A DNA stretch of 64,000 nt from Mycobacterium sp. NBC_00419 (GTDB taxonomy: Bacteria; Actinomycetota; Actinomycetes; Mycobacteriales; Mycobacteriaceae), in contig NZ_CP107931.1 in assembly GCF_036023875.1 (NCBI RefSeq), positions 3,224,001-3,288,000 on the forward strand, in the 5' to 3' direction. How positions within the stretch are numbered: the stretch's first letter is position 1; each line of letters opens with the position of its first letter. Under the pieces are notes generated by a model. It had not been told where the DNA came from and did not search any database. It worked only from the letters and a program-made list of their open reading frames with translations. This document shows, one piece after another, positions 1 to 64,000 of this stretch. The position numbers and the translations under genes were made by a program.

Positions 1-196
1 CCCGGAGTTGACGCTGTCGGTGGCGGCCGGCGCGCTACTGGGCCTCGGCTATCTGTTGGAGGCCCAGCCGGACCGCGACGCCGGCGCGACGGCGGACTCG
101 GTCACTGAAAGTGTTCTTCGACTGTTCGGGATGTCGGCCGATGCTGCCCACGAGGTGTGCGTGATGCCGTTGCCGGACATGGACTTTCAGCCGTAA
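1..196 (+). CDS. C-terminal end of a probable TetR-family regulator (truncated by window edge)
   Basis: An open frame (codons from base 2) enters from the left edge and stops with TAA at 194-196, giving about 64 residues. The segment has a small-residue/leucine helix (GALLGLGYLLEA) and ends with a Leu-Phe-Gly-Met ... PLPDM tail. This resembles the extreme C-terminus of many actinobacterial TetR regulators, where a final helix is followed by an LGL/LGM and PLP motif. The DNA-binding half lies outside the window, so the family call rests on the tail alone. It converges on, and overlaps by ten bases, the FAH-family hydrolase gene on the other strand. Confidence 0.45.
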   Translation, partial: PELTLSVAAGALLGLGYLLEAQPDRDAGATADSVTESVLRLFGMSADAAHEVCVMPLPDMDFQP

Positions 197-1125
197 GAGA
201 CCGTCATACGCTGGGTGCCGAGGTCGATGGCGCCGTCGTCGGTGGCCACCGATGCCTCGATCACATCGCCATTGTGGAGGTACTTGGGGTTCTTGGCCTG
301 AGACTTGAAGAACGCTTTCCACTTGACCGCAGGCGGTAGCAGCCCGGCGATCATGCCGACGATCTTCGGCGGTGCGCTCAATGCGGTGCCCACCGGGGTG
401 CCGGTGAGAACCAGATCGCCGGCCGCGAGGTCCTGGAAGCGGCTCAGCGACCGCAATGCCTCCACCGGCCGGTACAACATGTCGCCGTCGACGAGGGCAT
501 TCTGGCGTTCCTCACCATTGACCCGCAGGCGCAGCCGCAACTGCCCGAACCGCTGGAGTTCCTGCGCATTCAGCAGCACCAGCGCGGGCCCGGTGGGGGT
601 AAAGCTCGGATAGGACTTGGCTTCGTAGAACTGGGTCTGGGGGAGCTGGATGTCGCGCGCGGAGATGTCGTTGGTGACCACCAGGCCGGCGATGTAGTCA
701 CTGAGGTCGGATTCGGAAATCGTTGTGCCGACTGGGATGTCACAGCCGATGACCAGGCCGATCTCCACTTCGTAGTCCAGGAACTTGACGTGCGCGGGTT
801 TGGTCACCGGTGCGAACGGTCCGCTGATCGATGCCGAGGACTTGCGGAAGAAGGTCAGCGGGATGGTCTTCGGGTCCATTCCGGCGTCTTCGACGTGCGA
901 GGCGAAGTTGGTCATCTGGGCCACCACCCGGCAGGGCGTGGTGACGGGCGAGACCAGGTCGAGGCCGGCTATGTCCACGGTGTCCGTGCCGGCGGCGGCG
1001 GTGTCGATGGCGGCGCGATCGCGAAGAAGCTCCGCGGTGGTCTGTGCTGTCGTCGCGATCTTGACGGCACCGGCGTCGGTGGCGACCCACCAGGCATCTG
1101 CGGTGCGGAGGACGGAGGTGGTCAT
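187..1125 (-). CDS. Fumarylacetoacetate hydrolase (FAH) family protein
   Basis: This 312-residue protein has the FAH-family layout. An N-terminal beta-rich part is followed by the catalytic region with KFLDYEVEIGLVIG (about residues 110-124), EAKSYPSFTPTGPALV, and the late motif GDLVLTGTPVGTA. Family members hydrolyse or decarboxylate ring-cleavage products at a divalent-metal site (acidic residues in the DYEVE segment). Its ATG overlaps the stop of the upstream extradiol-dioxygenase gene (ATGA at 1122-1125), so the two are translationally coupled. Together they suggest meta-cleavage of an aromatic compound followed by hydrolysis of the product. The substrate cannot be named from sequence. 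Confidence 0.85.
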   Translation of the reverse strand: MTTSVLRTADAWWVATDAGAVKIATTAQTTAELLRDRAAIDTAAAGTDTVDIAGLDLVSPVTTPCRVVAQMTNFASHVEDAGMDPKTIPLTFFRKSSASISGPFAPVTKPAHVKFLDYEVEIGLVIGCDIPVGTTISESDLSDYIAGLVVTNDISARDIQLPQTQFYEAKSYPSFTPTGPALVLLNAQELQRFGQLRLRLRVNGEERQNALVDGDMLYRPVEALRSLSRFQDLAAGDLVLTGTPVGTALSAPPKIVGMIAGLLPPAVKWKAFFKSQAKNPKYLHNGDVIEASVATDDGAIDLGTQRMTVSYG

Positions 1126-2252
1126 GAGGTGGCAACTTTCAGCAGGCCGATCAGGCGGGTGAGGTCGAACTCATTCTTGTCGCGAAGGGCGCCGAGCATC
1201 GAAATAGCTTCGTGGCGAGCATGTTTGGGGCTGGTCCCCAGGAAGTCCTTGGTGGCGGGTGGTCCCCACTGGGCAAGGCCCGAGGCCGTGAAGGGCGCCC
1301 AGCCGGGCTCCAAGGTGTTGTCGAACAGATCACCGTCGGCGTAGTGCTCGACCAGGAAGCCGTCCGGATCGCGCCAGTAGTCGAACAGCTGGCTGCCCTG
1401 GATGTGCCTGCCGATTCCCCACGAGCGGACATAGCCGCGCTCGCGGAGGAACTCACCGCCCGCGGCCAGTGCGTCGAGGTCGGCGACCTGATAGGCCGAG
1501 TGCACGTAGCGGTTCGCCGGCCCGAGGGCCATGGCGAGTGTGTGGTGGTCGGTCGGGGTCGAGCCCAGGTCGCACCGGATGAAGCTCATGGTCGGTCCGC
1601 GGTGACGCTGGCCGGGGAAGTACAGGAAGTCGCTGACGATCAGGCCGAGGTGATCCAGGTACCAGTTCAGTGACTCGATGTACTTCGTCGACTGCATGAC
1701 CACATGGCCGAGCCGCTGGACCGAGGCGGGCCTCCGGGGCGGGCGCTGGGTGGCATTGGCGCGCCGGACGTCGTGACCGAAGTTGAACGTATGCGGCTGC
1801 TGGGCCGGCTGGCTAGGCAGCCGGTGCAGGCCGGCGACGACCTTGACCGGGATGCCGCTGGGATCGCTGAGTTCCACAGCCAGCCCACCTAAGGATTCCG
1901 GCAGCGAGCGCGTCGGCGAGTTGGTCCGGTCGGCTAGCCGCAGCACGTCGATCTCATCCTGGGCTTCGAATGCCACGCCGGCGAAGCGGGTATCCACGCC
2001 CTTGCGGATCAGCACGCAGGGGGCGCTGGCGTCGGTTCCGCGCAGCGCCAGCTCGTCTGCTGTGCGGTGCGCGACGTCGAAGCCGAATGCCCGCGCAAAG
2101 GCTTCCGCCCTGGTCAGATCTGGTTTCTCGAATTCGAGCCAGGCCAGGCCGGCGACTTTGATGACGGGGTTGCGGGAGCGGCCGGGGTGCTCGCCGCGCA
2201 GTGCGCCTTGGTCGCTGTGCAGCTCGTTGTGCGCGCCGACGACGTCGCTCAT
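1122..2252 (-). CDS. Extradiol (VOC-superfamily) ring-cleavage dioxygenase
   Basis: This protein of 376 residues contains two vicinal-oxygen-chelate modules. The second carries likely Fe(II) ligands: His near residue 181 (LGHVVMQS), His in TPTDHHTLA near 237, and Glu in DPDGFLVEHY near 302, the 2-His-1-carboxylate pattern of type I extradiol dioxygenases. The start at 2252 is chosen because GGGAGG lies just upstream; the open frame runs further but without family similarity. It is coupled by an ATGA overlap to the FAH gene, so ring cleavage and product hydrolysis are probably consecutive steps. It is separated from the upstream sulfatase gene by a strong hairpin, so it may be its own transcription unit. 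Confidence 0.8.
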   Translation of the reverse strand: MSDVVGAHNELHSDQGALRGEHPGRSRNPVIKVAGLAWLEFEKPDLTRAEAFARAFGFDVAHRTADELALRGTDASAPCVLIRKGVDTRFAGVAFEAQDEIDVLRLADRTNSPTRSLPESLGGLAVELSDPSGIPVKVVAGLHRLPSQPAQQPHTFNFGHDVRRANATQRPPRRPASVQRLGHVVMQSTKYIESLNWYLDHLGLIVSDFLYFPGQRHRGPTMSFIRCDLGSTPTDHHTLAMALGPANRYVHSAYQVADLDALAAGGEFLRERGYVRSWGIGRHIQGSQLFDYWRDPDGFLVEHYADGDLFDNTLEPGWAPFTASGLAQWGPPATKDFLGTSPKHARHEAISMLGALRDKNEFDLTRLIGLLKVATS

Positions 2253-2330
2253 CCGAACCTCCCTCACTTGGCTGACGAAATCGTCACATACGACGGAGTT
2301 CTCAGTCAAGTGCCGGGCGTGCGCCATCGC

Positions 2331-2381
2331 GTCTGCGCACAGATCGCGATCCGGGGGCGGGAGTGCGATCTGTGCGCAGAC
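2331..2381 (-). terminator. Perfect 17-bp inverted repeat (terminator- or attenuator-like hairpin)
   Basis: Arms 2331-2347 (GTCTGCGCACAGATCGC) and 2365-2381 are exact reverse complements around a 17-nt GC-rich loop. The hairpin lies in the 148-bp gap between the sulfatase stop (2401) and the dioxygenase start (2252). No U-tract follows on the minus strand, which fits mycobacterial hairpins without a tail. An operator role cannot be excluded. Confidence 0.6.
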
Positions 2382-2400
2382 TCGGCGGGAGTGTGGCGGG

Positions 2401-4182
2401 CTACCGGAAGAAACGCCGACGGGTGCGGGTGGGTGGGCGCCGCGACGCGTACGGCCAGGGGTTGTTGCGCTCGGGCACGGCATCGGCGCGCACCTGCTTG
2501 AGCTGACCGAGTAGGTGCTGGCGCAGGTCGTGCAGATCGGGATCGGCCCAGCGGTTGACCGCTTCGATCGGATCGGCGGTGAGGTCGTAGAGCTCCCATT
2601 GGTCATCCAGCGGGCTGGTGCGATAGACCTCGCCGCCGGGTCCGGTTGCCGCCAGATGGCGAATCCCGGGCTCGGTCCAGGTGCCCGGATCGTCGAAGGT
2701 GCGCACCAGCTTCCACAGGTGGCCGCCGCCGCCTGCGGACTCTTCGACCTGCACCACCAGACCCTCGAAGTTCGCGGCAACATGGGCGGGAATGCGAATG
2801 CGAAGCAGGGCAGGGGGATTCACCGTCTGCCTGAGTCGGCGTCCGAGACCCGACGCACCGGTGTCGCCTTCGAGCATGTTGTCGCGGGTCATGATGTAGA
2901 CGGCACGGCCGTCGTCTTCTGCGGCGCCGCCGACGATCGGCATCAGGTCGCGCCCCGGCAGGGGATGCACCTCGCTGAACGATTCGGCCAGCACCGCGGC
3001 CGTGGATTCCACGTCGATACCGGCGGCACCCAGGAGGGTGGGCACCAGATCGACGTGTGAGGTCGGCGAGGAGACAGCCCGCGGGCCGGTGGATTCGGTG
3101 CCGATGCGCGCGATCACGAACGGCACCCGGGTCGCCTCGTCATAGAGGTTGAACCACTTCTGATGCAGTCCGCCGTGCGCCCCGAGCAGGTCGCCGTGAT
3201 CGGAGGTGCGCACCAGAACGGCGTTGTCCGAGCCGCCGTCGGTGACCGCACGGCGAACCCGGTCGATCGGAGCGTCGACCTCGGCGTGCAGGCGGTAGTA
3301 GAGGTCACGGTAACGCTGGGCGTTGCCGTCGTAGATGCGCTGGATCGCGGCGGCCGGGCCGTAGCCGGAGTAGTAGGCCTCGCGGAAGGCGATCTGAGCG
3401 GCGGGCTTGGCCTTGAGATCCTCGTCGGAGGTCGGCGCGGCGGGCACCGGCGGCGGGTCCAGCGGTGACGGCTCTGCCAGTGGGGTCTTGCGCGCCCAGG
3501 TCGGGAACAACACGATGTCGTGCGGGTTGACGAAGCTGGCGACCAAGAGGAACGGCCGCTGCGCGTCCGGATCGCCGGCGCGGCGCCGGGCATACCGGTC
3601 CTTCAGCCAGGCCACCACACGGTCGGCGATCAGCGGGTCACGACGGGTCCCGCTGTTGGCCAGCCCCGCTCCGTGCGGCTCCGGCCCCACCCAGCCCGAA
3701 AATCCGTACGGGCTAAGGGGATCGGCGTCGAGGTAGCGCTTCACCGCGGCGTGGTCGACGGTGCCGTCGTCGTCGTTGGTCGCCAGTGGGGCGCCCTTGT
3801 CACCGAGCAGGTCGGCGTGCGAGATGTGCCACTTGCCGTCGTAGTGGGTGTCATAGCCGGCGGCGCGAAACCAGTTGCCCAGGGTGGGTACCTCGCCGGC
3901 GCGTAGCCAGCGCATGCGGGTGTCGTTGAATACCTTGCCGATGCCGTCGGTCTGCGTCACCCCGTGCAGATCGGGGTACTGCCCGGTGAAGATGGTGGGC
4001 CGGCTGGGGACGCAGGCCAGCGAACCGGTGTAGTGGCGGGTGAAGCTGACTCCGTTGTCCTCGAACCACTTTCGTCCGCTCAGGACCCGCTGCCGCCAGG
4101 CGAGTACGGCATCGGATTCATACGGTGGGACGGCGCGTTCCTCGTCGGTCATGACGATGACGATGTCTGGGCGGTCAGACAT
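2401..4182 (-). CDS. Arylsulfatase / choline-sulfatase-like hydrolase
   Basis: This 593-residue alkaline-phosphatase-superfamily sulfatase starts with RPDIVIVMTDEER, whose Asp13/Glu14 region is the metal site. It carries the sulfatase signature CVPSRPTIFTGQYP at residues 57-70. Cys57 in C-x-P-S-R would be oxidised to formylglycine, the catalytic residue. Later segments (FVNPHDIVLFP, RTSDHGDLLGAHGG) are the expected metal- and substrate-binding elements. No signal peptide is visible, so it is probably cytoplasmic. The start overlaps the end of the SRPBCC gene by eight bases, placing it downstream of the ABC exporter genes in one operon. The sulfated substrate is unknown. Confidence 0.85.
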   Translation of the reverse strand: MSDRPDIVIVMTDEERAVPPYESDAVLAWRQRVLSGRKWFEDNGVSFTRHYTGSLACVPSRPTIFTGQYPDLHGVTQTDGIGKVFNDTRMRWLRAGEVPTLGNWFRAAGYDTHYDGKWHISHADLLGDKGAPLATNDDDGTVDHAAVKRYLDADPLSPYGFSGWVGPEPHGAGLANSGTRRDPLIADRVVAWLKDRYARRRAGDPDAQRPFLLVASFVNPHDIVLFPTWARKTPLAEPSPLDPPPVPAAPTSDEDLKAKPAAQIAFREAYYSGYGPAAAIQRIYDGNAQRYRDLYYRLHAEVDAPIDRVRRAVTDGGSDNAVLVRTSDHGDLLGAHGGLHQKWFNLYDEATRVPFVIARIGTESTGPRAVSSPTSHVDLVPTLLGAAGIDVESTAAVLAESFSEVHPLPGRDLMPIVGGAAEDDGRAVYIMTRDNMLEGDTGASGLGRRLRQTVNPPALLRIRIPAHVAANFEGLVVQVEESAGGGGHLWKLVRTFDDPGTWTEPGIRHLAATGPGGEVYRTSPLDDQWELYDLTADPIEAVNRWADPDLHDLRQHLLGQLKQVRADAVPERNNPWPYASRRPPTRTRRRFFR

Positions 4183-4642
4183 GGGAGCGCTCCAATCGTG
4201 TGGCGAGGCCGGTGAGCATCGCGTCGAGCTGTTTGGCGGAGAAGCGGGTGACGGCCTGCTCGGCGAGCTGCTGCAGCCGGTTCTGCCCGATCTCGATGGT
4301 TGAGGTCACGGTGACGACGGTGGCGCCGCCGGCCGGATGCAGGGTCCAGCGGTTGTTGACCCGGCGAAGCTGACGGGGCAAGCCCTCCACGTCATAGGCC
4401 AGCGCATGTGGAGGATCGAACTCGGTGATGCGTTCGACCAGGGTGTCGCGCCCGACCTGGACCCGCCGGGTGGTGCCGACCCCGAGTTCCTGGGTGGCCG
4501 GGCTCAACAGACACGAATGGTCGGCGATACCCGCCCACGAACTGATCGCGCCGAAGTCGGCGAGGACATCCCAGATCGTCTGCGCCCCGGCCGCAATGGT
4601 CCTGGTGCGACTGATATCGGCCACCAGGCCATCCAACCCCAT
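4175..4642 (-). CDS. SRPBCC (START/polyketide cyclase-like) family protein
   Basis: A 155-residue single-domain protein that reads as SRPBCC. It opens with ISRTRTIAAGAQTIWDVLADFGAISSW, then ELGVGTTRRVQVG, ERITEFDPPHALAYDVEG, a run of beta strands with VTVTSTIEIG, and a C-terminal helix ending in LATRLERS. The fold makes a hydrophobic ligand pocket; members bind lipids or aromatic polyketides or act as cyclases. It sits between the second ABC permease (13-bp gap) and the sulfatase (8-bp overlap), so it is probably co-transcribed with the exporter. A ligand-handling role for the exported compound is possible but is only inferred from context. Confidence 0.75.
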   Translation of the reverse strand: MGLDGLVADISRTRTIAAGAQTIWDVLADFGAISSWAGIADHSCLLSPATQELGVGTTRRVQVGRDTLVERITEFDPPHALAYDVEGLPRQLRRVNNRWTLHPAGGATVVTVTSTIEIGQNRLQQLAEQAVTRFSAKQLDAMLTGLATRLERSHV

Positions 4643-4655
4643 CGCGGGTCGGCTG

Positions 4656-5420
4656 TCAGCGTCCCGTCGCGTTGCGGTAACCGCGGACGGCCAGCGGACC
4701 GAACACCGCGAGCAGTGCCGCCGTCCACCCGAGTGTCTGCAGCACCGGCCACAGGATCGGCCCGCCGTGGGCCAGGCCGCGCATCGCCTCGATCGCCGGC
4801 GACATGGGCTGTGCCTGCACCAGCGGCTGCAGCCAGTCCGGGAAGACCTCGAGCGGCACCATTCCGGTGTTGAAGAACAGCAGCAGGAAACACAGCGACG
4901 ACAGGCCGGTCACGATGTTCTTGCCGTTGGCCCGCACCGCGACGGCGACGATCAGAGCACCGAAGCCGACGACCACGACCACCGGGATGACGAGGAAGCC
5001 GAGGGTGGCCAGCGGCCCTTGGGTGAACCGCATCCCCATGGCGACACCCGCCGCGGTGATGACCACCGTTCCGGCCAACGCCCGCCCGGCCTCGGCCAGC
5101 AGCCGTCCGCTCAAGGCGCTGGCCCGGTGAACCGGTAGCACCCACAACCGGCTCAGCAGTCCCGACTCGCGCTCGTCGGGAATCGCGACGCCGGTGCCGA
5201 TCGCCCCGAACAGCACACCCGCCACCGCGCACATCGGCACCAGACCGTAGAGACTGTCGGCACCGGTGAGGGCGAGAATCGACTTGCCGATCACCATCTT
5301 GTAGACGACCAGCAGGAAGGTCGGGAAGACGATCGCCTGAATCAGCACGATCGGCTCGCGGCGCCACCGGGTGAGGAGCCGGCCGGCCTGCAGACCGCTC
5401 TGGGTCATCAGCGTCGTCAT
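4656..5420 (-). CDS. ABC-2 type transporter permease (DrrB/DrrC-like)
   Basis: This 254-residue membrane protein has about six hydrophobic segments (for example LIQAIVFPTFLLVVYKMVIG and FLVIPVVVVVGFGALIVAV) and the ABC-2 layout with IPDERESGLLSRLWVLPVHR in the first cytoplasmic loop and GMVPLEVFPDWLQPL near the end. The start at 5420 is chosen because its ATG overlaps the stop of the preceding permease (ATGA). Two different permeases plus one ATPase is the arrangement of DrrABC-type lipid or drug exporters. The iron box upstream of the operon makes siderophore export a possibility. Confidence 0.85.
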   Translation of the reverse strand: MTTLMTQSGLQAGRLLTRWRREPIVLIQAIVFPTFLLVVYKMVIGKSILALTGADSLYGLVPMCAVAGVLFGAIGTGVAIPDERESGLLSRLWVLPVHRASALSGRLLAEAGRALAGTVVITAAGVAMGMRFTQGPLATLGFLVIPVVVVVGFGALIVAVAVRANGKNIVTGLSSLCFLLLFFNTGMVPLEVFPDWLQPLVQAQPMSPAIEAMRGLAHGGPILWPVLQTLGWTAALLAVFGPLAVRGYRNATGR

Positions 5421-6154
5421 GTCGCCCTCCGCTGCATACGCAGTGCGATCGATCCGAACACGATCAGCAGACCGGCACACCACGCCACACTCGGCCCGAT
5501 GCCGACCGGCTCGCCGGAAGCGAATCCCCGCAGCGTCGCCGAGATCTGCGAGACCGGCTGGTTGCGGACGAAAGGCCCGAGCCAGCCCGGGAACGCCGCG
5601 GCAGGGGCGATGCCCGTTGACAGCATCACCAGCAGCAGCTGGGGCACCAGCAGCACCTGGCTGGCGGCTTCGGTGCTCTGTGACACCGCGCCCATCGCAT
5701 CGGCGCCCAGCGACAGTGCCAGTGAAAGCGCAAGCGCGAGAACGACGAATGCCGCCGCGTAACCGGGTGGGCCGCTGAAGCGGAACCCGAACAGGTAGCC
5801 GGTGCCGATCGCGGCCGCCAGTGCTGCACCCGCGCGGATCAGTGCCGACAGCATCCGCGCGGTGACCGGTTCGAACCTGCCCAGCGGCAGTGAGCGCAGC
5901 CGCACGCCCATCCCGTTGAGATGGTCACGGGCTGAGCGGTCGGCGGTGGTCATCGCCGTGAAAATCATTGCCTGAACGACGATTACCGGCAGGACGTACT
6001 GTGCGTAGCTGACGTCGCCGGTGTCGATCACGCCGCGCAGCGTGATGGTGAAGCACACGAAGAAGGCGACCGGCCCCAGGATCGAGAACACCAGATCGCC
6101 GTCGCGCAGCGTACCCAGCACCGACCGTTCGGTCAGGGCGGCCAGTGCTGTCAC
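5417..6154 (-). CDS. ABC-2 type transporter permease (DrrB/DrrC-like)
   Basis: The first permease of the exporter has 245 residues and six predicted membrane segments (for example VFSILGPVAFFVCFTITL and VLALALSLALSLGADAMG). It carries the conserved loop DHLNGMGVRLRSLPLGRFEP and the C-terminal element GIAPAAAFPGWLGPFVRNQPVS, typical of ABC-2 membrane proteins of the DrrB family. Its start overlaps the ATPase stop and its stop overlaps the second permease start, both as ATGA. This argues for fixed stoichiometry in one complex. The substrate cannot be read from the sequence. Confidence 0.85.
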   Translation of the reverse strand: MTALAALTERSVLGTLRDGDLVFSILGPVAFFVCFTITLRGVIDTGDVSYAQYVLPVIVVQAMIFTAMTTADRSARDHLNGMGVRLRSLPLGRFEPVTARMLSALIRAGAALAAAIGTGYLFGFRFSGPPGYAAAFVVLALALSLALSLGADAMGAVSQSTEAASQVLLVPQLLLVMLSTGIAPAAAFPGWLGPFVRNQPVSQISATLRGFASGEPVGIGPSVAWCAGLLIVFGSIALRMQRRAT

Positions 6155-7092
6155 GCGTTCGCCCCGGCGCCGGTGAGGCGGAAGAACACCTCGTCCAGTG
6201 ACGGCCGGCGCAGCGAGATGTCGGCCACGGCAACCTCGAGTGGCTCGATACGGCGGAAGACCTCGGCCAGCGTCGCCAGCCCGTCGGGTGCCGGCAGCGA
6301 TACCGAACTCTCGCCGACCTCGAGGCCGGCCATGCCACTCAAGGCCGTGGCGATCCGGGTGAGATCGCCGGTGGCGACCGGGCTGACCTGGCAGAAGCTG
6401 CCGCCCACACGGTGTTTGAGCTCGTCCGGGCTGCCTTGGGCGATCACGGTGCCGTTGTCGATCACCACGATGTCGTCGGCCAGAGCGTCGGCTTCCTCGA
6501 GATACTGCGTGGTCAGCAGCACGGTGATGCCCGCATCGCGCAGCTCAGACACCAGCGCCCAGACGTCTTGCCTGCTGCGCGGATCCAGGCCGGTGGTCGG
6601 TTCGTCGAGGAACAGCACGTCGGGCGGCACGACGAGTCCGCATGCGATGTCGACCCGTCGGCGCATGCCGCCGGAGTACTTGCCGACTCGACGGTCGGCG
6701 GCGTCGGAGAGCGAGAACTGGTGCAGCAGTGCGTCGGCCCGCTGCCGCGCCTGCGCCCGGTTCAGTCCGCGCAGCCGACCGAACAGCACCACATTCTCAC
6801 GGCCGGTGAGCATTTCGTCGACTGCCGCGTACTGCCCTGTCAGCCCGATCGCTTCGCGGACCTCTGCGCCGTGGGTGACGACGTCGAATCCCGCCACCCG
6901 GGCTCGGCCCGATGTGGGAAGCGACAGGGTCGAGAGAATGTTGATGGTGGTCGTCTTCCCCGCGCCGTTCGGGCCGAGAAGGCCCAGGACCGAACCGGCG
7001 GGCACGGCGAACGAGACACCCTGCAGGGCGGGCGGCGAGCTGCGATTGAAGGTCTTGGCGACGTCGACCACTTCGATGGCCAGATCGGGCAT
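6151..7092 (-). CDS. ABC exporter ATP-binding protein (DrrA-like)
   Basis: The protein of 313 residues has all nucleotide-binding motifs: Walker A LLGPNGAGKTTTIN, Q-loop around GLTGQYAAVDEMLTGREN, signature KYSGGMRRRVDIA, Walker B PDVLFLDEPTTGLDPRSR and switch His region VLLTTQYLEEADALAD. The C-terminal extension (LKHRVGGSF onward) is the DrrA-type regulatory part. The start is taken as ATG at 7092; an in-frame TTG at 7098 is the alternative. It is the first gene of a minus-strand operon. The predicted IdeR site at 7102-7120 lies just ahead of the start, so the exporter is probably iron-repressed together with divergent mbtK. Confidence 0.9.
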   Translation of the reverse strand: MPDLAIEVVDVAKTFNRSSPPALQGVSFAVPAGSVLGLLGPNGAGKTTTINILSTLSLPTSGRARVAGFDVVTHGAEVREAIGLTGQYAAVDEMLTGRENVVLFGRLRGLNRAQARQRADALLHQFSLSDAADRRVGKYSGGMRRRVDIACGLVVPPDVLFLDEPTTGLDPRSRQDVWALVSELRDAGITVLLTTQYLEEADALADDIVVIDNGTVIAQGSPDELKHRVGGSFCQVSPVATGDLTRIATALSGMAGLEVGESSVSLPAPDGLATLAEVFRRIEPLEVAVADISLRRPSLDEVFFRLTGAGANA

Positions 7093-7101
7093 GACCAAAA
7101 C

Positions 7102-7120
7102 TATGGCATGCCTAACCTAA
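7102..7120. promoter_or_regulatory. Predicted IdeR iron box between the ABC exporter and mbtK
   Basis: TATGGCATGCCTAACCTAA matches 14 of 19 positions of the IdeR consensus TTAGGTTAGSCTAACCTAA, with a perfect right half-site. It lies in the 53-bp divergent gap between the exporter ATPase start (7092) and mbtK start (7146), so one site could repress both directions when iron is sufficient. Confidence 0.7.
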
Positions 7121-7145
7121 ATTGTGTGGGCTACGCTCTCCGACG

Positions 7146-7757
7146 ATGACCGAGGTTGTGCTTGCCCGTGCGCTGACCGATGTGCCCGCCGAGGTGGCGG
7201 CTGTGCCGGGGCCTCCGGTGCCGGTGGTCGACCCGCCGTACGCCCTGCGCGTCGCGACGCCCGCCGATGCCGAGCTGGTGGCCGAGTGGATGAATCGGCC
7301 GCATCTCGCGGCCGCATGGGAGTACGACTGGCCGGTCCCGCGGTGGCGCAAACACCTTGTGGCGCAACTGGACAGCGCGTACTCGCTGCCCGTGATCGCC
7401 AGCTTGAACGGCGTTCCCGGCGCGTACCTCGAGGTGTATCGCGCGGCGAAGGACTCGATCGCCGCGTGCTATGACGCCGATCCCTACGACCTCGGCCTGC
7501 ACGCCGCCATCGCCGATCTGACTCTCGTCAGCAGGGGACTCGGGCCACTGCTGCTCCCGCACATCGTCGCCAGTCTCTTCGCCCTCGACACGCAGTGCGA
7601 GCGGATCATGTTCGACCCCGATCACCGCAATACGGCTGCCCGCAGTGTGTGTGAGTCCGTCGGGTGCCGATTCCTCGGTGAGCACGAGATGCCTAACCGG
7701 CGGATGGCCCTCTATGCCTTCGATCGGCCCGCTGGCTGGCATCTTCCACCTAACTAA
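7146..7757 (+). CDS. mbtK: Mycobactin-type lysine N-acyltransferase MbtK (GNAT/IucB family)
   Basis: This 203-residue protein belongs to the siderophore GNAT family. It has [26 protein letters not shown], the acyl-transfer motif [29 protein letters not shown] with the conserved His/Asp pair, and the C-terminal [20 protein letters not shown] acyl-CoA loop. MbtK transfers an acyl chain to the N6-hydroxyl of lysine in mycobactin. The start is taken at ATG 7146; a TTG at 7122 is in frame but would lie directly against the iron box. It is followed by two more iron boxes. It supports an acylated hydroxamate in the product. Confidence 0.85.
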
Positions 7758-7773
7758 GGTTAGGCATACCTAT
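7755..7773. promoter_or_regulatory. Predicted IdeR iron box 1 upstream of the exported-protein gene
   Basis: TAAGGTTAGGCATACCTAT matches 15 of 19 positions of the IdeR consensus. It is the first of two tandem sites in the 87-bp gap after mbtK. IdeR binds as pairs of dimers, and tandem boxes usually mark strongly iron-repressed promoters. Confidence 0.75.
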
Positions 7774-7779
7774 TGTTAC

Positions 7780-7798
7780 TTAGGTTAGTCTCAGCTAA
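7780..7798. promoter_or_regulatory. Predicted IdeR iron box 2 upstream of the exported-protein gene
   Basis: TTAGGTTAGTCTCAGCTAA matches 16 of 19 positions of the IdeR consensus, with an intact left half-site. It lies about 47 bp before the GTG start at 7845, with AAGGAGA as ribosome-binding site in between, so the box probably overlaps the promoter of that gene. Confidence 0.8.
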
Positions 7799-7844
7799 TC
7801 TCCCTCGCGGTGCCACTCGGCAATCCCATGAAGAAGGAGATTTC

Positions 7845-10638
<2,794 letters not shown>

Positions 10639-10644
10639 TACCGG

Positions 10645-12240
10645 TCAGCGCTGAAGCTGCCCGACGATAGCCCGCTTGTCGACTTTGCCGACCGCGGTGG
10701 TGGGCAGCGACGCCATCGGCACCACGCTGTCGGGGCGGCAGTGCACGGCGACACCACAGGCGCCGAGATGAGCATTGAGCTCGGGCAGGGATAGCGGGGC
10801 GCCTCGGACAACGATTGCGGCGCAGATCTTCTCACCGAGGTACGGGTCGGGAAGGCCGACAGCGGCTGCCGCGGTGATCCGGGGATGTGCCAGCAGGTGG
10901 CTCTCGAGGTCCAGGGCCGATACCGTCTCGCCCGCGCGGGTGATGACATCCTTGACCCTCCCGGTGACCTCCAGATAGCCGTCGGCCACCCGGCGCACGC
11001 GGTCACCGGTGCGGTAGAAGCCGTCCGGGGTGAACGCCGTGCGATTGTCCTCGTCGGCGCGGAAGTATCCGTTGATGGTGTAGGGCCCGCGCACCAGCAA
11101 CTCGCCGGGCTCGCCCGCCGCAACCGGTGCGCCGTCATCGTCGACCACTCGAAGTTCGTCGTGTGCCGACAGCGGACGTCCCTGGGTGTGCTCGACCCGC
11201 TCGGCGGTGTCGCCGATTCTGGTGTAGCACAGCAACCCTTCGGCCATCCCGAACACCTGTTGCACACCGGGCGTCAGCGTGGTGCGGATGTGGCGGGCAT
11301 CGGCGGCGGCGAGCTTGGCGCCGCCTACCTGGAGCAGCCGTAGGTTAGTCGGGCGGTTCTCCTCCCACTCGCAGGCGTGCGCCCACAGCGTGGCGAGGGC
11401 AGGGACGAGTGCGGTGACGGTCACGCCGTGGCGAGCCATGACGGCGAATGCGGACTCCGGGCTCGGATCGGTCGTGAACACCACTGTCGCACCGGCACTC
11501 ATCGCGCCGAGCAACCCCGGGCAGGCGAGCGGGAAATTGTGGCCGGCCGGCAACGCGGCGAGGTAGACGTCGGCGGAGCTGAGCCGGCACAACTCGGCGC
11601 TGGCGGTGGCGTTGTAGACATAGTCGTCGTGGGTGCGCGGGATCAGCTTCGGGGCGCCCGTCGTTCCGCCGGAGACCAGTAGTAGGGCCGGTGTTGACGT
11701 GTCGGGCCGGCACTGCGGTATCGGCTCGTTCGTCGCACAGATCTGTGACCACGGGACGTTCGGTCCGGCGTCGCCGTCGACGATGATGTGCCGAAGTCGA
11801 TTGTCCCGGTGGGCAAGTCGCTGGGCCATGGCCTGGTAGTCGAATCTGGGGTCGCTGCCGACGATCATTGCCGCCGAACCGCTGACCTGGAGGAAATGTG
11901 CCAGTTCCGCGTCGCGGTGACCCGGTAGGCACATCACCGGCACGGCGCCTGCCCGCAGCACGCCGAACAATGCCACCGCGAACTGGCACGTGTTCGTCAG
12001 TTGCACCAAAACTGTGTGACCGCAGAGGATTCCGAGAGCGCGCAACCCCGATGCGGCCGAGTCGGCGCGCTGGTCAAGCTCGGCATAGGTCAGGCTGGTG
12101 TGCTCGTCGACGACAGCGGGCCGATCCGGCCAGTTCACCGCGGCGGAGCGCAGGATCTCGTCGAGGGCCTGCCCCCGCCAGTAGCCGGCCGCGCGGTAGG
12201 TGGCGGCACGAGCCGGCGGGAAGGGGATGAATCCGGTCAT
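10645..12240 (-). CDS. mbtA: Salicyl-AMP ligase MbtA (aryl acid adenylation enzyme)
   Basis: This ANL-family stand-alone adenylating enzyme of 531 residues is related to DhbE/EntE/MbtA. It has the phosphate loop LLVSGGTTGAPKLIPRTH, the aryl-acid pocket segment AALPAGHNFPLACPG (HNFPLA is characteristic of aryl acid ligases), QVFGMAEGLLCYT, FYRTGDRVRR and a C-terminal PTTAVGKVDKR with the catalytic Lys. It activates salicylate and loads it on the aryl carrier domain of the MbtB-like NRPS. ATG 12240 is chosen because AGGAG lies seven bases upstream; an in-frame ATG at 12273 would add 11 residues. It is transcribed divergently from mbtB across two iron boxes. Confidence 0.92.
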   Translation of the reverse strand: MTGFIPFPPARAATYRAAGYWRGQALDEILRSAAVNWPDRPAVVDEHTSLTYAELDQRADSAASGLRALGILCGHTVLVQLTNTCQFAVALFGVLRAGAVPVMCLPGHRDAELAHFLQVSGSAAMIVGSDPRFDYQAMAQRLAHRDNRLRHIIVDGDAGPNVPWSQICATNEPIPQCRPDTSTPALLLVSGGTTGAPKLIPRTHDDYVYNATASAELCRLSSADVYLAALPAGHNFPLACPGLLGAMSAGATVVFTTDPSPESAFAVMARHGVTVTALVPALATLWAHACEWEENRPTNLRLLQVGGAKLAAADARHIRTTLTPGVQQVFGMAEGLLCYTRIGDTAERVEHTQGRPLSAHDELRVVDDDGAPVAAGEPGELLVRGPYTINGYFRADEDNRTAFTPDGFYRTGDRVRRVADGYLEVTGRVKDVITRAGETVSALDLESHLLAHPRITAAAAVGLPDPYLGEKICAAIVVRGAPLSLPELNAHLGACGVAVHCRPDSVVPMASLPTTAVGKVDKRAIVGQLQR

Positions 12241-12278
12241 CGGCACGCTCCTGACGTAGGCCTGGCGAGGCATTGAAG

Positions 12279-12297
12279 ATAGGGTAGCCTTCCCAAA
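12279..12297. promoter_or_regulatory. Predicted IdeR iron box, mbtA/mbtB intergenic, site 1
   Basis: ATAGGGTAGCCTTCCCAAA matches 14 of 19 positions of the IdeR consensus. It lies in the 90-bp divergent gap between mbtA (start 12240) and the MbtB-like NRPS (start 12331) and could control both. Confidence 0.6.
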
Positions 12298-12298
12298 G

Positions 12299-12317
12299 TT
12301 AGGTGAGGCTACTTTGG
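12299..12317. promoter_or_regulatory. Weaker IdeR-like box, mbtA/mbtB intergenic, site 2
   Basis: TTAGGTGAGGCTACTTTGG matches 12 of 19 positions of the IdeR consensus, with a nearly intact left half and a poor right half. It adjoins site 1, like the tandem sites at 7755-7798, and lies just ahead of the AGGGAGG ribosome-binding site of the NRPS gene. Confidence 0.45.
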
Positions 12318-12330
12318 CAGGGAGGCGACG

Positions 12331-15300
12331 GTGACGGTGGCTCGAGCGCAGGTCGCGGACAGGGTCGCCGAGGTCCTCGGGGTCGACGCCTGCGCCATCG
12401 ACCCCGACGGCGACCTGATCGCGCAGGGCCTGGATTCCGTCCGGATGATGTCGCTGGCGGGGCGGTGGCGCCGCGAGGGACTCGATGTCGATTTCGCCAG
12501 ACTCGCGGCAGCCCCGTCGATCAGCAACTGGGTGGAACTCTTGGCCGGCGCCGATCCGGCCGAGCCGGCGCCCGCGAGCCATCCTGCGCCACAAGGGGCG
12601 CCGTTCCCCATGGCCCCGATGCAGCACGCGATGTGGGCCGGCCGCGACCCGCACCAACCATTGGGCGGTGTCGCGGGCCATCTCTACGTCGAATTCGACT
12701 GCGGCGAAATCGATCCCGATCGACTGCGGGACGCCGCCACCCGACTGGCCGCACGCCATCCGATGCTGCGCGTGCACTTCCTGCCCGACGGTACCCAACG
12801 CATAGGCGCCGTGCCCACCACCTACCCGGTACAGGTCGAAGATCTGCGCGCGATGCCCGAGGACGCCGTTGCACGGCGGCTCGAGACGATCCGTCAGACC
12901 AAGTCGCATCAGCAGTTGCAGGGTGAGGTGTTCGAACTCGCGCTGACCCTGCTGCCGGGGCGGCGCACCAGATTGCACGTCGATCTCGACATGCAGGCCG
13001 CTGACGCCATGAGTTATCGCACCCTGATGACCGACCTTGCCGCCCTCTACAGCGGTGTTCAGCTGACCGAAATCGGGTACACCTATCAGCAGTACCGCCA
13101 ACAGCTTTCACGTCCCCGAGCCTTCGAGTCCGATCGCGCGTGGTGGCACGGGCGGCTCGCCGGCCTTCCGGAGGCACCCACGCTGCCGCTGATCTCGCCT
13201 GGGCAGCAGAAAGACCCGCACCGCACCGGGCGCCGCTGGCACTGGCTCCCCCCACGGACCCGCGACGGGTTGTACGAACTCACCCGACGCCACGGCGTCA
13301 CCCCGGCGATGACGATCGCAGCCTCATTCGCCGATACCGTCGCCGGCTGGTCGGCCGACCCCCACTTTCTGCTCAACGTACCGATGTTCGGACGCGAACC
13401 ACTGCACGCCGATGTCGACAAGGTCGTCGGTGACTTCACCTCGTCGCTGCTGCTCGACGTCGACCTGGCCGCGGCCGCCACCGCGACGGAGCGCTCCCGC
13501 GCGTTGCAGCGCATCCTGCACGAGGCAGCCGGCCATGCCGCCTATCCGGGTGTGTCGGTGTTGCGGGACCTCAGCAGGCACCGCGGAGCACAAGCGTTGG
13601 CGCCCATCGTGTTCACCAGTGCCCTGAGCCTCGGTGAGCTGTTCTCACCCGAGGTCAGCGAACAGTTCGGACGCGCGGTGTGGATCATCTCGCAGGGCCC
13701 CCAGGTACTGCTGGACGCTCAGGTCACCGAGTTCGACGGCGGCATCCTGCTGAACTGGGACGTCCGCGAGGACGCCTTCCGACCCGGGGTGATCGACGCG
13801 ATGTTCGCCCGGCATGTCGAGGAAGTCCTGGCGCTGGCCCGCGACGAGGCCGCCTGGGACGCCCCGCGCGGACCACGACTGCCTGCGTGCCAGAAGTCCG
13901 TTCGGCAGGCCGTTAACAGCCGGGTCACCGAGCCGAGCGGAGAGATGCTGCACGACGGCTTCTTCGAACTCGCCGCGCACCAGCCCGACGCACCTGCGGT
14001 GTTCAGCGATACCGGCACCCTGACGTACGGGCAACTGCGCCGGCAAGCGCTCGCTGTCGCTGCAGCGCTGCAGGCAGCCGGGCTCGACGGCCGAACGGTT
14101 GCCGTGCTGGGACCCAAGAGCGCAGAACAGATTCCGGCCCTGCTGGGGATTCACGCGGCTGGATGTGCCTACCTGCCGATCGGCGCCGACCAGCCGCCCG
14201 AGCGGGCGCGGCGCATGCTGACCGGCGCCGGCGTGGACTTCGCGTTGGTCTGCGGTACCGGGTGGACCGACGTGCCTGTGCCGATGTTGACCGTGGCCGA
14301 GGCCATCGACCGCGGCGCGGACACGGAACCCCAAGTGGTGAGCGCCGATCCCGACCGGCTGGCCTACGTGTTGTTCACCTCCGGCTCGACCGGTGATCCC
14401 AAAGGGGTCGAAATCACTCACGCCGCCGCGATGAACACCGTCGAGTTCATCACCGACCACTTCGGTATCGGCCCCGCCGATCGCTGCCTGTCGGTCTCGA
14501 CGCTGGAATGCGACATCTCGGTCTTGGACGTCTTCGCCACCCTGGGCACCGGCGGCGCGATCGTGGTGGTCGACGAGGAGAAACGTCGTGACCCCGACCA
14601 CTGGGTGCGGCTCATCGAACGCCACGGCGTCACCCTGCTGCATTTCCTGCCCGGCTGGCTGGCCATGCTGCTGGAGGTCGCGGGGCCGCTGCCCACCGTG
14701 CGGGCGGTGCCCACCGGCGGGGACTGGGTCACTCCCGCGATGGCACGACGGCTGCGGAACTGCGCACCCACTGCCCGCTTCGCCGGTCTGGGCGGGGCCA
14801 CCGAGACCGCCATCCACAACACCATCTGCGAAGTCGGCGACGTTCCTGCGGACTGGACCGCGATCCCGTTCGGCACGCCGCTGCCCAACAACCGGTGCCG
14901 CGTCGTGGCACCCGGCGGCGACGACTGCCCGGACTGGGTGGTCGGTGAACTCTGGATCGGTGGACGCGGACTCGCCCGCGGCTACCGGGGCAGGCCTGAC
15001 CTGACGGCGCAGCGGTTCGTTCAACACGACGGCATCACCTGGTATCGCACCGGAGACCTCGCACGCTTCTGGCCGGACGGGACGTGTGAGTTCGTCGGCC
15101 GGGCCGATCACCGCGTCAAGGTCAGTGGCTACCGGGTCGAACCCGGTGAGGTCGAAGCGGCGCTGACCCGAGTACCCGGTGTGCTCGGCGCTGTCGTCGT
15201 CCCGGTACCGGATACGACCGGCTCCCGGGCGCGGCTCGCTGCCGCCGTTGTGACCGCCGACGAGCAGGTACAGACCGACACGGTTCGTGCCGCGATCGCC

Positions 15301-15759
15301 ACAATGCTTCCGCCGCATATGGTTCCACAGCACATCGTGCGCTTCGATCAGATCCCCTACACGGTCGGCGGCAAGGTGGACCGGCGCAGCGTCGCGCGCA
15401 GTCTGGCGGCGTTCGCCGAGACTGCGACTGCCCACCGGCCTCCGTCGAACTCGCTGCAGGCGGCGCTGAGCACGATCGTCGCCGGAGTCCTCGACCGTTC
15501 CCGGGTAGGCGTCGACGACGACTTCTTCGCCCTTGGTGGTGACTCCGTTCTGGCCACCACCGTCGTCGCCCGGATCAGGCAATGGCTCGACGTCCCGACC
15601 GCGAGCATCGCCGACGTCTTCGCCGGCCGCACCGTTGCGGGTATCGCCGAGCGCCTCGGAGCCCTCGAACCGCACCGACGACTCGAAGAGGTTGCGCAGG
15701 TGTACCTCGACGTCGCCGCGATGGACACCGCCCAGGTCACTGCGGCACTCGCCGGCTGA
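12331..15759 (+). CDS. mbtB: MbtB-like NRPS: aryl carrier - cyclization - adenylation - carrier
   Basis: An assembly-line enzyme of 1142 residues. Domains: aryl carrier 1-75 (GLDS, Ser36); heterocyclization domain about 92-510 with the Cy signature D-x4-D-x2-S as DMQAADAMS (220-228); adenylation domain about 550-1040 with [12 protein letters not shown] (681-692), CDISVLDVF (Asp728 aligns with Asp235 of GrsA) and GGATETAIH, the GGATE variant usual in cyclizing modules; carrier domain with GGDS (Ser1072). It joins salicylate to Ser, Thr or Cys and forms the five-membered ring. M. tuberculosis MbtB (1414 aa) ends with a thioesterase, and none is present here. GTG 12331 follows AGGGAGG. Confidence 0.9.
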
Positions 15760-15799
15760 CCCCGGCGCAGTGCGCCACCACCGACTTCAGGAGATGACC

Positions 15800-18700
15800 A
15801 TGACTGACACCCTCGAGGCCGAGCGGCTGGAACTGTTGCGCCGCAGGCTCGCCCAGCGTGGCCTGCGTGCGAAGCCCGCCGCCGTGGACCCCGCGGCGAT
15901 GACCGACAGCCAACGCCGCCTGTGGTTCGTCCACTCCATCGACAGCACCGGGGCCGTGCTGAACGTCTGCGTGTCCTACCGGCTGACCGGCGAGCTCGAC
16001 CAGGCTCGGCTGCGTGACGCGATCAATCGCGTGGCCGCGCGGCATCAGGTGCTGCACAGTACGTATCACACCGGTCCGGACGGTGAGCCGCAGATCACGT
16101 TGCGGCACAACCTGACACCCGCCTGGACCGAACACGACCTGTCCGGTCTGGGCCAACAGGCGCGCCGGCTTCGACTCGAGGTCATCGCACAGCGGGCCTT
16201 CAGCACCCCGTTCGACCTCACCGCCGACGCGCCGCTACGCACGACGTTGGCACGGCTGAGTGCCACCGAACATGTTCTGCTGCTCACCGCGCATCACATC
16301 GCCTGGGACGACGCGTCGTGGCGGGTGTTCTTCAGCGACCTGACCCGGGCCTACCAGGGCGTGGCCCTCGAGTCTGCGCCCCCGGCGCCAGCCCCGGCGA
16401 CGGAACAGGACCACGCGGACCTGGACTACTGGCGCACCGTGCTCGCCGATCCGCCCGAGCCGCTCGAACTGCCGGGTCCCAGGGGTTCGGTGGTCCCGCA
16501 GTCGTGGCGGGCCGACAGGTGCGTCGCTCCGCTGAGCGCCGCGACCGTCGACGCCGTGACCGACCTCGCGCGCGAGACGGGTGCGACACCGTATGCCGTT
16601 CTGCTGGCGGCATTCTCGGCTGTAGTGCACCGATACACCCACGCGGAGGACTTCCTGGTCGCCGCACCGGTGCTCAACCGAACCTCCGACGATGTCATCG
16701 GATACCACGGAAACACCGTGGCGATGCGGATGCGCCCGAGCCGGTGGGTGACCTTTCGCGACCTGGTCGGCGCTGCAGGAGAGGCCACCCGCGGGGCATT
16801 CGCCCACCAGCGGGTGAACCTCGACCGGGTGGTGCGCGAACTCAATCCCGACCGTCGCCACGGCGTCGAGCGGATGGCCCGGGTCGGGTTCGGCATGCGC
16901 GAGCCCGACGGTCACGGCTTCTGCCCGGACGGCATCCGGTGCGAACGCGCCGACCTGCGCGGCCAGTATGCCCAATTGCCAATGGGTTTCATGGTCGAGT
17001 TCAGCGGTGACGGTGCGCAGGTGGAAGCCGAGTACCTCACCGAGGTGCTCGACGACGACCTGGCGCGCCGCCTCCTCGACAGTTTCACCGTGCTGCTCTC
17101 CGACGCCCTGGCGCGACCGGATAGCGCCCTGGCAGATCTGCAGGTCCTCGGTGCCGAGGACGCCGGGCGGCTCGACCGGATGTCTCGGGGTGATGAATTC
17201 GCCTGCCCGCCAGAAACTCTCGGTTCGTTGATCGCGCAGCGGGCGGCGATGCAGCCGGACGAGACGGCAGTCGTGTACGACGGTCGCCACTACAGCTACC
17301 GCGAGATCAACGCCGAAGCCAACCGTATCGCGCACCGGCTGATCGCCGCGGGCATCGGGGCCGAAGACACCGTCGCCGTCCTGCTCGGCAAGTCACCCGA
17401 GTTGGTGACCACCGCACTGGGCATCGTCAAAGCGGGCGGTGTCTACCTGCCCGTCGATCCCGAGTATCCCGCCGAGCGAATCGCTCACATCCTCGCCGAC
17501 GCCGATCCCGCCATGGTTGTCCGGGAACCGATATCAGGAATCGGCAGCTTCCCGGCAACCGACCCGGCTCCCGCTGACCTGGTGCGGCCGCTGACTCCCG
17601 CCAACACCGCCTATCTGATCTACACCTCGGGGTCGACCGGACTGCCCAAGGGTGTTCCGGTTCCGCACGCCCCGGTCGCCGACTACTTCCGCTGGTTCCA
17701 GCAGGAGTACGGCATCGGTCCCGATGACCGGCTGCTACAGGTCGCCTCACCAAGTTTCGACGTGTCGATCGGCGAGATCTTCGGCATCCTGGTCCAGGGC
17801 GCCCGACTGGTGATCCCCCGCCCGGATGGACTGCGCGATATCGGGTATCTCACTGACCTGCTGCGCCGCGAAGCCATCACGGCAATGCACTTCGTCCCGT
17901 CGCTGCTGGCGTTGTTCCTGTCGCTGCCCGGCGTGGAGCAGTGGCGCACCCTGCGCCGGGTCCCGATCGGTGGCGAGGCCCTGCCCGGTGAGCTGGCCGA
18001 CAAGTTCCACGCCACCTTCGACGCACTGCTGCACAACTTCTACGGCCCCACCGAGACGGTGCTGAACGCCACCCGGTTCAAGGTCGAAGGCCGGCAGGGC
18101 ACCGGGACGGTGCCGATCGGCACGCCGAAGATCAACACCCGGATCCATCTGCTCGACGACGCCCTGCGACCCGTTCCGGTCGGGGTGATCGGTGAGATCT
18201 ACATCGGTGGAACACATCTGGCCCACGGATATCACCGCAGGGCCGCCCTGACAGCGGAGCGCTTCGTCGCCGACCCGTTCACATCCGGCGGGCGGCTCTA
18301 TCGTTCGGGCGACCTCGCCCGGCGAAACAGCGACGGCGACCTCGAGTTCGTCGGTCGTGCCGACGAGCAGGTGAAGATCCGCGGTTTCCGTATCGAACTG
18401 GGGGAGGTCGCGGCAGCTATTGCCGTGGATCCCAGTGTCGCCAATGCGGTCGTCGTCACCGCCGAACTACAGCAACTCGGCAAGAGCCTGGTCGCGTATC
18501 TGACGCCTGCCGGGGAAGCCGTGCAGATCGACCGGGTCAAAGCCCGGGTCGCCGCCGCACTGCCCGACTACATGGTCCCGGCGGCGTATGTCGTCATCGA
18601 CCAGATTCCGGTGACCGCCAACGGCAAGCTCGATCGGGCGGCCCTGCCGGATGCGGAGATCGGACCGGTGGCGCGGTACCGGGCGCCGGCGACCGCGACC

Positions 18701-21700
18701 GAACGCAGCATCGTCGCGCTGTTCGCCAGGACCCTCGGAGTCGACGAGGTTGGCTGTGACGACTCGTTCTTCGAGCTCGGTGGGCACTCGCTGCTGGCGA
18801 CCAAACTCGTCGCAGCGATTCGCGCCGCCAGCGGAGTGGAACTCGGTATGCGCGAGGTGTTCGAACGCGGCACACCGGGGGAGATCGCCGCGCTGGTCGA
18901 TTGCCGGCGGCAGACGCAGACCGCGCCGAGCAGGCCCGTGCCCGTCGCTCCCGGTGACGAGGCCGAGCCGTGCGCTTTATCGGCAGCGCAGCTGCGGAGC
19001 TGGTTCCAGTACCGGGTCGACGGACCCAGCCCGGTCAACAACGTCCCCTTCGCCGCCCGCCTCACCGGGCCGTGCGACCTCGATGCGCTCACCGCCGCGG
19101 TGGGCGACGTGATCGCCCGCCACGAGATTCTGCGCACCGTCTACCGGGAGGTCGACGGCGTCGCCCACCAGGTCGCCGAACCCGTCGACGCCGTGGTGGT
19201 CCGGCGCCTCACCGGAAGCGGCGAGCCCTGGCTGACAACCCAACTCGATGCCGAACGCAACCACTGCTTCGATCTGGAAGCGCAGTGGCCGATCCGCGTC
19301 GCGGTGCTGACCACCGGCGACGAGTCCGTGCTGTCGATGGTGGTACACCACATCGCCGCCGATCACTGGTCGGCCGGCGTGCTGTTCACCGACCTGCTCA
19401 CCGCCTACCGCGCACGGCGGCACACCGGATGTCCGCCGCCCTGGGACCCGCTGCCACTGCAATACCGCCACTACGCGGGTTGGCAGGCCCAGCTGCTGTC
19501 CGACCTCGCGGCGACCGGAACGCAACGGGACTACTGGACCACCCAACTCGAGGGTCTGCCGGAGGACACCGGACTGCGGCCGGATCTCCCGCGCCCGCCG
19601 GTGGCCGGCGGGCCGGCGGCCTCGATGCCGTTGCGCGTCGACGCCGAAACCCGGCAGCGTCTCGTCGCACTGAGTCGTGAGCTCGGTGTCACCGAGTTCA
19701 TGCTCCTGCAGGCCGCAGTCTCGGTCGTCCTGCACAAGTCCGGCGGCGGTGACGACATCCCGCTCGGCACGCCGGTGGCCGGTCGCACCCACGCCGAATT
19801 CGATTCTCTGGTGGGATTTTTCGTCAACATCCTGGTCCTGCGCAATGACCTGTCGGGCAATCCCACGCTGCGCGACATCATGGTGCGGTCCCGAGAGATG
19901 GCGCTGGCCGCCTACGCCCATCAGGACCTCCCGTTCGACCGGGTTGTCGATGCCGTCAACCCGGTGCGGTCACTGTCGCGCAACCCGCTGTTCGGCGTCG
20001 TCGTCCACGTCCGCGAGGAACTGCCGGAGAACCAGATCATCGACTCCGGACCCGACGGAGACACCGTATTCTCAGCGCTGGAGCCGACATTCGACATCGC
20101 CCATGCCGATCTGAGCGTGAACTTCTTCGTCGGCGACGACGGCTATCGCGGTCACGTCATCTACCGCACCGAGCTGTACCACCCGGCGACCGCGCACCGG
20201 TTCACCGGCTGGCTGCGCCGAGTGATCGACGCATTCGCCACCGGTCCCGATACCCGGCTCCGTGACCTGGTCCTGCTCGACGACGCCGAACAGGCCGCAA
20301 TTCTCGCCCGCAGTCGGGGTCCCGTCTCACCCGCCGACCGGCCACGGACGGTTCCGCAGCTTCTGGAGGCGAACCGGCCGCACGACACGAGCCGCGTTGC
20401 CGTCCGGTGCGGCGACCAACAGATCGACTACGCCGAGCTGCATCGCCGTTCGGACCGTTTCGGCCATCTCCTCGCCGGCCGTGGTGTCGGCCCCGGATCG
20501 CTGGTGGGTATGTCGATGCGCCGCGGCATCGACATGGTGGTCGCACTCGTGGGCATCATGAAGGCCGGCGCCGGCTTCTTCCCACTCGATCCCGGCTATC
20601 CCGCCGCCCGCAAGCAGGCCATGCTCGACGACGTCGGCCCGGCAGTCGTGGTCGTGACCGCCGACGCCGCCCGCACGATGCCACCGGCAGCCGGGCTCAC
20701 CGTGATCTCGATGGAGGATGCGGCAGTCCGGGCGGAGCTGGGCTCCACCGATCCGCAGGCCACTCTGCCGCCGCCGCGCCCGGACGACCCGATGTACCTG
20801 ATGTTCACCTCGGGCTCGACGGGCAAACCCAAAGGCGTGGTGGGAACACACCGCGCCATGAGCACCAGACTGTCCTGGCAGGTCCGGCACTACCCGGTGG
20901 CAGGGCGGGACATTCGGCTGGCACAGGCGCCGATGACCTTCCTGGAAGGCTGTATCGAGACGCTGGCGGGACTGTGCGCAGGCGCCACCCTGATCCTCGC
21001 CGACGACACCGAACACCGCGACGCCGAAGCCCTGGCGGCAATGATCGAGAAGAATTCGGTCGAACAGGTCACCGCCGTCGCGAGTTTGGCTGCTGCCCTT
21101 GTGGACTGCGCACCGGGGGCGGTCCGCTCATTGCAGCGCCTTGTCTGCTGCGGAGAACCAGTGAGTGCCGCTTTGCTGGATCGGCTTTCCAGGTGCGTCG
21201 GGCCCGAACACCCCGGTGAGCTGCTGAACGCGATCGGCGCAACCGAGACATCCGGGGCGCTGGTGCGCGGCCCGCTTGAGGCGCCCGTCCCGAAAATCGG
21301 TGTGCCGATGGAAGGGTCACAGGTATACCTGCTCGACGACGCACTCAGACCGGTTCCGGTCGGCGTGGTCGGCGAGCTGTACTACGCCGGTGAGCAATTG
21401 GCCCGGGGCTACTGGAAGCAGCCGCGCCTGACTGCCACCCGGTTCGTCGCCAACCCCTATGCCGCCGAGGCCGGCGCCCGTTTCTACCGCAGCGGTGACC
21501 GCGGGCGGTGGACCGAGGACGGCAGGCTGGAGTTCGTCGGCAGAACCGACCACCAGGTCAAGGTGCGGGGCTTCCGCGTCGAACTCGCCGAAGTCGAGGC
21601 TGCGCTCAAGCAGGCCGACGGTGTGGCAGTCGCGGCCGCGCGCACCTGGGACGGCCCAGGCGGTACCGCCCTGGCTGGGTATGTGGTCGCCGATCATCCG

Positions 21701-22222
21701 GTGGCCGATCCCGCTGCATTCACCGCCGCGGTGCGGAGCTCGGTGGCGGCCACGCTGCCGGGTTACATGGTGCCCGCGACGATCTCGGTCCTGTCGGCGA
21801 TGCCGAAGACAGAGTCCGGCAAGCTCAATCGACCAGGTCTGCCGCGGCCCGAGGTTCACACGACAGGGCAGCGCGAGCCGGCCAGAGGCCACACCGAACG
21901 CGCCGTGGCCGCGGTGATGGGCGAACTTCTGGATGTCGCCGGGATCGGGCGTGACGACGAGTTCTTCGCTCTCGGCGGTGACAGCATCCTCTCGGTGCAG
22001 TTGGCTTCCCGGCTGCGCGCCAAGGGATTCCAGGTCCAACCGAGGATGATCTTCGAACATCCGACCGTCGCGTCACTGGCCGAGAGGATCGACGCAACCC
22101 GGGAGTCGGGTGAGAGCACCGACCCGCAGGACATGCGACACCCGCCGATGACGGTCTCCGGCCTGTCGGCCGGTGATCTGGACGCGCTGAGGTCGTCATG
22201 GTCACAGGATCGGCCGTCGTGA
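15800..22222 (+). CDS. Bimodular NRPS (C-A-PCP-C-A-PCP), MbtE-like with an extra module
   Basis: This NRPS has 2140 residues; the start is ATG 15800 rather than 15794 because AGGAG ends at 15793. Module 1: condensation domain (HHIAWDD near residue 164), adenylation domain ([12 protein letters not shown] near 608; [10 protein letters not shown], where Asp keeps the alpha-amino anchor), carrier GGHS near 995. Module 2: condensation (HHIAADH near 1183), adenylation ([12 protein letters not shown] near 1669), carrier GGDS near 2060. In the second A domain the A4 motif reads [10 protein letters not shown], so the Asp235 position is Leu, and the A5 motif is GATETSG. Loss of this Asp suggests a substrate without a free alpha-amino group. 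In mycobactin, MbtE has one module and a PKS (MbtC/D) adds the next unit; here module 2 occupies that place. Confidence 0.9.
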
Positions 22223-25200
22223 CGGCCACTGATATCGAGGACGTCCTGGCCCTATCACCGCTACAGCTGGGCCTCTTCTCCCACGCCACCCTGCTCGGGC
22301 CCCGCACCGACGATCCGTATGTCATCGCGATGTCCGCCGATATCACGGGTCCGCTCGATGTCACCCTGCTTCGGGATTGCGCGGCAACGATGTTGAGCCG
22401 TCACCCCAACCTGCGGGTCAGCTTCTGGCACGACGACCTGCCCCGCCCCGTCCAGATCGTGCCCGCCACCGTCGACGTGCCATGGCGCCACGTCGGTACG
22501 ACGGCTGACCAGGCGCGAGGGATCGAAGAGGCCGAACGCGGCCGGCCGTTCGATCTGGCTCGCGGACCGTTGATCCGATTCCTGCTGCTCGAGCTACCGG
22601 ACCAGAACTGGCGCCTGGTCATCACCGCACACCACATCGTGATCGACGGCTGGTCGCTGCCGGTGTTCATCAGCGAACTGCTCACGCTGTACCGCCACGG
22701 CGGCAAACCCGACACGCTCGCGCCCCCGCGGTTGTACCGGGACTACATCGGCTGGCTGGCCGAGCGCGACCCGCGCGCCGACGAACGGGTGTGGCGCCAA
22801 CATCTTTCGGGGATGCCGGGGCCGACACTGTTGTCAGCCGCGCTCGGCAGCCCCGGTGCCGGCTTGCCCACCCGCACCGGGATCACCCTGCCCGACGACG
22901 ACACCGAACACCTCGCCGCCGCCGCCCGAGCCCGTGGGCTCACCCTCAACACCGTGCTGCAGCTGGCGTGGGCGTTGATCCTGTCCCGGCTGACCGGCCG
23001 TGATGACGTCGTCTTCGGTGTCACCGTGTCCGGCCGTCCCCCGGAGCTGACCGGTGTGGAGACCATGGTCGGCCTGTTCATCAACACCATCCCCCTGCGG
23101 GTCAGGGTGAACCCTAACCACACTGTGGCCCAGCACTGTTCGAACCTGCAGCGCGAGGCCGCTGAGTTGCGCGACCACAGCTACCTGACCCACGCCGAGT
23201 TGCGTTCCCTGGCAGGGGTTGGGGAGATGTTCGACAGCCTGCTGGTCTACGAGAGCTTTCCACCCGGCGACGTCGTCGGCGGACAGGAGTTCACCGCGGG
23301 TTCGGTGTGCTTCCGGCCCGCTGCCATGGAGAGCCTGACGCACTTTCCGGTCACCGTGGCCGCGCACCGTAGCGGTGCGGGCCTGACGTTGATGGTCGAG
23401 GTCACCGACGGAGCCCTGGGGTCGATGACCCCCGACGGGCTGGGCAGGAGAATCCTGTCGGTGATGCGCGACCTCGTCGAGGGGTGGGACGCGCCGCTGG
23501 GCCAGGTGAGCATCGTGCTCGACGGGGAGACCGCCGGCCGCGCCGAGGCAACTCGGTCAGCTCCCGAGTTCTCCGGCGGCGTCGCTGAACGGTTCGCCAG
23601 AACTGCTGCCGAGCATGGTGATTCGATAGCGCTGCGCTGGTCGGGCGGCGAGCTGCGTTACCGGGAGCTCGACGAGCGTTCGGATCGACTGGCCGGGCTG
23701 CTCGCCGAGGCGGGCGTCGGTCGTGAGACGCCAGTGGCGATTCGGTTGCCCCGCGGCGGCGACTATGTGATCGCCATGCTGGGTGTGCTCAAGGCCGGTG
23801 GCATGTACGTGCCGCTCGAACCCGCCATGCCGCCTGCGCGGATGCGCTCGATGATGGCCCAGTGCGGCGCCACCGTCGTCGTCGACGAGAACACCATGGC
23901 CGCTGCACGGCACGCACCGCGACTGCGGGTGCCGGCGTTGCCGGACCAGGCGGCCTACGTGGTGTTCACCTCCGGCACCACCGGAGAACCCAAGGGCGTC
24001 ATCGGAACTCACCGCGCACTGCTGGCCTACATCGACGACCATGCCGACCGGATGCTGGGGCCGGCGGCCGAGCGCCTGGGTCGCCCTCTGCGGATCGGGC
24101 ATGCCTGGTCGTTCGCATTCGACGCGGCCTGGCAGCCGCTGGCCGGATTGCTGTCCGGGCACAGCGTGCACATCGTCGACGAGGACGATCGCCGCGACGC
24201 CGACGCGCTGGTGCGGATCATCGGTCAGCACGGGATCGACATGCTTGACGTCACGCCGTCGCTGTTCGGCCACCTGCGCCAGGCTGGACTACTGGAGGCC
24301 ACCGATCTTCGAGTGCTCGCCCTGGGCGGCGAGGCGGTCGGCTCGGCCGACTGGGACGACATCCGCAAGAGCTGCGCCGCGGGTGTGCTGGCGGCCCACA
24401 ACTGCTACGGCCCCACCGAGGCGACCGTCGAGGCCGTGGTCGCGGCGATCGGCGATCACGAGGCACCCGTCATCGGCCACCCCACCCGTGGAACCGACTG
24501 CCTGGTCCTGGACGCCTGGCTGCATCCGGTACCCGACGGTGTGGTGGGCGAACTCTACCTGGCCGGACATCAGCTGACCCGAGGCTATCTGGGCCGCCCT
24601 GCCGAGACCGCCACGCGTTTCGTCGCCACCGCCGGCGGTCGCCGAATGTACCGAACCGGTGACCTGGTTCGCCGGAACACCGACGGCGCTGTGGTTTTCG
24701 TGGGACGGGCGGACGCTCAGATCCAAGTCCGGGGACATCGCGTCGAGCCGGGCGAGATCGAGGCCGTGCTGGCCGCGCTGCCCGGTGTGCGGCAGGTGCA
24801 CGTGGCTGTGCACCGTGAGGCGGCGGGTCCGCGGCTGGTCGCCTACCTGGTGGGCGAGGTGACGGTGCCCGACCTACGCGCGGAACTGCGCAACCGGTTG
24901 CCGCGCTACATGCGGCCGCATCGGGTGATCGTCGTCGACACCATCCCGCTGACCACCAACGGGAAGGTCGACGACGTGGCACTGGCGGCCATGGTCAGTC
25001 CCGAGGACACGGCCGCCCCGCCCTGCACGCCGACCGAGATCGCACTGGGGCGCGCGATCGCAGAGCTACTGAACCTCGAGGAGGTCGACATCGATGCCGA
25101 TCTCCTGGAACTCGGGCTGGACAGCATCGTCGCGCTGTCCGTGGTCCAGACCGCCCGTCGCGGTGGCCTGTCCCTGCCCGCGCGGCTGATCCAGGAGAGC

Positions 25201-26472
25201 GCGACGCTTCGTGAACTCGCCGCCGCGGTCGACCGCGGTGCCGCCGACGAGAGTGTTTCCGGTCCGGAGCCGCAAGGGCCGGTTCCCGCGCTGCCCAACG
25301 TGCACTGGCTCTACGAGCACGGCGACCCGCGGCGGCTCGCACAGGTGCAGGTGGTACCGCTGCCGGACGGCACCGGCGCCGAGCGACTCCGCTCGCTGCT
25401 CAATGTCAGTGCCGCCACACACGAGATGCTGCGCAGCCGGATTGATCTGTCGACCATGACCTTTAGGGCCGACGGGCCGGGGACCATCCCGTTGACCGAG
25501 ATCGAGGTGGCCGGGGATCCGGCGGCCGCGACCGCCGAACATGCCGGGCCAGCCATCGAACGGCTGGACCCCCAGCAGGGCCGGCTGGTCGAGGCTCTGT
25601 GGCTGCACCGGCGTGCCGAGGCCGGCGTGTTGGTGCTCGTCGCACACGTGCTGGCGATGGATCCCGCGTCGTGGCGCATCGTGCTCGGTGAACTCGCGGC
25701 GGGCCTGCAGGCTCCCACCGGTCTCGAGCCGATGCCGGAGCGGGTCAGCTACCGCCGATGGGCGCACCACGCTGCCGGTCGGGTGGCCGCTCTGGACACG
25801 GTGGACTTCTGGCTGGCGCAACTCGAGGGTGAGGATCCGGCATTGGGCGCCAGACGGATTCGGCCCGGAATGGACCGGGCCGGTGATGTCCACATCACCG
25901 TGACCGCCACCGAGGCCGAGGTCACCGCGCAACTGCTCCGCGGCAGGCGGCCGATTCAGGATGCCCTGGCCGATGCCTGCGCGCGGATGGTCGACCGATG
26001 GCGGGCAGCTCGCGCGCAGCGTGCCGTTGTCCCGCTGCTCGCACTCGAAACGCACGGCCGTGCCGGCGGCGCCGATGACACCGTGGGGCTGCTCAGCGCC
26101 ATCTATCCGCTGCGAGTCCAGCCGGGCCAGCCGATGCCGGAGATTGACGGGCGAGCAGGGGATTACGCGCTGCTGCGCTATTGGCGTGCCGACACCGCCG
26201 AACGGTTGCGCGGCCTGCGTGAGCCCCAGATCCTGCTCAACTACCTGGGCCGCCTCGACGGTCTCCCGGCGACCGGGGACACCCTGCCCGCAGACCTGCT
26301 GACGGTGCCCGAACCGAACGCGGCAGTCCGCCATGAGCTGACCCTGATCGTCGCGGTGAGCGGCGGCCGACTGCTGACCCAGTGGCGCACCATCGCGGAC
26401 ATCTTCAGCCAACGGGATGTGGCTGAGCTGCAGACGATGTGGCAGACCGCACTGTGCGAGGTGGTTCGATGA
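22198..26472 (+). CDS. mbtF: MbtF-like terminal NRPS (C-A-PCP-terminal E/C-like domain)
   Basis: The enzyme has 1424 residues against 1461 in M. tuberculosis MbtF and the same architecture. Condensation domain with intact HHIVIDG near 145; adenylation domain with [11 protein letters not shown] near 590, [11 protein letters not shown] near 640 and NCYGPTE near 736; carrier LGLDS near 973. The C-terminal domain (about 1030-1424) is epimerization-like, with degenerate AHVLAMD and the E-type motifs [12 protein letters not shown] and LLNYLGRL. In mycobactin this terminal domain is thought to release the chain by cyclizing the last hydroxylysine to a lactam. A pocket acidic residue (Asp in IDMLDVTPS) fits a basic substrate such as lysine. 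ATG 22198 overlaps the previous gene; GTG 22219 (GTGA overlap) is an alternative start. Confidence 0.88.
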
Positions 26473-27749
26473 CTTTGGTGATCGTCGGCGCAGGCGCCAA
26501 GGCGGTTGCAGTCGCGGCCAAGGCTGCGGTGCTGCGCGAGATGGGGGTGGCGGCCCCCGACATCGTCGCCGTCGACAGCCGGACGGTTGCGGGCAACTGG
26601 CATGCGGTGGGCGGGTGGACCGACGGCAGGCACCGGCTGGGTACCAGTCCGGACAAAGATGTCGGATTCCCCTACCGCTCAACACTTCTGCCCGGCCGAA
26701 ACGCTGAACTCGACCAGCGGATGACCCGGATGAGCTGGCAGTCCTATCTGGTAGCCCGCGGTGGGTTCGCCGAGTGGATCGACCGGGGGAAGCCCGCGCC
26801 GACCCACGAGATGTGGGCCGAGTACCTACGGTGGGTCGCCGACCGCGCCGGATTGACTGTCGTGCGCGGTGAGGTCATCGGACTGTCGCTCGACGGTCCG
26901 CAGTGGATGGTGCACACCCGCGACGGCGGTGTCCGCGGTGACGCGGTGATGATCACCGGTCCCGGCCAACCGGACCGATCGGTGCTGCCGGGCCACCCGC
27001 AGGTGCTCTCCATCGCCGGGTTCTGGGAGCTCGCTTCCCGCAGACAGCGGATCGATGCCGAGCGGGTGGCGGTGATCGGGGGTGGCGAGACCGCCGCATC
27101 GATGCTCGATGAGCTGTTCCACCATCGGGTCTCGACGATCACGGTGATCTCCCCGCAAGCGACGTTGTTCACCCGGGGCGAGAGCTTTTTCGAGAACCGG
27201 TTGTTCAGTGACCCGACGGACTGGCCGGGCCTCACCCTTGCCGAGCGGCGTGAGGTGATGGCCCGGACCGACCGGGGAGTGTTCTCGGCCCGCGTGCAGG
27301 ATTCGCTGCTGGCCGACGACCGCATCCGCCATCTACGCGGACGGGTCGCCCATGCGGTGGCGGCTGACGGGCGAATCCGGATCACGTTGCAGACCGATCA
27401 GTGCGGCGAGCGGCTGGAGACCGTGCACGGTTTCGATCTGGTGATCGATGGATCAGGCGCCGACCCACTGTGGTTCCTGCCGCTACTGGGCCAAGACACG
27501 CTGGACCTGATCGAGGTCGCACTCAACGCGCCGGTCACCGGTGACCTGCTGCAGCACGCCATCGGCGCTGATCTCGCCCTCGTCGGGGTGTCACCGAAGC
27601 TGTTCCTGCCCAACCTCTCCGGGCTCGCGCAGGGCCCTGGCTTTCCCAACCTGAGCTGTCTGGGGCTGCTGTCCGATCGCATCCTGGGCGCTGACCTCAA
27701 CCAGACCGACCCGAAGATCAGGAGAAACCATGAGTACCAATCCGTTTGA
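26469..27749 (+). CDS. mbtG: Lysine N6-hydroxylase MbtG (flavin monooxygenase)
   Basis: This 426-residue protein (M. tuberculosis MbtG has 431) starts with the FAD-binding segment [21 protein letters not shown]. It then has the substrate-region motif [14 protein letters not shown] and a second dinucleotide motif [18 protein letters not shown] for NADPH, followed by [18 protein letters not shown]. MbtG hydroxylates the lysine side chain to make the hydroxamate iron ligand. The start ATG 26469 overlaps the mbtF stop as ATGA. Only one hydroxylase is visible in the island, so it would serve every hydroxamate position. Confidence 0.92.
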
Positions 27750-27960
27750 CGATGACGCGGGCCAGTTCTATGTCCTCGTCAACGACGAGGAGCAGCACAG
27801 TCTGTGGCCGGCATTCGCCGAGATCCCCAGTGGGTGGCGGGTCGTCTTCGGTGTATCGGCTCGCGGCGACTGCCTCGACTTCGTCGAGCAGCACTGGACC
27901 GACATCCGGCCGAGAAGCCTGCGGGAGGGAGGCCTCGACAGTGCCGCCCTGCGGTGCTAA
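27730..27960 (+). CDS. mbtH: MbtH-like NRPS accessory protein
   Basis: A 76-residue protein with the full MbtH signature: [24 protein letters not shown], then [10 protein letters not shown], and [17 protein letters not shown]. MbtH proteins bind adenylation domains and are needed for their folding or activity. The gene overlaps the end of mbtG by twenty bases and is the last of the NRPS operon; the iron box of ESX-3 begins 12 bp after its stop. Confidence 0.95.
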
Positions 27961-27971
27961 CTTCCATCAAG

Positions 27972-27990
27972 TTAGTTTAGGCAACCCTAA
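27972..27990. promoter_or_regulatory. Predicted IdeR iron box upstream of eccA3
   Basis: TTAGTTTAGGCAACCCTAA matches 16 of 19 positions of the IdeR consensus. It lies between mbtH and the GTG start of eccA3 (28007), where GAAAGG serves as ribosome-binding site. ESX-3 is known to be repressed by IdeR in mycobacteria; no separate Zur-type site was recognised. Confidence 0.8.
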
Positions 27991-28006
27991 GTGAAAGGTT
28001 GGGCTC

Positions 28007-29800
28007 GTGGGCCTGGAGGCGGACCTGGTCAGCCGGTTCGCGCACTGCTGCAGAGCGTTGGGCCTCCCGGTCTACGACCGGCGCAGGCCCGCGGACCTCA
28101 TCGCCGCGAGCCGCGGCTTCACCGAACTGACCCGCATTGCCCACGACCAATGCGATGCATGGACGGGCCTTGCCGCCGCCGGTGCCACCACACCGGACGT
28201 ACTGGCCCAGGTCGTCCGCACCGTCGACACCAGCGGAGCATTGCAGCGCCGGATCGAACTTCCCGCCGGGACATTGGGATTCGACTATGACACCGGTCTT
28301 TATCTTCGGTTCCGTGCCACCACACCGGATGACTTCCAGCTGGCACACGCCGCCGCGAAAGCCAGCGAAGGACAGTTCGCCGCCGCCGACGACGCGCTAA
28401 GCGCGGTCCGCAGGCGGCGGCCGGACTGGTGGGAGGCCCGCTGGGTCGACGCGGCCCTGCACTACCGCGCCCAACGCTGGTCGGATGTCGTCAAGCTGCT
28501 GACCCCGGTCGTCGGCGATCCCGCACTGGACCCGGTGTCCGGGCATGCGGCACGGGTTTGTCTGGGTATCGCGCTGGCCCGCCTCGGCATGTTGGCGCCG
28601 GCGCTGTCGCATCTCGACCAGCACGACGGCCCGGTTGCCGTGGCGTCCCTCGACGGTGCCCTCGCCAAGGCCTTGGCGCTGCGCGGCTACGGGGACGAGG
28701 ACTCCGCGGCCGACGTCCTGCATGAGGTGTATGCGGCCAATCCGGGCAACGAGCAGGTCGAGGCCGCGCTGTCCGACCCGACCTTCGGCATCGTGACCAC
28801 CACCGCCGCACGCATCGACGCCCGGACCGATCCGTGGGATCCCGAAACAGAGCCCACCGCAGCCGACTTCATCGACCCCGAGGCTCACGACCGCAAGATG
28901 GCACTCCTGCAGGAGGCCGAGCGGGAGCTGGCCGAGTTCATCGGGCTCGAGGAGGTCAAGGATCAGGTTGCGCGGCTCAAGAGCTCGGTCGCTATGGCAT
29001 TGCGACGGGAGGAGCGCGGCTTGGCGGTCGCCCAGCGGTCGCATCACCTGGTCTTCGCGGGCCCGCCCGGGACCGGTAAGACGACCATCGCCCGGGTGGT
29101 CGCCAAGATCTATTGCGGTCTGGGCCTGCTCAAGCGGGAGAACATCCGCGAGGTCCACCGGGCTGATCTGATCGGTCAGCACATCGGTGAGACCGAGGCC
29201 AAGACCAACGCCATCATCGACAGCGCGCTGGACGGTGTGTTGTTCCTCGACGAGGCCTACGCGTTGGTGGCCACCGGAGCTAAGAACGATTTCGGTCTGG
29301 TGGCCATCGACACCTTGTTGGCGCGGATGGAGAACGACCGCGATCGGCTGGTGGTGATCATCGCCGGGTACCGTGCCGACCTCGACCGGTTCCTGGACAC
29401 CAACGAGGGTCTGCGCTCGCGGTTCACCCGCAGCATCGACTTTCCGTCCTACACCGCAGGAGAGCTCGTCGAGATCGCCGGTGCGATGGCCTGCCAGCGC
29501 GACAGCGTCTTCGAGGCCGCCGCACTCGAAGACCTCGAAGCGCTCTTCGAACAGTTGGCGGGTTCCACCACACCGGACTCGGCGGGTGTCGCCAGGCGCA
29601 GCCTCGACATCGCGGGCAACGGACGCTTCGTCCGCAACGTCGTCGAACGGTCGGAGGAGGAACGCGAATTCAGGCTCGACCACACCGGGTCCGCCGGCGA
29701 AGACTTCACCGACGAGCAGTTGATGACGATCACGGCCGCCGACGTGCGGAGTTCGGCCGTCCCGCTGCTGCGCGGTCTGGGCCTGTTGGTTCCGGCATGA
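28007..29800 (+). CDS. eccA3: ESX-3 AAA+ ATPase EccA3
   Basis: This protein of 597 residues (631 in H37Rv) has an N-terminal TPR-like helical domain (about 1-260) and a CbxX/CfxQ-type AAA+ domain. The latter shows Walker A FAGPPGTGKTTIARVV near residue 352, Walker B GVLFLDEAYAL near 412 and the arginine-finger region NEGLRSRFTRSIDFPSY. It is the cytosolic ATPase that acts on ESX-3 substrates and their EspG chaperone. GTG 28007 is chosen for the GAAAGG about 8 bp upstream and because nothing upstream in frame remains after the iron box. It is the first gene of the ESX-3 operon. Confidence 0.93.
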   Translation: MGLEADLVSRFAHCCRALGLPVYDRRRPADLIAASRGFTELTRIAHDQCDAWTGLAAAGATTPDVLAQVVRTVDTSGALQRRIELPAGTLGFDYDTGLYLRFRATTPDDFQLAHAAAKASEGQFAAADDALSAVRRRRPDWWEARWVDAALHYRAQRWSDVVKLLTPVVGDPALDPVSGHAARVCLGIALARLGMLAPALSHLDQHDGPVAVASLDGALAKALALRGYGDEDSAADVLHEVYAANPGNEQVEAALSDPTFGIVTTTAARIDARTDPWDPETEPTAADFIDPEAHDRKMALLQEAERELAEFIGLEEVKDQVARLKSSVAMALRREERGLAVAQRSHHLVFAGPPGTGKTTIARVVAKIYCGLGLLKRENIREVHRADLIGQHIGETEAKTNAIIDSALDGVLFLDEAYALVATGAKNDFGLVAIDTLLARMENDRDRLVVIIAGYRADLDRFLDTNEGLRSRFTRSIDFPSYTAGELVEIAGAMACQRDSVFEAAALEDLEALFEQLAGSTTPDSAGVARRSLDIAGNGRFVRNVVERSEEEREFRLDHTGSAGEDFTDEQLMTITAADVRSSAVPLLRGLGLLVPA

Positions 29801-31341
29801 CCGAGCCCCAACCCGAGGACGACCGGCGGTCGTTCTCCTCCCGGACGCCGGCCAACGGCAACCCCGACCGGGTGACCTACCGGCGCGGGTTCATCACGCG
29901 ACACCAGGTCAGTGCGTGGCGCTTCGTGATGCGCCGCGTTGCCGCCGGGCTCGCGTTGCACGACACCCGCATGCTCGTCGAGCCGCTGCGCAGCCAGTCC
30001 CGCGCGGTGTTGATGGGAGTGCTGCTATCGGTGACTGCGGTGCTGGGCTGTTTCGTCTTCTCCCTGCTACGCCCCGGCGGTGTGCCGGGCAGCGACCCCG
30101 TGCTCGCCGACCGGTCGAGCGCCGCGCTCTACGTGCGGGTCGACGGCAAGCTGCATCCGGTGCTGAACCTGACCTCGGCGCGGCTGGTGAGCGGACGGCC
30201 CGTCGAGCCGACCATGGTCGACAGTGATCAGCTCGACCGCTTCGCCCGCGGCAACCTGATCGGCATTCCGGGCGCACCGGAACGCATGGTGCAGAACACA
30301 TCCCGAGATTCCGCCTGGGCGGTGTGTGACGGCACCGACGCGGGCCCAGACTCCGCCGGCGTCACGGTGATCGCCGGACCGGTCGACCGCAGCGGTGCGC
30401 GCGCAGATGACCTCCCGGCCTCCGAGGCCGTCCTGGTCACCGGACCCGAGGGCACCTGGCTGTTGTGGGGCGGGCGGCGCAGTGCGGTCGATCTGGCCGA
30501 CCGGGCGGTGGCCGACGCACTCGGTCTGCCCGCTACAGGCGTTGCAGCCAGGCCCATCTCGCCCGGGTTGTTCAACACCATCCCGGAAGGCGCGGCGCTG
30601 CGGGTTCCTCAGATCCCCGGTGCGGGACTGCCGCCGGGGTTCGAACTTCCGGTCGCCGCTCCGGTCGGGGCTGTGCTGATCGCCTACCGCACCGACGGCA
30701 CCCCGACCAACTACGCGGTGCTGCCGGACGGACTGCAACCCGTCGGACCGGTGCTGGCCGCGCTGCTGCGCAACGCGAACTCCTACGGCTTTGCACAGCC
30801 CCCGACGCTGACGGCTGACGACGTTGCCCGCCTTCCGGTGTCGTCGCAGATGGACGTGACGGCCTACCCCGACCAACCCGTCGCACTCGTCGACGCCCGG
30901 GAAGCGCCCGTGACATGTTCGCTGTGGCAGCGAGCCGACGGCGCGGCAATGAGTTCTCTGACGCTGCTGTCGGGCCCAACGCTTCCGGCGCCTGACGGGT
31001 CGCACCCGGTCGACCTGGTCGGCGGGAGCAACCCGGCCACGGCGGCCCGCGTGACGTTGCCGGCCGGTCGTGGTTACTTCGTGCGGACCGTCGGTCAACA
31101 GGACAGCTCGCCGCCGTCGGGCGCGTTGTTCTGGATCTCCGACACCGGGGTGCGCTACGGCATTGGCGCAGATTCGTCGACTGCCGAAAAATCCGTCACT
31201 GCGCTGGGTTTGACGCAGCCACCACTTCCGATGCCCTGGTCGGTGCTGAGTTTGTTCGCCCCGGGCCCGGCGTTGTCCCAGGCCGATGCCCTGGTCGTCT
31301 ACGACGCTGTCCGAAGCGGTATCGAGCAGGGGGCCAGATGA
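29797..31341 (+). CDS. eccB3: ESX-3 core membrane component EccB3
   Basis: The protein has 514 residues (538 in H37Rv). A short cytoplasmic N-terminus contains [20 protein letters not shown], one membrane helix near residues 69-90 ([19 protein letters not shown]) follows, and then a long periplasmic domain with the family repeats and conserved Cys in SAWAVCDG and APVTCSLWQ. EccB forms the periplasmic part of the type VII membrane complex. The start overlaps the eccA3 stop and the stop overlaps the eccC3 start, both as ATGA. Confidence 0.93.
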
Positions 31342-34300
31342 GTCGATTGATGTTCGAGACGAGCCGCCGGCTGCCGGGCCCGCAGGCCCCCAAGGGATCG
31401 ATCGTCATCGAGCCGCCACCGGAACTACCCAGGGTGGTGCCGCCGTCGCTGCTGCGCCGGGCGCTTCCGTACCTGATCGTCATGTTGATCGTCGGCATGA
31501 TCGTGGCGATGGTCGCCACCGGGATGCGGCTGATCTCGCCGCAAACCCTGTTCTTCCCGTTCGTGCTCCTGTTGGCTGCGACCGCGCTCTACCGCGGCAG
31601 CGACAACAAGATGCGCACCGAGGAAGTCGACGCCGAGCGCGCCGACTACCTGCGCTATCTATCGACCATCCGCGACAACGTGCGCGCCGCCGCCGCCGCG
31701 CAGCGTGCCGCCCTGCTGTGGTCCCACCCGAGCCCTGCGGAGTTGGTCGCGGTGCCGGGTTCGCGCCGGCAATGGGAGCGCGATCCGCACGATGGCGACT
31801 TCCTGGTGCTGCGGGCAGGGCTGCATACGGTGCCACTGGACACCGCCCTGCGGGTCAAGGACGCCGCCGACGAGATCGACCTCGAACCGCTGTCGCACAG
31901 CACGTTATCCGCACTACTGCACACCCAGCGGACCGTCCGCGACGCTCCCCGCGGTATCGACCTGACGACGCTGTCCCACATCACGGTCGCCGGTGATCGC
32001 GCCGAGGTACGGGCGGTGCTGCGGGCCTGGCTCGCGCAGGCTGCCGCATGGCACGACACCGCTTCGCTGGGAATCGCGCTGGCGAGCCCCGACGTGGAGT
32101 CGCCGGACTGGTCCTGGCTGAAATGGCTGCCCCACACCGACATCGGCGGCCGCCTCGACGGCTGCGGACCCGCTCGGCAGCTGGCGACGAACATCGCCGA
32201 CCTGATGGCATCCATCGGACCGACCCTGGCCGGGCGGCCCCTGTTCGGCGCCGAGCAACCCGATCCGGGCCGGCACCTGCTGATCGTCGTCGACGACCCG
32301 GGCCAGCTGCCGGAGGACTCGGTACTGGCGACCGGGCTTGCCGGGGTCACGGTGATCTACACCGGTGACCCAGAGGCGGCTGCGGTGCTCGGCCGGTACC
32401 CGAATCCGGAGCAGCCGTTCTACCGCGTCGCCGGGGGGACGATCTCGCGCTGGGAATCCGAGGGCTGGCAGACCTTCGTCGCGCGCGCCGACCAGATGTC
32501 ACAGGGTGAAGCCGCCCACCTGGCCCGCGGCCTGGCCCGCTGGGATTCCAACCCAACGCAGCCAGGGCTTCGCTCCGCCGCCAACCGGGGGGCCAGTTTC
32601 ACCACGCTGCTGGGTATTTCGGACGCTTCGGCACTCGACGTGGCCGACGTGTGGGCATCGCGACCGCGCGAGGTCGAATTGCGGGTCCCCATCGGCGTGA
32701 CCGCAACCGGCGAGCCTTTGTACTTCGATCTCAAGGACGAAGCTGAAGGTGGGATGGGTCCGCACGGACTGATGATCGGCATGACCGGATCAGGCAAGTC
32801 GCAGACCTTGATGTCGATTCTGTTGTCGCTGTTGACCACCCACAGTGCCGACCGGCTCATCGTGATCTACGTCGACTTCAAGGGCGAGGCGGGCGCCGAC
32901 ATCTTCCGCAACTTCCCACAGGTCGTCGCCGTCATCTCGAACATGGCCGAGAAGAAGTCGTTGGCCGACCGCTTCGCCGACACGCTGCGCGGCGAGGTCG
33001 CGCGCCGGGAGAACCTGCTGCGCGACATGGGCCGTCTCATCCAGGGCAGCGCCTTCAACTCGGTCGCCGAATACGAGGCCGCCGGCCCGGCGGCGCAGGC
33101 GGCCGGCATCGAACTACCGCCGCTGCCAACGCTGTTCGTCGTCGCCGACGAGTTCACCCTGATGCTGGCCGAGCACCCCGAGTACGCCGACCTGTTCGAC
33201 TACGTCGCCCGCAAGGGACGATCCTTCCGCATCCACATTCTGTTCGCGTCCCAGACCCTCGACATCGGCCGCATCCGCGACATCGACAAGAACACGTCCT
33301 ACCGCATCGGGCTCAAGGTGGCCAGTGCGGCCGCGTCCCGGCAGATCATCGGCGTCGAGGACGCCTACCACGTCGAATCGGGCAGAGAACACAAGGGAAT
33401 CGGTTTCCTGGTGCCGGCGCCCGGTGCGGCACCGATCAAGTTCCGCAGCACCTACGTCGACGGGATCTACGACCCGCCCCGCGCGGCCGTCCCGTACGTG
33501 CTGCCCGCGACCCCCGAACCTGTCCTCTTCTCGGCGGGGCCGGTGCCCTGCCACGACGACGTCGTGGTGGCGGCACCCAGCGAGACCGCACCTGCCTCAC
33601 CCCCGCGAAAGTTGATCGCCACCATAGGAGATCAGCTGGCCCAGTGCGGCCCGAAAGCACCGGCGTTGTGGCTGCCACCACTGGACGAGCCGATCCCGCT
33701 GGGCAGCGTGCTCCGCAACGCCGGCGTGCCGGCACGGCAGTGGCGCTGGCCACTGGGGGACATCGATCGCCCGTTCGACATGCGCCGCGATCCGCTGGTG
33801 TTCGACGCCGCCTCCGCGGCGGGCAACGTGGTCATCCACGGTGGCGCGAAATCCGGCAAATCCACCGCGCTGACCACCTTCGTGCTGTCGGCGGCAGAGT
33901 TGCATTCGCCACGCGAGGTGACGTTCTACTGCCTGGACTACGGCGGCGGCCGCCTGCGGGCTCTGGAGGACTTGGCCCACGTGGGTAGCGTCGCTTCACC
34001 GTTGGAGCCCGAACGGATCCGGCGGACCTTCAGTGAACTCGCGCAGCTGCTGCAGGCCCGGCAGCGGGACCCCCGGGTACACGCCGGAGATCCCGGGTCC
34101 CGGACCGACGGCTACGGCGAAGTCTTCCTACTGATCGACAACCTGTACGCCTTCGGCCGCGACAACACCGACCAGTTCAACACCCGCAACCCGCTGCTGG
34201 CCGATGTCACCGAACTGGCCAATACCGGCCTGGCCTACGGCATCCACGTCGTTGTCACCACGCCGAATTGGATGGAGGTGCCGCTGGCGATGCGTGACGG

Positions 34301-35345
34301 CCTGGGGCTGCGGCTGGAACTGCGTCTGCCCGACCCGCGGGACAGCAACGTGCGGATGCCCGGCAGCCTGCGCCGCCCGGCAGACGCGGTGCCGCACGAC
34401 CAGCCGGGCCGCGGTCTGACGATGGCCGGCGAGCATTTCCTGGTTGCCCAACCCGATCTGGCCGCGATCGCGCAGATCAACGCGCGCCACCCGGGCCTGC
34501 ATGCGCCGCCGGTGCGACTCCTTCCGGCCCGGCTCGACCCCGCCGAGGTGGCCCCTGTCCATCGGGGTGGCGAACGAGTGGTGCTCGGAGCGCGTGAAAC
34601 CGATTTGGCCCCCGTGGTATACGACTTCGCCGAGCATCCCCTGCTGATGGTGTTCGGCGACAGCAGGTCGGGGAAGACAACACTGCTGCGTCATCTGATC
34701 CGCACCATCCGGGAGAACTCCACCGCACACGACATCGCGTTCACAGTGTTCGATCGCCGGTTGCACCTGGTCGAGGAACCACTGTTCGACGACAACGAGT
34801 ACAGCGCGAACATCGACCGGGTGACCCCCGCCGTGATGGGTCTGGCCGCCCTCCTCGAAGCCCGCCGCCCGCCTGCGGGCCTGCCTGCAGCCGACCTGAC
34901 ATCGTGGAGTTACCGCAGCCCCGGTGAGGCGGTGCACGCGCACTATCTGATCGTCGACGACGTCGATCAGATCCCTGACGGGCCCGCGCTCAGCGGCCCC
35001 TACGCCGGCCAGCGGCCGTGGACGCCGCTGCTCAGTCTGCTCTCGGCCGCCGGTGATCTGGGCTTGCGTGTCATCGTCACCGGCCGCGCAGGCGGATCGG
35101 CGCATGCCCTGATGACCAATCCGCTGCTGCGCAGGATGAGTGATCTGCAGGCGAACGTCCTGATGCTGTCGGGCAGCCCCGCGGACGGCGCCAAGATCCG
35201 CGGGCATCGATTCAGCAGACTGCCGGCCGGGCGCGCAAAGGTCCTGGGCGACAGCGATATTGCGGACCACATCCAACTGGTGGACCCACTCACCCCCGTC
35301 CACAGCGCACCCGAGAGCCGAACCGGAAGGGGCTACCCGTCATGA
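31338..35345 (+). CDS. eccC3: ESX-3 FtsK/SpoIIIE-type translocation ATPase EccC3
   Basis: This 1335-residue protein (1330 in H37Rv) has two N-terminal membrane helices ([19 protein letters not shown] and [15 protein letters not shown]) and then three ATPase domains. Walker A motifs are [10 protein letters not shown] (near 481), [10 protein letters not shown] (near 834) and [10 protein letters not shown] (near 1107). Walker B is LFVVADEF in domain 1, but FLLIDNL and LIVDDVD in domains 2 and 3, so only domain 1 looks fully catalytic, as usual for EccC proteins. It drives secretion and recognises the EsxG-EsxH signal through domain 3. The stop is overlapped by the PE5 start (ATGA). Confidence 0.95.
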
Positions 35346-35656
35346 CGTTGCGTGTCGTTCCCGAAGGACTTGCCGCGTCGAGCGCCGCCGTGGAGATGCT
35401 CTCCGCGCGGTTGGCCGCCGCGCACGCCGCCGCCGCGCCCCTGGTCACCGTGGTCGTGCCGCCGGCCGGCGACCCTGTCTCGGTACAGACCGCGGCGGGC
35501 TTCAGCGCCCAGGGCGCCGAGCACGCCGAGGTCGCCACCCAGGGGATCATCGAGTTGAGCCGCTCCGGGGTGGCCGTCGGCGAATCGGGCGCCGGTTACG
35601 CCGCCACCGATGCCGCCGCGACCGCGTCGTATGCGATCGCACGGGGAGGCCGATGA
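35342..35656 (+). CDS. PE5: PE-family protein PE5 (ESX-3 substrate)
   Basis: A 104-residue protein consisting only of a PE domain. The N-terminus is [20 protein letters not shown] rather than the more common MSFV start, and the body forms the two-helix hairpin. The general type VII secretion signal Y-x3-D/E is seen as YAATD near residues 88-92. It pairs with PPE4 encoded next, and the heterodimer is secreted through ESX-3; in M. tuberculosis PE5-PPE4 is implicated in siderophore-mediated iron acquisition. Its start overlaps eccC3 and its stop overlaps the PPE4 start. Confidence 0.92.
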
Positions 35657-37194
35657 CCGCCCCAGTCTGGTTGGCGACCCCACCCGAGGTGCACTCGGCA
35701 CTGCTCAGCGCCGGCCCCGGAGCGGGTCCACTGCTAGCCTCCGCATCGGCGTGGAGCGCCCTGAGTGTCGAATATTCCACGGCGGCAGCAGAACTGACCG
35801 CGATACTGACCGACGTGCAGGCCGGGTCCTGGCAAGGGCCCAGTGCTGCGCGATATGTCGCCGCCCATACCCCTTATCTGATGTGGCTCGAGCAGGCCAG
35901 CGCCGACAGTGCCGGGGTGGCCGCACAGCACCAGACCGCCGCGGCCGCGTACACGACCGCGCTGGCCACCATGCCGACGGTGGCCGAGCTGACCGCCAAC
36001 CACCTCACGCATTCGGTGTTGTTGGCCACCAACTTCTTTGGCATCAACACCATTCCCATCGCCGTCAACGAAGCCGACTACGTGCGGATGTGGATTCAGG
36101 CGGCGACCACGATGGGTCTGTACCAGGCCGTCGCCGGCACCGCACTGGCCGCCGCGCCCCGCACCGCACCCGCCCCGATGATCACCGCGCCGGGGGCGCA
36201 GGCCGCAGCCTCAGCCGACCTGGGCATGGGCGCCGCCGCACAGGCGCAGGCCGGGGAATCCGGCGGTGCACTGGCCAATTCCAACGTCATCGTCGACCTG
36301 TTGGAGTCCTACATCAGGTCGCTTCCCGACGGCGATCTCATCTGGGACTTCCTCACCAACCCGGTCTCCACCATCCAGCAGATCCTGGTCGACTTCGCCA
36401 CCAATCCGGCACAGGCGCTGACCACGTGGGGCCCGCTGCTGTCTGCCCTGCTCTACCAGGCGATCTTCCAGCCGCTCGGCTGGACCACGTGGGGTCTCGT
36501 CTTGTCGGCACCGCTGTGGTTGCCGCTGGCATTGGGGGCCGCGCTCCCACTACTGGGCCTTCTGGCCATCCCGTCCGCGGTCGCCGCTCCCGCGCCCGGG
36601 GCCGACGCGATGCCGGGACCCGCACAGCCACAGCGTCCCGGCTTGTGGCCGGTGTCCACGTCGGCACCGACCGTGCCCGCCACCGCTCCCGGTGCACCGG
36701 CGGGCACCGCGGCGCCGGCACCCGCGCCGGCTCCCACCGCGTCTGTTCCTGCGGCACAGGGCATGTTCTACGCCGTCGCCGGGACCGACCCTGACGACGG
36801 TCCGGGGCCGACGTTCACCGAGGGGGGTTCAAACAAGGCCCCGGTCTCGGCCGAGGCACCCGCTGCCGCCGCTCTCGTCGGCCAGCGGACCGCATCGCGT
36901 GCGCGGCGGCGCGGTGCCCGGCAGGCCAAGGACCGCGGCCACCGCGACGAATACATGGACCTCGACAGCGGCCCGCCGCAGCAGGAGCCGAGCCCGCCAC
37001 CGACCGTCTCGACCTCGGACCGCGGCGCCGGCCCGATCGGGTTCACCGGAACCGAAACCCGAACCGGCCGCGGCGCCGTCACCGCTGCCGGACTCACCGA
37101 ACTGGCCGGGGGCTTCCTCGGCGAGCGTCCCACCACGCCGATGCTCCCGGCCACCTGGGACGACCAGGACGACAACGACACCCACCGACAATGA
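35653..37194 (+). CDS. PPE4: PPE-family protein PPE4 (ESX-3 substrate)
   Basis: The protein has 513 residues, the length of H37Rv PPE4. The true start is ATG 35653; the frame stays open upstream but only from 35653 does the sequence fit, with [21 protein letters not shown]. The PPE domain (about 1-170) contains the WxG equivalent GSWQGPSA and [21 protein letters not shown]. The rest has a hydrophobic segment ([20 protein letters not shown]), then Pro/Ala-rich and disordered charged stretches. The hydrophobic tip of the PPE domain binds EspG3. It is coupled to PE5 by an ATGA overlap. Confidence 0.93.
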
Positions 37195-37207
37195 TTGGAG
37201 AACCACA

Positions 37208-37501
37208 GTGAGCATGCTCGATGCCCACATCCCGCAGATCGTGGCCGCCGAGGCCGCGTTCGGCGCCAAGACGGCGCTGATGCGCTCCACCATCGCCCAG
37301 GCCGAACAGGCCGCCATGGCAGCCCAGGCGTTCCACATCGGTGAGGCCTCGGCCGCATTCCAGGCGGCCCACGCCCGATTCGTCGAGGTTGCCGCCAAGG
37401 TGAACTCGCTGCTCGACATCGCACAGCTGAACCTCGGCGAGGCCGGCGGCAGCTACGTCGCCCAGGATGCCGCTGCGGCAACGACATACGGAGGTTTCTG
37501 A
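37208..37501 (+). CDS. esxG: WXG100-family ESX-3 substrate EsxG
   Basis: This 97-residue protein, the same length as H37Rv EsxG, reads collinearly with it ([20 protein letters not shown] ... [20 protein letters not shown] ... YGGF). GTG 37208 is preferred over ATG 37214 because it restores the full N-terminus. EsxG lacks a strict WxG and forms a heterodimer with EsxH. The heterodimer is secreted by ESX-3 and is required for siderophore-dependent iron uptake. The stop overlaps the esxH start (TGATG). Confidence 0.95.
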
Positions 37502-37788
37502 TGTCCCAGATCATGTACAACTACCCCGCGATGCTCGCCCACGCAGGCGACATGGCCGGCTACTCGGGCACACTGCAGGCCGTCGGCGCCGACATCGCCA
37601 CCGAACAGGCAGCCCTGCAGGGTGCCTGGCAGGGCGACACCGGGATGACCTACCAGGCGTGGCAGGCCCAGTGGAACATGGCCATGGAGGAGCTGGTGCG
37701 CGCCTACCGTGCGATGGCCACCACCCACGAGACCAACACCTTGTCGATGCATGCCCGGGATCAGGCCGAAGGCGCAAAGTGGGGCTGA
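37501..37788 (+). CDS. esxH: WXG100-family ESX-3 substrate EsxH (TB10.4 homologue)
   Basis: A 95-residue protein with the N-terminus [20 protein letters not shown], the WxG motif in [20 protein letters not shown] (turn of the helical hairpin) and a His-rich C-terminal helix ([20 protein letters not shown]) that in the H37Rv protein contributes to a zinc-binding site. It is one residue shorter than the H37Rv protein. It dimerises with EsxG, and the pair is the defining ESX-3 substrate. Confidence 0.95.
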
Positions 37789-37791
37789 GAC

Positions 37792-38607
37792 GTGACCGCA
37801 CATAACGCGGTCGAGCTCACCGCCGACGCCGCCTGGTGCGTCGCGGAAAGCATTGGCGCCGGATCATTTCCATGGGTCCTGGCGATCACCCCGCCGCAGA
37901 CCGATCCCCGCGCCGAACTGGCGGGCGTGGGCGTGCTGTCGCCACGTGGGGTTGTGGAGCCGGCGGTAGCCCGCTGGATACGTACCGCGTGCGCACCCGA
38001 GTTCTGGCTCGAACTGCGTTACGTGCGCGGCAGCGCAGCCCGCATGCTGCGGGGGCTGATCGCCCGACGCGGGGACCACACGGTCGCGGTGCTGCGCAGC
38101 GGTCACCTGGTCACCGTCACCGAACTCGACATCGTCGATCCCGTGGCACTGGCCGCCGCGGTCACCGCGCCGTTGCAGGGCCGGCCGGCAACGAGATTCA
38201 CCGAGTTCGTCATGCCCATGCGGGCCGGTCAGCGCGCCGACGACCGGCTGCGCGCCGGGGCCGAGCTGGACAGCGTCCTGGACTATCTGGGCATCCCGCC
38301 GTCGGCAACCGCCGTGGTGCGCTCGGTGTTCACCGGGCCACGCAGCTATGTGGAGGTGCGGGCCGGATGCGCCCGCGACGGCGTGCACAGCCTTACGGAG
38401 GTCGGCGTCGGGATCGTCGACACGCACCTCGGCCGCCTGCTGATCAGTCCGCATCGGGCCGACGACGGGACATGGCTGTCGACGTTCGCCCCCGGCACAC
38501 CGTTGGCGATCGGTGCGGCGCTCGACCGGCTCACCGACACCCTGCCCGAGGGCCGCTGGTTCCCGGAGTCCGTGCTGGTTCGCGACTTCGCCGAACACCG
38601 AACGTAA
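37792..38607 (+). CDS. espG3: ESX-3 PE/PPE-specific chaperone EspG3
   Basis: This 271-residue protein (295 in H37Rv) starts at GTG 37792, three bases after the esxH stop. It has the EspG opening NAVELTADAAWCVAESIGAG, FPWVLAITPPQ, the central VTVTELDIVDP strand and the closing GRLLISPHRADDGTWLSTFAPGT. EspG3 binds the helical tip of PPE proteins in the cytosol, keeps them soluble and delivers them to ESX-3. It lies between its substrate genes and eccD3, the standard ESX-3 order. Confidence 0.9.
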   Translation: MTAHNAVELTADAAWCVAESIGAGSFPWVLAITPPQTDPRAELAGVGVLSPRGVVEPAVARWIRTACAPEFWLELRYVRGSAARMLRGLIARRGDHTVAVLRSGHLVTVTELDIVDPVALAAAVTAPLQGRPATRFTEFVMPMRAGQRADDRLRAGAELDSVLDYLGIPPSATAVVRSVFTGPRSYVEVRAGCARDGVHSLTEVGVGIVDTHLGRLLISPHRADDGTWLSTFAPGTPLAIGAALDRLTDTLPEGRWFPESVLVRDFAEHRT

Positions 38608-38623
38608 TCAGGAGAGAACAACG

Positions 38624-40015
38624 ATGACCGAGACCCCGGTGCTGCCGATCGTGCGCATCGCCGTTCTGGCCTACGGCCGGATCACCGACATTGCCGTGCC
38701 CACCGACGTTCCGCTGCGCGAGATCGTGCCCGCGGTTGCCCGCTTGGTGCCGCGCCCGGAGTCGCCCGGCGACGACGATCTGACCCCGATGACGTTGGCC
38801 CCGATCGGCGGTGCACCGTTCACCGTGGACGCCAGTCTAGACACCGTCGGTGTCGTCGACGGTGACCTGCTGGCGCTGCAGCCGGTGTCGCAGCAGCACA
38901 CATCGCCCGGGGTGGTCGAGGACGTCGCCGACGCGGCCGTCATCTTCTCCGAAGCCCGTAGGCGCCCGTGGGGCCCGAGTCGGCTGCGAGGCGGTGCCCG
39001 ACTCGCCTCGGCCACCTTCGTCGTGGCGTTATCGGCGGTGGCCTTCGCACACCGCGCCGCGACCGGGTCGGTCGCCGGGCTCTACGCGGTGTCGGCGCTC
39101 GCCGCCCTGACCGCCGCGGCGGCCCTCGTACTGCGCCGGTCCTCCGCGCGCATCGCCACCGAGGTGTCGGTGGTGGCACTGGTACCGATCGCCTCGGCGT
39201 TCGGGCTTGCCGTCCCCGGGACGTGGGGGCCACCGCAGGTGATGCTGGCGGCCGCGGGTGTGGCCGCGTGGTCGTTGATCGTCCTGACCCAGAGCGACGA
39301 CTGGGTTGCTGTCTTCACCGCGACTGGGATTGTCGGTGTTGCAACACTTCTGGTGACGGGGGCAGCAGCGCTGTGGCAACTGCCCACCGTGTCGGCGGGC
39401 TGTGCACTGATCGTCATCGGCCTGCTGGTCACGGTGTCGGCTCCGCAGGTGGCCGCGACATGGGCCCGGTTCCCGCTGCCGGTCATTCCCGCACCAGGCG
39501 ACCCGATACCGGCCGGCGTGCCCGACCGACTGCTTGCCGATCTGCCGCTGCGGGTGCGCATCGCCGAAGCCCATCAGACCGGCCTGATCGCAGGCGCAGT
39601 GGTGGTGTCGGTGGCGGGGTCACTGTTCGTGGCTTCGGTGCCGGGAGGTCCCGCCGGGTGGGGCTGGTACCTGATTGCGGCCGCCGCGGCTGCCGCAGTT
39701 CTGCGCTCCCGGGTGTGGGACAGCGCCGCGTGCAAGGCCTGGCTGCTGGCCCAGCCGGTCCTGGTCTGCTGTGCACTGCTGGCGATGTACGTCGCCGAGC
39801 GCCAGTTCGTCGCTGCCATGTGGACCCTGATGGTGCTGGCCGCGCTGACCGCGGTGTGGATGCTGGTGGCCGCCAGCCCGGATCTGGCTTCCGCTCAGCG
39901 GTATTCGTTGCCGGTGCGGCGGTTGGTGGGATTCGCGGCGGCCGCGGTGGACGCCTCGCTGATTCCGGTGGCGGCCTACCTCGTCGGCATCTTCGCCTGG
40001 GTTCTGGATCGATGA
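38624..40015 (+). CDS. eccD3: ESX-3 integral membrane component EccD3
   Basis: The protein has 463 residues (472 in H37Rv) and begins at ATG 38624, eight bases after AGGAGAG. The first 90 residues form the ubiquitin-like cytosolic domain (LPIVRIAVLAYGRITDIAVP, then DLLALQPVS). About eleven transmembrane helices follow (for example LASATFVVALSAVAFAHRA and TVSAGCALIVIGLLVTVSA). EccD dimers form the likely channel-lining barrel of the membrane complex. The stop codon overlaps the mycP3 start (ATGA). Confidence 0.93.
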   Translation: MTETPVLPIVRIAVLAYGRITDIAVPTDVPLREIVPAVARLVPRPESPGDDDLTPMTLAPIGGAPFTVDASLDTVGVVDGDLLALQPVSQQHTSPGVVEDVADAAVIFSEARRRPWGPSRLRGGARLASATFVVALSAVAFAHRAATGSVAGLYAVSALAALTAAAALVLRRSSARIATEVSVVALVPIASAFGLAVPGTWGPPQVMLAAAGVAAWSLIVLTQSDDWVAVFTATGIVGVATLLVTGAAALWQLPTVSAGCALIVIGLLVTVSAPQVAATWARFPLPVIPAPGDPIPAGVPDRLLADLPLRVRIAEAHQTGLIAGAVVVSVAGSLFVASVPGGPAGWGWYLIAAAAAAAVLRSRVWDSAACKAWLLAQPVLVCCALLAMYVAERQFVAAMWTLMVLAALTAVWMLVAASPDLASAQRYSLPVRRLVGFAAAAVDASLIPVAAYLVGIFAWVLDR

Positions 40016-41361
40016 TGCGCACCGCCGCACTGGTCGTGGTGGCGTTGTTGGTCACCGGGCCGTCGGCCGCCGCGCTGAGCCCGCCGGTCGCCGACCCGGC
40101 GGTGCCGACGCCGTCCGGTGCTGGCGGCCCGGTTGCGGCGGTGACCCAACGCGCCGAGTGCGTGCGGACCGCGATGCGTCCCGGCACCGATCCCGAGTCG
40201 GTGACCGTCAACCAGCAGATGCTGAACGTGTCGGCCGTGCAGTCGTATTCGCGTGGCGACGGGCAGACCGTGGCCGTCATCGACACCGGAGTGCAGCCCG
40301 GTCCCCGGCTCCCGAATGTGATCGGGGGTGGCGACTTTGTGTCCACCGGCGACGGGCTCACCGACTGCGATGGACACGGCACGGCGGTGGCCGGAATCAT
40401 CGGCGGCCAATCCGGACCCGACAGTTTCGTCGGTGTGGCACCGGACGCACGGCTGTTGTCGATCCGGCAGTCCTCGCCGCGCTTCGCGCCCAGTGCGCCG
40501 GGGGAGGACCCCCGTGACGTTGCGGCTCGCGTCAACGTCGCAACCCTGGCCCGCGCGGTGGTGCGCGCCGCCGACCTCGGCGCCACCGTGATCAGCATCT
40601 CGACGGTCACCTGTCTGGCACCCGATCACGTGGGCGACCAGCAGGCCCTGGGAGCGGCACTGCGCTACGCCGCCGTTGACAAGGACGCCGTGATCGTCGC
40701 CGCGGCAGGAGATTCCGGTGGCGCCGCGGGCTCCGACGGCTGTTCCGCCAACCCGCTCGGCAGCCCGGCGCACCCGTCGGATCCCCGCAACTGGGCCGCC
40801 GTCACCTCGGTGTCGGTCCCGTCGTGGTGGCAGCCGTACGTGCTGTCGGCCGGTGCGCTGGCCGCCGACGGGCAGCCCGCTGACTTCACCATGGCCGGGC
40901 CTTGGGTGGGGATCGCCGCACCCGGTACGAACATCGTGTCGCTGAGCAACGACGCGGCAGGCGGCCTGGCCGACGGGATGCCGGACGGCCGCGGCGGGAT
41001 GGCGGCACTGGACGGTACCGGCTACGCCGCCGCCTACGTCGCGGGGGCGGCCGCTGTGGTGCGCAGCCGTTATCCGGCGATGAAGGCCGACGAGGTGGTG
41101 CGGCGACTGACGGGCACCGCGCACAACGCCGCGCAGTCCCCGTCCAACCTGGTCGGGGCCGGAACCCTCGACCCGGTCGGTGCGCTGACCTGGACGGTGA
41201 GCCCCCCGGACCGTGCCGCGCCGACGACCAGACGCCTGGCCGCTCCGGTCCAACCACCGCCGATCGATCACACACCGCGGACCGTGGCCTTCGTCGGTAC
41301 CGCACTGCTGGCAGCCGCCGTCACCGTCGTCGTGGTGCGTCGCCGAACGAGGGAATCCTGA
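40012..41361 (+). CDS. mycP3: Mycosin MycP3 (subtilisin-like ESX-3 protease) with Ser-to-Gly at the active site
   Basis: This 449-residue S8-family protein (461 in H37Rv) has a signal peptide (about 1-22), a catalytic domain, a Pro-rich linker and a C-terminal membrane helix (VAFVGTALLAAAVTVVVV) before a short Arg-rich tail. The Asp (VAVIDTGVQ, near residue 89) and His (DGHGTAVAGII, near 122) of the triad are present. The Ser motif, normally GTSxAAxxVSG, reads GTGYAAAYVAG (GGC codon, near 40990-41050), so the nucleophile is Gly. The oxyanion region reads AAAGDSGG, with Asp where subtilisins have Asn. MycP is required for stability of the ESX complex independently of proteolysis. A single-base sequencing error (AGC to GGC) would also explain this. 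Confidence 0.9.
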   Translation: MMRTAALVVVALLVTGPSAAALSPPVADPAVPTPSGAGGPVAAVTQRAECVRTAMRPGTDPESVTVNQQMLNVSAVQSYSRGDGQTVAVIDTGVQPGPRLPNVIGGGDFVSTGDGLTDCDGHGTAVAGIIGGQSGPDSFVGVAPDARLLSIRQSSPRFAPSAPGEDPRDVAARVNVATLARAVVRAADLGATVISISTVTCLAPDHVGDQQALGAALRYAAVDKDAVIVAAAGDSGGAAGSDGCSANPLGSPAHPSDPRNWAAVTSVSVPSWWQPYVLSAGALAADGQPADFTMAGPWVGIAAPGTNIVSLSNDAAGGLADGMPDGRGGMAALDGTGYAAAYVAGAAAVVRSRYPAMKADEVVRRLTGTAHNAAQSPSNLVGAGTLDPVGALTWTVSPPDRAAPTTRRLAAPVQPPPIDHTPRTVAFVGTALLAAAVTVVVVRRRTRES

Positions 41362-42242
41362 TGAGCCGGATGACGCGCCCGCCCCGGCCTAGTGCGGTTC
41401 GCCTGACAGTCGTTGTGCTGGCGGTGATGTCGGCGACCTTCGCCTACCCCTGGCGGTCGGCGACCGACCGCTGGGTCCTCGCCGGCGCGGCCGGCTTGGC
41501 GCTGATGGTCCTGATGTGGTGGCGCGGCCGGTTCGTCACCACGATTCTCGGGCACCGTGCCCGTATTGCTCTGCAGCGCAGGGCGATCCGAATGCCCTCG
41601 GCAGCCGATACTGTCACCGAACTCGACGCGCTGACGACGGTGCTGCTGCGCGTCGACGGCAGCAACGGCCATCCGCCGACCGACATGCTGGCCGGTTACC
41701 TCGATCGTTATGGTCTGCACTGCGATTCGATCCGCATCACCACCCGCCTCGCCGGCGCCGACCGAAGGATGTGGATCGGACTGAGGTTCAGTGCGGCAGA
41801 GAATCTGGCTGCTCTGCGGGCCAGGTCCGCGCGGATGCCGCTGCACGACACCGCCCGCAATGCTGCCCGCCGACTCATCGAGCACCTCGGTGACCTGGGT
41901 TGGACCGCACACCTCGCCGAACCCGATCAGGTGCCCGACATGTTGGCCGGTGAGGCCCGCGAAGGGTGGCGGTCGGTCCGCGATTCGCGGGGATTCCTCA
42001 CCGCGTACGCCGTCGAGACCGGCTCGGCCCCGATCGTCGGTTCCGAGCTTGCCGAGTGCTGGTCGGTAGTGGAGATCGCGGGCAGACGGTCGGACCCGCA
42101 GATCATCGCCGGCATCGCGATACGGACCGAGGACTCACCGACTGCCGCGAGCCCACTGCCGGGATTGGCGGCCATCACCGGCCGCCAAGCCAGTGCACTG
42201 GCCGCGCTTCACCCGCTGTCGAGCACCCGATTGCTCACCTGA
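41361..42242 (+). CDS. eccE3: ESX-3 membrane component EccE3
   Basis: A 293-residue protein (331 in H37Rv) with two N-terminal membrane helices (VRLTVVVLAVMSATFAY and WVLAGAAGLALMVLMWW) and a cytoplasmic/peripheral domain of low conservation. This follows the EccE layout and position at the end of the esx-3 core. The start overlaps the mycP3 stop (TGATG). It is about 38 residues shorter than the H37Rv protein, which may reflect divergence at the C-terminus. Confidence 0.88.
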   Translation: MSRMTRPPRPSAVRLTVVVLAVMSATFAYPWRSATDRWVLAGAAGLALMVLMWWRGRFVTTILGHRARIALQRRAIRMPSAADTVTELDALTTVLLRVDGSNGHPPTDMLAGYLDRYGLHCDSIRITTRLAGADRRMWIGLRFSAAENLAALRARSARMPLHDTARNAARRLIEHLGDLGWTAHLAEPDQVPDMLAGEAREGWRSVRDSRGFLTAYAVETGSAPIVGSELAECWSVVEIAGRRSDPQIIAGIAIRTEDSPTAASPLPGLAAITGRQASALAALHPLSSTRLLT

Positions 42243-42257
42243 AGAAATGGAGAACCG

Positions 42258-42980
42258 ATGACTGACACGAAACTATCCCGCGGCTGGCAGGGCGCCATGC
42301 TCAAACTGCTGCGGGCCGGCGACTACGAACTGACCGTCACCGGACAGGAACTGATCACCGAACACTATCTGCGACTGAACTTCTCAGCCGGCGGCCTACT
42401 GGCGGAGCGGCCCGTCCACCCGACCATGTGGGTGCGGATGTGGTTTCCCGACGGCGCCAAGCTGCACCAGCGGGGCTACACCCTGGTCAATCCCGACCCG
42501 GACAACGACTCGGTGGACATCGAGTTCGCGCTGCACGACGGGATCGCCTCCCGATGGGCGTGCGCGGCGCAGCCCGGCGACACCATCGGCGCGACCGTGC
42601 TCGGAAGTAGCTTCGCACTGCCGGCGCCGCAGCCGGCTGGTTACCTGATCGTCGGTGACACAGCATCATTGCCCGCGATCAATACGTTGCTCGACGCCAT
42701 CGGCGATGCACCCGCCAAGGTATTTCTCGGCGCGGGGCACGACGACGACCCGACGCTGCCGGTCGGCCGCGACACCGACGTGGTCTGGATCGAGCGCGGG
42801 GAATCCGGTGCAGCCCTTGTCGAGGCGGTCAGCGCGGCCGCGTACGACGCCGAGGACCACTTCGGCTGGGTGGCTACCGACAACCGCACGACCCGGGCCG
42901 TAGCCAAGGTGCTGCGCGAGGCCTATCGCATTCCGCGCACGTCGATCAAGGCCCAGGCCTACTGGGCCGAGGGGGCCTGA
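42258..42980 (+). CDS. Siderophore-interacting protein (FAD-dependent ferric-siderophore reductase)
   Basis: A 240-residue protein of the ViuB/SIP flavoreductase family. The first half is an FAD-binding barrel with HPTMWVRMWFPDG and the flavin motif RGYTLVNPDPDNDSVDIEF (R-x-Y-T/S-x-x). The second half is a dinucleotide-binding domain starting at AGYLIVGDTASLPAINTLLD and ending in IKAQAYWAEGA. Such enzymes bind the ferric siderophore in the cytoplasm and reduce Fe(III) to release iron. ATG 42258 is 15 bp after the eccE3 stop with TGGAG upstream, so it appears to be the last gene of the ESX-3 operon. In H37Rv no such gene follows eccE3. It overlaps the convergent LigD-like gene by 22 bases. Confidence 0.88.
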   Translation: MTDTKLSRGWQGAMLKLLRAGDYELTVTGQELITEHYLRLNFSAGGLLAERPVHPTMWVRMWFPDGAKLHQRGYTLVNPDPDNDSVDIEFALHDGIASRWACAAQPGDTIGATVLGSSFALPAPQPAGYLIVGDTASLPAINTLLDAIGDAPAKVFLGAGHDDDPTLPVGRDTDVVWIERGESGAALVEAVSAAAYDAEDHFGWVATDNRTTRAVAKVLREAYRIPRTSIKAQAYWAEGA

Positions 42981-44170
42981 CGGCCCGAATAGCCTTCCCA
43001 CGGACTGTAATCGGCGATCAGCGCCTCCTGGTCGGGGCGCTGTGCGGCGGGTACGTGTTCGAGGTTGATGCGGATGCGGTACCAGATCGAGCTGGGCCCG
43101 CGCATCCCGTCGACCAGGATGTCCGTCGGCGCCAGCAGTGCCGCAGCCGCGGGATGACGCGAGCGCCAGACGTCGAGAGCGGCCATCGCCTCGTCCCGGG
43201 TCTTGGTGCGCGCCACCTCGATCAGCGGCTTGCTGCCCTTCGGGGGCTTCTCGGCCGGGCCGAGCTCTTCGGCCAGCCGCAAAAGCCCGTCCAGCGAGCC
43301 GACCGCAGCGTCCATCGCCGCCCACGGATCACCGCGTTCGGCGAAGCGCGCCGGAACAGTGGCGATCGTGAAGGCCTCGGGCCGGCAGCCGGGAACCTCG
43401 TCCCACTCCAACGGAGTCGAGACGCGGGCATCGGGCAACGCCCGCACCGAATAGGCCGATGCGACCGTGCGGTCCTTGGCGTTCTGGTTGAAGTCGACGA
43501 AGACGCCTTGGCGGTCTTCCTTCCACCACCGGCTCGTCGCCAACTCCGGTGCGCGCCGTTCCACCTCGCGGGCCACCGTCTCGGCGGCCAGCCGCACCTG
43601 CTTGAACGGCCACTGGGGTGCGATGCGGGCGTAGATGTGAAAGCCGCGCGACCCGGACGTCTTGGGCCACGCCGTCAGGCCGTGGTCTTCGAGTACCTCA
43701 CGCGCCACCTGCGCGACGTCGAGGATCTGCGGCCAGCTCACACCCGGCATCGGGTCCAGGTCGATCCGCAGTTCGTCGGGGTGGTCCAGATCGCCGGACC
43801 GGACCGGGTGGGGGTTGAAGTCGACGCACCCCAGATTGACCGCCCACACCAACCCGGCCGGTTCATGGACCACGGCCTCCTTGGCCGAGGTTCCCCGCGC
43901 GTACCGAAGCTCGGCGACGTCGATCCAGTCCGGACGTTTCTCCGGGGCGCGTTTCTGGAAGATCGCCTCCTCGGTGATGCCCTTGACGAAGCGCTTGAGG
44001 ATCATCGGCCGGTCGAGGACACCGCGCAGCGCGCCGTCGGCCACGGCCAGGTAGTAGTCGACGAGGTCGGCTTTGGTCACCGGGTCACGGCCGTCGACAC
44101 CCGGGAACACCACTTTGTCGGGATGGCTGATGCTGACCTGGCGGTCCCCGACGCCGATGAAGCCCTCCAT
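42959..44170 (-). CDS. Stand-alone LigD-type primase/polymerase domain protein
   Basis: This 403-residue protein resembles the polymerase (AEP primase) domain of DNA ligase D and H37Rv Rv0269c (397 aa). Visible motifs are SISHPDKVVFPG, NLGCVDFNPHPVRSGDLDHP, the catalytic acid pair RIDLDPMPG, and SGSRGFHIYARI with the conserved His. No ligase or nuclease domain is attached. Such proteins fill gaps with ribonucleotides in non-homologous end-joining-like or excision repair. The start at ATG 44170 matches the family N-terminus. It is divergent from fadD2 and ends inside the siderophore reductase gene. Confidence 0.85.
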   Translation of the reverse strand: MEGFIGVGDRQVSISHPDKVVFPGVDGRDPVTKADLVDYYLAVADGALRGVLDRPMILKRFVKGITEEAIFQKRAPEKRPDWIDVAELRYARGTSAKEAVVHEPAGLVWAVNLGCVDFNPHPVRSGDLDHPDELRIDLDPMPGVSWPQILDVAQVAREVLEDHGLTAWPKTSGSRGFHIYARIAPQWPFKQVRLAAETVAREVERRAPELATSRWWKEDRQGVFVDFNQNAKDRTVASAYSVRALPDARVSTPLEWDEVPGCRPEAFTIATVPARFAERGDPWAAMDAAVGSLDGLLRLAEELGPAEKPPKGSKPLIEVARTKTRDEAMAALDVWRSRHPAAAALLAPTDILVDGMRGPSSIWYRIRINLEHVPAAQRPDQEALIADYSPWEGYSGRQAPSAQ

Positions 44171-44234
44171 AACGCAATGCTAGTTACCGGCGCATTCCGC
44201 TCGGCCCGTGACCGCAGTCACCTAGGGTGGCGGC

Positions 44235-45914
44235 ATGTCTAGTCTCATCGACCTGCCCTCGAAGGCACTGGCCAAGGCCCAGAAGCTGGCCGAACGCGGT
44301 GCCGCCGAACTGCACTACCTGCAGAAGATGATCGAGTCCGGGGCGTTCGGGCTCGAGCCACCGCAGAACCTGGTCGGCATGGTCGCCGACATCCGCCGGT
44401 GGGGCGAGATCGGGATGGTGCCCGCCCTCAACGCCCGCCGCACCCCCAGCCGGCTGGCCGTCATCGACGACGAGGGCTCCCTGACGTGCAAGGAACTCGA
44501 CGACGCGGTCAATGCCGTGGCCAACGGACTGCTGGCGATGGGTGTCAAGGGCGGTGACGGGGTCGCGATCCTGGCCCGCAACCACCGCTGGTTCGTCATC
44601 GCCAACTACGGCGCCGCCCGGGTCGGGGCCCGCACGATCATGCTCAACACCGAGTTCTCCGGTCCCCAGATCCGCGACGTATCCGAGCGCGAGGGCGCGC
44701 GGGTCATCGTCTACGACGATGAGTACACCGAGGCCGTCAAGCTCTCGGAGCCGCCGCTGGGCAAGCTGCGTGCGCTGGGCACCAACCCGGACAAGCCGGA
44801 GCCCTCGGGCAGCACCGACGAGACGCTGGCCGAACTCATCGCCCGCAGCAGCAGCGCCCCCGCGCCGAAGGCCACCAGGCGGTCCTCAATCGTCATCCTC
44901 ACCAGCGGCACCACCGGCACGCCGAAGGGCGCGACCCGACACACCCCGCCGACGCTGGCACCGATCGGCGGAGTGCTGTCCAGCGTTCCGTTCAAGGCCG
45001 GCGAGGTGACCTCGCTGCCGTCGCCGATGTTCCACGCGCTGGGCTACCTGCACGCCACTATTGCGCTGACGCTGGGCAGCACACTGGTGCTGCACCGAAA
45101 GTTCAAGCCGGTCACCGTGCTCGAGGACGTCCCTAAGCACAACGTGACGGCGATCGTGGTCGTCCCGGTGATGCTCTCCCGGATGCTCGACGCCTTCGAG
45201 AAGATGGACACCAAGCCTGACCTGTCATCGCTGCGGATCGTGTTCGTCTCGGGTTCGCAGCTCGGCGCCGAACTGGCGACCCGTGCACTCAAGCACCTGG
45301 GGCCGGTCATCTATAACCTGTACGGCTCAACGGAAGTGGCGCTGGCCACCATCGCCGGACCGAACGAGCTGCAGAAGAATCCGGCCACCGTCGGAACCGT
45401 GGTCCGCGGCACCAAGATCAGGATCCTCGACGACAACGGCCACGAGCTGCCGCAGGGCGAGGTGGGTCGGATCTTCGTCGGCAACAGCTTCCCGTTCGAG
45501 GGCTACACCGGCGGCGGCAACAAGCAGATCATCGACGGGCTGCTGTCCTCCGGTGACGTCGGCTATTTCGACCACAACGGGCTGCTGTTCGTCAGCGGCC
45601 GCGACGACGAGATGATCGTCTCCGGCGGCGAGAACGTCTTCCCCGCCGAGGTCGAGGACCTCATCAGCGGTCACCCCGACGTCATCGAGGCAACCGCCCT
45701 CGGGGTCGACGATCCCGAGTGGGGTGCCCGGCTGCGGGCGTTCGTCGTCCTCAAGGAAGAGGCCGAGACCACCGAGGACGCCATCAAGAACTATGTGCGC
45801 GAACACCTTGCGCGCTACAAGGTTCCGCGCGAGGTCGTCTTCCTGGCCGAGCTACCGCGCAACCCCACCGGCAAGATCCTCAAACGCGAACTGCGGCAGA
45901 TCGAAATCCAGTAG
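44235..45914 (+). CDS. fadD2: Fatty-acid-CoA ligase FadD2
   Basis: This 559-residue ANL-superfamily enzyme (H37Rv FadD2 has 560) carries the AMP-binding loop ILTSGTTGTPKGATR near residue 221, YNLYGSTEVALATI, the hinge GDVGYFDHNGLLFVSGRDDE and the C-terminal catalytic Lys in NPTGKILKREL. Residues SLIDLPSKALAKAQKLAERG give the long helical N-terminus typical of this FadD subset. It activates fatty acids as acyl-CoA. It faces fadE6 tail-to-tail, a pairing conserved with Rv0270-Rv0271c. Confidence 0.88.
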   Translation: MSSLIDLPSKALAKAQKLAERGAAELHYLQKMIESGAFGLEPPQNLVGMVADIRRWGEIGMVPALNARRTPSRLAVIDDEGSLTCKELDDAVNAVANGLLAMGVKGGDGVAILARNHRWFVIANYGAARVGARTIMLNTEFSGPQIRDVSEREGARVIVYDDEYTEAVKLSEPPLGKLRALGTNPDKPEPSGSTDETLAELIARSSSAPAPKATRRSSIVILTSGTTGTPKGATRHTPPTLAPIGGVLSSVPFKAGEVTSLPSPMFHALGYLHATIALTLGSTLVLHRKFKPVTVLEDVPKHNVTAIVVVPVMLSRMLDAFEKMDTKPDLSSLRIVFVSGSQLGAELATRALKHLGPVIYNLYGSTEVALATIAGPNELQKNPATVGTVVRGTKIRILDDNGHELPQGEVGRIFVGNSFPFEGYTGGGNKQIIDGLLSSGDVGYFDHNGLLFVSGRDDEMIVSGGENVFPAEVEDLISGHPDVIEATALGVDDPEWGARLRAFVVLKEEAETTEDAIKNYVREHLARYKVPREVVFLAELPRNPTGKILKRELRQIEIQ

Positions 45915-45930
45915 CGCCCGCCCGCCCCTT

Positions 45931-45954
45931 GCGCCCAAACCAACGAACGGGCGC
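45931..45954. terminator. Short inverted repeat between convergent fadD2 and fadE6
   Basis: GCGCCC (45931-45936) and GGGCGC (45949-45954) form a 6-bp stem with a 12-nt loop in the 84-bp gap where two genes converge. The location suggests a bidirectional terminator, but the stem is short and in GC-rich DNA could arise by chance. Confidence 0.35.
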
Positions 45955-45998
45955 GAAAGTGCGAGTAGATCGCTACATTTCGTCGATCTCGGCGCGGA

Positions 45999-48197
45999 TT
46001 ACGGGTCGCGCGGCAGGCCGAGCAGCCGCTCGGCGATGATATTGAGCTGCACCTCGGACGTACCGCCGTAGATCGTGGTGGCACGGCTGGCCAGTAGGTA
46101 CTCGGCCCACTTGCCCTGCAACGAGTCGGGATCGCCGATGGCGCCGTCGATACCGAACGACGACACCGCGAACTCCGCATAGCCCTGCCCGGTGCGCATC
46201 GACAGCAGCTTGGAGATTGCCGCCGACGGCATGGCGTCGCCACCGGCCAGCGTCAGCAGCGTCGAGCGCAGGTTCAGCAGCTTGGCCGCATGCCCCTCGG
46301 CGATCAGCTCACCAGCGGTGTGATGCCCGACTTGGTCGAAGTGGCCCTCGGTGACGAACTCGACGAAGCCGTCGAGGTTGGCCAGGAAGCCCGGCTCGCT
46401 GCTGCCGATCGAAACACGTTCTGCGGTAAGGGTATTGCGGCTGACCTCCCAGCCGCGGTCCACCTCGCCGAGCACGAGTTCGTCGGGAACGAAGACATCG
46501 TCGATGAACACCGTGTTGAACAGCGCGTTGCCCGTGAGCTCGCGCAGCGGCTTGACCTCGACGCCTTCGCTCTTCATGTCGAGCAGGAAGTAGGTGATGC
46601 CGTTGTGCTTGGGTGCGCTCGGGTCCGTCCGAGCCAGCAGCGCGCCCCACTGCGAGAACTGCGCGGCGGTGGTCCAGATCTTCTGACCGGTGATGCGCCA
46701 GCCACCGTCGACCTTGGTGGCCTTGGTGGTCAGACTGGCCAGGTCCGAGCCGGCGCCCGGCTCGGAAAACAGCTGGCACCAGATCATCTCGCCGCGGAAC
46801 GTCGGCGGCAGGAAACGCTGCTTCTGCTCGTCGGTGCCGAAGGCGACGATCGACGGGATCAGCCAGGCCGCGATACCCATCTGCGGGCGGCGAACCCGGC
46901 CGGCGCTGAACTCCTGGGCGATGATGACCTGCTCGACCGGACTGGCCGAGCGTCCCCACGGTGTGGGCAGGTGCGGCTGCACCCAGCCGCCCTCGGCGAT
47001 CGCGGTGGTGCGCTGTTCGCGCGGAATCTCTTTGAGCGCATCGACTTCGGCGCGGATCTCGTCGCGCAGCTTCTCCGTCTCGGGGTCGAGGTCGATGTTG
47101 ACCGGCCGCATGCCTGTGCTGGTGGCGGTGTCGAAGACCTTCTGCTGGTAGTCCGAGGACCGGCCGAACGCGGCGACCAGCCCGAGTGTGCGGCGGTAGT
47201 AGACGTTGGTGTCGTGCTCCCAGGTGAAGCCGATACCGCCGTGCACCTGAATGCAGTCCTGCGCGCAGTGCTGGGCGGCGGCGGGCGCCAGGGTCGCGGC
47301 GACGGCCGCGGCGAACTCGTAGGCCGTCTCGCCGTTGTCCCACTTTTTCTCGATCGCCTCGTCGAGGGCGCGGGCGGCGTCCCACACCGCGGCGGTGGCC
47401 CGCTCGGTGGTGGCGATCATCCCGGCGCACTTGTGCTTGACGGCCTGGAACTGACCGATCGGCCGACCGAACTGTTCGCGAATCTTGGCGTACTCCGCCG
47501 CGGTGTCAGTGGCCCAGCGGGCCAGGCCGATCGCCTCGGCCGACAACAGGGTGGTGACGATAGCCCGCCCGGCGCTCTGGGACAGGTTAGACAGCAGCTG
47601 ATCAGTGCTGACCTCGACGCCGTTGGCGCGCACGTGCGCCACGGGACGCAGCAGGTCGACCGACTTCACCGGCTCGATCTCCAGTTGGGCGGCGTCGAGC
47701 ACCACCCACTCGACACCGCTTCCGATGGCGACCGGCAGCACCAGCACCGAGGCCTGCGCGGCGGACGCCACCGAGCGCGCTTCGCCGCGGATGACGATGC
47801 CGTCGCCCTGCTCGCTGGCGGTCAGCTCTGACTCCAGCGCATAGGCCGCGATGACCTCACCGGAGGCGAGCTGGCTGAGCACCTTGGCGTCGGGATCGTT
47901 GGCCGAGATCAGTGCGCTGGCGATCGCCGACGGCACGAACGGGCCGGGCACCGCGCCGTAGCCGAACTCGGCCAGGACGATGGCGAGCTCCAGCAGTCCG
48001 AAACCCTGTCCGTCGACCGACTCGGCAAGATGCAGACCGTGCAGGCCCTGCTCGGCGGCGGCCCGCCAGTAGGGCGGCGGGTTGGGGATCGGGTTCTCCA
48101 GCGCGTCGTGCAGAACCTCCGACGGCGCCACGCGCGCTACGAGGGACTTCACTGAATCGGCGAGATCGTTGTGCTCGGGAGTGATGGCGATGGGCAT
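45999..48197 (-). CDS. fadE6: Acyl-CoA dehydrogenase FadE6 (double-domain)
   Basis: The 732-residue protein (H37Rv FadE6 has 731) is a fusion of two acyl-CoA dehydrogenase domains. The N-terminal half (about 1-365) contains VHGGIGFTWEHDTNVYYRR. The C-terminal half has the FAD-binding segment MIWCQLFSEPGAGSDLASL, WRITGQKIWTTAAQF and TIYGGTSEVQLNIIAERLL near the end. ATG 48197 is preferred over GTG 48203 because AGGAG lies nine bases upstream of it. It oxidises acyl-CoA in beta-oxidation; the chain-length specificity is unknown. Confidence 0.88.
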   Translation of the reverse strand: MPIAITPEHNDLADSVKSLVARVAPSEVLHDALENPIPNPPPYWRAAAEQGLHGLHLAESVDGQGFGLLELAIVLAEFGYGAVPGPFVPSAIASALISANDPDAKVLSQLASGEVIAAYALESELTASEQGDGIVIRGEARSVASAAQASVLVLPVAIGSGVEWVVLDAAQLEIEPVKSVDLLRPVAHVRANGVEVSTDQLLSNLSQSAGRAIVTTLLSAEAIGLARWATDTAAEYAKIREQFGRPIGQFQAVKHKCAGMIATTERATAAVWDAARALDEAIEKKWDNGETAYEFAAAVAATLAPAAAQHCAQDCIQVHGGIGFTWEHDTNVYYRRTLGLVAAFGRSSDYQQKVFDTATSTGMRPVNIDLDPETEKLRDEIRAEVDALKEIPREQRTTAIAEGGWVQPHLPTPWGRSASPVEQVIIAQEFSAGRVRRPQMGIAAWLIPSIVAFGTDEQKQRFLPPTFRGEMIWCQLFSEPGAGSDLASLTTKATKVDGGWRITGQKIWTTAAQFSQWGALLARTDPSAPKHNGITYFLLDMKSEGVEVKPLRELTGNALFNTVFIDDVFVPDELVLGEVDRGWEVSRNTLTAERVSIGSSEPGFLANLDGFVEFVTEGHFDQVGHHTAGELIAEGHAAKLLNLRSTLLTLAGGDAMPSAAISKLLSMRTGQGYAEFAVSSFGIDGAIGDPDSLQGKWAEYLLASRATTIYGGTSEVQLNIIAERLLGLPRDP

Positions 48198-48316
48198 GTT
48201 CACAGACTCCTGTGTCGGCTGAGCATGTCAATTAACCGGTGGGTTGGGACCGAGGGTACCCGCGGGCGAGACCGAGTCTGCGATCAGATCTCAGTTTCGG
48301 TCGACGGCCACGGGGA

Positions 48317-49654
48317 TCACGACCTGGGCGCGGACTCGGCGGTCTTCGGATCGGGGGTGGCGCGCAACACCACGACGACCACCGCGGAGATCACCATGAA
48401 GATGCCGACGGCCCACATGCCGGCCTTGTCGTTCCCGGTGAACTGATTAAGCGCGCCGGTGGCGTACGGCGCGGCGAAGCCGCCGAGGTTGCCGATCGAG
48501 TTGATCAGCCCGATCCCGCCCGCGGCCGCAGCCCCGGTGAGGAACTGGGCGGGCAGTGCCCAGAAGCTGGGGATGGCGCTGAAGACGCCCATGGCCGCGA
48601 TACTCACCGGGATCATCACCAGCAGCGGGCTGTGCAGGTACAGGGCCACCGGAATTGCCAAGCCGCCCAGCAACATCGGGAGGGCGACGTGCCAGACGTG
48701 TTCACCGGTGCGGTCGGAGTGGCGTGACCACAGGTACATGGCGATGGCCGCCAAGGTGTAGGGCACCGCGGTGATCAGTCCCACCTGGACGATGGACAGG
48801 TGGACGCCGAAGGTCTGCTTGAATCCGGTGATGATCGACGGCAGGAAGAACGCGAGCGCGTACAGGCCGTAGGCGATGCCGAAGTAGACCACCGACAGCG
48901 CCCAGATCCGGGGGCTGCGCAGCACGCGCCGCAACGGGAAGTCGAAGGTGTCGGACACTTCTCGTTCCTCGGCGGCCAGCACGCCGATCAGCCATTGCCG
49001 TTCCTCGGGTGCCAGCCAGTGGGCGTCGGCCGGGTGGTCGGTGAGATAGAACCAGCAGATGATGCCGAGGACGATTGCCGGTAGTCCGACCGAGATCATC
49101 ATGAATTGCCAGCCGGCCAAACCGAACTTGCCTTCACCTGCCGAGATCAGCCACGCCGACACCGGGGTGCCGACGGCCGCGGCGATCGGGCTGGCCATCA
49201 TGAACATGGCCACGATGCGGGCCCGGTAGGCGCGGGGGAACCAGCGGGTGAGATAGAAGATGACACCCGGGAACAGCCCAGCCTCGGCCACGCCCAGCAG
49301 GAATCGCAAGACGAGCAACGTGGTGGCATTGGGCGCGAATCCTATTGCCACCGCGACGATTCCCCACGACACCGCGATGCGGGCCAGCCAGCGGCGGGCA
49401 CCGAAGCGTTCCAGCGCCAGGTTGGAGGGCACCTCGACCAGGACGTAGCCGATGAAGAAGATGCCCGACGCCAGCCCGAACATCGTCGACGTCAACTGCA
49501 GGTGTTCGCTGATGTCGGCCTTGGCGATACCGAGGTTGGTGCGGTCCAGGTAGTTGACGAAGTACATCGCCATGAGGAACGGCACGGCGCGGATGATCAC
49601 CTTGCGCAGCGTGCGTGCTTCCAGCGACAGCTCATCGGTGGATGCGACGGACAT
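48317..49654 (-). CDS. MFS transporter, anion:cation symporter type
   Basis: The protein has 445 residues and twelve predicted membrane helices. It opens with FLMAMYFVNYLDRTNLGIAK and GIFFIGYVLVEVPSNLALER, followed by GVAEAGLFPGVIFYLTRWFP, the signatures of the ACS family (phthalate, tartrate, galactonate and similar organic anions). It is the last gene of a three-gene minus-strand operon behind a 2-hydroxyacid dehydrogenase and an alpha/beta hydrolase; its start overlaps the dehydrogenase stop by 23 bases. The context suggests import of an organic acid that these enzymes metabolise. Confidence 0.85.
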   Translation of the reverse strand: MSVASTDELSLEARTLRKVIIRAVPFLMAMYFVNYLDRTNLGIAKADISEHLQLTSTMFGLASGIFFIGYVLVEVPSNLALERFGARRWLARIAVSWGIVAVAIGFAPNATTLLVLRFLLGVAEAGLFPGVIFYLTRWFPRAYRARIVAMFMMASPIAAAVGTPVSAWLISAGEGKFGLAGWQFMMISVGLPAIVLGIICWFYLTDHPADAHWLAPEERQWLIGVLAAEEREVSDTFDFPLRRVLRSPRIWALSVVYFGIAYGLYALAFFLPSIITGFKQTFGVHLSIVQVGLITAVPYTLAAIAMYLWSRHSDRTGEHVWHVALPMLLGGLAIPVALYLHSPLLVMIPVSIAAMGVFSAIPSFWALPAQFLTGAAAAGGIGLINSIGNLGGFAAPYATGALNQFTGNDKAGMWAVGIFMVISAVVVVVLRATPDPKTAESAPRS

Positions 49655-50618
49655 ACTGCCTCCCGTTGACGACGTTGATCAGATCCTGCCCCTCGTGTAG
49701 ACGGCGGCAGTTGTCGACCGCCTCGACCAGGTAGCGGCGCATGGTATCGCGGGTGACCCAGGTGACGTGCGGGGTGAGGACCACGTTGTCCAGCTCCAGC
49801 AGCGGATTGTCATGGGCCACCGGTTCGACGGCGAACACGTCGAGCCCGGCCGCGGCAAGCCGGCCGCCGCGCAACGCCTCGATCAGGGCCTGTTCGTCGA
49901 CGACCCCGCCGCGAGAGGTGTTGATCAGCAGGGCTTCCGGCTTCATCCGGTCCAGGGCGGCACGGTCGATGAGCTTGTCGGTGGCAGCGGTCAGCGGCAG
50001 GTGCAGGCTGACGATGTCACTGTCGGCGAGCAACGCCTCCAGTGGTCGCCAGGTGTCGGTGCCATCGTCGGATGTGTTGGTGTGCAACACCGTTGCGCCC
50101 ATCGCGTGCAGGATCGCCTCGACGCGCTTGGCGATGTTGCCATAGCCCACCAGGCCCACTGTGCAACTTCCGATGTCGCGAACGGTTTCGGCCAGCGTCG
50201 CGTCCGTCGGCCAGCCCCGGCACTGGCGGATGGCACGGTCGAGGTGGGGGAGTCGGCGCAGTGCGGCCAGCATCAACAAGACGGTGCCCTCGGCGACCGA
50301 GGGTGCGTTGGCGCCGGGCATATTGGCCACGGCAACACCGAGTTCGGTCGCGGTGTCGACGTCGATGGTGTTGACCCCGGCGCCCAATTTGTGCACCAGA
50401 CGCAGGTTCGGCGCCCGCCGCAGGTCCTCGCCTGACAGCGGGCGCAGCACGTGCCAGATCGCGTCAGCCTGCGGCAGCTCGCGGTGCAGGGTGGCGTCGT
50501 CGTCTTCGTGGCACCACCGGACATCGAGCCAATCTGATTCGGGGGCAACGACTTCCAGGACTGTCTCAGTCGGCAGGAAGTGTGCGAGCACTCTCAGTGC
50601 CACCGCTTGGCGATCCAT
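49632..50618 (-). CDS. D-isomer-specific 2-hydroxyacid dehydrogenase
   Basis: An NAD(P)-dependent enzyme of 328 residues. The substrate Arg/Gly segment LRLVHKLGAGVNTID, the Rossmann motif VGLVGYGNIAKRVEAI, LLINTSRGGVVDEQAL and the catalytic His region VVLTPHVTWVT are all present. It reversibly oxidises D-2-hydroxyacids to 2-oxoacids. ATG 50618 is chosen as the first Met giving the family N-terminus; the open frame upstream shows no similarity. Its start overlaps the hydrolase stop by 25 bases and its stop overlaps the MFS transporter gene, so the three are co-transcribed. Confidence 0.87.
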   Translation of the reverse strand: MDRQAVALRVLAHFLPTETVLEVVAPESDWLDVRWCHEDDDATLHRELPQADAIWHVLRPLSGEDLRRAPNLRLVHKLGAGVNTIDVDTATELGVAVANMPGANAPSVAEGTVLLMLAALRRLPHLDRAIRQCRGWPTDATLAETVRDIGSCTVGLVGYGNIAKRVEAILHAMGATVLHTNTSDDGTDTWRPLEALLADSDIVSLHLPLTAATDKLIDRAALDRMKPEALLINTSRGGVVDEQALIEALRGGRLAAAGLDVFAVEPVAHDNPLLELDNVVLTPHVTWVTRDTMRRYLVEAVDNCRRLHEGQDLINVVNGRQYVRRIHR

Positions 50619-51715
50619 CTGGCAATGGTATCGGCCTGTTCGCTGCGTGCCCCCGGCGTGGTGAAGTAGTGGTCGGTGTCGACGGAAACCCGGGTTTTGT
50701 CGGTGCTGGCGAGCGCGTCGAAGATCCGGGTGGCGTCGGACGGGAACACCCCGGTGTCCTGTTCGGCGTTGATCACCAGTGCCGGGCAGCTGATGCGGGC
50801 CAGGTGCGGCTCGGCGCGGGTCTGGGCGGTCTCGAGGCTCCACATGCCCAGCCAGTTGCGCAGCGTGCACGCCGCGGCGATGCCGTGTGCTGAGCGGTTG
50901 GCCTTGACCGGCACCCCGGCGTAGCAGAGGTTGGGCTGACGTTTGGTGGGTTCGATGGTCGGGTCCACCATCCGGGGGTCGGCCCAGGTGCGCATGACGG
51001 TGAACGGCCGGTCGGAGAATCCCGCCGCCTGCACGCGCTTGAGTTCGGTGCCGGCCCAGTCGGTGATCGCGTGGTTGCGGGCCACCTGAGCAGCGCGGTA
51101 GCGCGCGACGAACTCGGCGGAGAACGGGGGACCGTTGCGTTCGTCGAATAGATCAAGCTCGGGATCGGTGGCCACCGGGTCGTTCTCGTCGAGCACCGCC
51201 CCGTCCATCCAGGCGGTCAGCACCTCGGGACGTCCGGGATGGGCCGCGCTGGCGACGTAGCCGTCGGCGGCGGGCAGTTCGCCCAGCCCCGCTGCGGGCC
51301 GCATACCCTCCAGCGGCGTCACATTGGGCTCGACGGCTTGGGACTGGTATGCGGCCATCAGTGAACCGCCTCCCGAATTACCCAGCAGAACAACCGTTTC
51401 CACGCCCTGGACGTCGCGAAGCCAACGCACACCGACACCGATGTCGACCAGCGCGTGGTCGAGCAGGAAGCTGCTCTCGAAGCCGCGGAATCGGGTGTTC
51501 CAGCCCAGGAAGCCGATGCCGCGGGTGGCGATGTAGTCGGCGAGGTAGTGCTCGGAGAAGTCGATTTGGTAGTGCGTGGCGATGATCGCCACTTTCGGCT
51601 TGCGTCCCACGCCGCGGTGGTAGAGGCCCTGGCAGGGGTGCCCGCCCGCGCCGGCCCGGCGGGCGGTCGGCGACGCGACGCCGACGAACTCACGAACGAC
51701 TCCCGGCGTTGCCAT
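50594..51715 (-). CDS. Alpha/beta hydrolase
   Basis: This 373-residue protein has an alpha/beta hydrolase core. The nucleophile elbow reads LLGNSGGGSLMAAY (Ser in G-N-S-G-G), a late acid lies in VINAEQDTGVFPSDA, and the catalytic His is in VDTDHYFTTPG. The start ATG 51715 follows AAGGAGGT with 8-bp spacing. It heads a minus-strand operon with a 2-hydroxyacid dehydrogenase and an organic-anion MFS transporter, and may release the acid handled by them. The substrate is not identifiable. Confidence 0.8.
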   Translation of the reverse strand: MATPGVVREFVGVASPTARRAGAGGHPCQGLYHRGVGRKPKVAIIATHYQIDFSEHYLADYIATRGIGFLGWNTRFRGFESSFLLDHALVDIGVGVRWLRDVQGVETVVLLGNSGGGSLMAAYQSQAVEPNVTPLEGMRPAAGLGELPAADGYVASAAHPGRPEVLTAWMDGAVLDENDPVATDPELDLFDERNGPPFSAEFVARYRAAQVARNHAITDWAGTELKRVQAAGFSDRPFTVMRTWADPRMVDPTIEPTKRQPNLCYAGVPVKANRSAHGIAAACTLRNWLGMWSLETAQTRAEPHLARISCPALVINAEQDTGVFPSDATRIFDALASTDKTRVSVDTDHYFTTPGARSEQADTIARWIAKRWH

Positions 51716-51908
51716 GGTCAGCACCTCCTTGGGCGTGAATTGCTGAGGAGACGATATTCGTGCACGTCGCGGTGCACTCCTGATCTTGGAGAATCGCTTC
51801 GTCGGCCAGATCGCGCGATCTTGCGTTCGAAAGCATTTGACCTGGGCAATCAGAACCCCGGCTGGTGTTACTTTCGAGGTGACAGTGCGGCGCGACCGGG
51901 AGCAGTTC

Positions 51909-52490
51909 ATGATCAGGCCCAACTTCACCAACCGGGAGTTCGAACTCGGCGGGATCAACCACGTGGCGTTGGTGTGCTCCGACATGGAGCGCACCGTCGA
52001 TTTCTACACCGGCGTGCTGGGGATGCCGCTGATCAAATCGCTCGATCTCCCCAACGGCATGGGCCAGCACTTCTTCTTCGACGCCGGTCACGGCGACTGC
52101 GTGGCGTTCTTCTGGTTCACCGACGCACCCGACGGGCACACGGGGGAGACCACACCGGCGGCACTGCCCGGAGTCGGTGACATCGTCACCGCGGTCGGTT
52201 CGATGAACCACATCGCCTTCCACGTGCCCGCCGAGCGGTTCGACGAGTACCGCCAGCGCCTCAAGGACAAGGGTGTGCGGGTGGGGCCGGTGCTCAACCA
52301 CGACAACAGCCCGTCGCAGGCGGCGCGCACCGTCCACCCGGGGGTGTACGTGCGGTCGTTCTACTTCACCGATCCGGACGGCATCCTGCTCGAGTTCGCC
52401 TGCTGGACAAAAGAATTCGTCGAGGGTGACGCGACGACGGTGCCCAAGACCGCAGCCGATCGCCGGCCGCGGATGCACGCCGCGCCCTAG
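51909..52490 (+). CDS. VOC-family metalloprotein (glyoxalase/dioxygenase type)
   Basis: A single-domain vicinal-oxygen-chelate protein of 193 residues. Metal ligands are visible as His in GGINHVALVCSD, His in GSMNHIAFHVP and Glu in DGILLEFACW. ATG 51909 is chosen because GGGAGC lies just upstream and the family N-terminus (MIRPNFTNREFELGG) starts there. It corresponds in size and position to H37Rv Rv0274 and lies divergent from the hydrolase operon across 193 bp, in which no clear regulatory motif was recognised. The stop overlaps the convergent TetR gene. Confidence 0.82.
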   Translation: MIRPNFTNREFELGGINHVALVCSDMERTVDFYTGVLGMPLIKSLDLPNGMGQHFFFDAGHGDCVAFFWFTDAPDGHTGETTPAALPGVGDIVTAVGSMNHIAFHVPAERFDEYRQRLKDKGVRVGPVLNHDNSPSQAARTVHPGVYVRSFYFTDPDGILLEFACWTKEFVEGDATTVPKTAADRRPRMHAAP

Positions 52491-53107
52491 TCGCCGAACA
52501 GCCGCGGATCCCCGACCTCGTCGATCATCGCGGTGATCTGGTCGACGAGCTCAGCCGCCGACAGACCGACGTCACCGGCCAGCCACGCGCTGATGGTCTG
52601 CCCCACGCCGCCGACGACGAAGTACGCGAACGCCTTGATCCGATCGTTGGCCGGGCGATGCAGCGTCGCCTGCACGTGCTGACCCGACAACACCGCGAAC
52701 AGCGGACCCAACTCCTGGCGCTTACGCACCACGGTGGAGTTGGACAGCTGGGCGCTGAACAGCAGCCGGCCCAGGCGGGGGTTGTGCTCGATGCTGTGCA
52801 CGATGTGGGCGATGCCGGCGCGGTTCTGCTCGGCCTGCGGCGCTGCCGCGACTGCGGCCTGGGTGGTCGCGGCCAACTCGGCGACCGCCCAGTCGAACAC
52901 CGCCGCGACGAACTCGTCCTTGTCGGCGAAGCTTTCGTAGAAGTAGCGGGTGGCGACCCCGGCCTGGCGGCAGATGCCCCGAACGGTCAGCTCGGCCGGG
53001 TCCGCGTCGCCGCCGAGTAGCTCCATGCCCGCCTGCAGCAGGCTCGCCCGACGCCGGGCCAGCCGGTCGGCGGCGTCCACGCCGCCGTAGGGCCTCGCCT
53101 GCGTCAT
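52487..53107 (-). CDS. TetR-family transcriptional regulator
   Basis: This 206-residue regulator has an N-terminal helix-turn-helix, LTVRGICRQAGVATRYFYES followed by FADKDEFVAAVFD, the classic TetR recognition region at about residues 40-70. A helical ligand-binding domain follows. ATG 53107 is used; a Met 12 codons upstream is less likely. It is divergent from the DUF2236 gene across an 82-bp gap, so it may autoregulate and control that gene. It is similar in place to Rv0275c. Confidence 0.87.
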   Translation of the reverse strand: MTQARPYGGVDAADRLARRRASLLQAGMELLGGDADPAELTVRGICRQAGVATRYFYESFADKDEFVAAVFDWAVAELAATTQAAVAAAPQAEQNRAGIAHIVHSIEHNPRLGRLLFSAQLSNSTVVRKRQELGPLFAVLSGQHVQATLHRPANDRIKAFAYFVVGGVGQTISAWLAGDVGLSAAELVDQITAMIDEVGDPRLFGD

Positions 53108-53189
53108 CACGACATCTTGACACCGGCCGCGGCGAACCGGCAATATCAGGAAACATTGGTTCTCAGATCATGCGACAGGTGAGGCAGCA

Positions 53190-54092
53190 GTGACGATCAG
53201 CGAACCCGTCAGCCACGTCGAGCGCGCCGTCAGCGCGCCGCCGCTCCCCACGGCGCACCGCCCCGGGGCCAAGCGGGCCGCCGGTATCGACGACGGCCTG
53301 ATGGGGGTGGCCCTGCTGGCCGGACCCGCCAACGTGATCATGCAGCTGGCCCGGCCCGGCGTCGGCTACGGCGTGATGGAGAGCCGGGTGGAGAGCGGCC
53401 GGGTGGACCGCCATCCCATCAAGCGGGCCCGCACCACCTTCACCTACCTGGCGGTGGCCACCGGCGGCAGCGAGGAACAGAAGAAGGCCTACCGCCGCGC
53501 GGTCAACAAGTCGCACGCCCAGGTGTACTCGACCGACGACAGCCCGGTGCAGTACAACGCCTTCGACAAAGACCTCCAGCTGTGGGTGGCTGCGTGCCTG
53601 TACAAGGGAGCCGTCGACATCTACCGGATCTTCGTCGGCGAGATGGACGACGAGACCGCCGACCGGCACTACCGCGACGGCATGGCGTTGGGAACCACCT
53701 TGCAGGTTCCCGAATCGATGTGGCCGGCCGACCGGGCGGCGTTCGACCGGTACTGGCAGGAGTCGCTGGACCAGGTCCACATCGACGACGCGGTGCGGCA
53801 TTACCTGTATCCGATCGCGGTGTCGCGGCTGCGGGGTGTGCGGCTACCCGGTCCGGTTCAGCGCGCCAACGAGGCCCTGGCGTTGCTGATCACCACCGGA
53901 TTCCTGCCGCAGAAGTTCCGCGACGAGATGCGGCTGGAATGGAATGCCGACAAGCAGCGACAGTTCGACCGGCTGATGAGCGCGATCCGGTTCGGTAACA
54001 ACCTCGCCCCACGGTTTGTGCGGGCGTTCCCGTTCAATGTGCTGTTGCGCGATCTGGATTGGCGGATCCGCACCGGGCGCCCACTGGTCTGA
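53190..54092 (+). CDS. DUF2236 / MpaB-Lcp-like oxygenase family protein
   Basis: The 300-residue protein starts at GTG 53190 with GAGG a few bases upstream. It has the DUF2236 features: an early LAGPANVIMQLARPGVGYGV, then HPIKRARTTFTYLAVATGG, the conserved basic/His helix YRRAVNKSHAQVYS and FDKDLQLWVAACLY. Related proteins (latex-clearing protein, MpaB) bind heme b and act as oxygenases or peroxidases; the function of mycobacterial members such as Rv0276 is unknown. It is probably regulated by the divergent TetR protein. Confidence 0.8.
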   Translation: MTISEPVSHVERAVSAPPLPTAHRPGAKRAAGIDDGLMGVALLAGPANVIMQLARPGVGYGVMESRVESGRVDRHPIKRARTTFTYLAVATGGSEEQKKAYRRAVNKSHAQVYSTDDSPVQYNAFDKDLQLWVAACLYKGAVDIYRIFVGEMDDETADRHYRDGMALGTTLQVPESMWPADRAAFDRYWQESLDQVHIDDAVRHYLYPIAVSRLRGVRLPGPVQRANEALALLITTGFLPQKFRDEMRLEWNADKQRQFDRLMSAIRFGNNLAPRFVRAFPFNVLLRDLDWRIRTGRPLV

Positions 54093-54125
54093 CGACTGTC
54101 AGATTCCGCGCGTACCCTCGCGGAC

Positions 54126-55019
54126 GTGCGTACTGACGATGACACCTGGGACATCACCACCAGCGTCGGATCGACGGCGCTGTTCGTCGCCTCGGCGCGG
54201 GCGCTGGAAGCGCGCAAGCCCGACCCACTGGTGATCGACGAGTATGCCGAGGTGTTCTGTCGTACGGTCGGCGGTCACTGGTCGGAGGTCCTCGACGGGT
54301 CGACAACCGCCAGCAAGCTGACGGGCGAATTCGGTGCCCACTTCGTGAACTTTCAGGCGGCCCGTACGCACTTCTTCGACAGCTACTTTCAGGCGGCGGT
54401 GGCATCCGGTGTTCGGCAGATGGTGATTTTGGCCGCCGGTTTGGATTCGCGCGCGTACCGATTGGACTGGCCGGACGAGACGGTCATCTACGAGTTGGAC
54501 CAGCCGAAGGTGTTGGACTTCAAACGGGAGGTGCTCACCCGGCGAGGTGACCAACCCAACGCCGAGCGCCGTGAGATCGCCGTCGACCTTCGGTCGGACT
54601 GGCCACAAGCGCTGAAAGACAACGGCTTTCGTCCCGGCCAACCTGCAGCATTCCTGGCCGAGGGGTTGCTGATGTATCTGCCTGCCGGCACTCAGGAGCA
54701 GTTGTTCACCGGTATCGACGCCCTGGCCGCCTCAGGCAGCTTCACGGCAATCGAAGAGGGCGAGCCCATGCCGCCGCAGGCATTCGAGGCGGCCAAACGC
54801 GCTGAGCGGGCGGCCGGTACCGACGGCACCTTCTTCACCCTGATCTACAACCAGATGTTCGCCCCCGCCGCCGAGTGGTTCGGCGCGCATGGATGGAGCG
54901 CCCAACGGACACCGCTGTCCGAACTGCTGGCCGGATTGCAGCGACCGCTCCCAGAACCGGGCACGGAGGCCTTTCCGATGGTGCAATCCAACTCGTTGGT
55001 CAGCGCCGTCAAGAACTGA
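54126..55019 (+). CDS. SAM-dependent methyltransferase (TIGR00027 family, Rv0281-like)
   Basis: This 297-residue protein has the family's start ([20 protein letters not shown]), [17 protein letters not shown], the SAM-binding loop [19 protein letters not shown] and the acidic strand end [16 protein letters not shown]00027 proteins are numerous in mycobacteria, often with leucine carboxyl methyltransferase similarity, and their substrates are unknown. It starts at GTG 54126. In H37Rv the homologue Rv0281 lies immediately before ESX-3; here it is about 12 kb downstream of ESX-3. It overlaps the convergent hydrolase gene by eleven bases. Confidence 0.85.
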
Positions 55020-56226
55020 CCCGAACGTCGGGCTGGTCCCACATCAGCGGTCGCAGGAATCGGTTGGTGCGTCGCAGATACTCAGGCTGGCTGACGTGCA
55101 GGATGTGGTTGCCGGGAAACCAGTGCAGCGCACAACGATCCCAGTGTTCCCACAAGGCCTCGGCCTGCTCGGGCGGGGCTAGCCGATCGCCCAGCCCGGT
55201 GATGATCAGCCGTCGCTCCTTGGGCACCAGCGGACGGTAGTTCAAGGGGCAGTGGTAAGCCGACGCGGCCACCGAGTCCTCGCGGCTCATGCCGCCGAGG
55301 TTGCGGCCCAGGGCCACCAGCTTGCTGGTCGGCCACCACTGGTCGAATGCGGATTCCGGCGTGACCACCGGGACGTTGGGGATCACCGCCTCCAACCGGT
55401 CGTCGACCGAGGCGATCAGTGCCGAGGTATAGCCGCCCAGTGACATCCCGGTCAGCGCGATGCGGTCGACGCCAGTCTCGCGCAACCAGTCCAGCACCGA
55501 CCGGAAGTCATGCACCGCCTGGGCCATGGTCTCGGCGAATCCGGCCAGGCCCTGGGCGAAGATCCCGTAACCGCTGAAGGGAGAACCCTTTTCGGCGCGC
55601 CGGCCATGGAAGGGCATGGTGTAGAGCAGAACGTCGTAGCCGGTGCGATAGAACCATGGCAGCGAGAAGAACAGTCCGTTGAACAGGTACGCCGATCCCA
55701 TGAACCCGTGAATGACGCACAGGGTGGGCCGTGGGCCGTCACCGTGGCGCCAATGCTGCGCCCACACGGTGTTGTTGCGCTCCAACGTCTTCCAGTGTGA
55801 CCGCATGGCAGGGTTGACGGGTTCGAAACTGCTCTCGAACGAGATGTTGTGGACGTTGCCGTGCGCGATGTACTCGGCGACCGCGTTCCCCGGTCGGCTG
55901 GTGACGACCGGTGACACGGTGGGCGCCGGGAACGACAGCGCCGGATCCTGATGGCTCCCGAGCTCGGCGTAGAACTCGAGGTTCGTGCGTTCCCGCTTGG
56001 CCCCCGACCCGCGAAGAAGTCCGGTGGCGACCGACGGCAGCAGCGTGGCCCCGATGAGTGACGAGATCGCGGTGCGAAGAGCGAGGTCGGCGATCGCGGA
56101 GGTGTCGACCACGGTCCGCTGCAGCAGGGTCAGGTCCGAGCGGGCCGGTAGGCCGCCGCGTCCGGCGTCGGCACCCGGCACGTCGGGCACCGGAACCGGA
56201 ATGGGCAAGTCGACATTCGACGTCAT
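55009..56226 (-). CDS. Alpha/beta hydrolase family protein (Rv0272c-like)
   Basis: A 405-residue hydrolase with a long N-terminal region (about 1-150) before the core. [17 protein letters not shown] supplies the oxyanion region, the nucleophile elbow is [13 protein letters not shown] (Ser in G-M-S-L-G), and a late His is in [17 protein letters not shown]. It resembles H37Rv Rv0272c, whose function is unknown. ATG 56226 is taken as start. It converges with the methyltransferase and is followed upstream by the glycosyltransferase gene after a 71-bp gap. Confidence 0.75.
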
Positions 56227-56297
56227 CGTCGTATCGCCTTTCCGGGGGACATCTGAGCGCTGGTAACCCCCGTCCGGATGCTAGCGGCCCGGATGCG

Positions 56298-58073
56298 TCA
56301 CGACAGCCGGAACACCGTCGTCCCGCCGACTTTCATCGGCCGGTAATGGCCGGCCACCCAGTGGGCGATGTCGGTGCCGTTGGGGTCGCGGCCGCGCAGC
56401 CGCCCGCTGTCGATGTAGTAGCTGATCTTGCCGGCGTGAACCGCCTCGATGAACTGGTCGAGGGTGGGCACGGGATCGCTGCTCCATCCGCCGATCGCCA
56501 TCACCGCCGTTCCGGTGGCAAGCTCCAGCGAGGCCGCCGCCTGCGAGCCCGGCGTGGCCGCCGACCAGGTGGTGTGGGTGTCGCGCAGTAGCTCGGCCAG
56601 CTTCGGGTCGACGTGCGCTGAGCCCGCTCCGATCATCGCGGTCTCCTCGAACCGCTGCCCCACGGTCGGCCATACGGTGGCGGTATGGGCAGCGTTGGGA
56701 ATCGATCCGTTGTGCGGTGTGATTGCGGTGGCCACCGAGAACATCGTGGTGCCGCTCAGGGCGGCGAGCAGGGCGAGCGCCGCCGCGACCGGGGTCAGTC
56801 GCGGCCATCTCCACAGGGCGGCTGCCAACGCGATCACCCCGGCGGCCGCGGCGATCCCGATGGCCCAACGGCTCCACGCCGGTCCCAGCTCCGCGCGGTG
56901 CAACAGCACTACGCTCCACGCGGCCGCCGATAGCGTCATCACCGCAGCGCCCGGTCTGCTCCACACTGCGGTCAAGCCGATCAGCGCGCCGACGGCCGGC
57001 GCCAGCGCGACGGTGTAGTAGGGGTGCACCATGCCGCTCATGTAGCTGAACACCGCGGCGCTCACCACGAACCATCCGGTCCACATGACCAGGGCGGATT
57101 TCTCGACGCGGGTCAGCCGCCCCCGGACCGCCAGGTAGGTCCCGACACCGATCGCCACGATGACGGCGGGCAACAGCCAGGAGATTTCGTAACCCATCTC
57201 GGCCGAGAACAGCCGTGCCGGCCCCGCATGGGTACCCCAGCCGCCAGCGTGCGCGTCCGGCGGATGGACGTGGTTGCCGCCACCGACGATGCGGTCGACC
57301 CCGTTGTAACCCAATGCCAGGTTGAGCACGTTGTCGTCGGTGGATCCTCCGATGTACGGCCGCGAATCGGCCGGCCACAGCTGGACGACCGCCACCCACC
57401 AACCGCTCGAAACAATCAGGGCGCCAACGGCTCCCGCGACGTGGAGCGCTCGCCGGGCCACAGTGGTCGGGGCGAACAGCAGGTAGGTGAGCGCGAAGGC
57501 GGGTAGCACCAGCAGTGCGGCGAGCATCTTGGTCAGGAATGCGAAACCCAACGCCACACCGACGAGCGCCAGCCACCGCCACGACGCCGTGCGCACCGCG
57601 CGCATCAGGAAGTACGCCGCCACGGTGATCAGCAGGACCATGAGCGCGTCGGGGTTGTTGTAGCGGAACATCAGGGTGGCGGCCGGCGTGACGGCAAGTA
57701 CGGACCCGGCGATCAGACCGGCTACCGCGCCCCGGGTCGGATCGTCGAGCGTGCGGCGCACGGTCGCGTACAGGACGGCGACGGCGGCCACACCCATCAA
57801 CGCTTCGGGAACCAGCACGGCCCAGCTGTTCATCCCGAACAGGCGAACCGAGAGGCCGGTGACCCACAGCGAGGCCGGAGGCTTGTCGACGGTAATGAAA
57901 CTGTTGGGGTCCAGCGAGCCGAAGAACCACGCCTTCCAGCTCTTGGCGCCCGACTGCGCGGCCGCCGCGTAGAAGGCGTTGCCGTAGCCGTTGATCGACA
58001 GGTTCCACAGGTACAGCGCGGCGGTGACGACCAGCAGGCCGAGTAGTGCGAAGCGGGGCCAACGCAAAGTCAC
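56298..58073 (-). CDS. GT39/ArnT-like membrane glycosyltransferase
   Basis: This 591-residue protein has about eleven to thirteen membrane helices and the PMT/ArnT signature loop after the first helix (SLDPNSFITVDKPPASLWV, with the Asp-Lys-Pro-Pro motif). Then come FRYNNPDALMVLLIT and a C-terminal periplasmic domain of about 150 residues. Such GT-C enzymes use polyprenyl-phosphate sugars to modify lipids or proteins on the outer face of the membrane. It begins at GTG 58073. The acceptor and donor are unknown. The next gene on the same strand upstream is stf0. Confidence 0.85.
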   Translation of the reverse strand: MTLRWPRFALLGLLVVTAALYLWNLSINGYGNAFYAAAAQSGAKSWKAWFFGSLDPNSFITVDKPPASLWVTGLSVRLFGMNSWAVLVPEALMGVAAVAVLYATVRRTLDDPTRGAVAGLIAGSVLAVTPAATLMFRYNNPDALMVLLITVAAYFLMRAVRTASWRWLALVGVALGFAFLTKMLAALLVLPAFALTYLLFAPTTVARRALHVAGAVGALIVSSGWWVAVVQLWPADSRPYIGGSTDDNVLNLALGYNGVDRIVGGGNHVHPPDAHAGGWGTHAGPARLFSAEMGYEISWLLPAVIVAIGVGTYLAVRGRLTRVEKSALVMWTGWFVVSAAVFSYMSGMVHPYYTVALAPAVGALIGLTAVWSRPGAAVMTLSAAAWSVVLLHRAELGPAWSRWAIGIAAAAGVIALAAALWRWPRLTPVAAALALLAALSGTTMFSVATAITPHNGSIPNAAHTATVWPTVGQRFEETAMIGAGSAHVDPKLAELLRDTHTTWSAATPGSQAAASLELATGTAVMAIGGWSSDPVPTLDQFIEAVHAGKISYYIDSGRLRGRDPNGTDIAHWVAGHYRPMKVGGTTVFRLS

Positions 58074-58121
58074 GGCACTACGGTGCCGTAACCGTCTGGG
58101 AAGTTGCTGTGGATTACCGAC

Positions 58122-58925
58122 TCAGGTCGGCAGGCCCTCGCGCTCGGCGTCGGAGCGGTAGCGGTCCACCCACTCGTCGGAGCGTTGGTCGGCCTGCCGT
58201 TCCAGGACCGGGGCCGGGGCCAGCCGCGGATCCTGGCCGACGGCCTCGAGTACCTGCGCCACCACCTGAGTCAGGTTGCGCCACAACACCGGATAGGGGA
58301 CGTCGATCGGGTGGACGTCCTCCTCGACGAACCAGGTGCGCCACCCCTCCTCCTGGGCGCGCAACATCGTCACCACGTGGGCGATCGCCCCGGCGTGATA
58401 CTCGGCCCTGGCGTCTCGCACCGGGTCCGGACGGCCGCGCCAGACCCGGGTTTGTACGGCCCGCCAGAACGACACGGCCTGTGAGATGACATCGGGACGG
58501 TAGACGTGGATCAGGACCGGATCGCTGCCGACGACGTCGCGGATGGCCGACAGCAGGCCCGACCCGGATCGGTCGGGAAGATCCTTGGCGCGGCTGAGTA
58601 GCAGGGGTGTCTGGTTCCACATCAGCTTGCCGCCCCAGATGCCGTTGGGGGTGCGGCCGACGGTGCGAATGTAATCACGCCAGATCTCGGCGGGTGCCAG
58701 GTCCGGTTTGCCCTCGATCAGGGGGTCGAGCAGCCGCAGGATCGAGTCGTCGTCGACGTCGGCGAACCACTCCCGGGGCTGTGGCGACATGCTGGTGCTC
58801 GGCAGGTACTGGAAGAACTCGGCCGGTTCACCGGCCACACCCGTGGCGCGCAGCGACTCGACCAACAATGTGCTGCCGCTGCGCTGCGACGCGAGCACCA
58901 GATATGCGGACGCGGGGTCTGGCAT
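58122..58925 (-). CDS. stf0: Trehalose 2-sulfotransferase Stf0
   Basis: A 267-residue protein, the exact length of H37Rv Rv0295c (Stf0). The PAPS 5'-phosphosulfate loop is [18 protein letters not shown] near residues 9-26, and the family segment [20 protein letters not shown] follows directly. The later [23 protein letters not shown] is the 3'-phosphate region. Stf0 transfers sulfate to the 2-position of trehalose, giving trehalose-2-sulfate, the first step towards sulfolipid in M. tuberculosis. Homologues also occur in species without sulfolipid-1. The sulfatase gene directly upstream on the same strand forms a conserved pair with it. Confidence 0.9.
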
Positions 58926-58993
58926 GGGGCAGAGCCTAACGGCACTTCCCGCACTGCGCTGCGGGGGATTGGTTTAACTCCCCTTGATGAAAA

Positions 58994-60385
58994 TCATTGT
59001 GCGAAGCCAACTTCGTCATCGATGCCACGCTCGGTGGCGATGGCCGAGCGGCTGGTCAACGTGATGCCGTTGATCTGGAAGTACGTCTCGGTGTAGCGGG
59101 CCGCGATGCGGGTCCCGGCGAACTCCGACGGAATGACATCACCGGTCTGCTCGCGCCAGTCGTTGAGCCGGACGGCGAGTTCGTCGGCGATCTTCTCGGC
59201 GTCGTCGGTGACCTCACCGACGAGCAGATTGGTCGTCTCGGTCGGATCGGCGACGAGGTCATAGAGCTCACGTGGCGGCCGCGGTGAGGTGATGAAGGGC
59301 TCGACCGCCTGTCCCGACGGGCTCTCCTCGATGTCCAGCGGCAGGTCGAGAAGCGGGCGCTGCGCGTAGTTCTCGATGTAGCTGTATTCCTTGGTGCGGA
59401 TGGCCCGAATCGGGTCGAACGAATCGTGGTACGTCTTCTCGGTATAGACGTGATCGCGGACTTCGTGCCGATCATCCTGCACGCCAGTCAGATTGGCGGC
59501 GTGCGAGAGGCCTTCGATGTCGTCGCCCGGGGCGATGCCCACCAACCCCAGCAGCGTGGGCAGCAGATCGACGCCGCTGAACAGCTGGTCGTAGACCTGT
59601 GCGGGGCGGCCGAGCCGCAGCGGCGGTCGGATGATCAGGGCGATGCCGGTGCCCGCGTCGTACAGCGTGGACTTCGCGCGCGGGAAGGCCGGGCCGTGGT
59701 CGGTCACGAAGACCACCCAGGTGCTCTGGTCGAGTCCGGTCTCGGCCAGGGTGTCCAGTAGTCGGCCGACGGCGGCGTCGGCGACGGTGATCGAGCCGTA
59801 GAACTCGGCCAGGTCGCCGCGCACCTCGGGGGTGTCGGGCAGCGAGTCGGGCACCTCGACGTCGGAGGTGTCGGCAGGTTCGTAGCGGTCGCGCGGGTAG
59901 GGCCGGTGCGTCTCGAAGAACCCGGCCGTGAGCAGGAAGGGAATACCCTCCTCGATCGGAGCGCTGTCGACCAGCCACTCCTGGGCCCGCTGGACGACGT
60001 ACTCGCAGAACGAGTTCGAGACGTCGAACTCGTCGAAGCCCAGCCGCGCGGGAAACGAGGTCTCATGCTGCATTCCGAAAAGAGCTGAATACCAACCGTG
60101 TTCGTGCAATACCTGGGGCAGCGTGCGGACGCCGGGCCGGTATTCGAAGCCGTGGTGGGCAAGCCCGACTAGTCCGTTGCTGTGCGGGTAGCGGCCGGTG
60201 AACAGCGACCCGCGCGACGGCGAGCACAGCGGCGCGGTGGCGTGGGCCTGGGTGAACAGGATGCCGTCGGCGGCGAGCTGGTCCAGGTGCGGGCTGACGA
60301 CTCCGGGATGGCCGTAGACGCCCAGGGAGCGGCCCAGGTCATGCCAGTGGACGATCAGCACGTTGTCCTGTTGCGCCTCGCTCAC
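58994..60385 (-). CDS. Sulfatase (Rv0296c-like, formylglycine-dependent)
   Basis: The 463-residue enzyme (465 in H37Rv Rv0296c) has the sulfatase signature CSPSRGSLFTGRYPHSNG starting at Cys54, the formylglycine precursor, and metal-site motifs HWHDLGRSLGVYG and VVFVTDHGPAFPRAKSTLYD. No signal peptide is visible, which suggests cytoplasmic location. It starts at GTG 60385. It precedes stf0 by 68 bp on the same strand, so sulfate addition and removal may be balanced on the same class of compound; the actual substrate is unknown. Confidence 0.87.
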   Translation of the reverse strand: MSEAQQDNVLIVHWHDLGRSLGVYGHPGVVSPHLDQLAADGILFTQAHATAPLCSPSRGSLFTGRYPHSNGLVGLAHHGFEYRPGVRTLPQVLHEHGWYSALFGMQHETSFPARLGFDEFDVSNSFCEYVVQRAQEWLVDSAPIEEGIPFLLTAGFFETHRPYPRDRYEPADTSDVEVPDSLPDTPEVRGDLAEFYGSITVADAAVGRLLDTLAETGLDQSTWVVFVTDHGPAFPRAKSTLYDAGTGIALIIRPPLRLGRPAQVYDQLFSGVDLLPTLLGLVGIAPGDDIEGLSHAANLTGVQDDRHEVRDHVYTEKTYHDSFDPIRAIRTKEYSYIENYAQRPLLDLPLDIEESPSGQAVEPFITSPRPPRELYDLVADPTETTNLLVGEVTDDAEKIADELAVRLNDWREQTGDVIPSEFAGTRIAARYTETYFQINGITLTSRSAIATERGIDDEVGFAQ

Positions 60386-60518
60386 GCGGGATGCCTCCGT
60401 TCGGTTCCTGCCGGTTCAACCTTGCCTCGCCGTGCGAGGCTGCCCTGAGCCGGCATCGACGGCAAGGGTTTCACTCCGGCCGATTACCTGGGTTTTCGTT
60501 GCGCCTCGCGCGCCGAGC

Positions 60519-60564
60519 GTAACGCCACGGCGCTTTCAAGCTCGGTTTTCCGCCGTGGCGTTAC
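60519..60564. promoter_or_regulatory. Perfect 14-bp inverted repeat upstream of a PAP2 phosphatase gene
   Basis: Arms 60519-60532 (GTAACGCCACGGCG) and 60551-60564 are exact reverse complements with an 18-nt spacer. The repeat ends 10 bases before the ATG at 60575 in the 189-bp divergent gap with the sulfatase gene. It could be an operator for a dimeric repressor or a leader hairpin hindering translation. Confidence 0.55.
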
Positions 60565-60574
60565 CCTCGCGGAG

Positions 60575-61240
60575 ATGAGTTTGAGAACACGCTGGGTGCT
60601 CATCGGGGCTGTGGGCGCGGTGTTCGTCTACGCCGCGATGTGGATCGGCTACGTCCATAACTGGGCGTGGCTGGACACCGTCGACACCGTGTCGTTGCGG
60701 GTGTTTTACGACTTCGGCATCAGCCGACCCGGCTGGGTGTCGTCCTGGCAGCTGTTCTGCACGGTGTTCGGCCCCACCGGTTTTCGGGTGATCGCGCTGG
60801 TGTTGATCGTGATCGCGGTGCTGCGCGGCAGCATGCGGACCGCATTGTTCCTGGCGCTCAGTGTGGGCTTGATGGGTCTGGTCACCGAAACGGCCAAGAC
60901 GATCGCGGGCCGGCCCCGGCCGGTCACGGCGATGGCCGAGGCGGCCTCGTCGTCGTTCCCGTCCGGGCACGCCCTGGGCGTGATGGTCGGCGTGCTGGCC
61001 ATCCTCACCGTGGTGTGGCCGGTGGCGGGACGGCTGCGGCTGCCGCTCGCGCTGCTCGGGGCGGTGCTGATCGTCCTGGTCGGAGTGGGCCGGGTGGTGC
61101 TCAACGTCCACCACCCGTCCGACGTGGTCGCGGGGTGGGCGCTCGGTTTCCTCTACTACCTGGTGTGTGTGCGGCTGGTGCCGCCGCGGCCGCTCACGGC
61201 AGCGGCCGAAACACCGGCAGAGCTCGATACTGTGCGGTAA
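60575..61240 (+). CDS. PAP2-superfamily membrane phosphatase
   Basis: This 221-residue protein has about six helices and the three PAP2 motifs: KTIAGRPRP, SSFPSGHALG and VGRVVLNVHHPSDVVAG (catalytic His residues in the second and third). It probably removes phosphate from a lipid or polyprenyl diphosphate at the membrane. The GGAG directly abuts the ATG at 60575, so the ribosome-binding site is poorly spaced; the inverted repeat just upstream may matter for expression. The 3' end overlaps the convergent PAP2-kinase fusion gene by 47 bases. Confidence 0.87.
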   Translation: MSLRTRWVLIGAVGAVFVYAAMWIGYVHNWAWLDTVDTVSLRVFYDFGISRPGWVSSWQLFCTVFGPTGFRVIALVLIVIAVLRGSMRTALFLALSVGLMGLVTETAKTIAGRPRPVTAMAEAASSSFPSGHALGVMVGVLAILTVVWPVAGRLRLPLALLGAVLIVLVGVGRVVLNVHHPSDVVAGWALGFLYYLVCVRLVPPRPLTAAAETPAELDTVR

Positions 61241-62684
61241 AGCTGGCCGTGTCGTAGGTGCTGCCGACTTCACCGTCGCGGGCCACCTCGGTGGGGCCGT
61301 CGACCGCTTCGAAGGAGAACTGCGGGACCTGCATCTCGTGGTAGAGCGGGCTGCGTTCCAGGCGGCCCAGTGCCAGCGCGCTGAGGATGCGCAGCCGGCT
61401 GAGCCGCCGGCCGGTTTCCAGGATGCGGACGTCGAGCAATCCGTCGTCGAGCCTGGTGCGCCGCGCCGGGGCGAAACCCGAAGGCAGGTAGACCGAATTG
61501 CCCAGGAAGAACAGCGAGGTCTGCAGGGTCTTGTTGTCGTAGCGGATGCGCACCGGCTTCTCACGGCGCAAGGTGTGCAGCATCGCGTACAGCCCGGCCA
61601 GCGGTTTACCGATCTTGTGCTCGAGCTTCTCGCGGGTGCGCACGAACCTCGGGTAGGCGCCGATGCTCGCGGTGTTGATCACCGTCTGGTCGTCGTTGAG
61701 ACAGACCAGGTCGACGCGGGAGACGCTGCCGGTGCGGATCGCCGACACCGTGCGATCGACGGTGTCGCAGCCGATGTCCTTGGCGAAGTGGTTGAAGGTG
61801 CCGGCCGGGAACACCGCCAACGGCAGACCCGTGTCCACTGCCACCGCCGCCGCGCACGACACGGTGCCGTCGCCGCCGCCGACGGCGAGCACCTCGGCGC
61901 GTTGCGCGGCCTCGCGCAGCACCGACTCCGGGGAGTCGTCCTCGCCGAGTTCCACGATCTCGGCTTTGGGCAGCTTCTCGCGGACCTCGTCGATCACCCG
62001 TGCGCCGTTGCCGCTGCCGGAGGCCGGGTTGACCACCAGCACGACGCCTTCGCCCTCGGGGCGTTGCGGGGTGTCGACGCGCAGCGGTTCGGTGGACGGC
62101 AGCTTGGCCGGAACAATGGGCGGCACCAGTCGCGCGCCCAGGACCGCCACCGCAGCGCCGATCCCGAATCCGGCGAACACGTCGCCGGGATAGTGGGCGC
62201 CGGTAGCCACCCGCGACAGGCCGACCAGTCCGGCCAGCAGCGCCAGCCCCAGACCCAGCGGCGGGCTTTCGAGGCCGACGCCGACCGCGAATGCCGCGGC
62301 GCTCGCGGAATGCCCGGATGGCAGCGAGTTCGACGTCGGCATCCGACGGGCCCGCCGGACCAGCGGCACCAGGGTCCCGTTGGGCCGGGGACGTTTCCAC
62401 ACCCGCTTGGCCACCTGATTGGTCAGCAGGCTGGTGACCGCTAGTGTCGCCACGCCCCGGCTGGCACCACGGCGCACCGACGGCGAGCCCGTCGCTGTCA
62501 GGGCCGCCGCGATGCCCAGCCACAGCTTCGAGTGGTCGGCTGCCCGCGTAAGGATCGGCATGGCCTTGTCCAGCAGAACGCTGGGGGATTCGGCGACTGC
62601 CTCGAACACCTCGCGGTCTAGGGTTCCCAGTCCGCCGGTGATCTGACGGATGCCCTGGGCGTCAAGCAAGCTTCGCGACTTCAT
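61194..62684 (-). CDS. PAP2 phosphatase - diacylglycerol kinase fusion protein
   Basis: The 496-residue protein has two domains. Residues about 1-195 are a PAP2 domain (KRVWKRPRP, NSLPSGHSASA, SRVATGAHYPGDVFAGF) with membrane helices. Residues about 210-496 are a diacylglycerol/sphingosine kinase catalytic domain (VVNPASGSGNGARV, AVGGGDGTVSCAA, AGTFNHFAKDIG). One part removes and the other adds phosphate on lipids, an arrangement known in actinobacteria. ATG 62684 is the start. The true substrates are unknown; a role in phospholipid or polyprenol phosphate turnover is plausible. Confidence 0.88.
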   Translation of the reverse strand: MKSRSLLDAQGIRQITGGLGTLDREVFEAVAESPSVLLDKAMPILTRAADHSKLWLGIAAALTATGSPSVRRGASRGVATLAVTSLLTNQVAKRVWKRPRPNGTLVPLVRRARRMPTSNSLPSGHSASAAAFAVGVGLESPPLGLGLALLAGLVGLSRVATGAHYPGDVFAGFGIGAAVAVLGARLVPPIVPAKLPSTEPLRVDTPQRPEGEGVVLVVNPASGSGNGARVIDEVREKLPKAEIVELGEDDSPESVLREAAQRAEVLAVGGGDGTVSCAAAVAVDTGLPLAVFPAGTFNHFAKDIGCDTVDRTVSAIRTGSVSRVDLVCLNDDQTVINTASIGAYPRFVRTREKLEHKIGKPLAGLYAMLHTLRREKPVRIRYDNKTLQTSLFFLGNSVYLPSGFAPARRTRLDDGLLDVRILETGRRLSRLRILSALALGRLERSPLYHEMQVPQFSFEAVDGPTEVARDGEVGSTYDTASFTAQYRALPVFRPLP

Positions 62685-62794
62685 AAATCCAACGTAGCCG
62701 GGTCGATTTGCGACACGGCCGTCAATTTCGGCCCGAACCCAAGGTTCGGGGTGTCCAATCTCGGGGGCACTGCTGCGGAGCGAAGGGAATTGTC

Positions 62795-64000
62795 ATGAGG
62801 TGTGCGAGCTATGTCGGTCGGGTCGGTGGCCTGGCGGTGGCGCTGGGGGTCGGCTTCGCGATCGCCACCGCGACTGCGGCGGTGAGCAGTGCCGACACCG
62901 GGTCGCCGTCGAGCAGCCATGGAAGTTCGGCCCGCGGTGCAGCGGCCAAGCACAAGGTGGCCAGTTCCTCGTCGAACCAAACCATCGCCCAGGTGAACGT
63001 GGCCGGCGGCGCCAGCCCCACTCCGCAGGTCCCGTCGACCCCGGCACAAACCCTGGCTGCAGCCGTCGCCGAGGTGGTGCGCCGGGACGTCGCGCACAGC
63101 GCGCGGACCGCGACCGGCCGTGCCGTGACCACTGCCGCCGTCGTGACCACCCCGGCCCCGGTACTCAGTAGCGGCAACCTCGTGGTGAACTCCGGTGCCG
63201 AGGCTGGTGATCCGTCGTTGTCGGGATACAGCTCGGTGACGCTGCCCGGCTGGACTGTGACGGGCACGCCGACGGTGATCCAGTACGGCACGCTGCGACG
63301 CCTGCCGGGTTTCTTGGGCGCCGAAGGGCCGACGTTGCCGGCGTTCCTGAGCTTCCCGCAGACCGCCCCGACAGGCGGCGGCAATCAGTTCTTCGGCGGC
63401 GGCAACGTGGCGACTTCGTCGCTGTCGCAGACCGTGGACCTCACCGGGGCGGCGACCGCCATCGACCACCTCGCCGATCCCACCGCGGCGGGTGTGGCGT
63501 TCGCGTTGAGCGCTCAACTGGGCGGCTACCTGCTGGATCCGTCGCGGGCGTCGGTGAAGGTCACCTTCCTCGATGCCAACAAGGCCTATCTCGGCAGCGA
63601 GGACATCGGACCGGTCACCGCGCTGGATCGCTGGCTGCAGACCGGCTTCCAGCAGCGCGACACCACCGGGTACGTCCCGGTGGGCACGCGCAGCGCGCAG
63701 ATCGTGGTGACCTTGAAGGATCTCAATCCGATCCTGGGCAACTACAACAACGCCTACGCCGACAACGTGTCATTCAGCATCCAGTCGACCGACGTGGCCC
63801 CGGCGCCGCTGACGGTGCCGACCTCGAACGTCGGATCGCTGGACCATCTGATCATGGTCTACATGGAGAACCATGGTGTCGGTGACATCGTCGGCAGCCC
63901 CAATGCGCCCTACATCAACAGCCTCATCAACGCATACGGATACGCGACGAACTACTACGCGCTGACTCATCCGAGCGACCCCAACTACTGGCCTATCCTG
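62795..64000 (+). CDS. Exported phosphoesterase-like protein (3' end beyond the window)
   Basis: An open frame of 402 codons starts at ATG 62795 and runs off the right edge. Residues 1-35 form a signal peptide (GLAVALGVGFAIATATAAVSSADTG around the cleavage region). Residues 36-125 are Ser/Ala/Thr-rich. Residues about 128-330 resemble a beta-sandwich domain with LVVNSGAEAGDPSLSGY near its start, as in DUF642-like carbohydrate-binding modules. From about 349 the sequence SLDHLIMVYMENHGVGDIVG then NAPYINSLINAYGYATNYYA matches the beginning of the phosphoesterase/phospholipase C (AcpA) domain. The catalytic centre lies mostly outside the window. It is divergent from the PAP2-kinase gene. Confidence 0.75.
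   Translation, partial: MRCASYVGRVGGLAVALGVGFAIATATAAVSSADTGSPSSSHGSSARGAAAKHKVASSSSNQTIAQVNVAGGASPTPQVPSTPAQTLAAAVAEVVRRDVAHSARTATGRAVTTAAVVTTPAPVLSSGNLVVNSGAEAGDPSLSGYSSVTLPGWTVTGTPTVIQYGTLRRLPGFLGAEGPTLPAFLSFPQTAPTGGGNQFFGGGNVATSSLSQTVDLTGAATAIDHLADPTAAGVAFALSAQLGGYLLDPSRASVKVTFLDANKAYLGSEDIGPVTALDRWLQTGFQQRDTTGYVPVGTRSAQIVVTLKDLNPILGNYNNAYADNVSFSIQSTDVAPAPLTVPTSNVGSLDHLIMVYMENHGVGDIVGSPNAPYINSLINAYGYATNYYALTHPSDPNYWPIL

Follow-up and report, generated by a model that had tools for sequence, protein, structure and literature searches.

In an environmental group of mycobacteria, siderophore synthesis appears to dispense with the customary polyketide enzymes and to rely on an old adenylation module. 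The textbook account of mycobactin synthesis treats MbtC and MbtD as indispensable and MbtE as invariant. In Mycobacterium sp. NBC_00419 a mycobactin-type cluster without any ketosynthase gene occupies positions 7,122–27,960 of the stretch of 64,000 nucleotides that was analysed (the window), and its MbtE possesses a full second adenylation domain (A2). A whole clade manages without the polyketide synthase (PKS), and classical MbtE proves to be an older enzyme in decayed form; this raises the questions of what the T2 domain of MbtE carries, by which route the 3-hydroxy unit arrives and whether many species make an undescribed second siderophore. The middle link of the siderophore probably differs from that of textbook mycobactin, and the original prediction of a product distinct from classical mycobactin is accepted at that strength. 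Literature searches, judged by titles and abstract openings, brought up no publication that deals with a mycobactin cluster free of PKS genes or with the A2 domain of MbtE.

Homologues of mbtA, mbtB, mbtF, mbtG, mbtH, mbtI and mbtK had been predicted in the island, and all are borne out by Pfam and TIGRFAM profile matches. On the + strand lie a mbtK-type GNAT N-acyltransferase (7122..7757; PF13523, 147.7 bits), a homologue of which adjoins mbtH in two loci outside the clade (L132 and L133, 58–59%), a 477 amino acid, alanine-rich protein with no Pfam family and no assigned role (7773..9206), and mbtI, a salicylate synthase (9178..10638; TIGR03494, 548 bits, above the cut-off of 325). The mbtA-type aryl-acid AMP ligase (PF00501) is read from the – strand (10645..12270, start codon provisional) and scores 583 bits with TIGR02275, under the cut-off of 723. 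By Pfam domains and code reading mbtB (12331..15759, +) specifies ArCP-Cy-A-T, without a thioesterase and with the A-domain code DILHVTLIHK. It is followed directly, after about 40 bases, by a dimodular mbtE and then by mbtF (22198..26472, +), which encodes C-A-T and a terminal C domain and whose code, DAQDLLCVEK, we take to be of the lysine type. The lysine N-monooxygenase-type mbtG (26439..27749, +; PF13434) shares 65–73% identity with its counterparts from eight non-clade mbt loci, and mbtH (27730..27960, +; PF03621, 94.9 bits) completes the cluster.

The open frame of mbtE runs from 15,533 to 22,222 in the window; its start was set at 15,800 since the database copy is 2,140 amino acids long (15800..22222, +). 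Pfam revealed two AMP-binding, two Condensation and two PP-binding stretches, confirming the two modules predicted for this protein in the order C1-A1-T1-C2-A2-T2. A1 (17228..18652, +) has the code DVGHVIFLNK, of the kind found in other mycobacterial MbtE proteins; C2, delimited by sequence comparison, lies at 18971..20305 (+) and A2 at 20351..21844 (+), the latter with the code LEITVCAGAK, in which Asp235 is missing and Glu occupies position 236. Relatives have a closely similar A1 code and an identical MbtF code. Codes were read using motif anchors and GrsA positions, and the positions agree with those given in PMC11253843.

Of 24 ketosynthase matches in the genome none falls within the window, as had been predicted for the island. 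MbtD is absent from this one-contig genome (the best NF037940 match scores 203.5 bits, where the cut-off is 1,150), the matches under the threshold being long PKS frames and smaller enzymes. Nor does the genome hold a close MbtC: with M. wolinskyi MbtC as query identity reached at most 43%, to long PKSs, and stayed below 30% with the three standalone ketosynthase genes. The case named beforehand as fatal to the original prediction, MbtC and MbtD encoded elsewhere in the genome, is ruled out by the ketosynthase, NF037940 and MbtC searches. The layout is not a product of chance, because it is shared by all 12 related loci (M. sphagni and kin) and MbtD exceeds the cut-off in none of their 12 genomes (the highest score there is 258 bits, compared with 1,454 for the control, M. 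wolinskyi). The placing of module 2 at the hydroxy-acid position is upheld. In M. wolinskyi and M. colombiense mbtB, mbtT and mbtC are consecutive, followed by mbtD and mbtE. Here the MbtT thioesterase is missing between mbtB and mbtE, an interval of only some 40 bases; loci L026 and L027 have an open reading frame at the mbtT position, with a Pfam Thioesterase match for L026 only. Since mbtB ends at 15,759 and mbtE starts at 15,800, whereas mbtT-mbtC-mbtD are contiguous in relatives, one deletion suffices. Gene order indicates that the sphagni clade has lost the contiguous mbtT-mbtC-mbtD block and retained the A domain of MbtE.

Among 216 mbtE-bearing genomes of the genus, MbtD is present in 197, 68 of the 216 possess A2 together with MbtD, 17 have A2 only and two have neither. 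This distribution fits two routes to one position. The two exceptions, G097 and G134, carry mbtE with neither intact MbtD nor A2 and are a counterpoint to that view; their clusters are fragmentary. A2 also occurs outside the genus, in Aldersonia, Rhodococcus opacus and Speluncibacter, and in 29 of the 31 loci compared the region behind C2 of classical MbtE has as its best match this same A domain, in decayed form. The original prediction had treated module 2 as an additional module that took the place of MbtC/MbtD; such a replacement is contradicted by the co-occurrence of A2 and MbtD, by the outgroup A2 and by the decayed remnant. Sequence comparison indicates instead that A2 is an old, ancestral second adenylation domain and classical MbtE the derived form, and that other mycobacteria keep A2 beside the PKS enzymes or carry it decayed. 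The size of the AMP-binding region of MbtE is described as varying by strain in the M. avium complex (PMC4570654), and a short mbtE deletion is described in M. avium subsp. paratuberculosis (PMC4810606); placed on M. colombiense MbtE (L131), the latter would fall in A2.

All 84 dimodular proteins read Leu235-Glu236 in A2, the Asp235 that anchors an alpha-amino group being missing, and four proteins from three other genera have Asp236. The pocket is fixed as LEITVCAGAK in all 12 clade loci, and 28 proteins have it too. Motifs A3, A5, A7, A8 and A10 appear intact among the commonest forms listed, and no stop codon was found within A2 across 17 clade genomes. In a quick A-domain tree of 87 rows A2 nests, in a supported clade of 25 rows (98% SH-aLRT), with 14 other domains, all without Asp235 and all with Asp236; 9 of 23 sampled domains with Asp or Glu at 236 and no Asp235 lie outside this clade. 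The neighbours' codes (e.g. VDMTISLADK) resemble VDWVISLADK, the code for beta-alanine. The beta-alanine type was defined by no Asp235, Asp236, an SF[VIL]D motif and G[AS].E in A5. The outgroup A2 domains show LD, SFLD and GTTE (one of four) or GATE (three of four), and mycobacterial A2 has LE and mostly TFLEG and GATE. A2 can be assigned to a putatively beta-alanine-type clade by phylogeny, the label of its 14 neighbours coming from the resemblance of their codes to VDWVISLADK, which is a counterpoint to the assignment. The unit X of the original prediction can be narrowed by the loss of Asp235 and the place within the Asp236 clade, a signature of beta-amino-acid type. VinN-type beta-amino-acid domains are described in PMC11253843 as retaining Asp235, a point against a beta-amino acid. 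None of the nine other A domains of this genome combines Asp236 with loss of Asp235; one of the nine was unreadable at 235–236 and another reads WS.

The explanation given a slightly better than even chance is that the PKS block was lost, the ancestral A2 was kept, and A2 loads a small beta-amino acid, yielding an amide or 'aza' mycobactin. Within the cluster no loader other than A2 would remain for the unit that lies between the two lysines. A2 would charge T2, most probably with beta-alanine or else with 3-aminobutyrate; our best guess for its substrate is beta-alanine or a similar small beta-amino acid, and an acid retained in the pocket would suit an amino group better than a hydroxyl group. 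The bond that C2 forms between this unit and the salicyl-oxazoline-hydroxylysine chain would be an amide instead of mycobactin's ester, MbtF would add the cyclic hydroxylysine, MbtG would hydroxylate and MbtK acylate, and the backbone would have the length of that of mycobactin. Such an amide, if real, would be harder to hydrolyse. Counterpoints to beta-amino-acid loading are that mycobacterial A2 has Glu and not Asp at 236, and that A2 stands beside MbtD in 68 genomes, among them members of a group with ester-type mycobactins.

Direct loading of a free 3-hydroxy acid such as 3-hydroxybutyrate by A2, giving an ordinary ester-linked mycobactin without a PKS, is possible but rather doubtful. A2 occupies the position of the PKS unit, most genomes with mbtE either retain both routes or lack one of them through loss, and C2 shares some 55–67% identity with its counterpart, the ester-forming second C domain, in mycobacterial MbtE from outside the clade. 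The M. avium group, to which the A2-bearing M. colombiense belongs, makes ester-type mycobactins, which also favours a hydroxy acid. Alpha-hydroxy-acid domains, as described in PMC11253843, share with A2 the loss of Asp235, but carry a small neutral residue instead of the acid, whereas A2 has Glu236 in 84 of 84 proteins and groups with Asp236 domains in the tree. In the M. avium group A2 beside MbtD may be silent, conditional or specific for a hydroxy acid. A tentative and rather doubtful extension of the amide proposal is that the mycobactin family descends from a line with a beta-amino-acid loader, of which textbook MbtE would be a fossil, that the species with both A2 and MbtD (68 of the 216 genomes) make an ester and an overlooked amide series, and that the sphagni clade makes the amide alone.

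An inactive A2, with a 3-hydroxyacyl group reaching T2 in trans from another PKS or from fatty acid synthesis to give ordinary mycobactin, seems unlikely: large PKS genes are present elsewhere in the genome and group 3 MbtE has T2 without a whole A2, but the conserved motifs, the uninterrupted frame and the invariant pocket of A2 all speak for a working domain. Least probable, and by our estimate very improbable, is the alpha-amino acid of the original prediction, inserted by a gained module to give a madurastatin-like peptide. Collinearity and the complete C-A-T module agree with it, but the module is old and widespread and so was not gained here, and the alpha-amino anchor position 235 is Leu throughout; the Phe-activating domain of McyG, described in PMC11253843 as lacking that Asp, means that the anchor is not decisive by itself.

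The cluster resembles the classical mbt-1 mycobactin synthetase in mbtI, mbtA, mbtB, module 1 of mbtE, mbtF, mbtG and mbtH, and differs from it in having no mbtT, mbtC and mbtD between mbtB and mbtE and in possessing a full A2 in place of the remnant. Slow growers and Mycolicibacter have the same C-A-T-C-A2-T2 MbtE with Leu235-Glu236 (M. xenopi, M. kansasii, M. malmoense and others, by protein), but MbtD adjoins it in all six of the clusters that were read (L125, L126, L127, L131, L132 and L133) and its A2 code is LEMTV[GS]NG[AG]K. Synthetases of Aldersonia, R. opacus (represented only by its protein) and Speluncibacter are also C-A-T-C-A2-T2, and the 20 kb that were read of Aldersonia (L164) and of Speluncibacter (L159) gave no match to MbtC/MbtD; the A2 of these genera, 50–53% identical to that described here, has Asp236 and the code LDLTVS[SAG]G[GS]K. 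In kasichelins and madurastatin, as described in PMC12305651, a phenol-oxazoline and a hydroxamate are joined by a beta-amino acid (beta-alanine or beta-aminoisobutyrate), and the proposed link would work in the same way; the kasichelin system described there differs in its three separate NRPS genes and N-hydroxyornithine lactam end, and membership is not claimed.

Siderophore synthesis and a secretion system linked to its use lie in one stretch, with iron-box-like sites. Immediately downstream is an ESX-3-type locus (28007..42242, +) identified by profile matches, with the ESX-3 gene order eccA, eccB, eccC, PE, PPE, esx pair, espG, eccD, mycP and eccE; the first WXG100 match of the esx pair is under the cut-off. 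A siderophore-interacting flavoprotein follows (42258..42980, +; PF04954, PF08021). The nearest solved structure to EccC is EccC3 (6lar; 592 bits over residues 1–435, against 455 bits for EccC5). All 15 clade genomes compared have an ESX-3-type eccB 9–10 kb downstream, and in an EccB tree, from which the row canon_G133 (end branch of 10, evidently the wrong frame) was disregarded, the mbt-linked copies group with second copies of four clade genomes (94%). A role of ESX-3 in mycobactin-mediated iron uptake is described for other mycobacteria (PMC9505556, PMC4791881), and Segniliparus rotundus ESX-3 is described as carrying three mycobactin genes (PMC4791881); the present case differs in that the ESX-3 is full, adjoins an entire NRPS cluster and belongs to a clade of Mycobacterium. 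Weak IdeR-box-like sites, each with five mismatches to the consensus, precede mbtK (7102..7120, +) and lie between mbtA and mbtB (12279..12297, +), the 19 letters of the latter being identical in L128 and L134. Between mbtH and eccA a further site (27972..27990, +) has three mismatches; none of its type occurred in shuffles, and a similar one, with two mismatches, is found at L128:18867.

The genome from which the window derives (G000) is a single contig of 5.6 Mb, of which bases 3,224,001–3,288,000 are covered. Open reading frames and domain scans gave the gene order of the siderophore cluster: an mbtK-type acyltransferase (7,122–7,757), a 477-amino-acid, alanine-rich protein without a Pfam family (7,773–9,206), mbtI (9,178–10,638), mbtA (10,645–12,270, minus strand), mbtB (12,331–15,759), a two-module protein in the position of MbtE (15,800–22,222), mbtF (22,198–26,472), mbtG (26,439–27,749) and mbtH (27,730–27,960). 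The two-module protein, here called dimodular MbtE, has the layout C-A-T-C-A2-T2, with adenylation domains A1 and A2; the closest named protein to its A2 region is from Mycobacterium sp. DL592 (91%).

The original prediction, that this is a mycobactin-type assembly line free of polyketide synthase (PKS) genes and with two modules in the MbtE-position protein, was borne out. PF00109 found 24 ketosynthase matches genome-wide, none of them in the window. The whole-genome search for mbtC and mbtD that had been proposed was run: the MbtD model NF037940 reached at best 203.5 bits against a cut-off of 1,150, and MbtC of M. wolinskyi matched only long PKSs, at no more than 43%, and three standalone ketosynthases at below 30%. 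No prior description of a PKS-free mycobactin cluster or of the MbtE A2 was found in the open-licence literature searched. Two other large NRPS loci are present in the genome (C1:915000–950000 and 1292000–1325000; L167–L170).

Relatives were sought with MbtB in one genome per species (84,980 species), which yielded 137 relative-encoding stretches. Among the best 80 of these, taken as loci, twelve with 70–75% MbtB identity are set apart from the others at 58–63%; they include M. sphagni, M. vinylchloridicum and M. pinniadriaticum. All twelve loci lack an MbtC or MbtD match and carry A2 at 77–82%, and in none of the 12 genomes did MbtD exceed the cut-off (best 258 bits; M. wolinskyi control, 1,454). 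Two further genomes of this sphagni clade have the same layout as the window, and the clade is monophyletic in an 80-row MbtE tree (100% SH-aLRT).

Across 297 genomes of the genus, MbtD was matched in 219 (E<=1e-180; 169 exceeding the curated cut-off), A2 in 87 (E<=1e-140) and the MbtE A1 domain in 216 (E<=1e-170). The 216 MbtE-bearing genomes comprise 129 with MbtD and no A2, 68 with both, 17 with A2 and no MbtD, and two with neither. The 17 are those at 77% identity or higher, that is, the sphagni clade with the window. The last two (G097 and G134) run counter to a strict either-or rule; their clusters (L155 and L156) are fragmentary, with a stub or pieces of MbtD and a broken MbtB or MbtF, and the G097 stretch carries a stop. 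Such fragments point to decay, and possibly give a snapshot of loss, although an assembly error may also account for them. A2 was found without an mbtE match in G294, an incomplete assembly (74%), and in G076, which has stops inside A2; 22 genomes have an MbtD match and no close MbtE. The M. triplex and M. ahvazicum loci (L046, L069) hold MbtB copies with the code of the window's MbtB and PKS matches upstream, with no MbtE in the locus; A2 lies elsewhere in both genomes.

The strongest result is genomic: an A2 of ancestral origin that persists as a fossil within classical MbtE and, in the window's clade, survives alone, without MbtC and MbtD. Gene order was read in ten clusters, two of them from the clade and eight from elsewhere. 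In six of the eight (L125, L126, L127, L131, L132 and L133, one belonging to M. colombiense), C-A-T-C-A2-T2 comes immediately after MbtD; in the other two, L123 and L124, MbtE consists of C-A-T-C, fewer than 100 residues and T2. The stretch after C2 was compared in 31 loci without a whole A2, T2 being reached in 19 and the other 12 ending before it. In 29 of the 31 it matches A2 best, ahead of A1 and of the adenylation domains of MbtF and MbtB, too little being left after C2 in L074 and L085. The remnant corresponds to the A6–A7 region, the nucleotide- and substrate-binding part being gone. Aldersonia (L164) and Speluncibacter (L159) also encode full dimodular proteins; neither MbtC nor MbtD was matched in the 20 kb examined in each, and MbtD stayed below the cut-off across both genomes. 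A dimodular protein is present in R. opacus as well. Two state changes suffice on the MbtE tree (a quick search, with long branches flagged among the outgroups), the remnant groups comprising 32 rows inside Mycobacterium and three in other genera. From the occurrence of A2 with and without MbtD, the remnants and the outgroup proteins, we infer that dimodular MbtE is old and classical MbtE derived, the window's clade being one PKS loser. In L026 and L027 mbtB, mbtT (a thioesterase gene) and mbtC overlap or abut, with mbtD and mbtE next, and in the window mbtB and mbtE lie about 40 bases apart, so that a single deletion between these two genes would be enough for the loss. The C and A domains of MbtF in L125, L126 and L127 are 46–52% identical to the window's, as against 57–62% in five other loci, and have the same lysine-type code.

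The chemistry of A2 is offered as a testable prediction. Substrate-pocket codes were taken from the ten GrsA positions, located by motif anchors and in agreement with those given in PMC11253843. In A1 (DVGHVIFLNK) and MbtF (DAQDLLCVEK) the codes are as in relatives, and the two sites that take lysine thus appear not to have changed. A2 has the code LEITVCAGAK in all 12 clade loci; among 84 dimodular proteins (2,050–2,249 amino acids) the codes are LEMTVGNGAK (37), LEITVCAGAK (28) and LEMTVSNGGK (19), with L235-E236 throughout. Four proteins from other genera have LDLTVS[SAG]G[GS]K, giving Asp at 236 where the mycobacterial A2 has Glu. A residue other than Asp at 235 speaks against an alpha-amino acid, McyG being a known exception to this rule (PMC11253843).

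An 87-row adenylation-domain tree held the window, six of the 85 mycobacterial A2, four outgroup A2, 23 domains that have D/E236 but lack D235, 43 with D235 and ten others. A2 forms one clade (100%) within a 25-row clade (98%) whose only other members are 14 domains in which D236 is present and D235 absent, most of which share the motifs SF[VIL]D and G[AS].E with it. Domains like these neighbours presumably take beta-alanine, the code that we assume for this being VDWVISLADK. The residue at 236 is by itself not diagnostic, since nine of the 23 D/E236 domains fall outside the 25-row clade. A 3-hydroxy acid, the unit supplied by the PKS route in classical mycobactin, seems a less likely substrate given the nesting of A2 among the 14 D236 domains, and the prediction we lean towards, with some reserve, is a beta-amino acid, with beta-alanine as the first candidate.

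A full ESX-3 locus (28,007–42,242) and a siderophore-interacting protein directly follow mbtH in the window. A search of 27 genomes with the window's EccB placed the best match on the contig of A2, at a distance of 9–10 kb, in all 15 clade genomes and in none of the 12 others. Of these 12, eleven have it on a different contig or over 0.5 Mb away, and G315 has it no closer than 60 kb. The ESX-3 locus itself was read in the window, in L128/L129 and in part in L130. Four clade genomes have a second EccB copy (61–62%); the window's genome has none, its next match being at 36%. Two clade genomes (L193, L194) show a second ESX-3-like locus with an eccC–espG gap of about 0.7–1.0 kb, a small gap from which the pe/ppe genes are probably missing. 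An IdeR-box-like site at 27,972, between mbtH and eccA, has three mismatches to the assumed consensus (0 in 100 shuffles), and weak sites by the same consensus precede mbtK and lie between mbtA and mbtB. ESX-3 is tied to mycobactin use in other mycobacteria according to PMC9505556 and PMC4791881, the latter also reporting three mycobactin genes in the ESX-3 of S. rotundus, a precedent for the mbt/ESX-3 neighbourhood of the window. Just past the iron genes lies a LigD primase-polymerase gene (42,959–44,170, minus strand).
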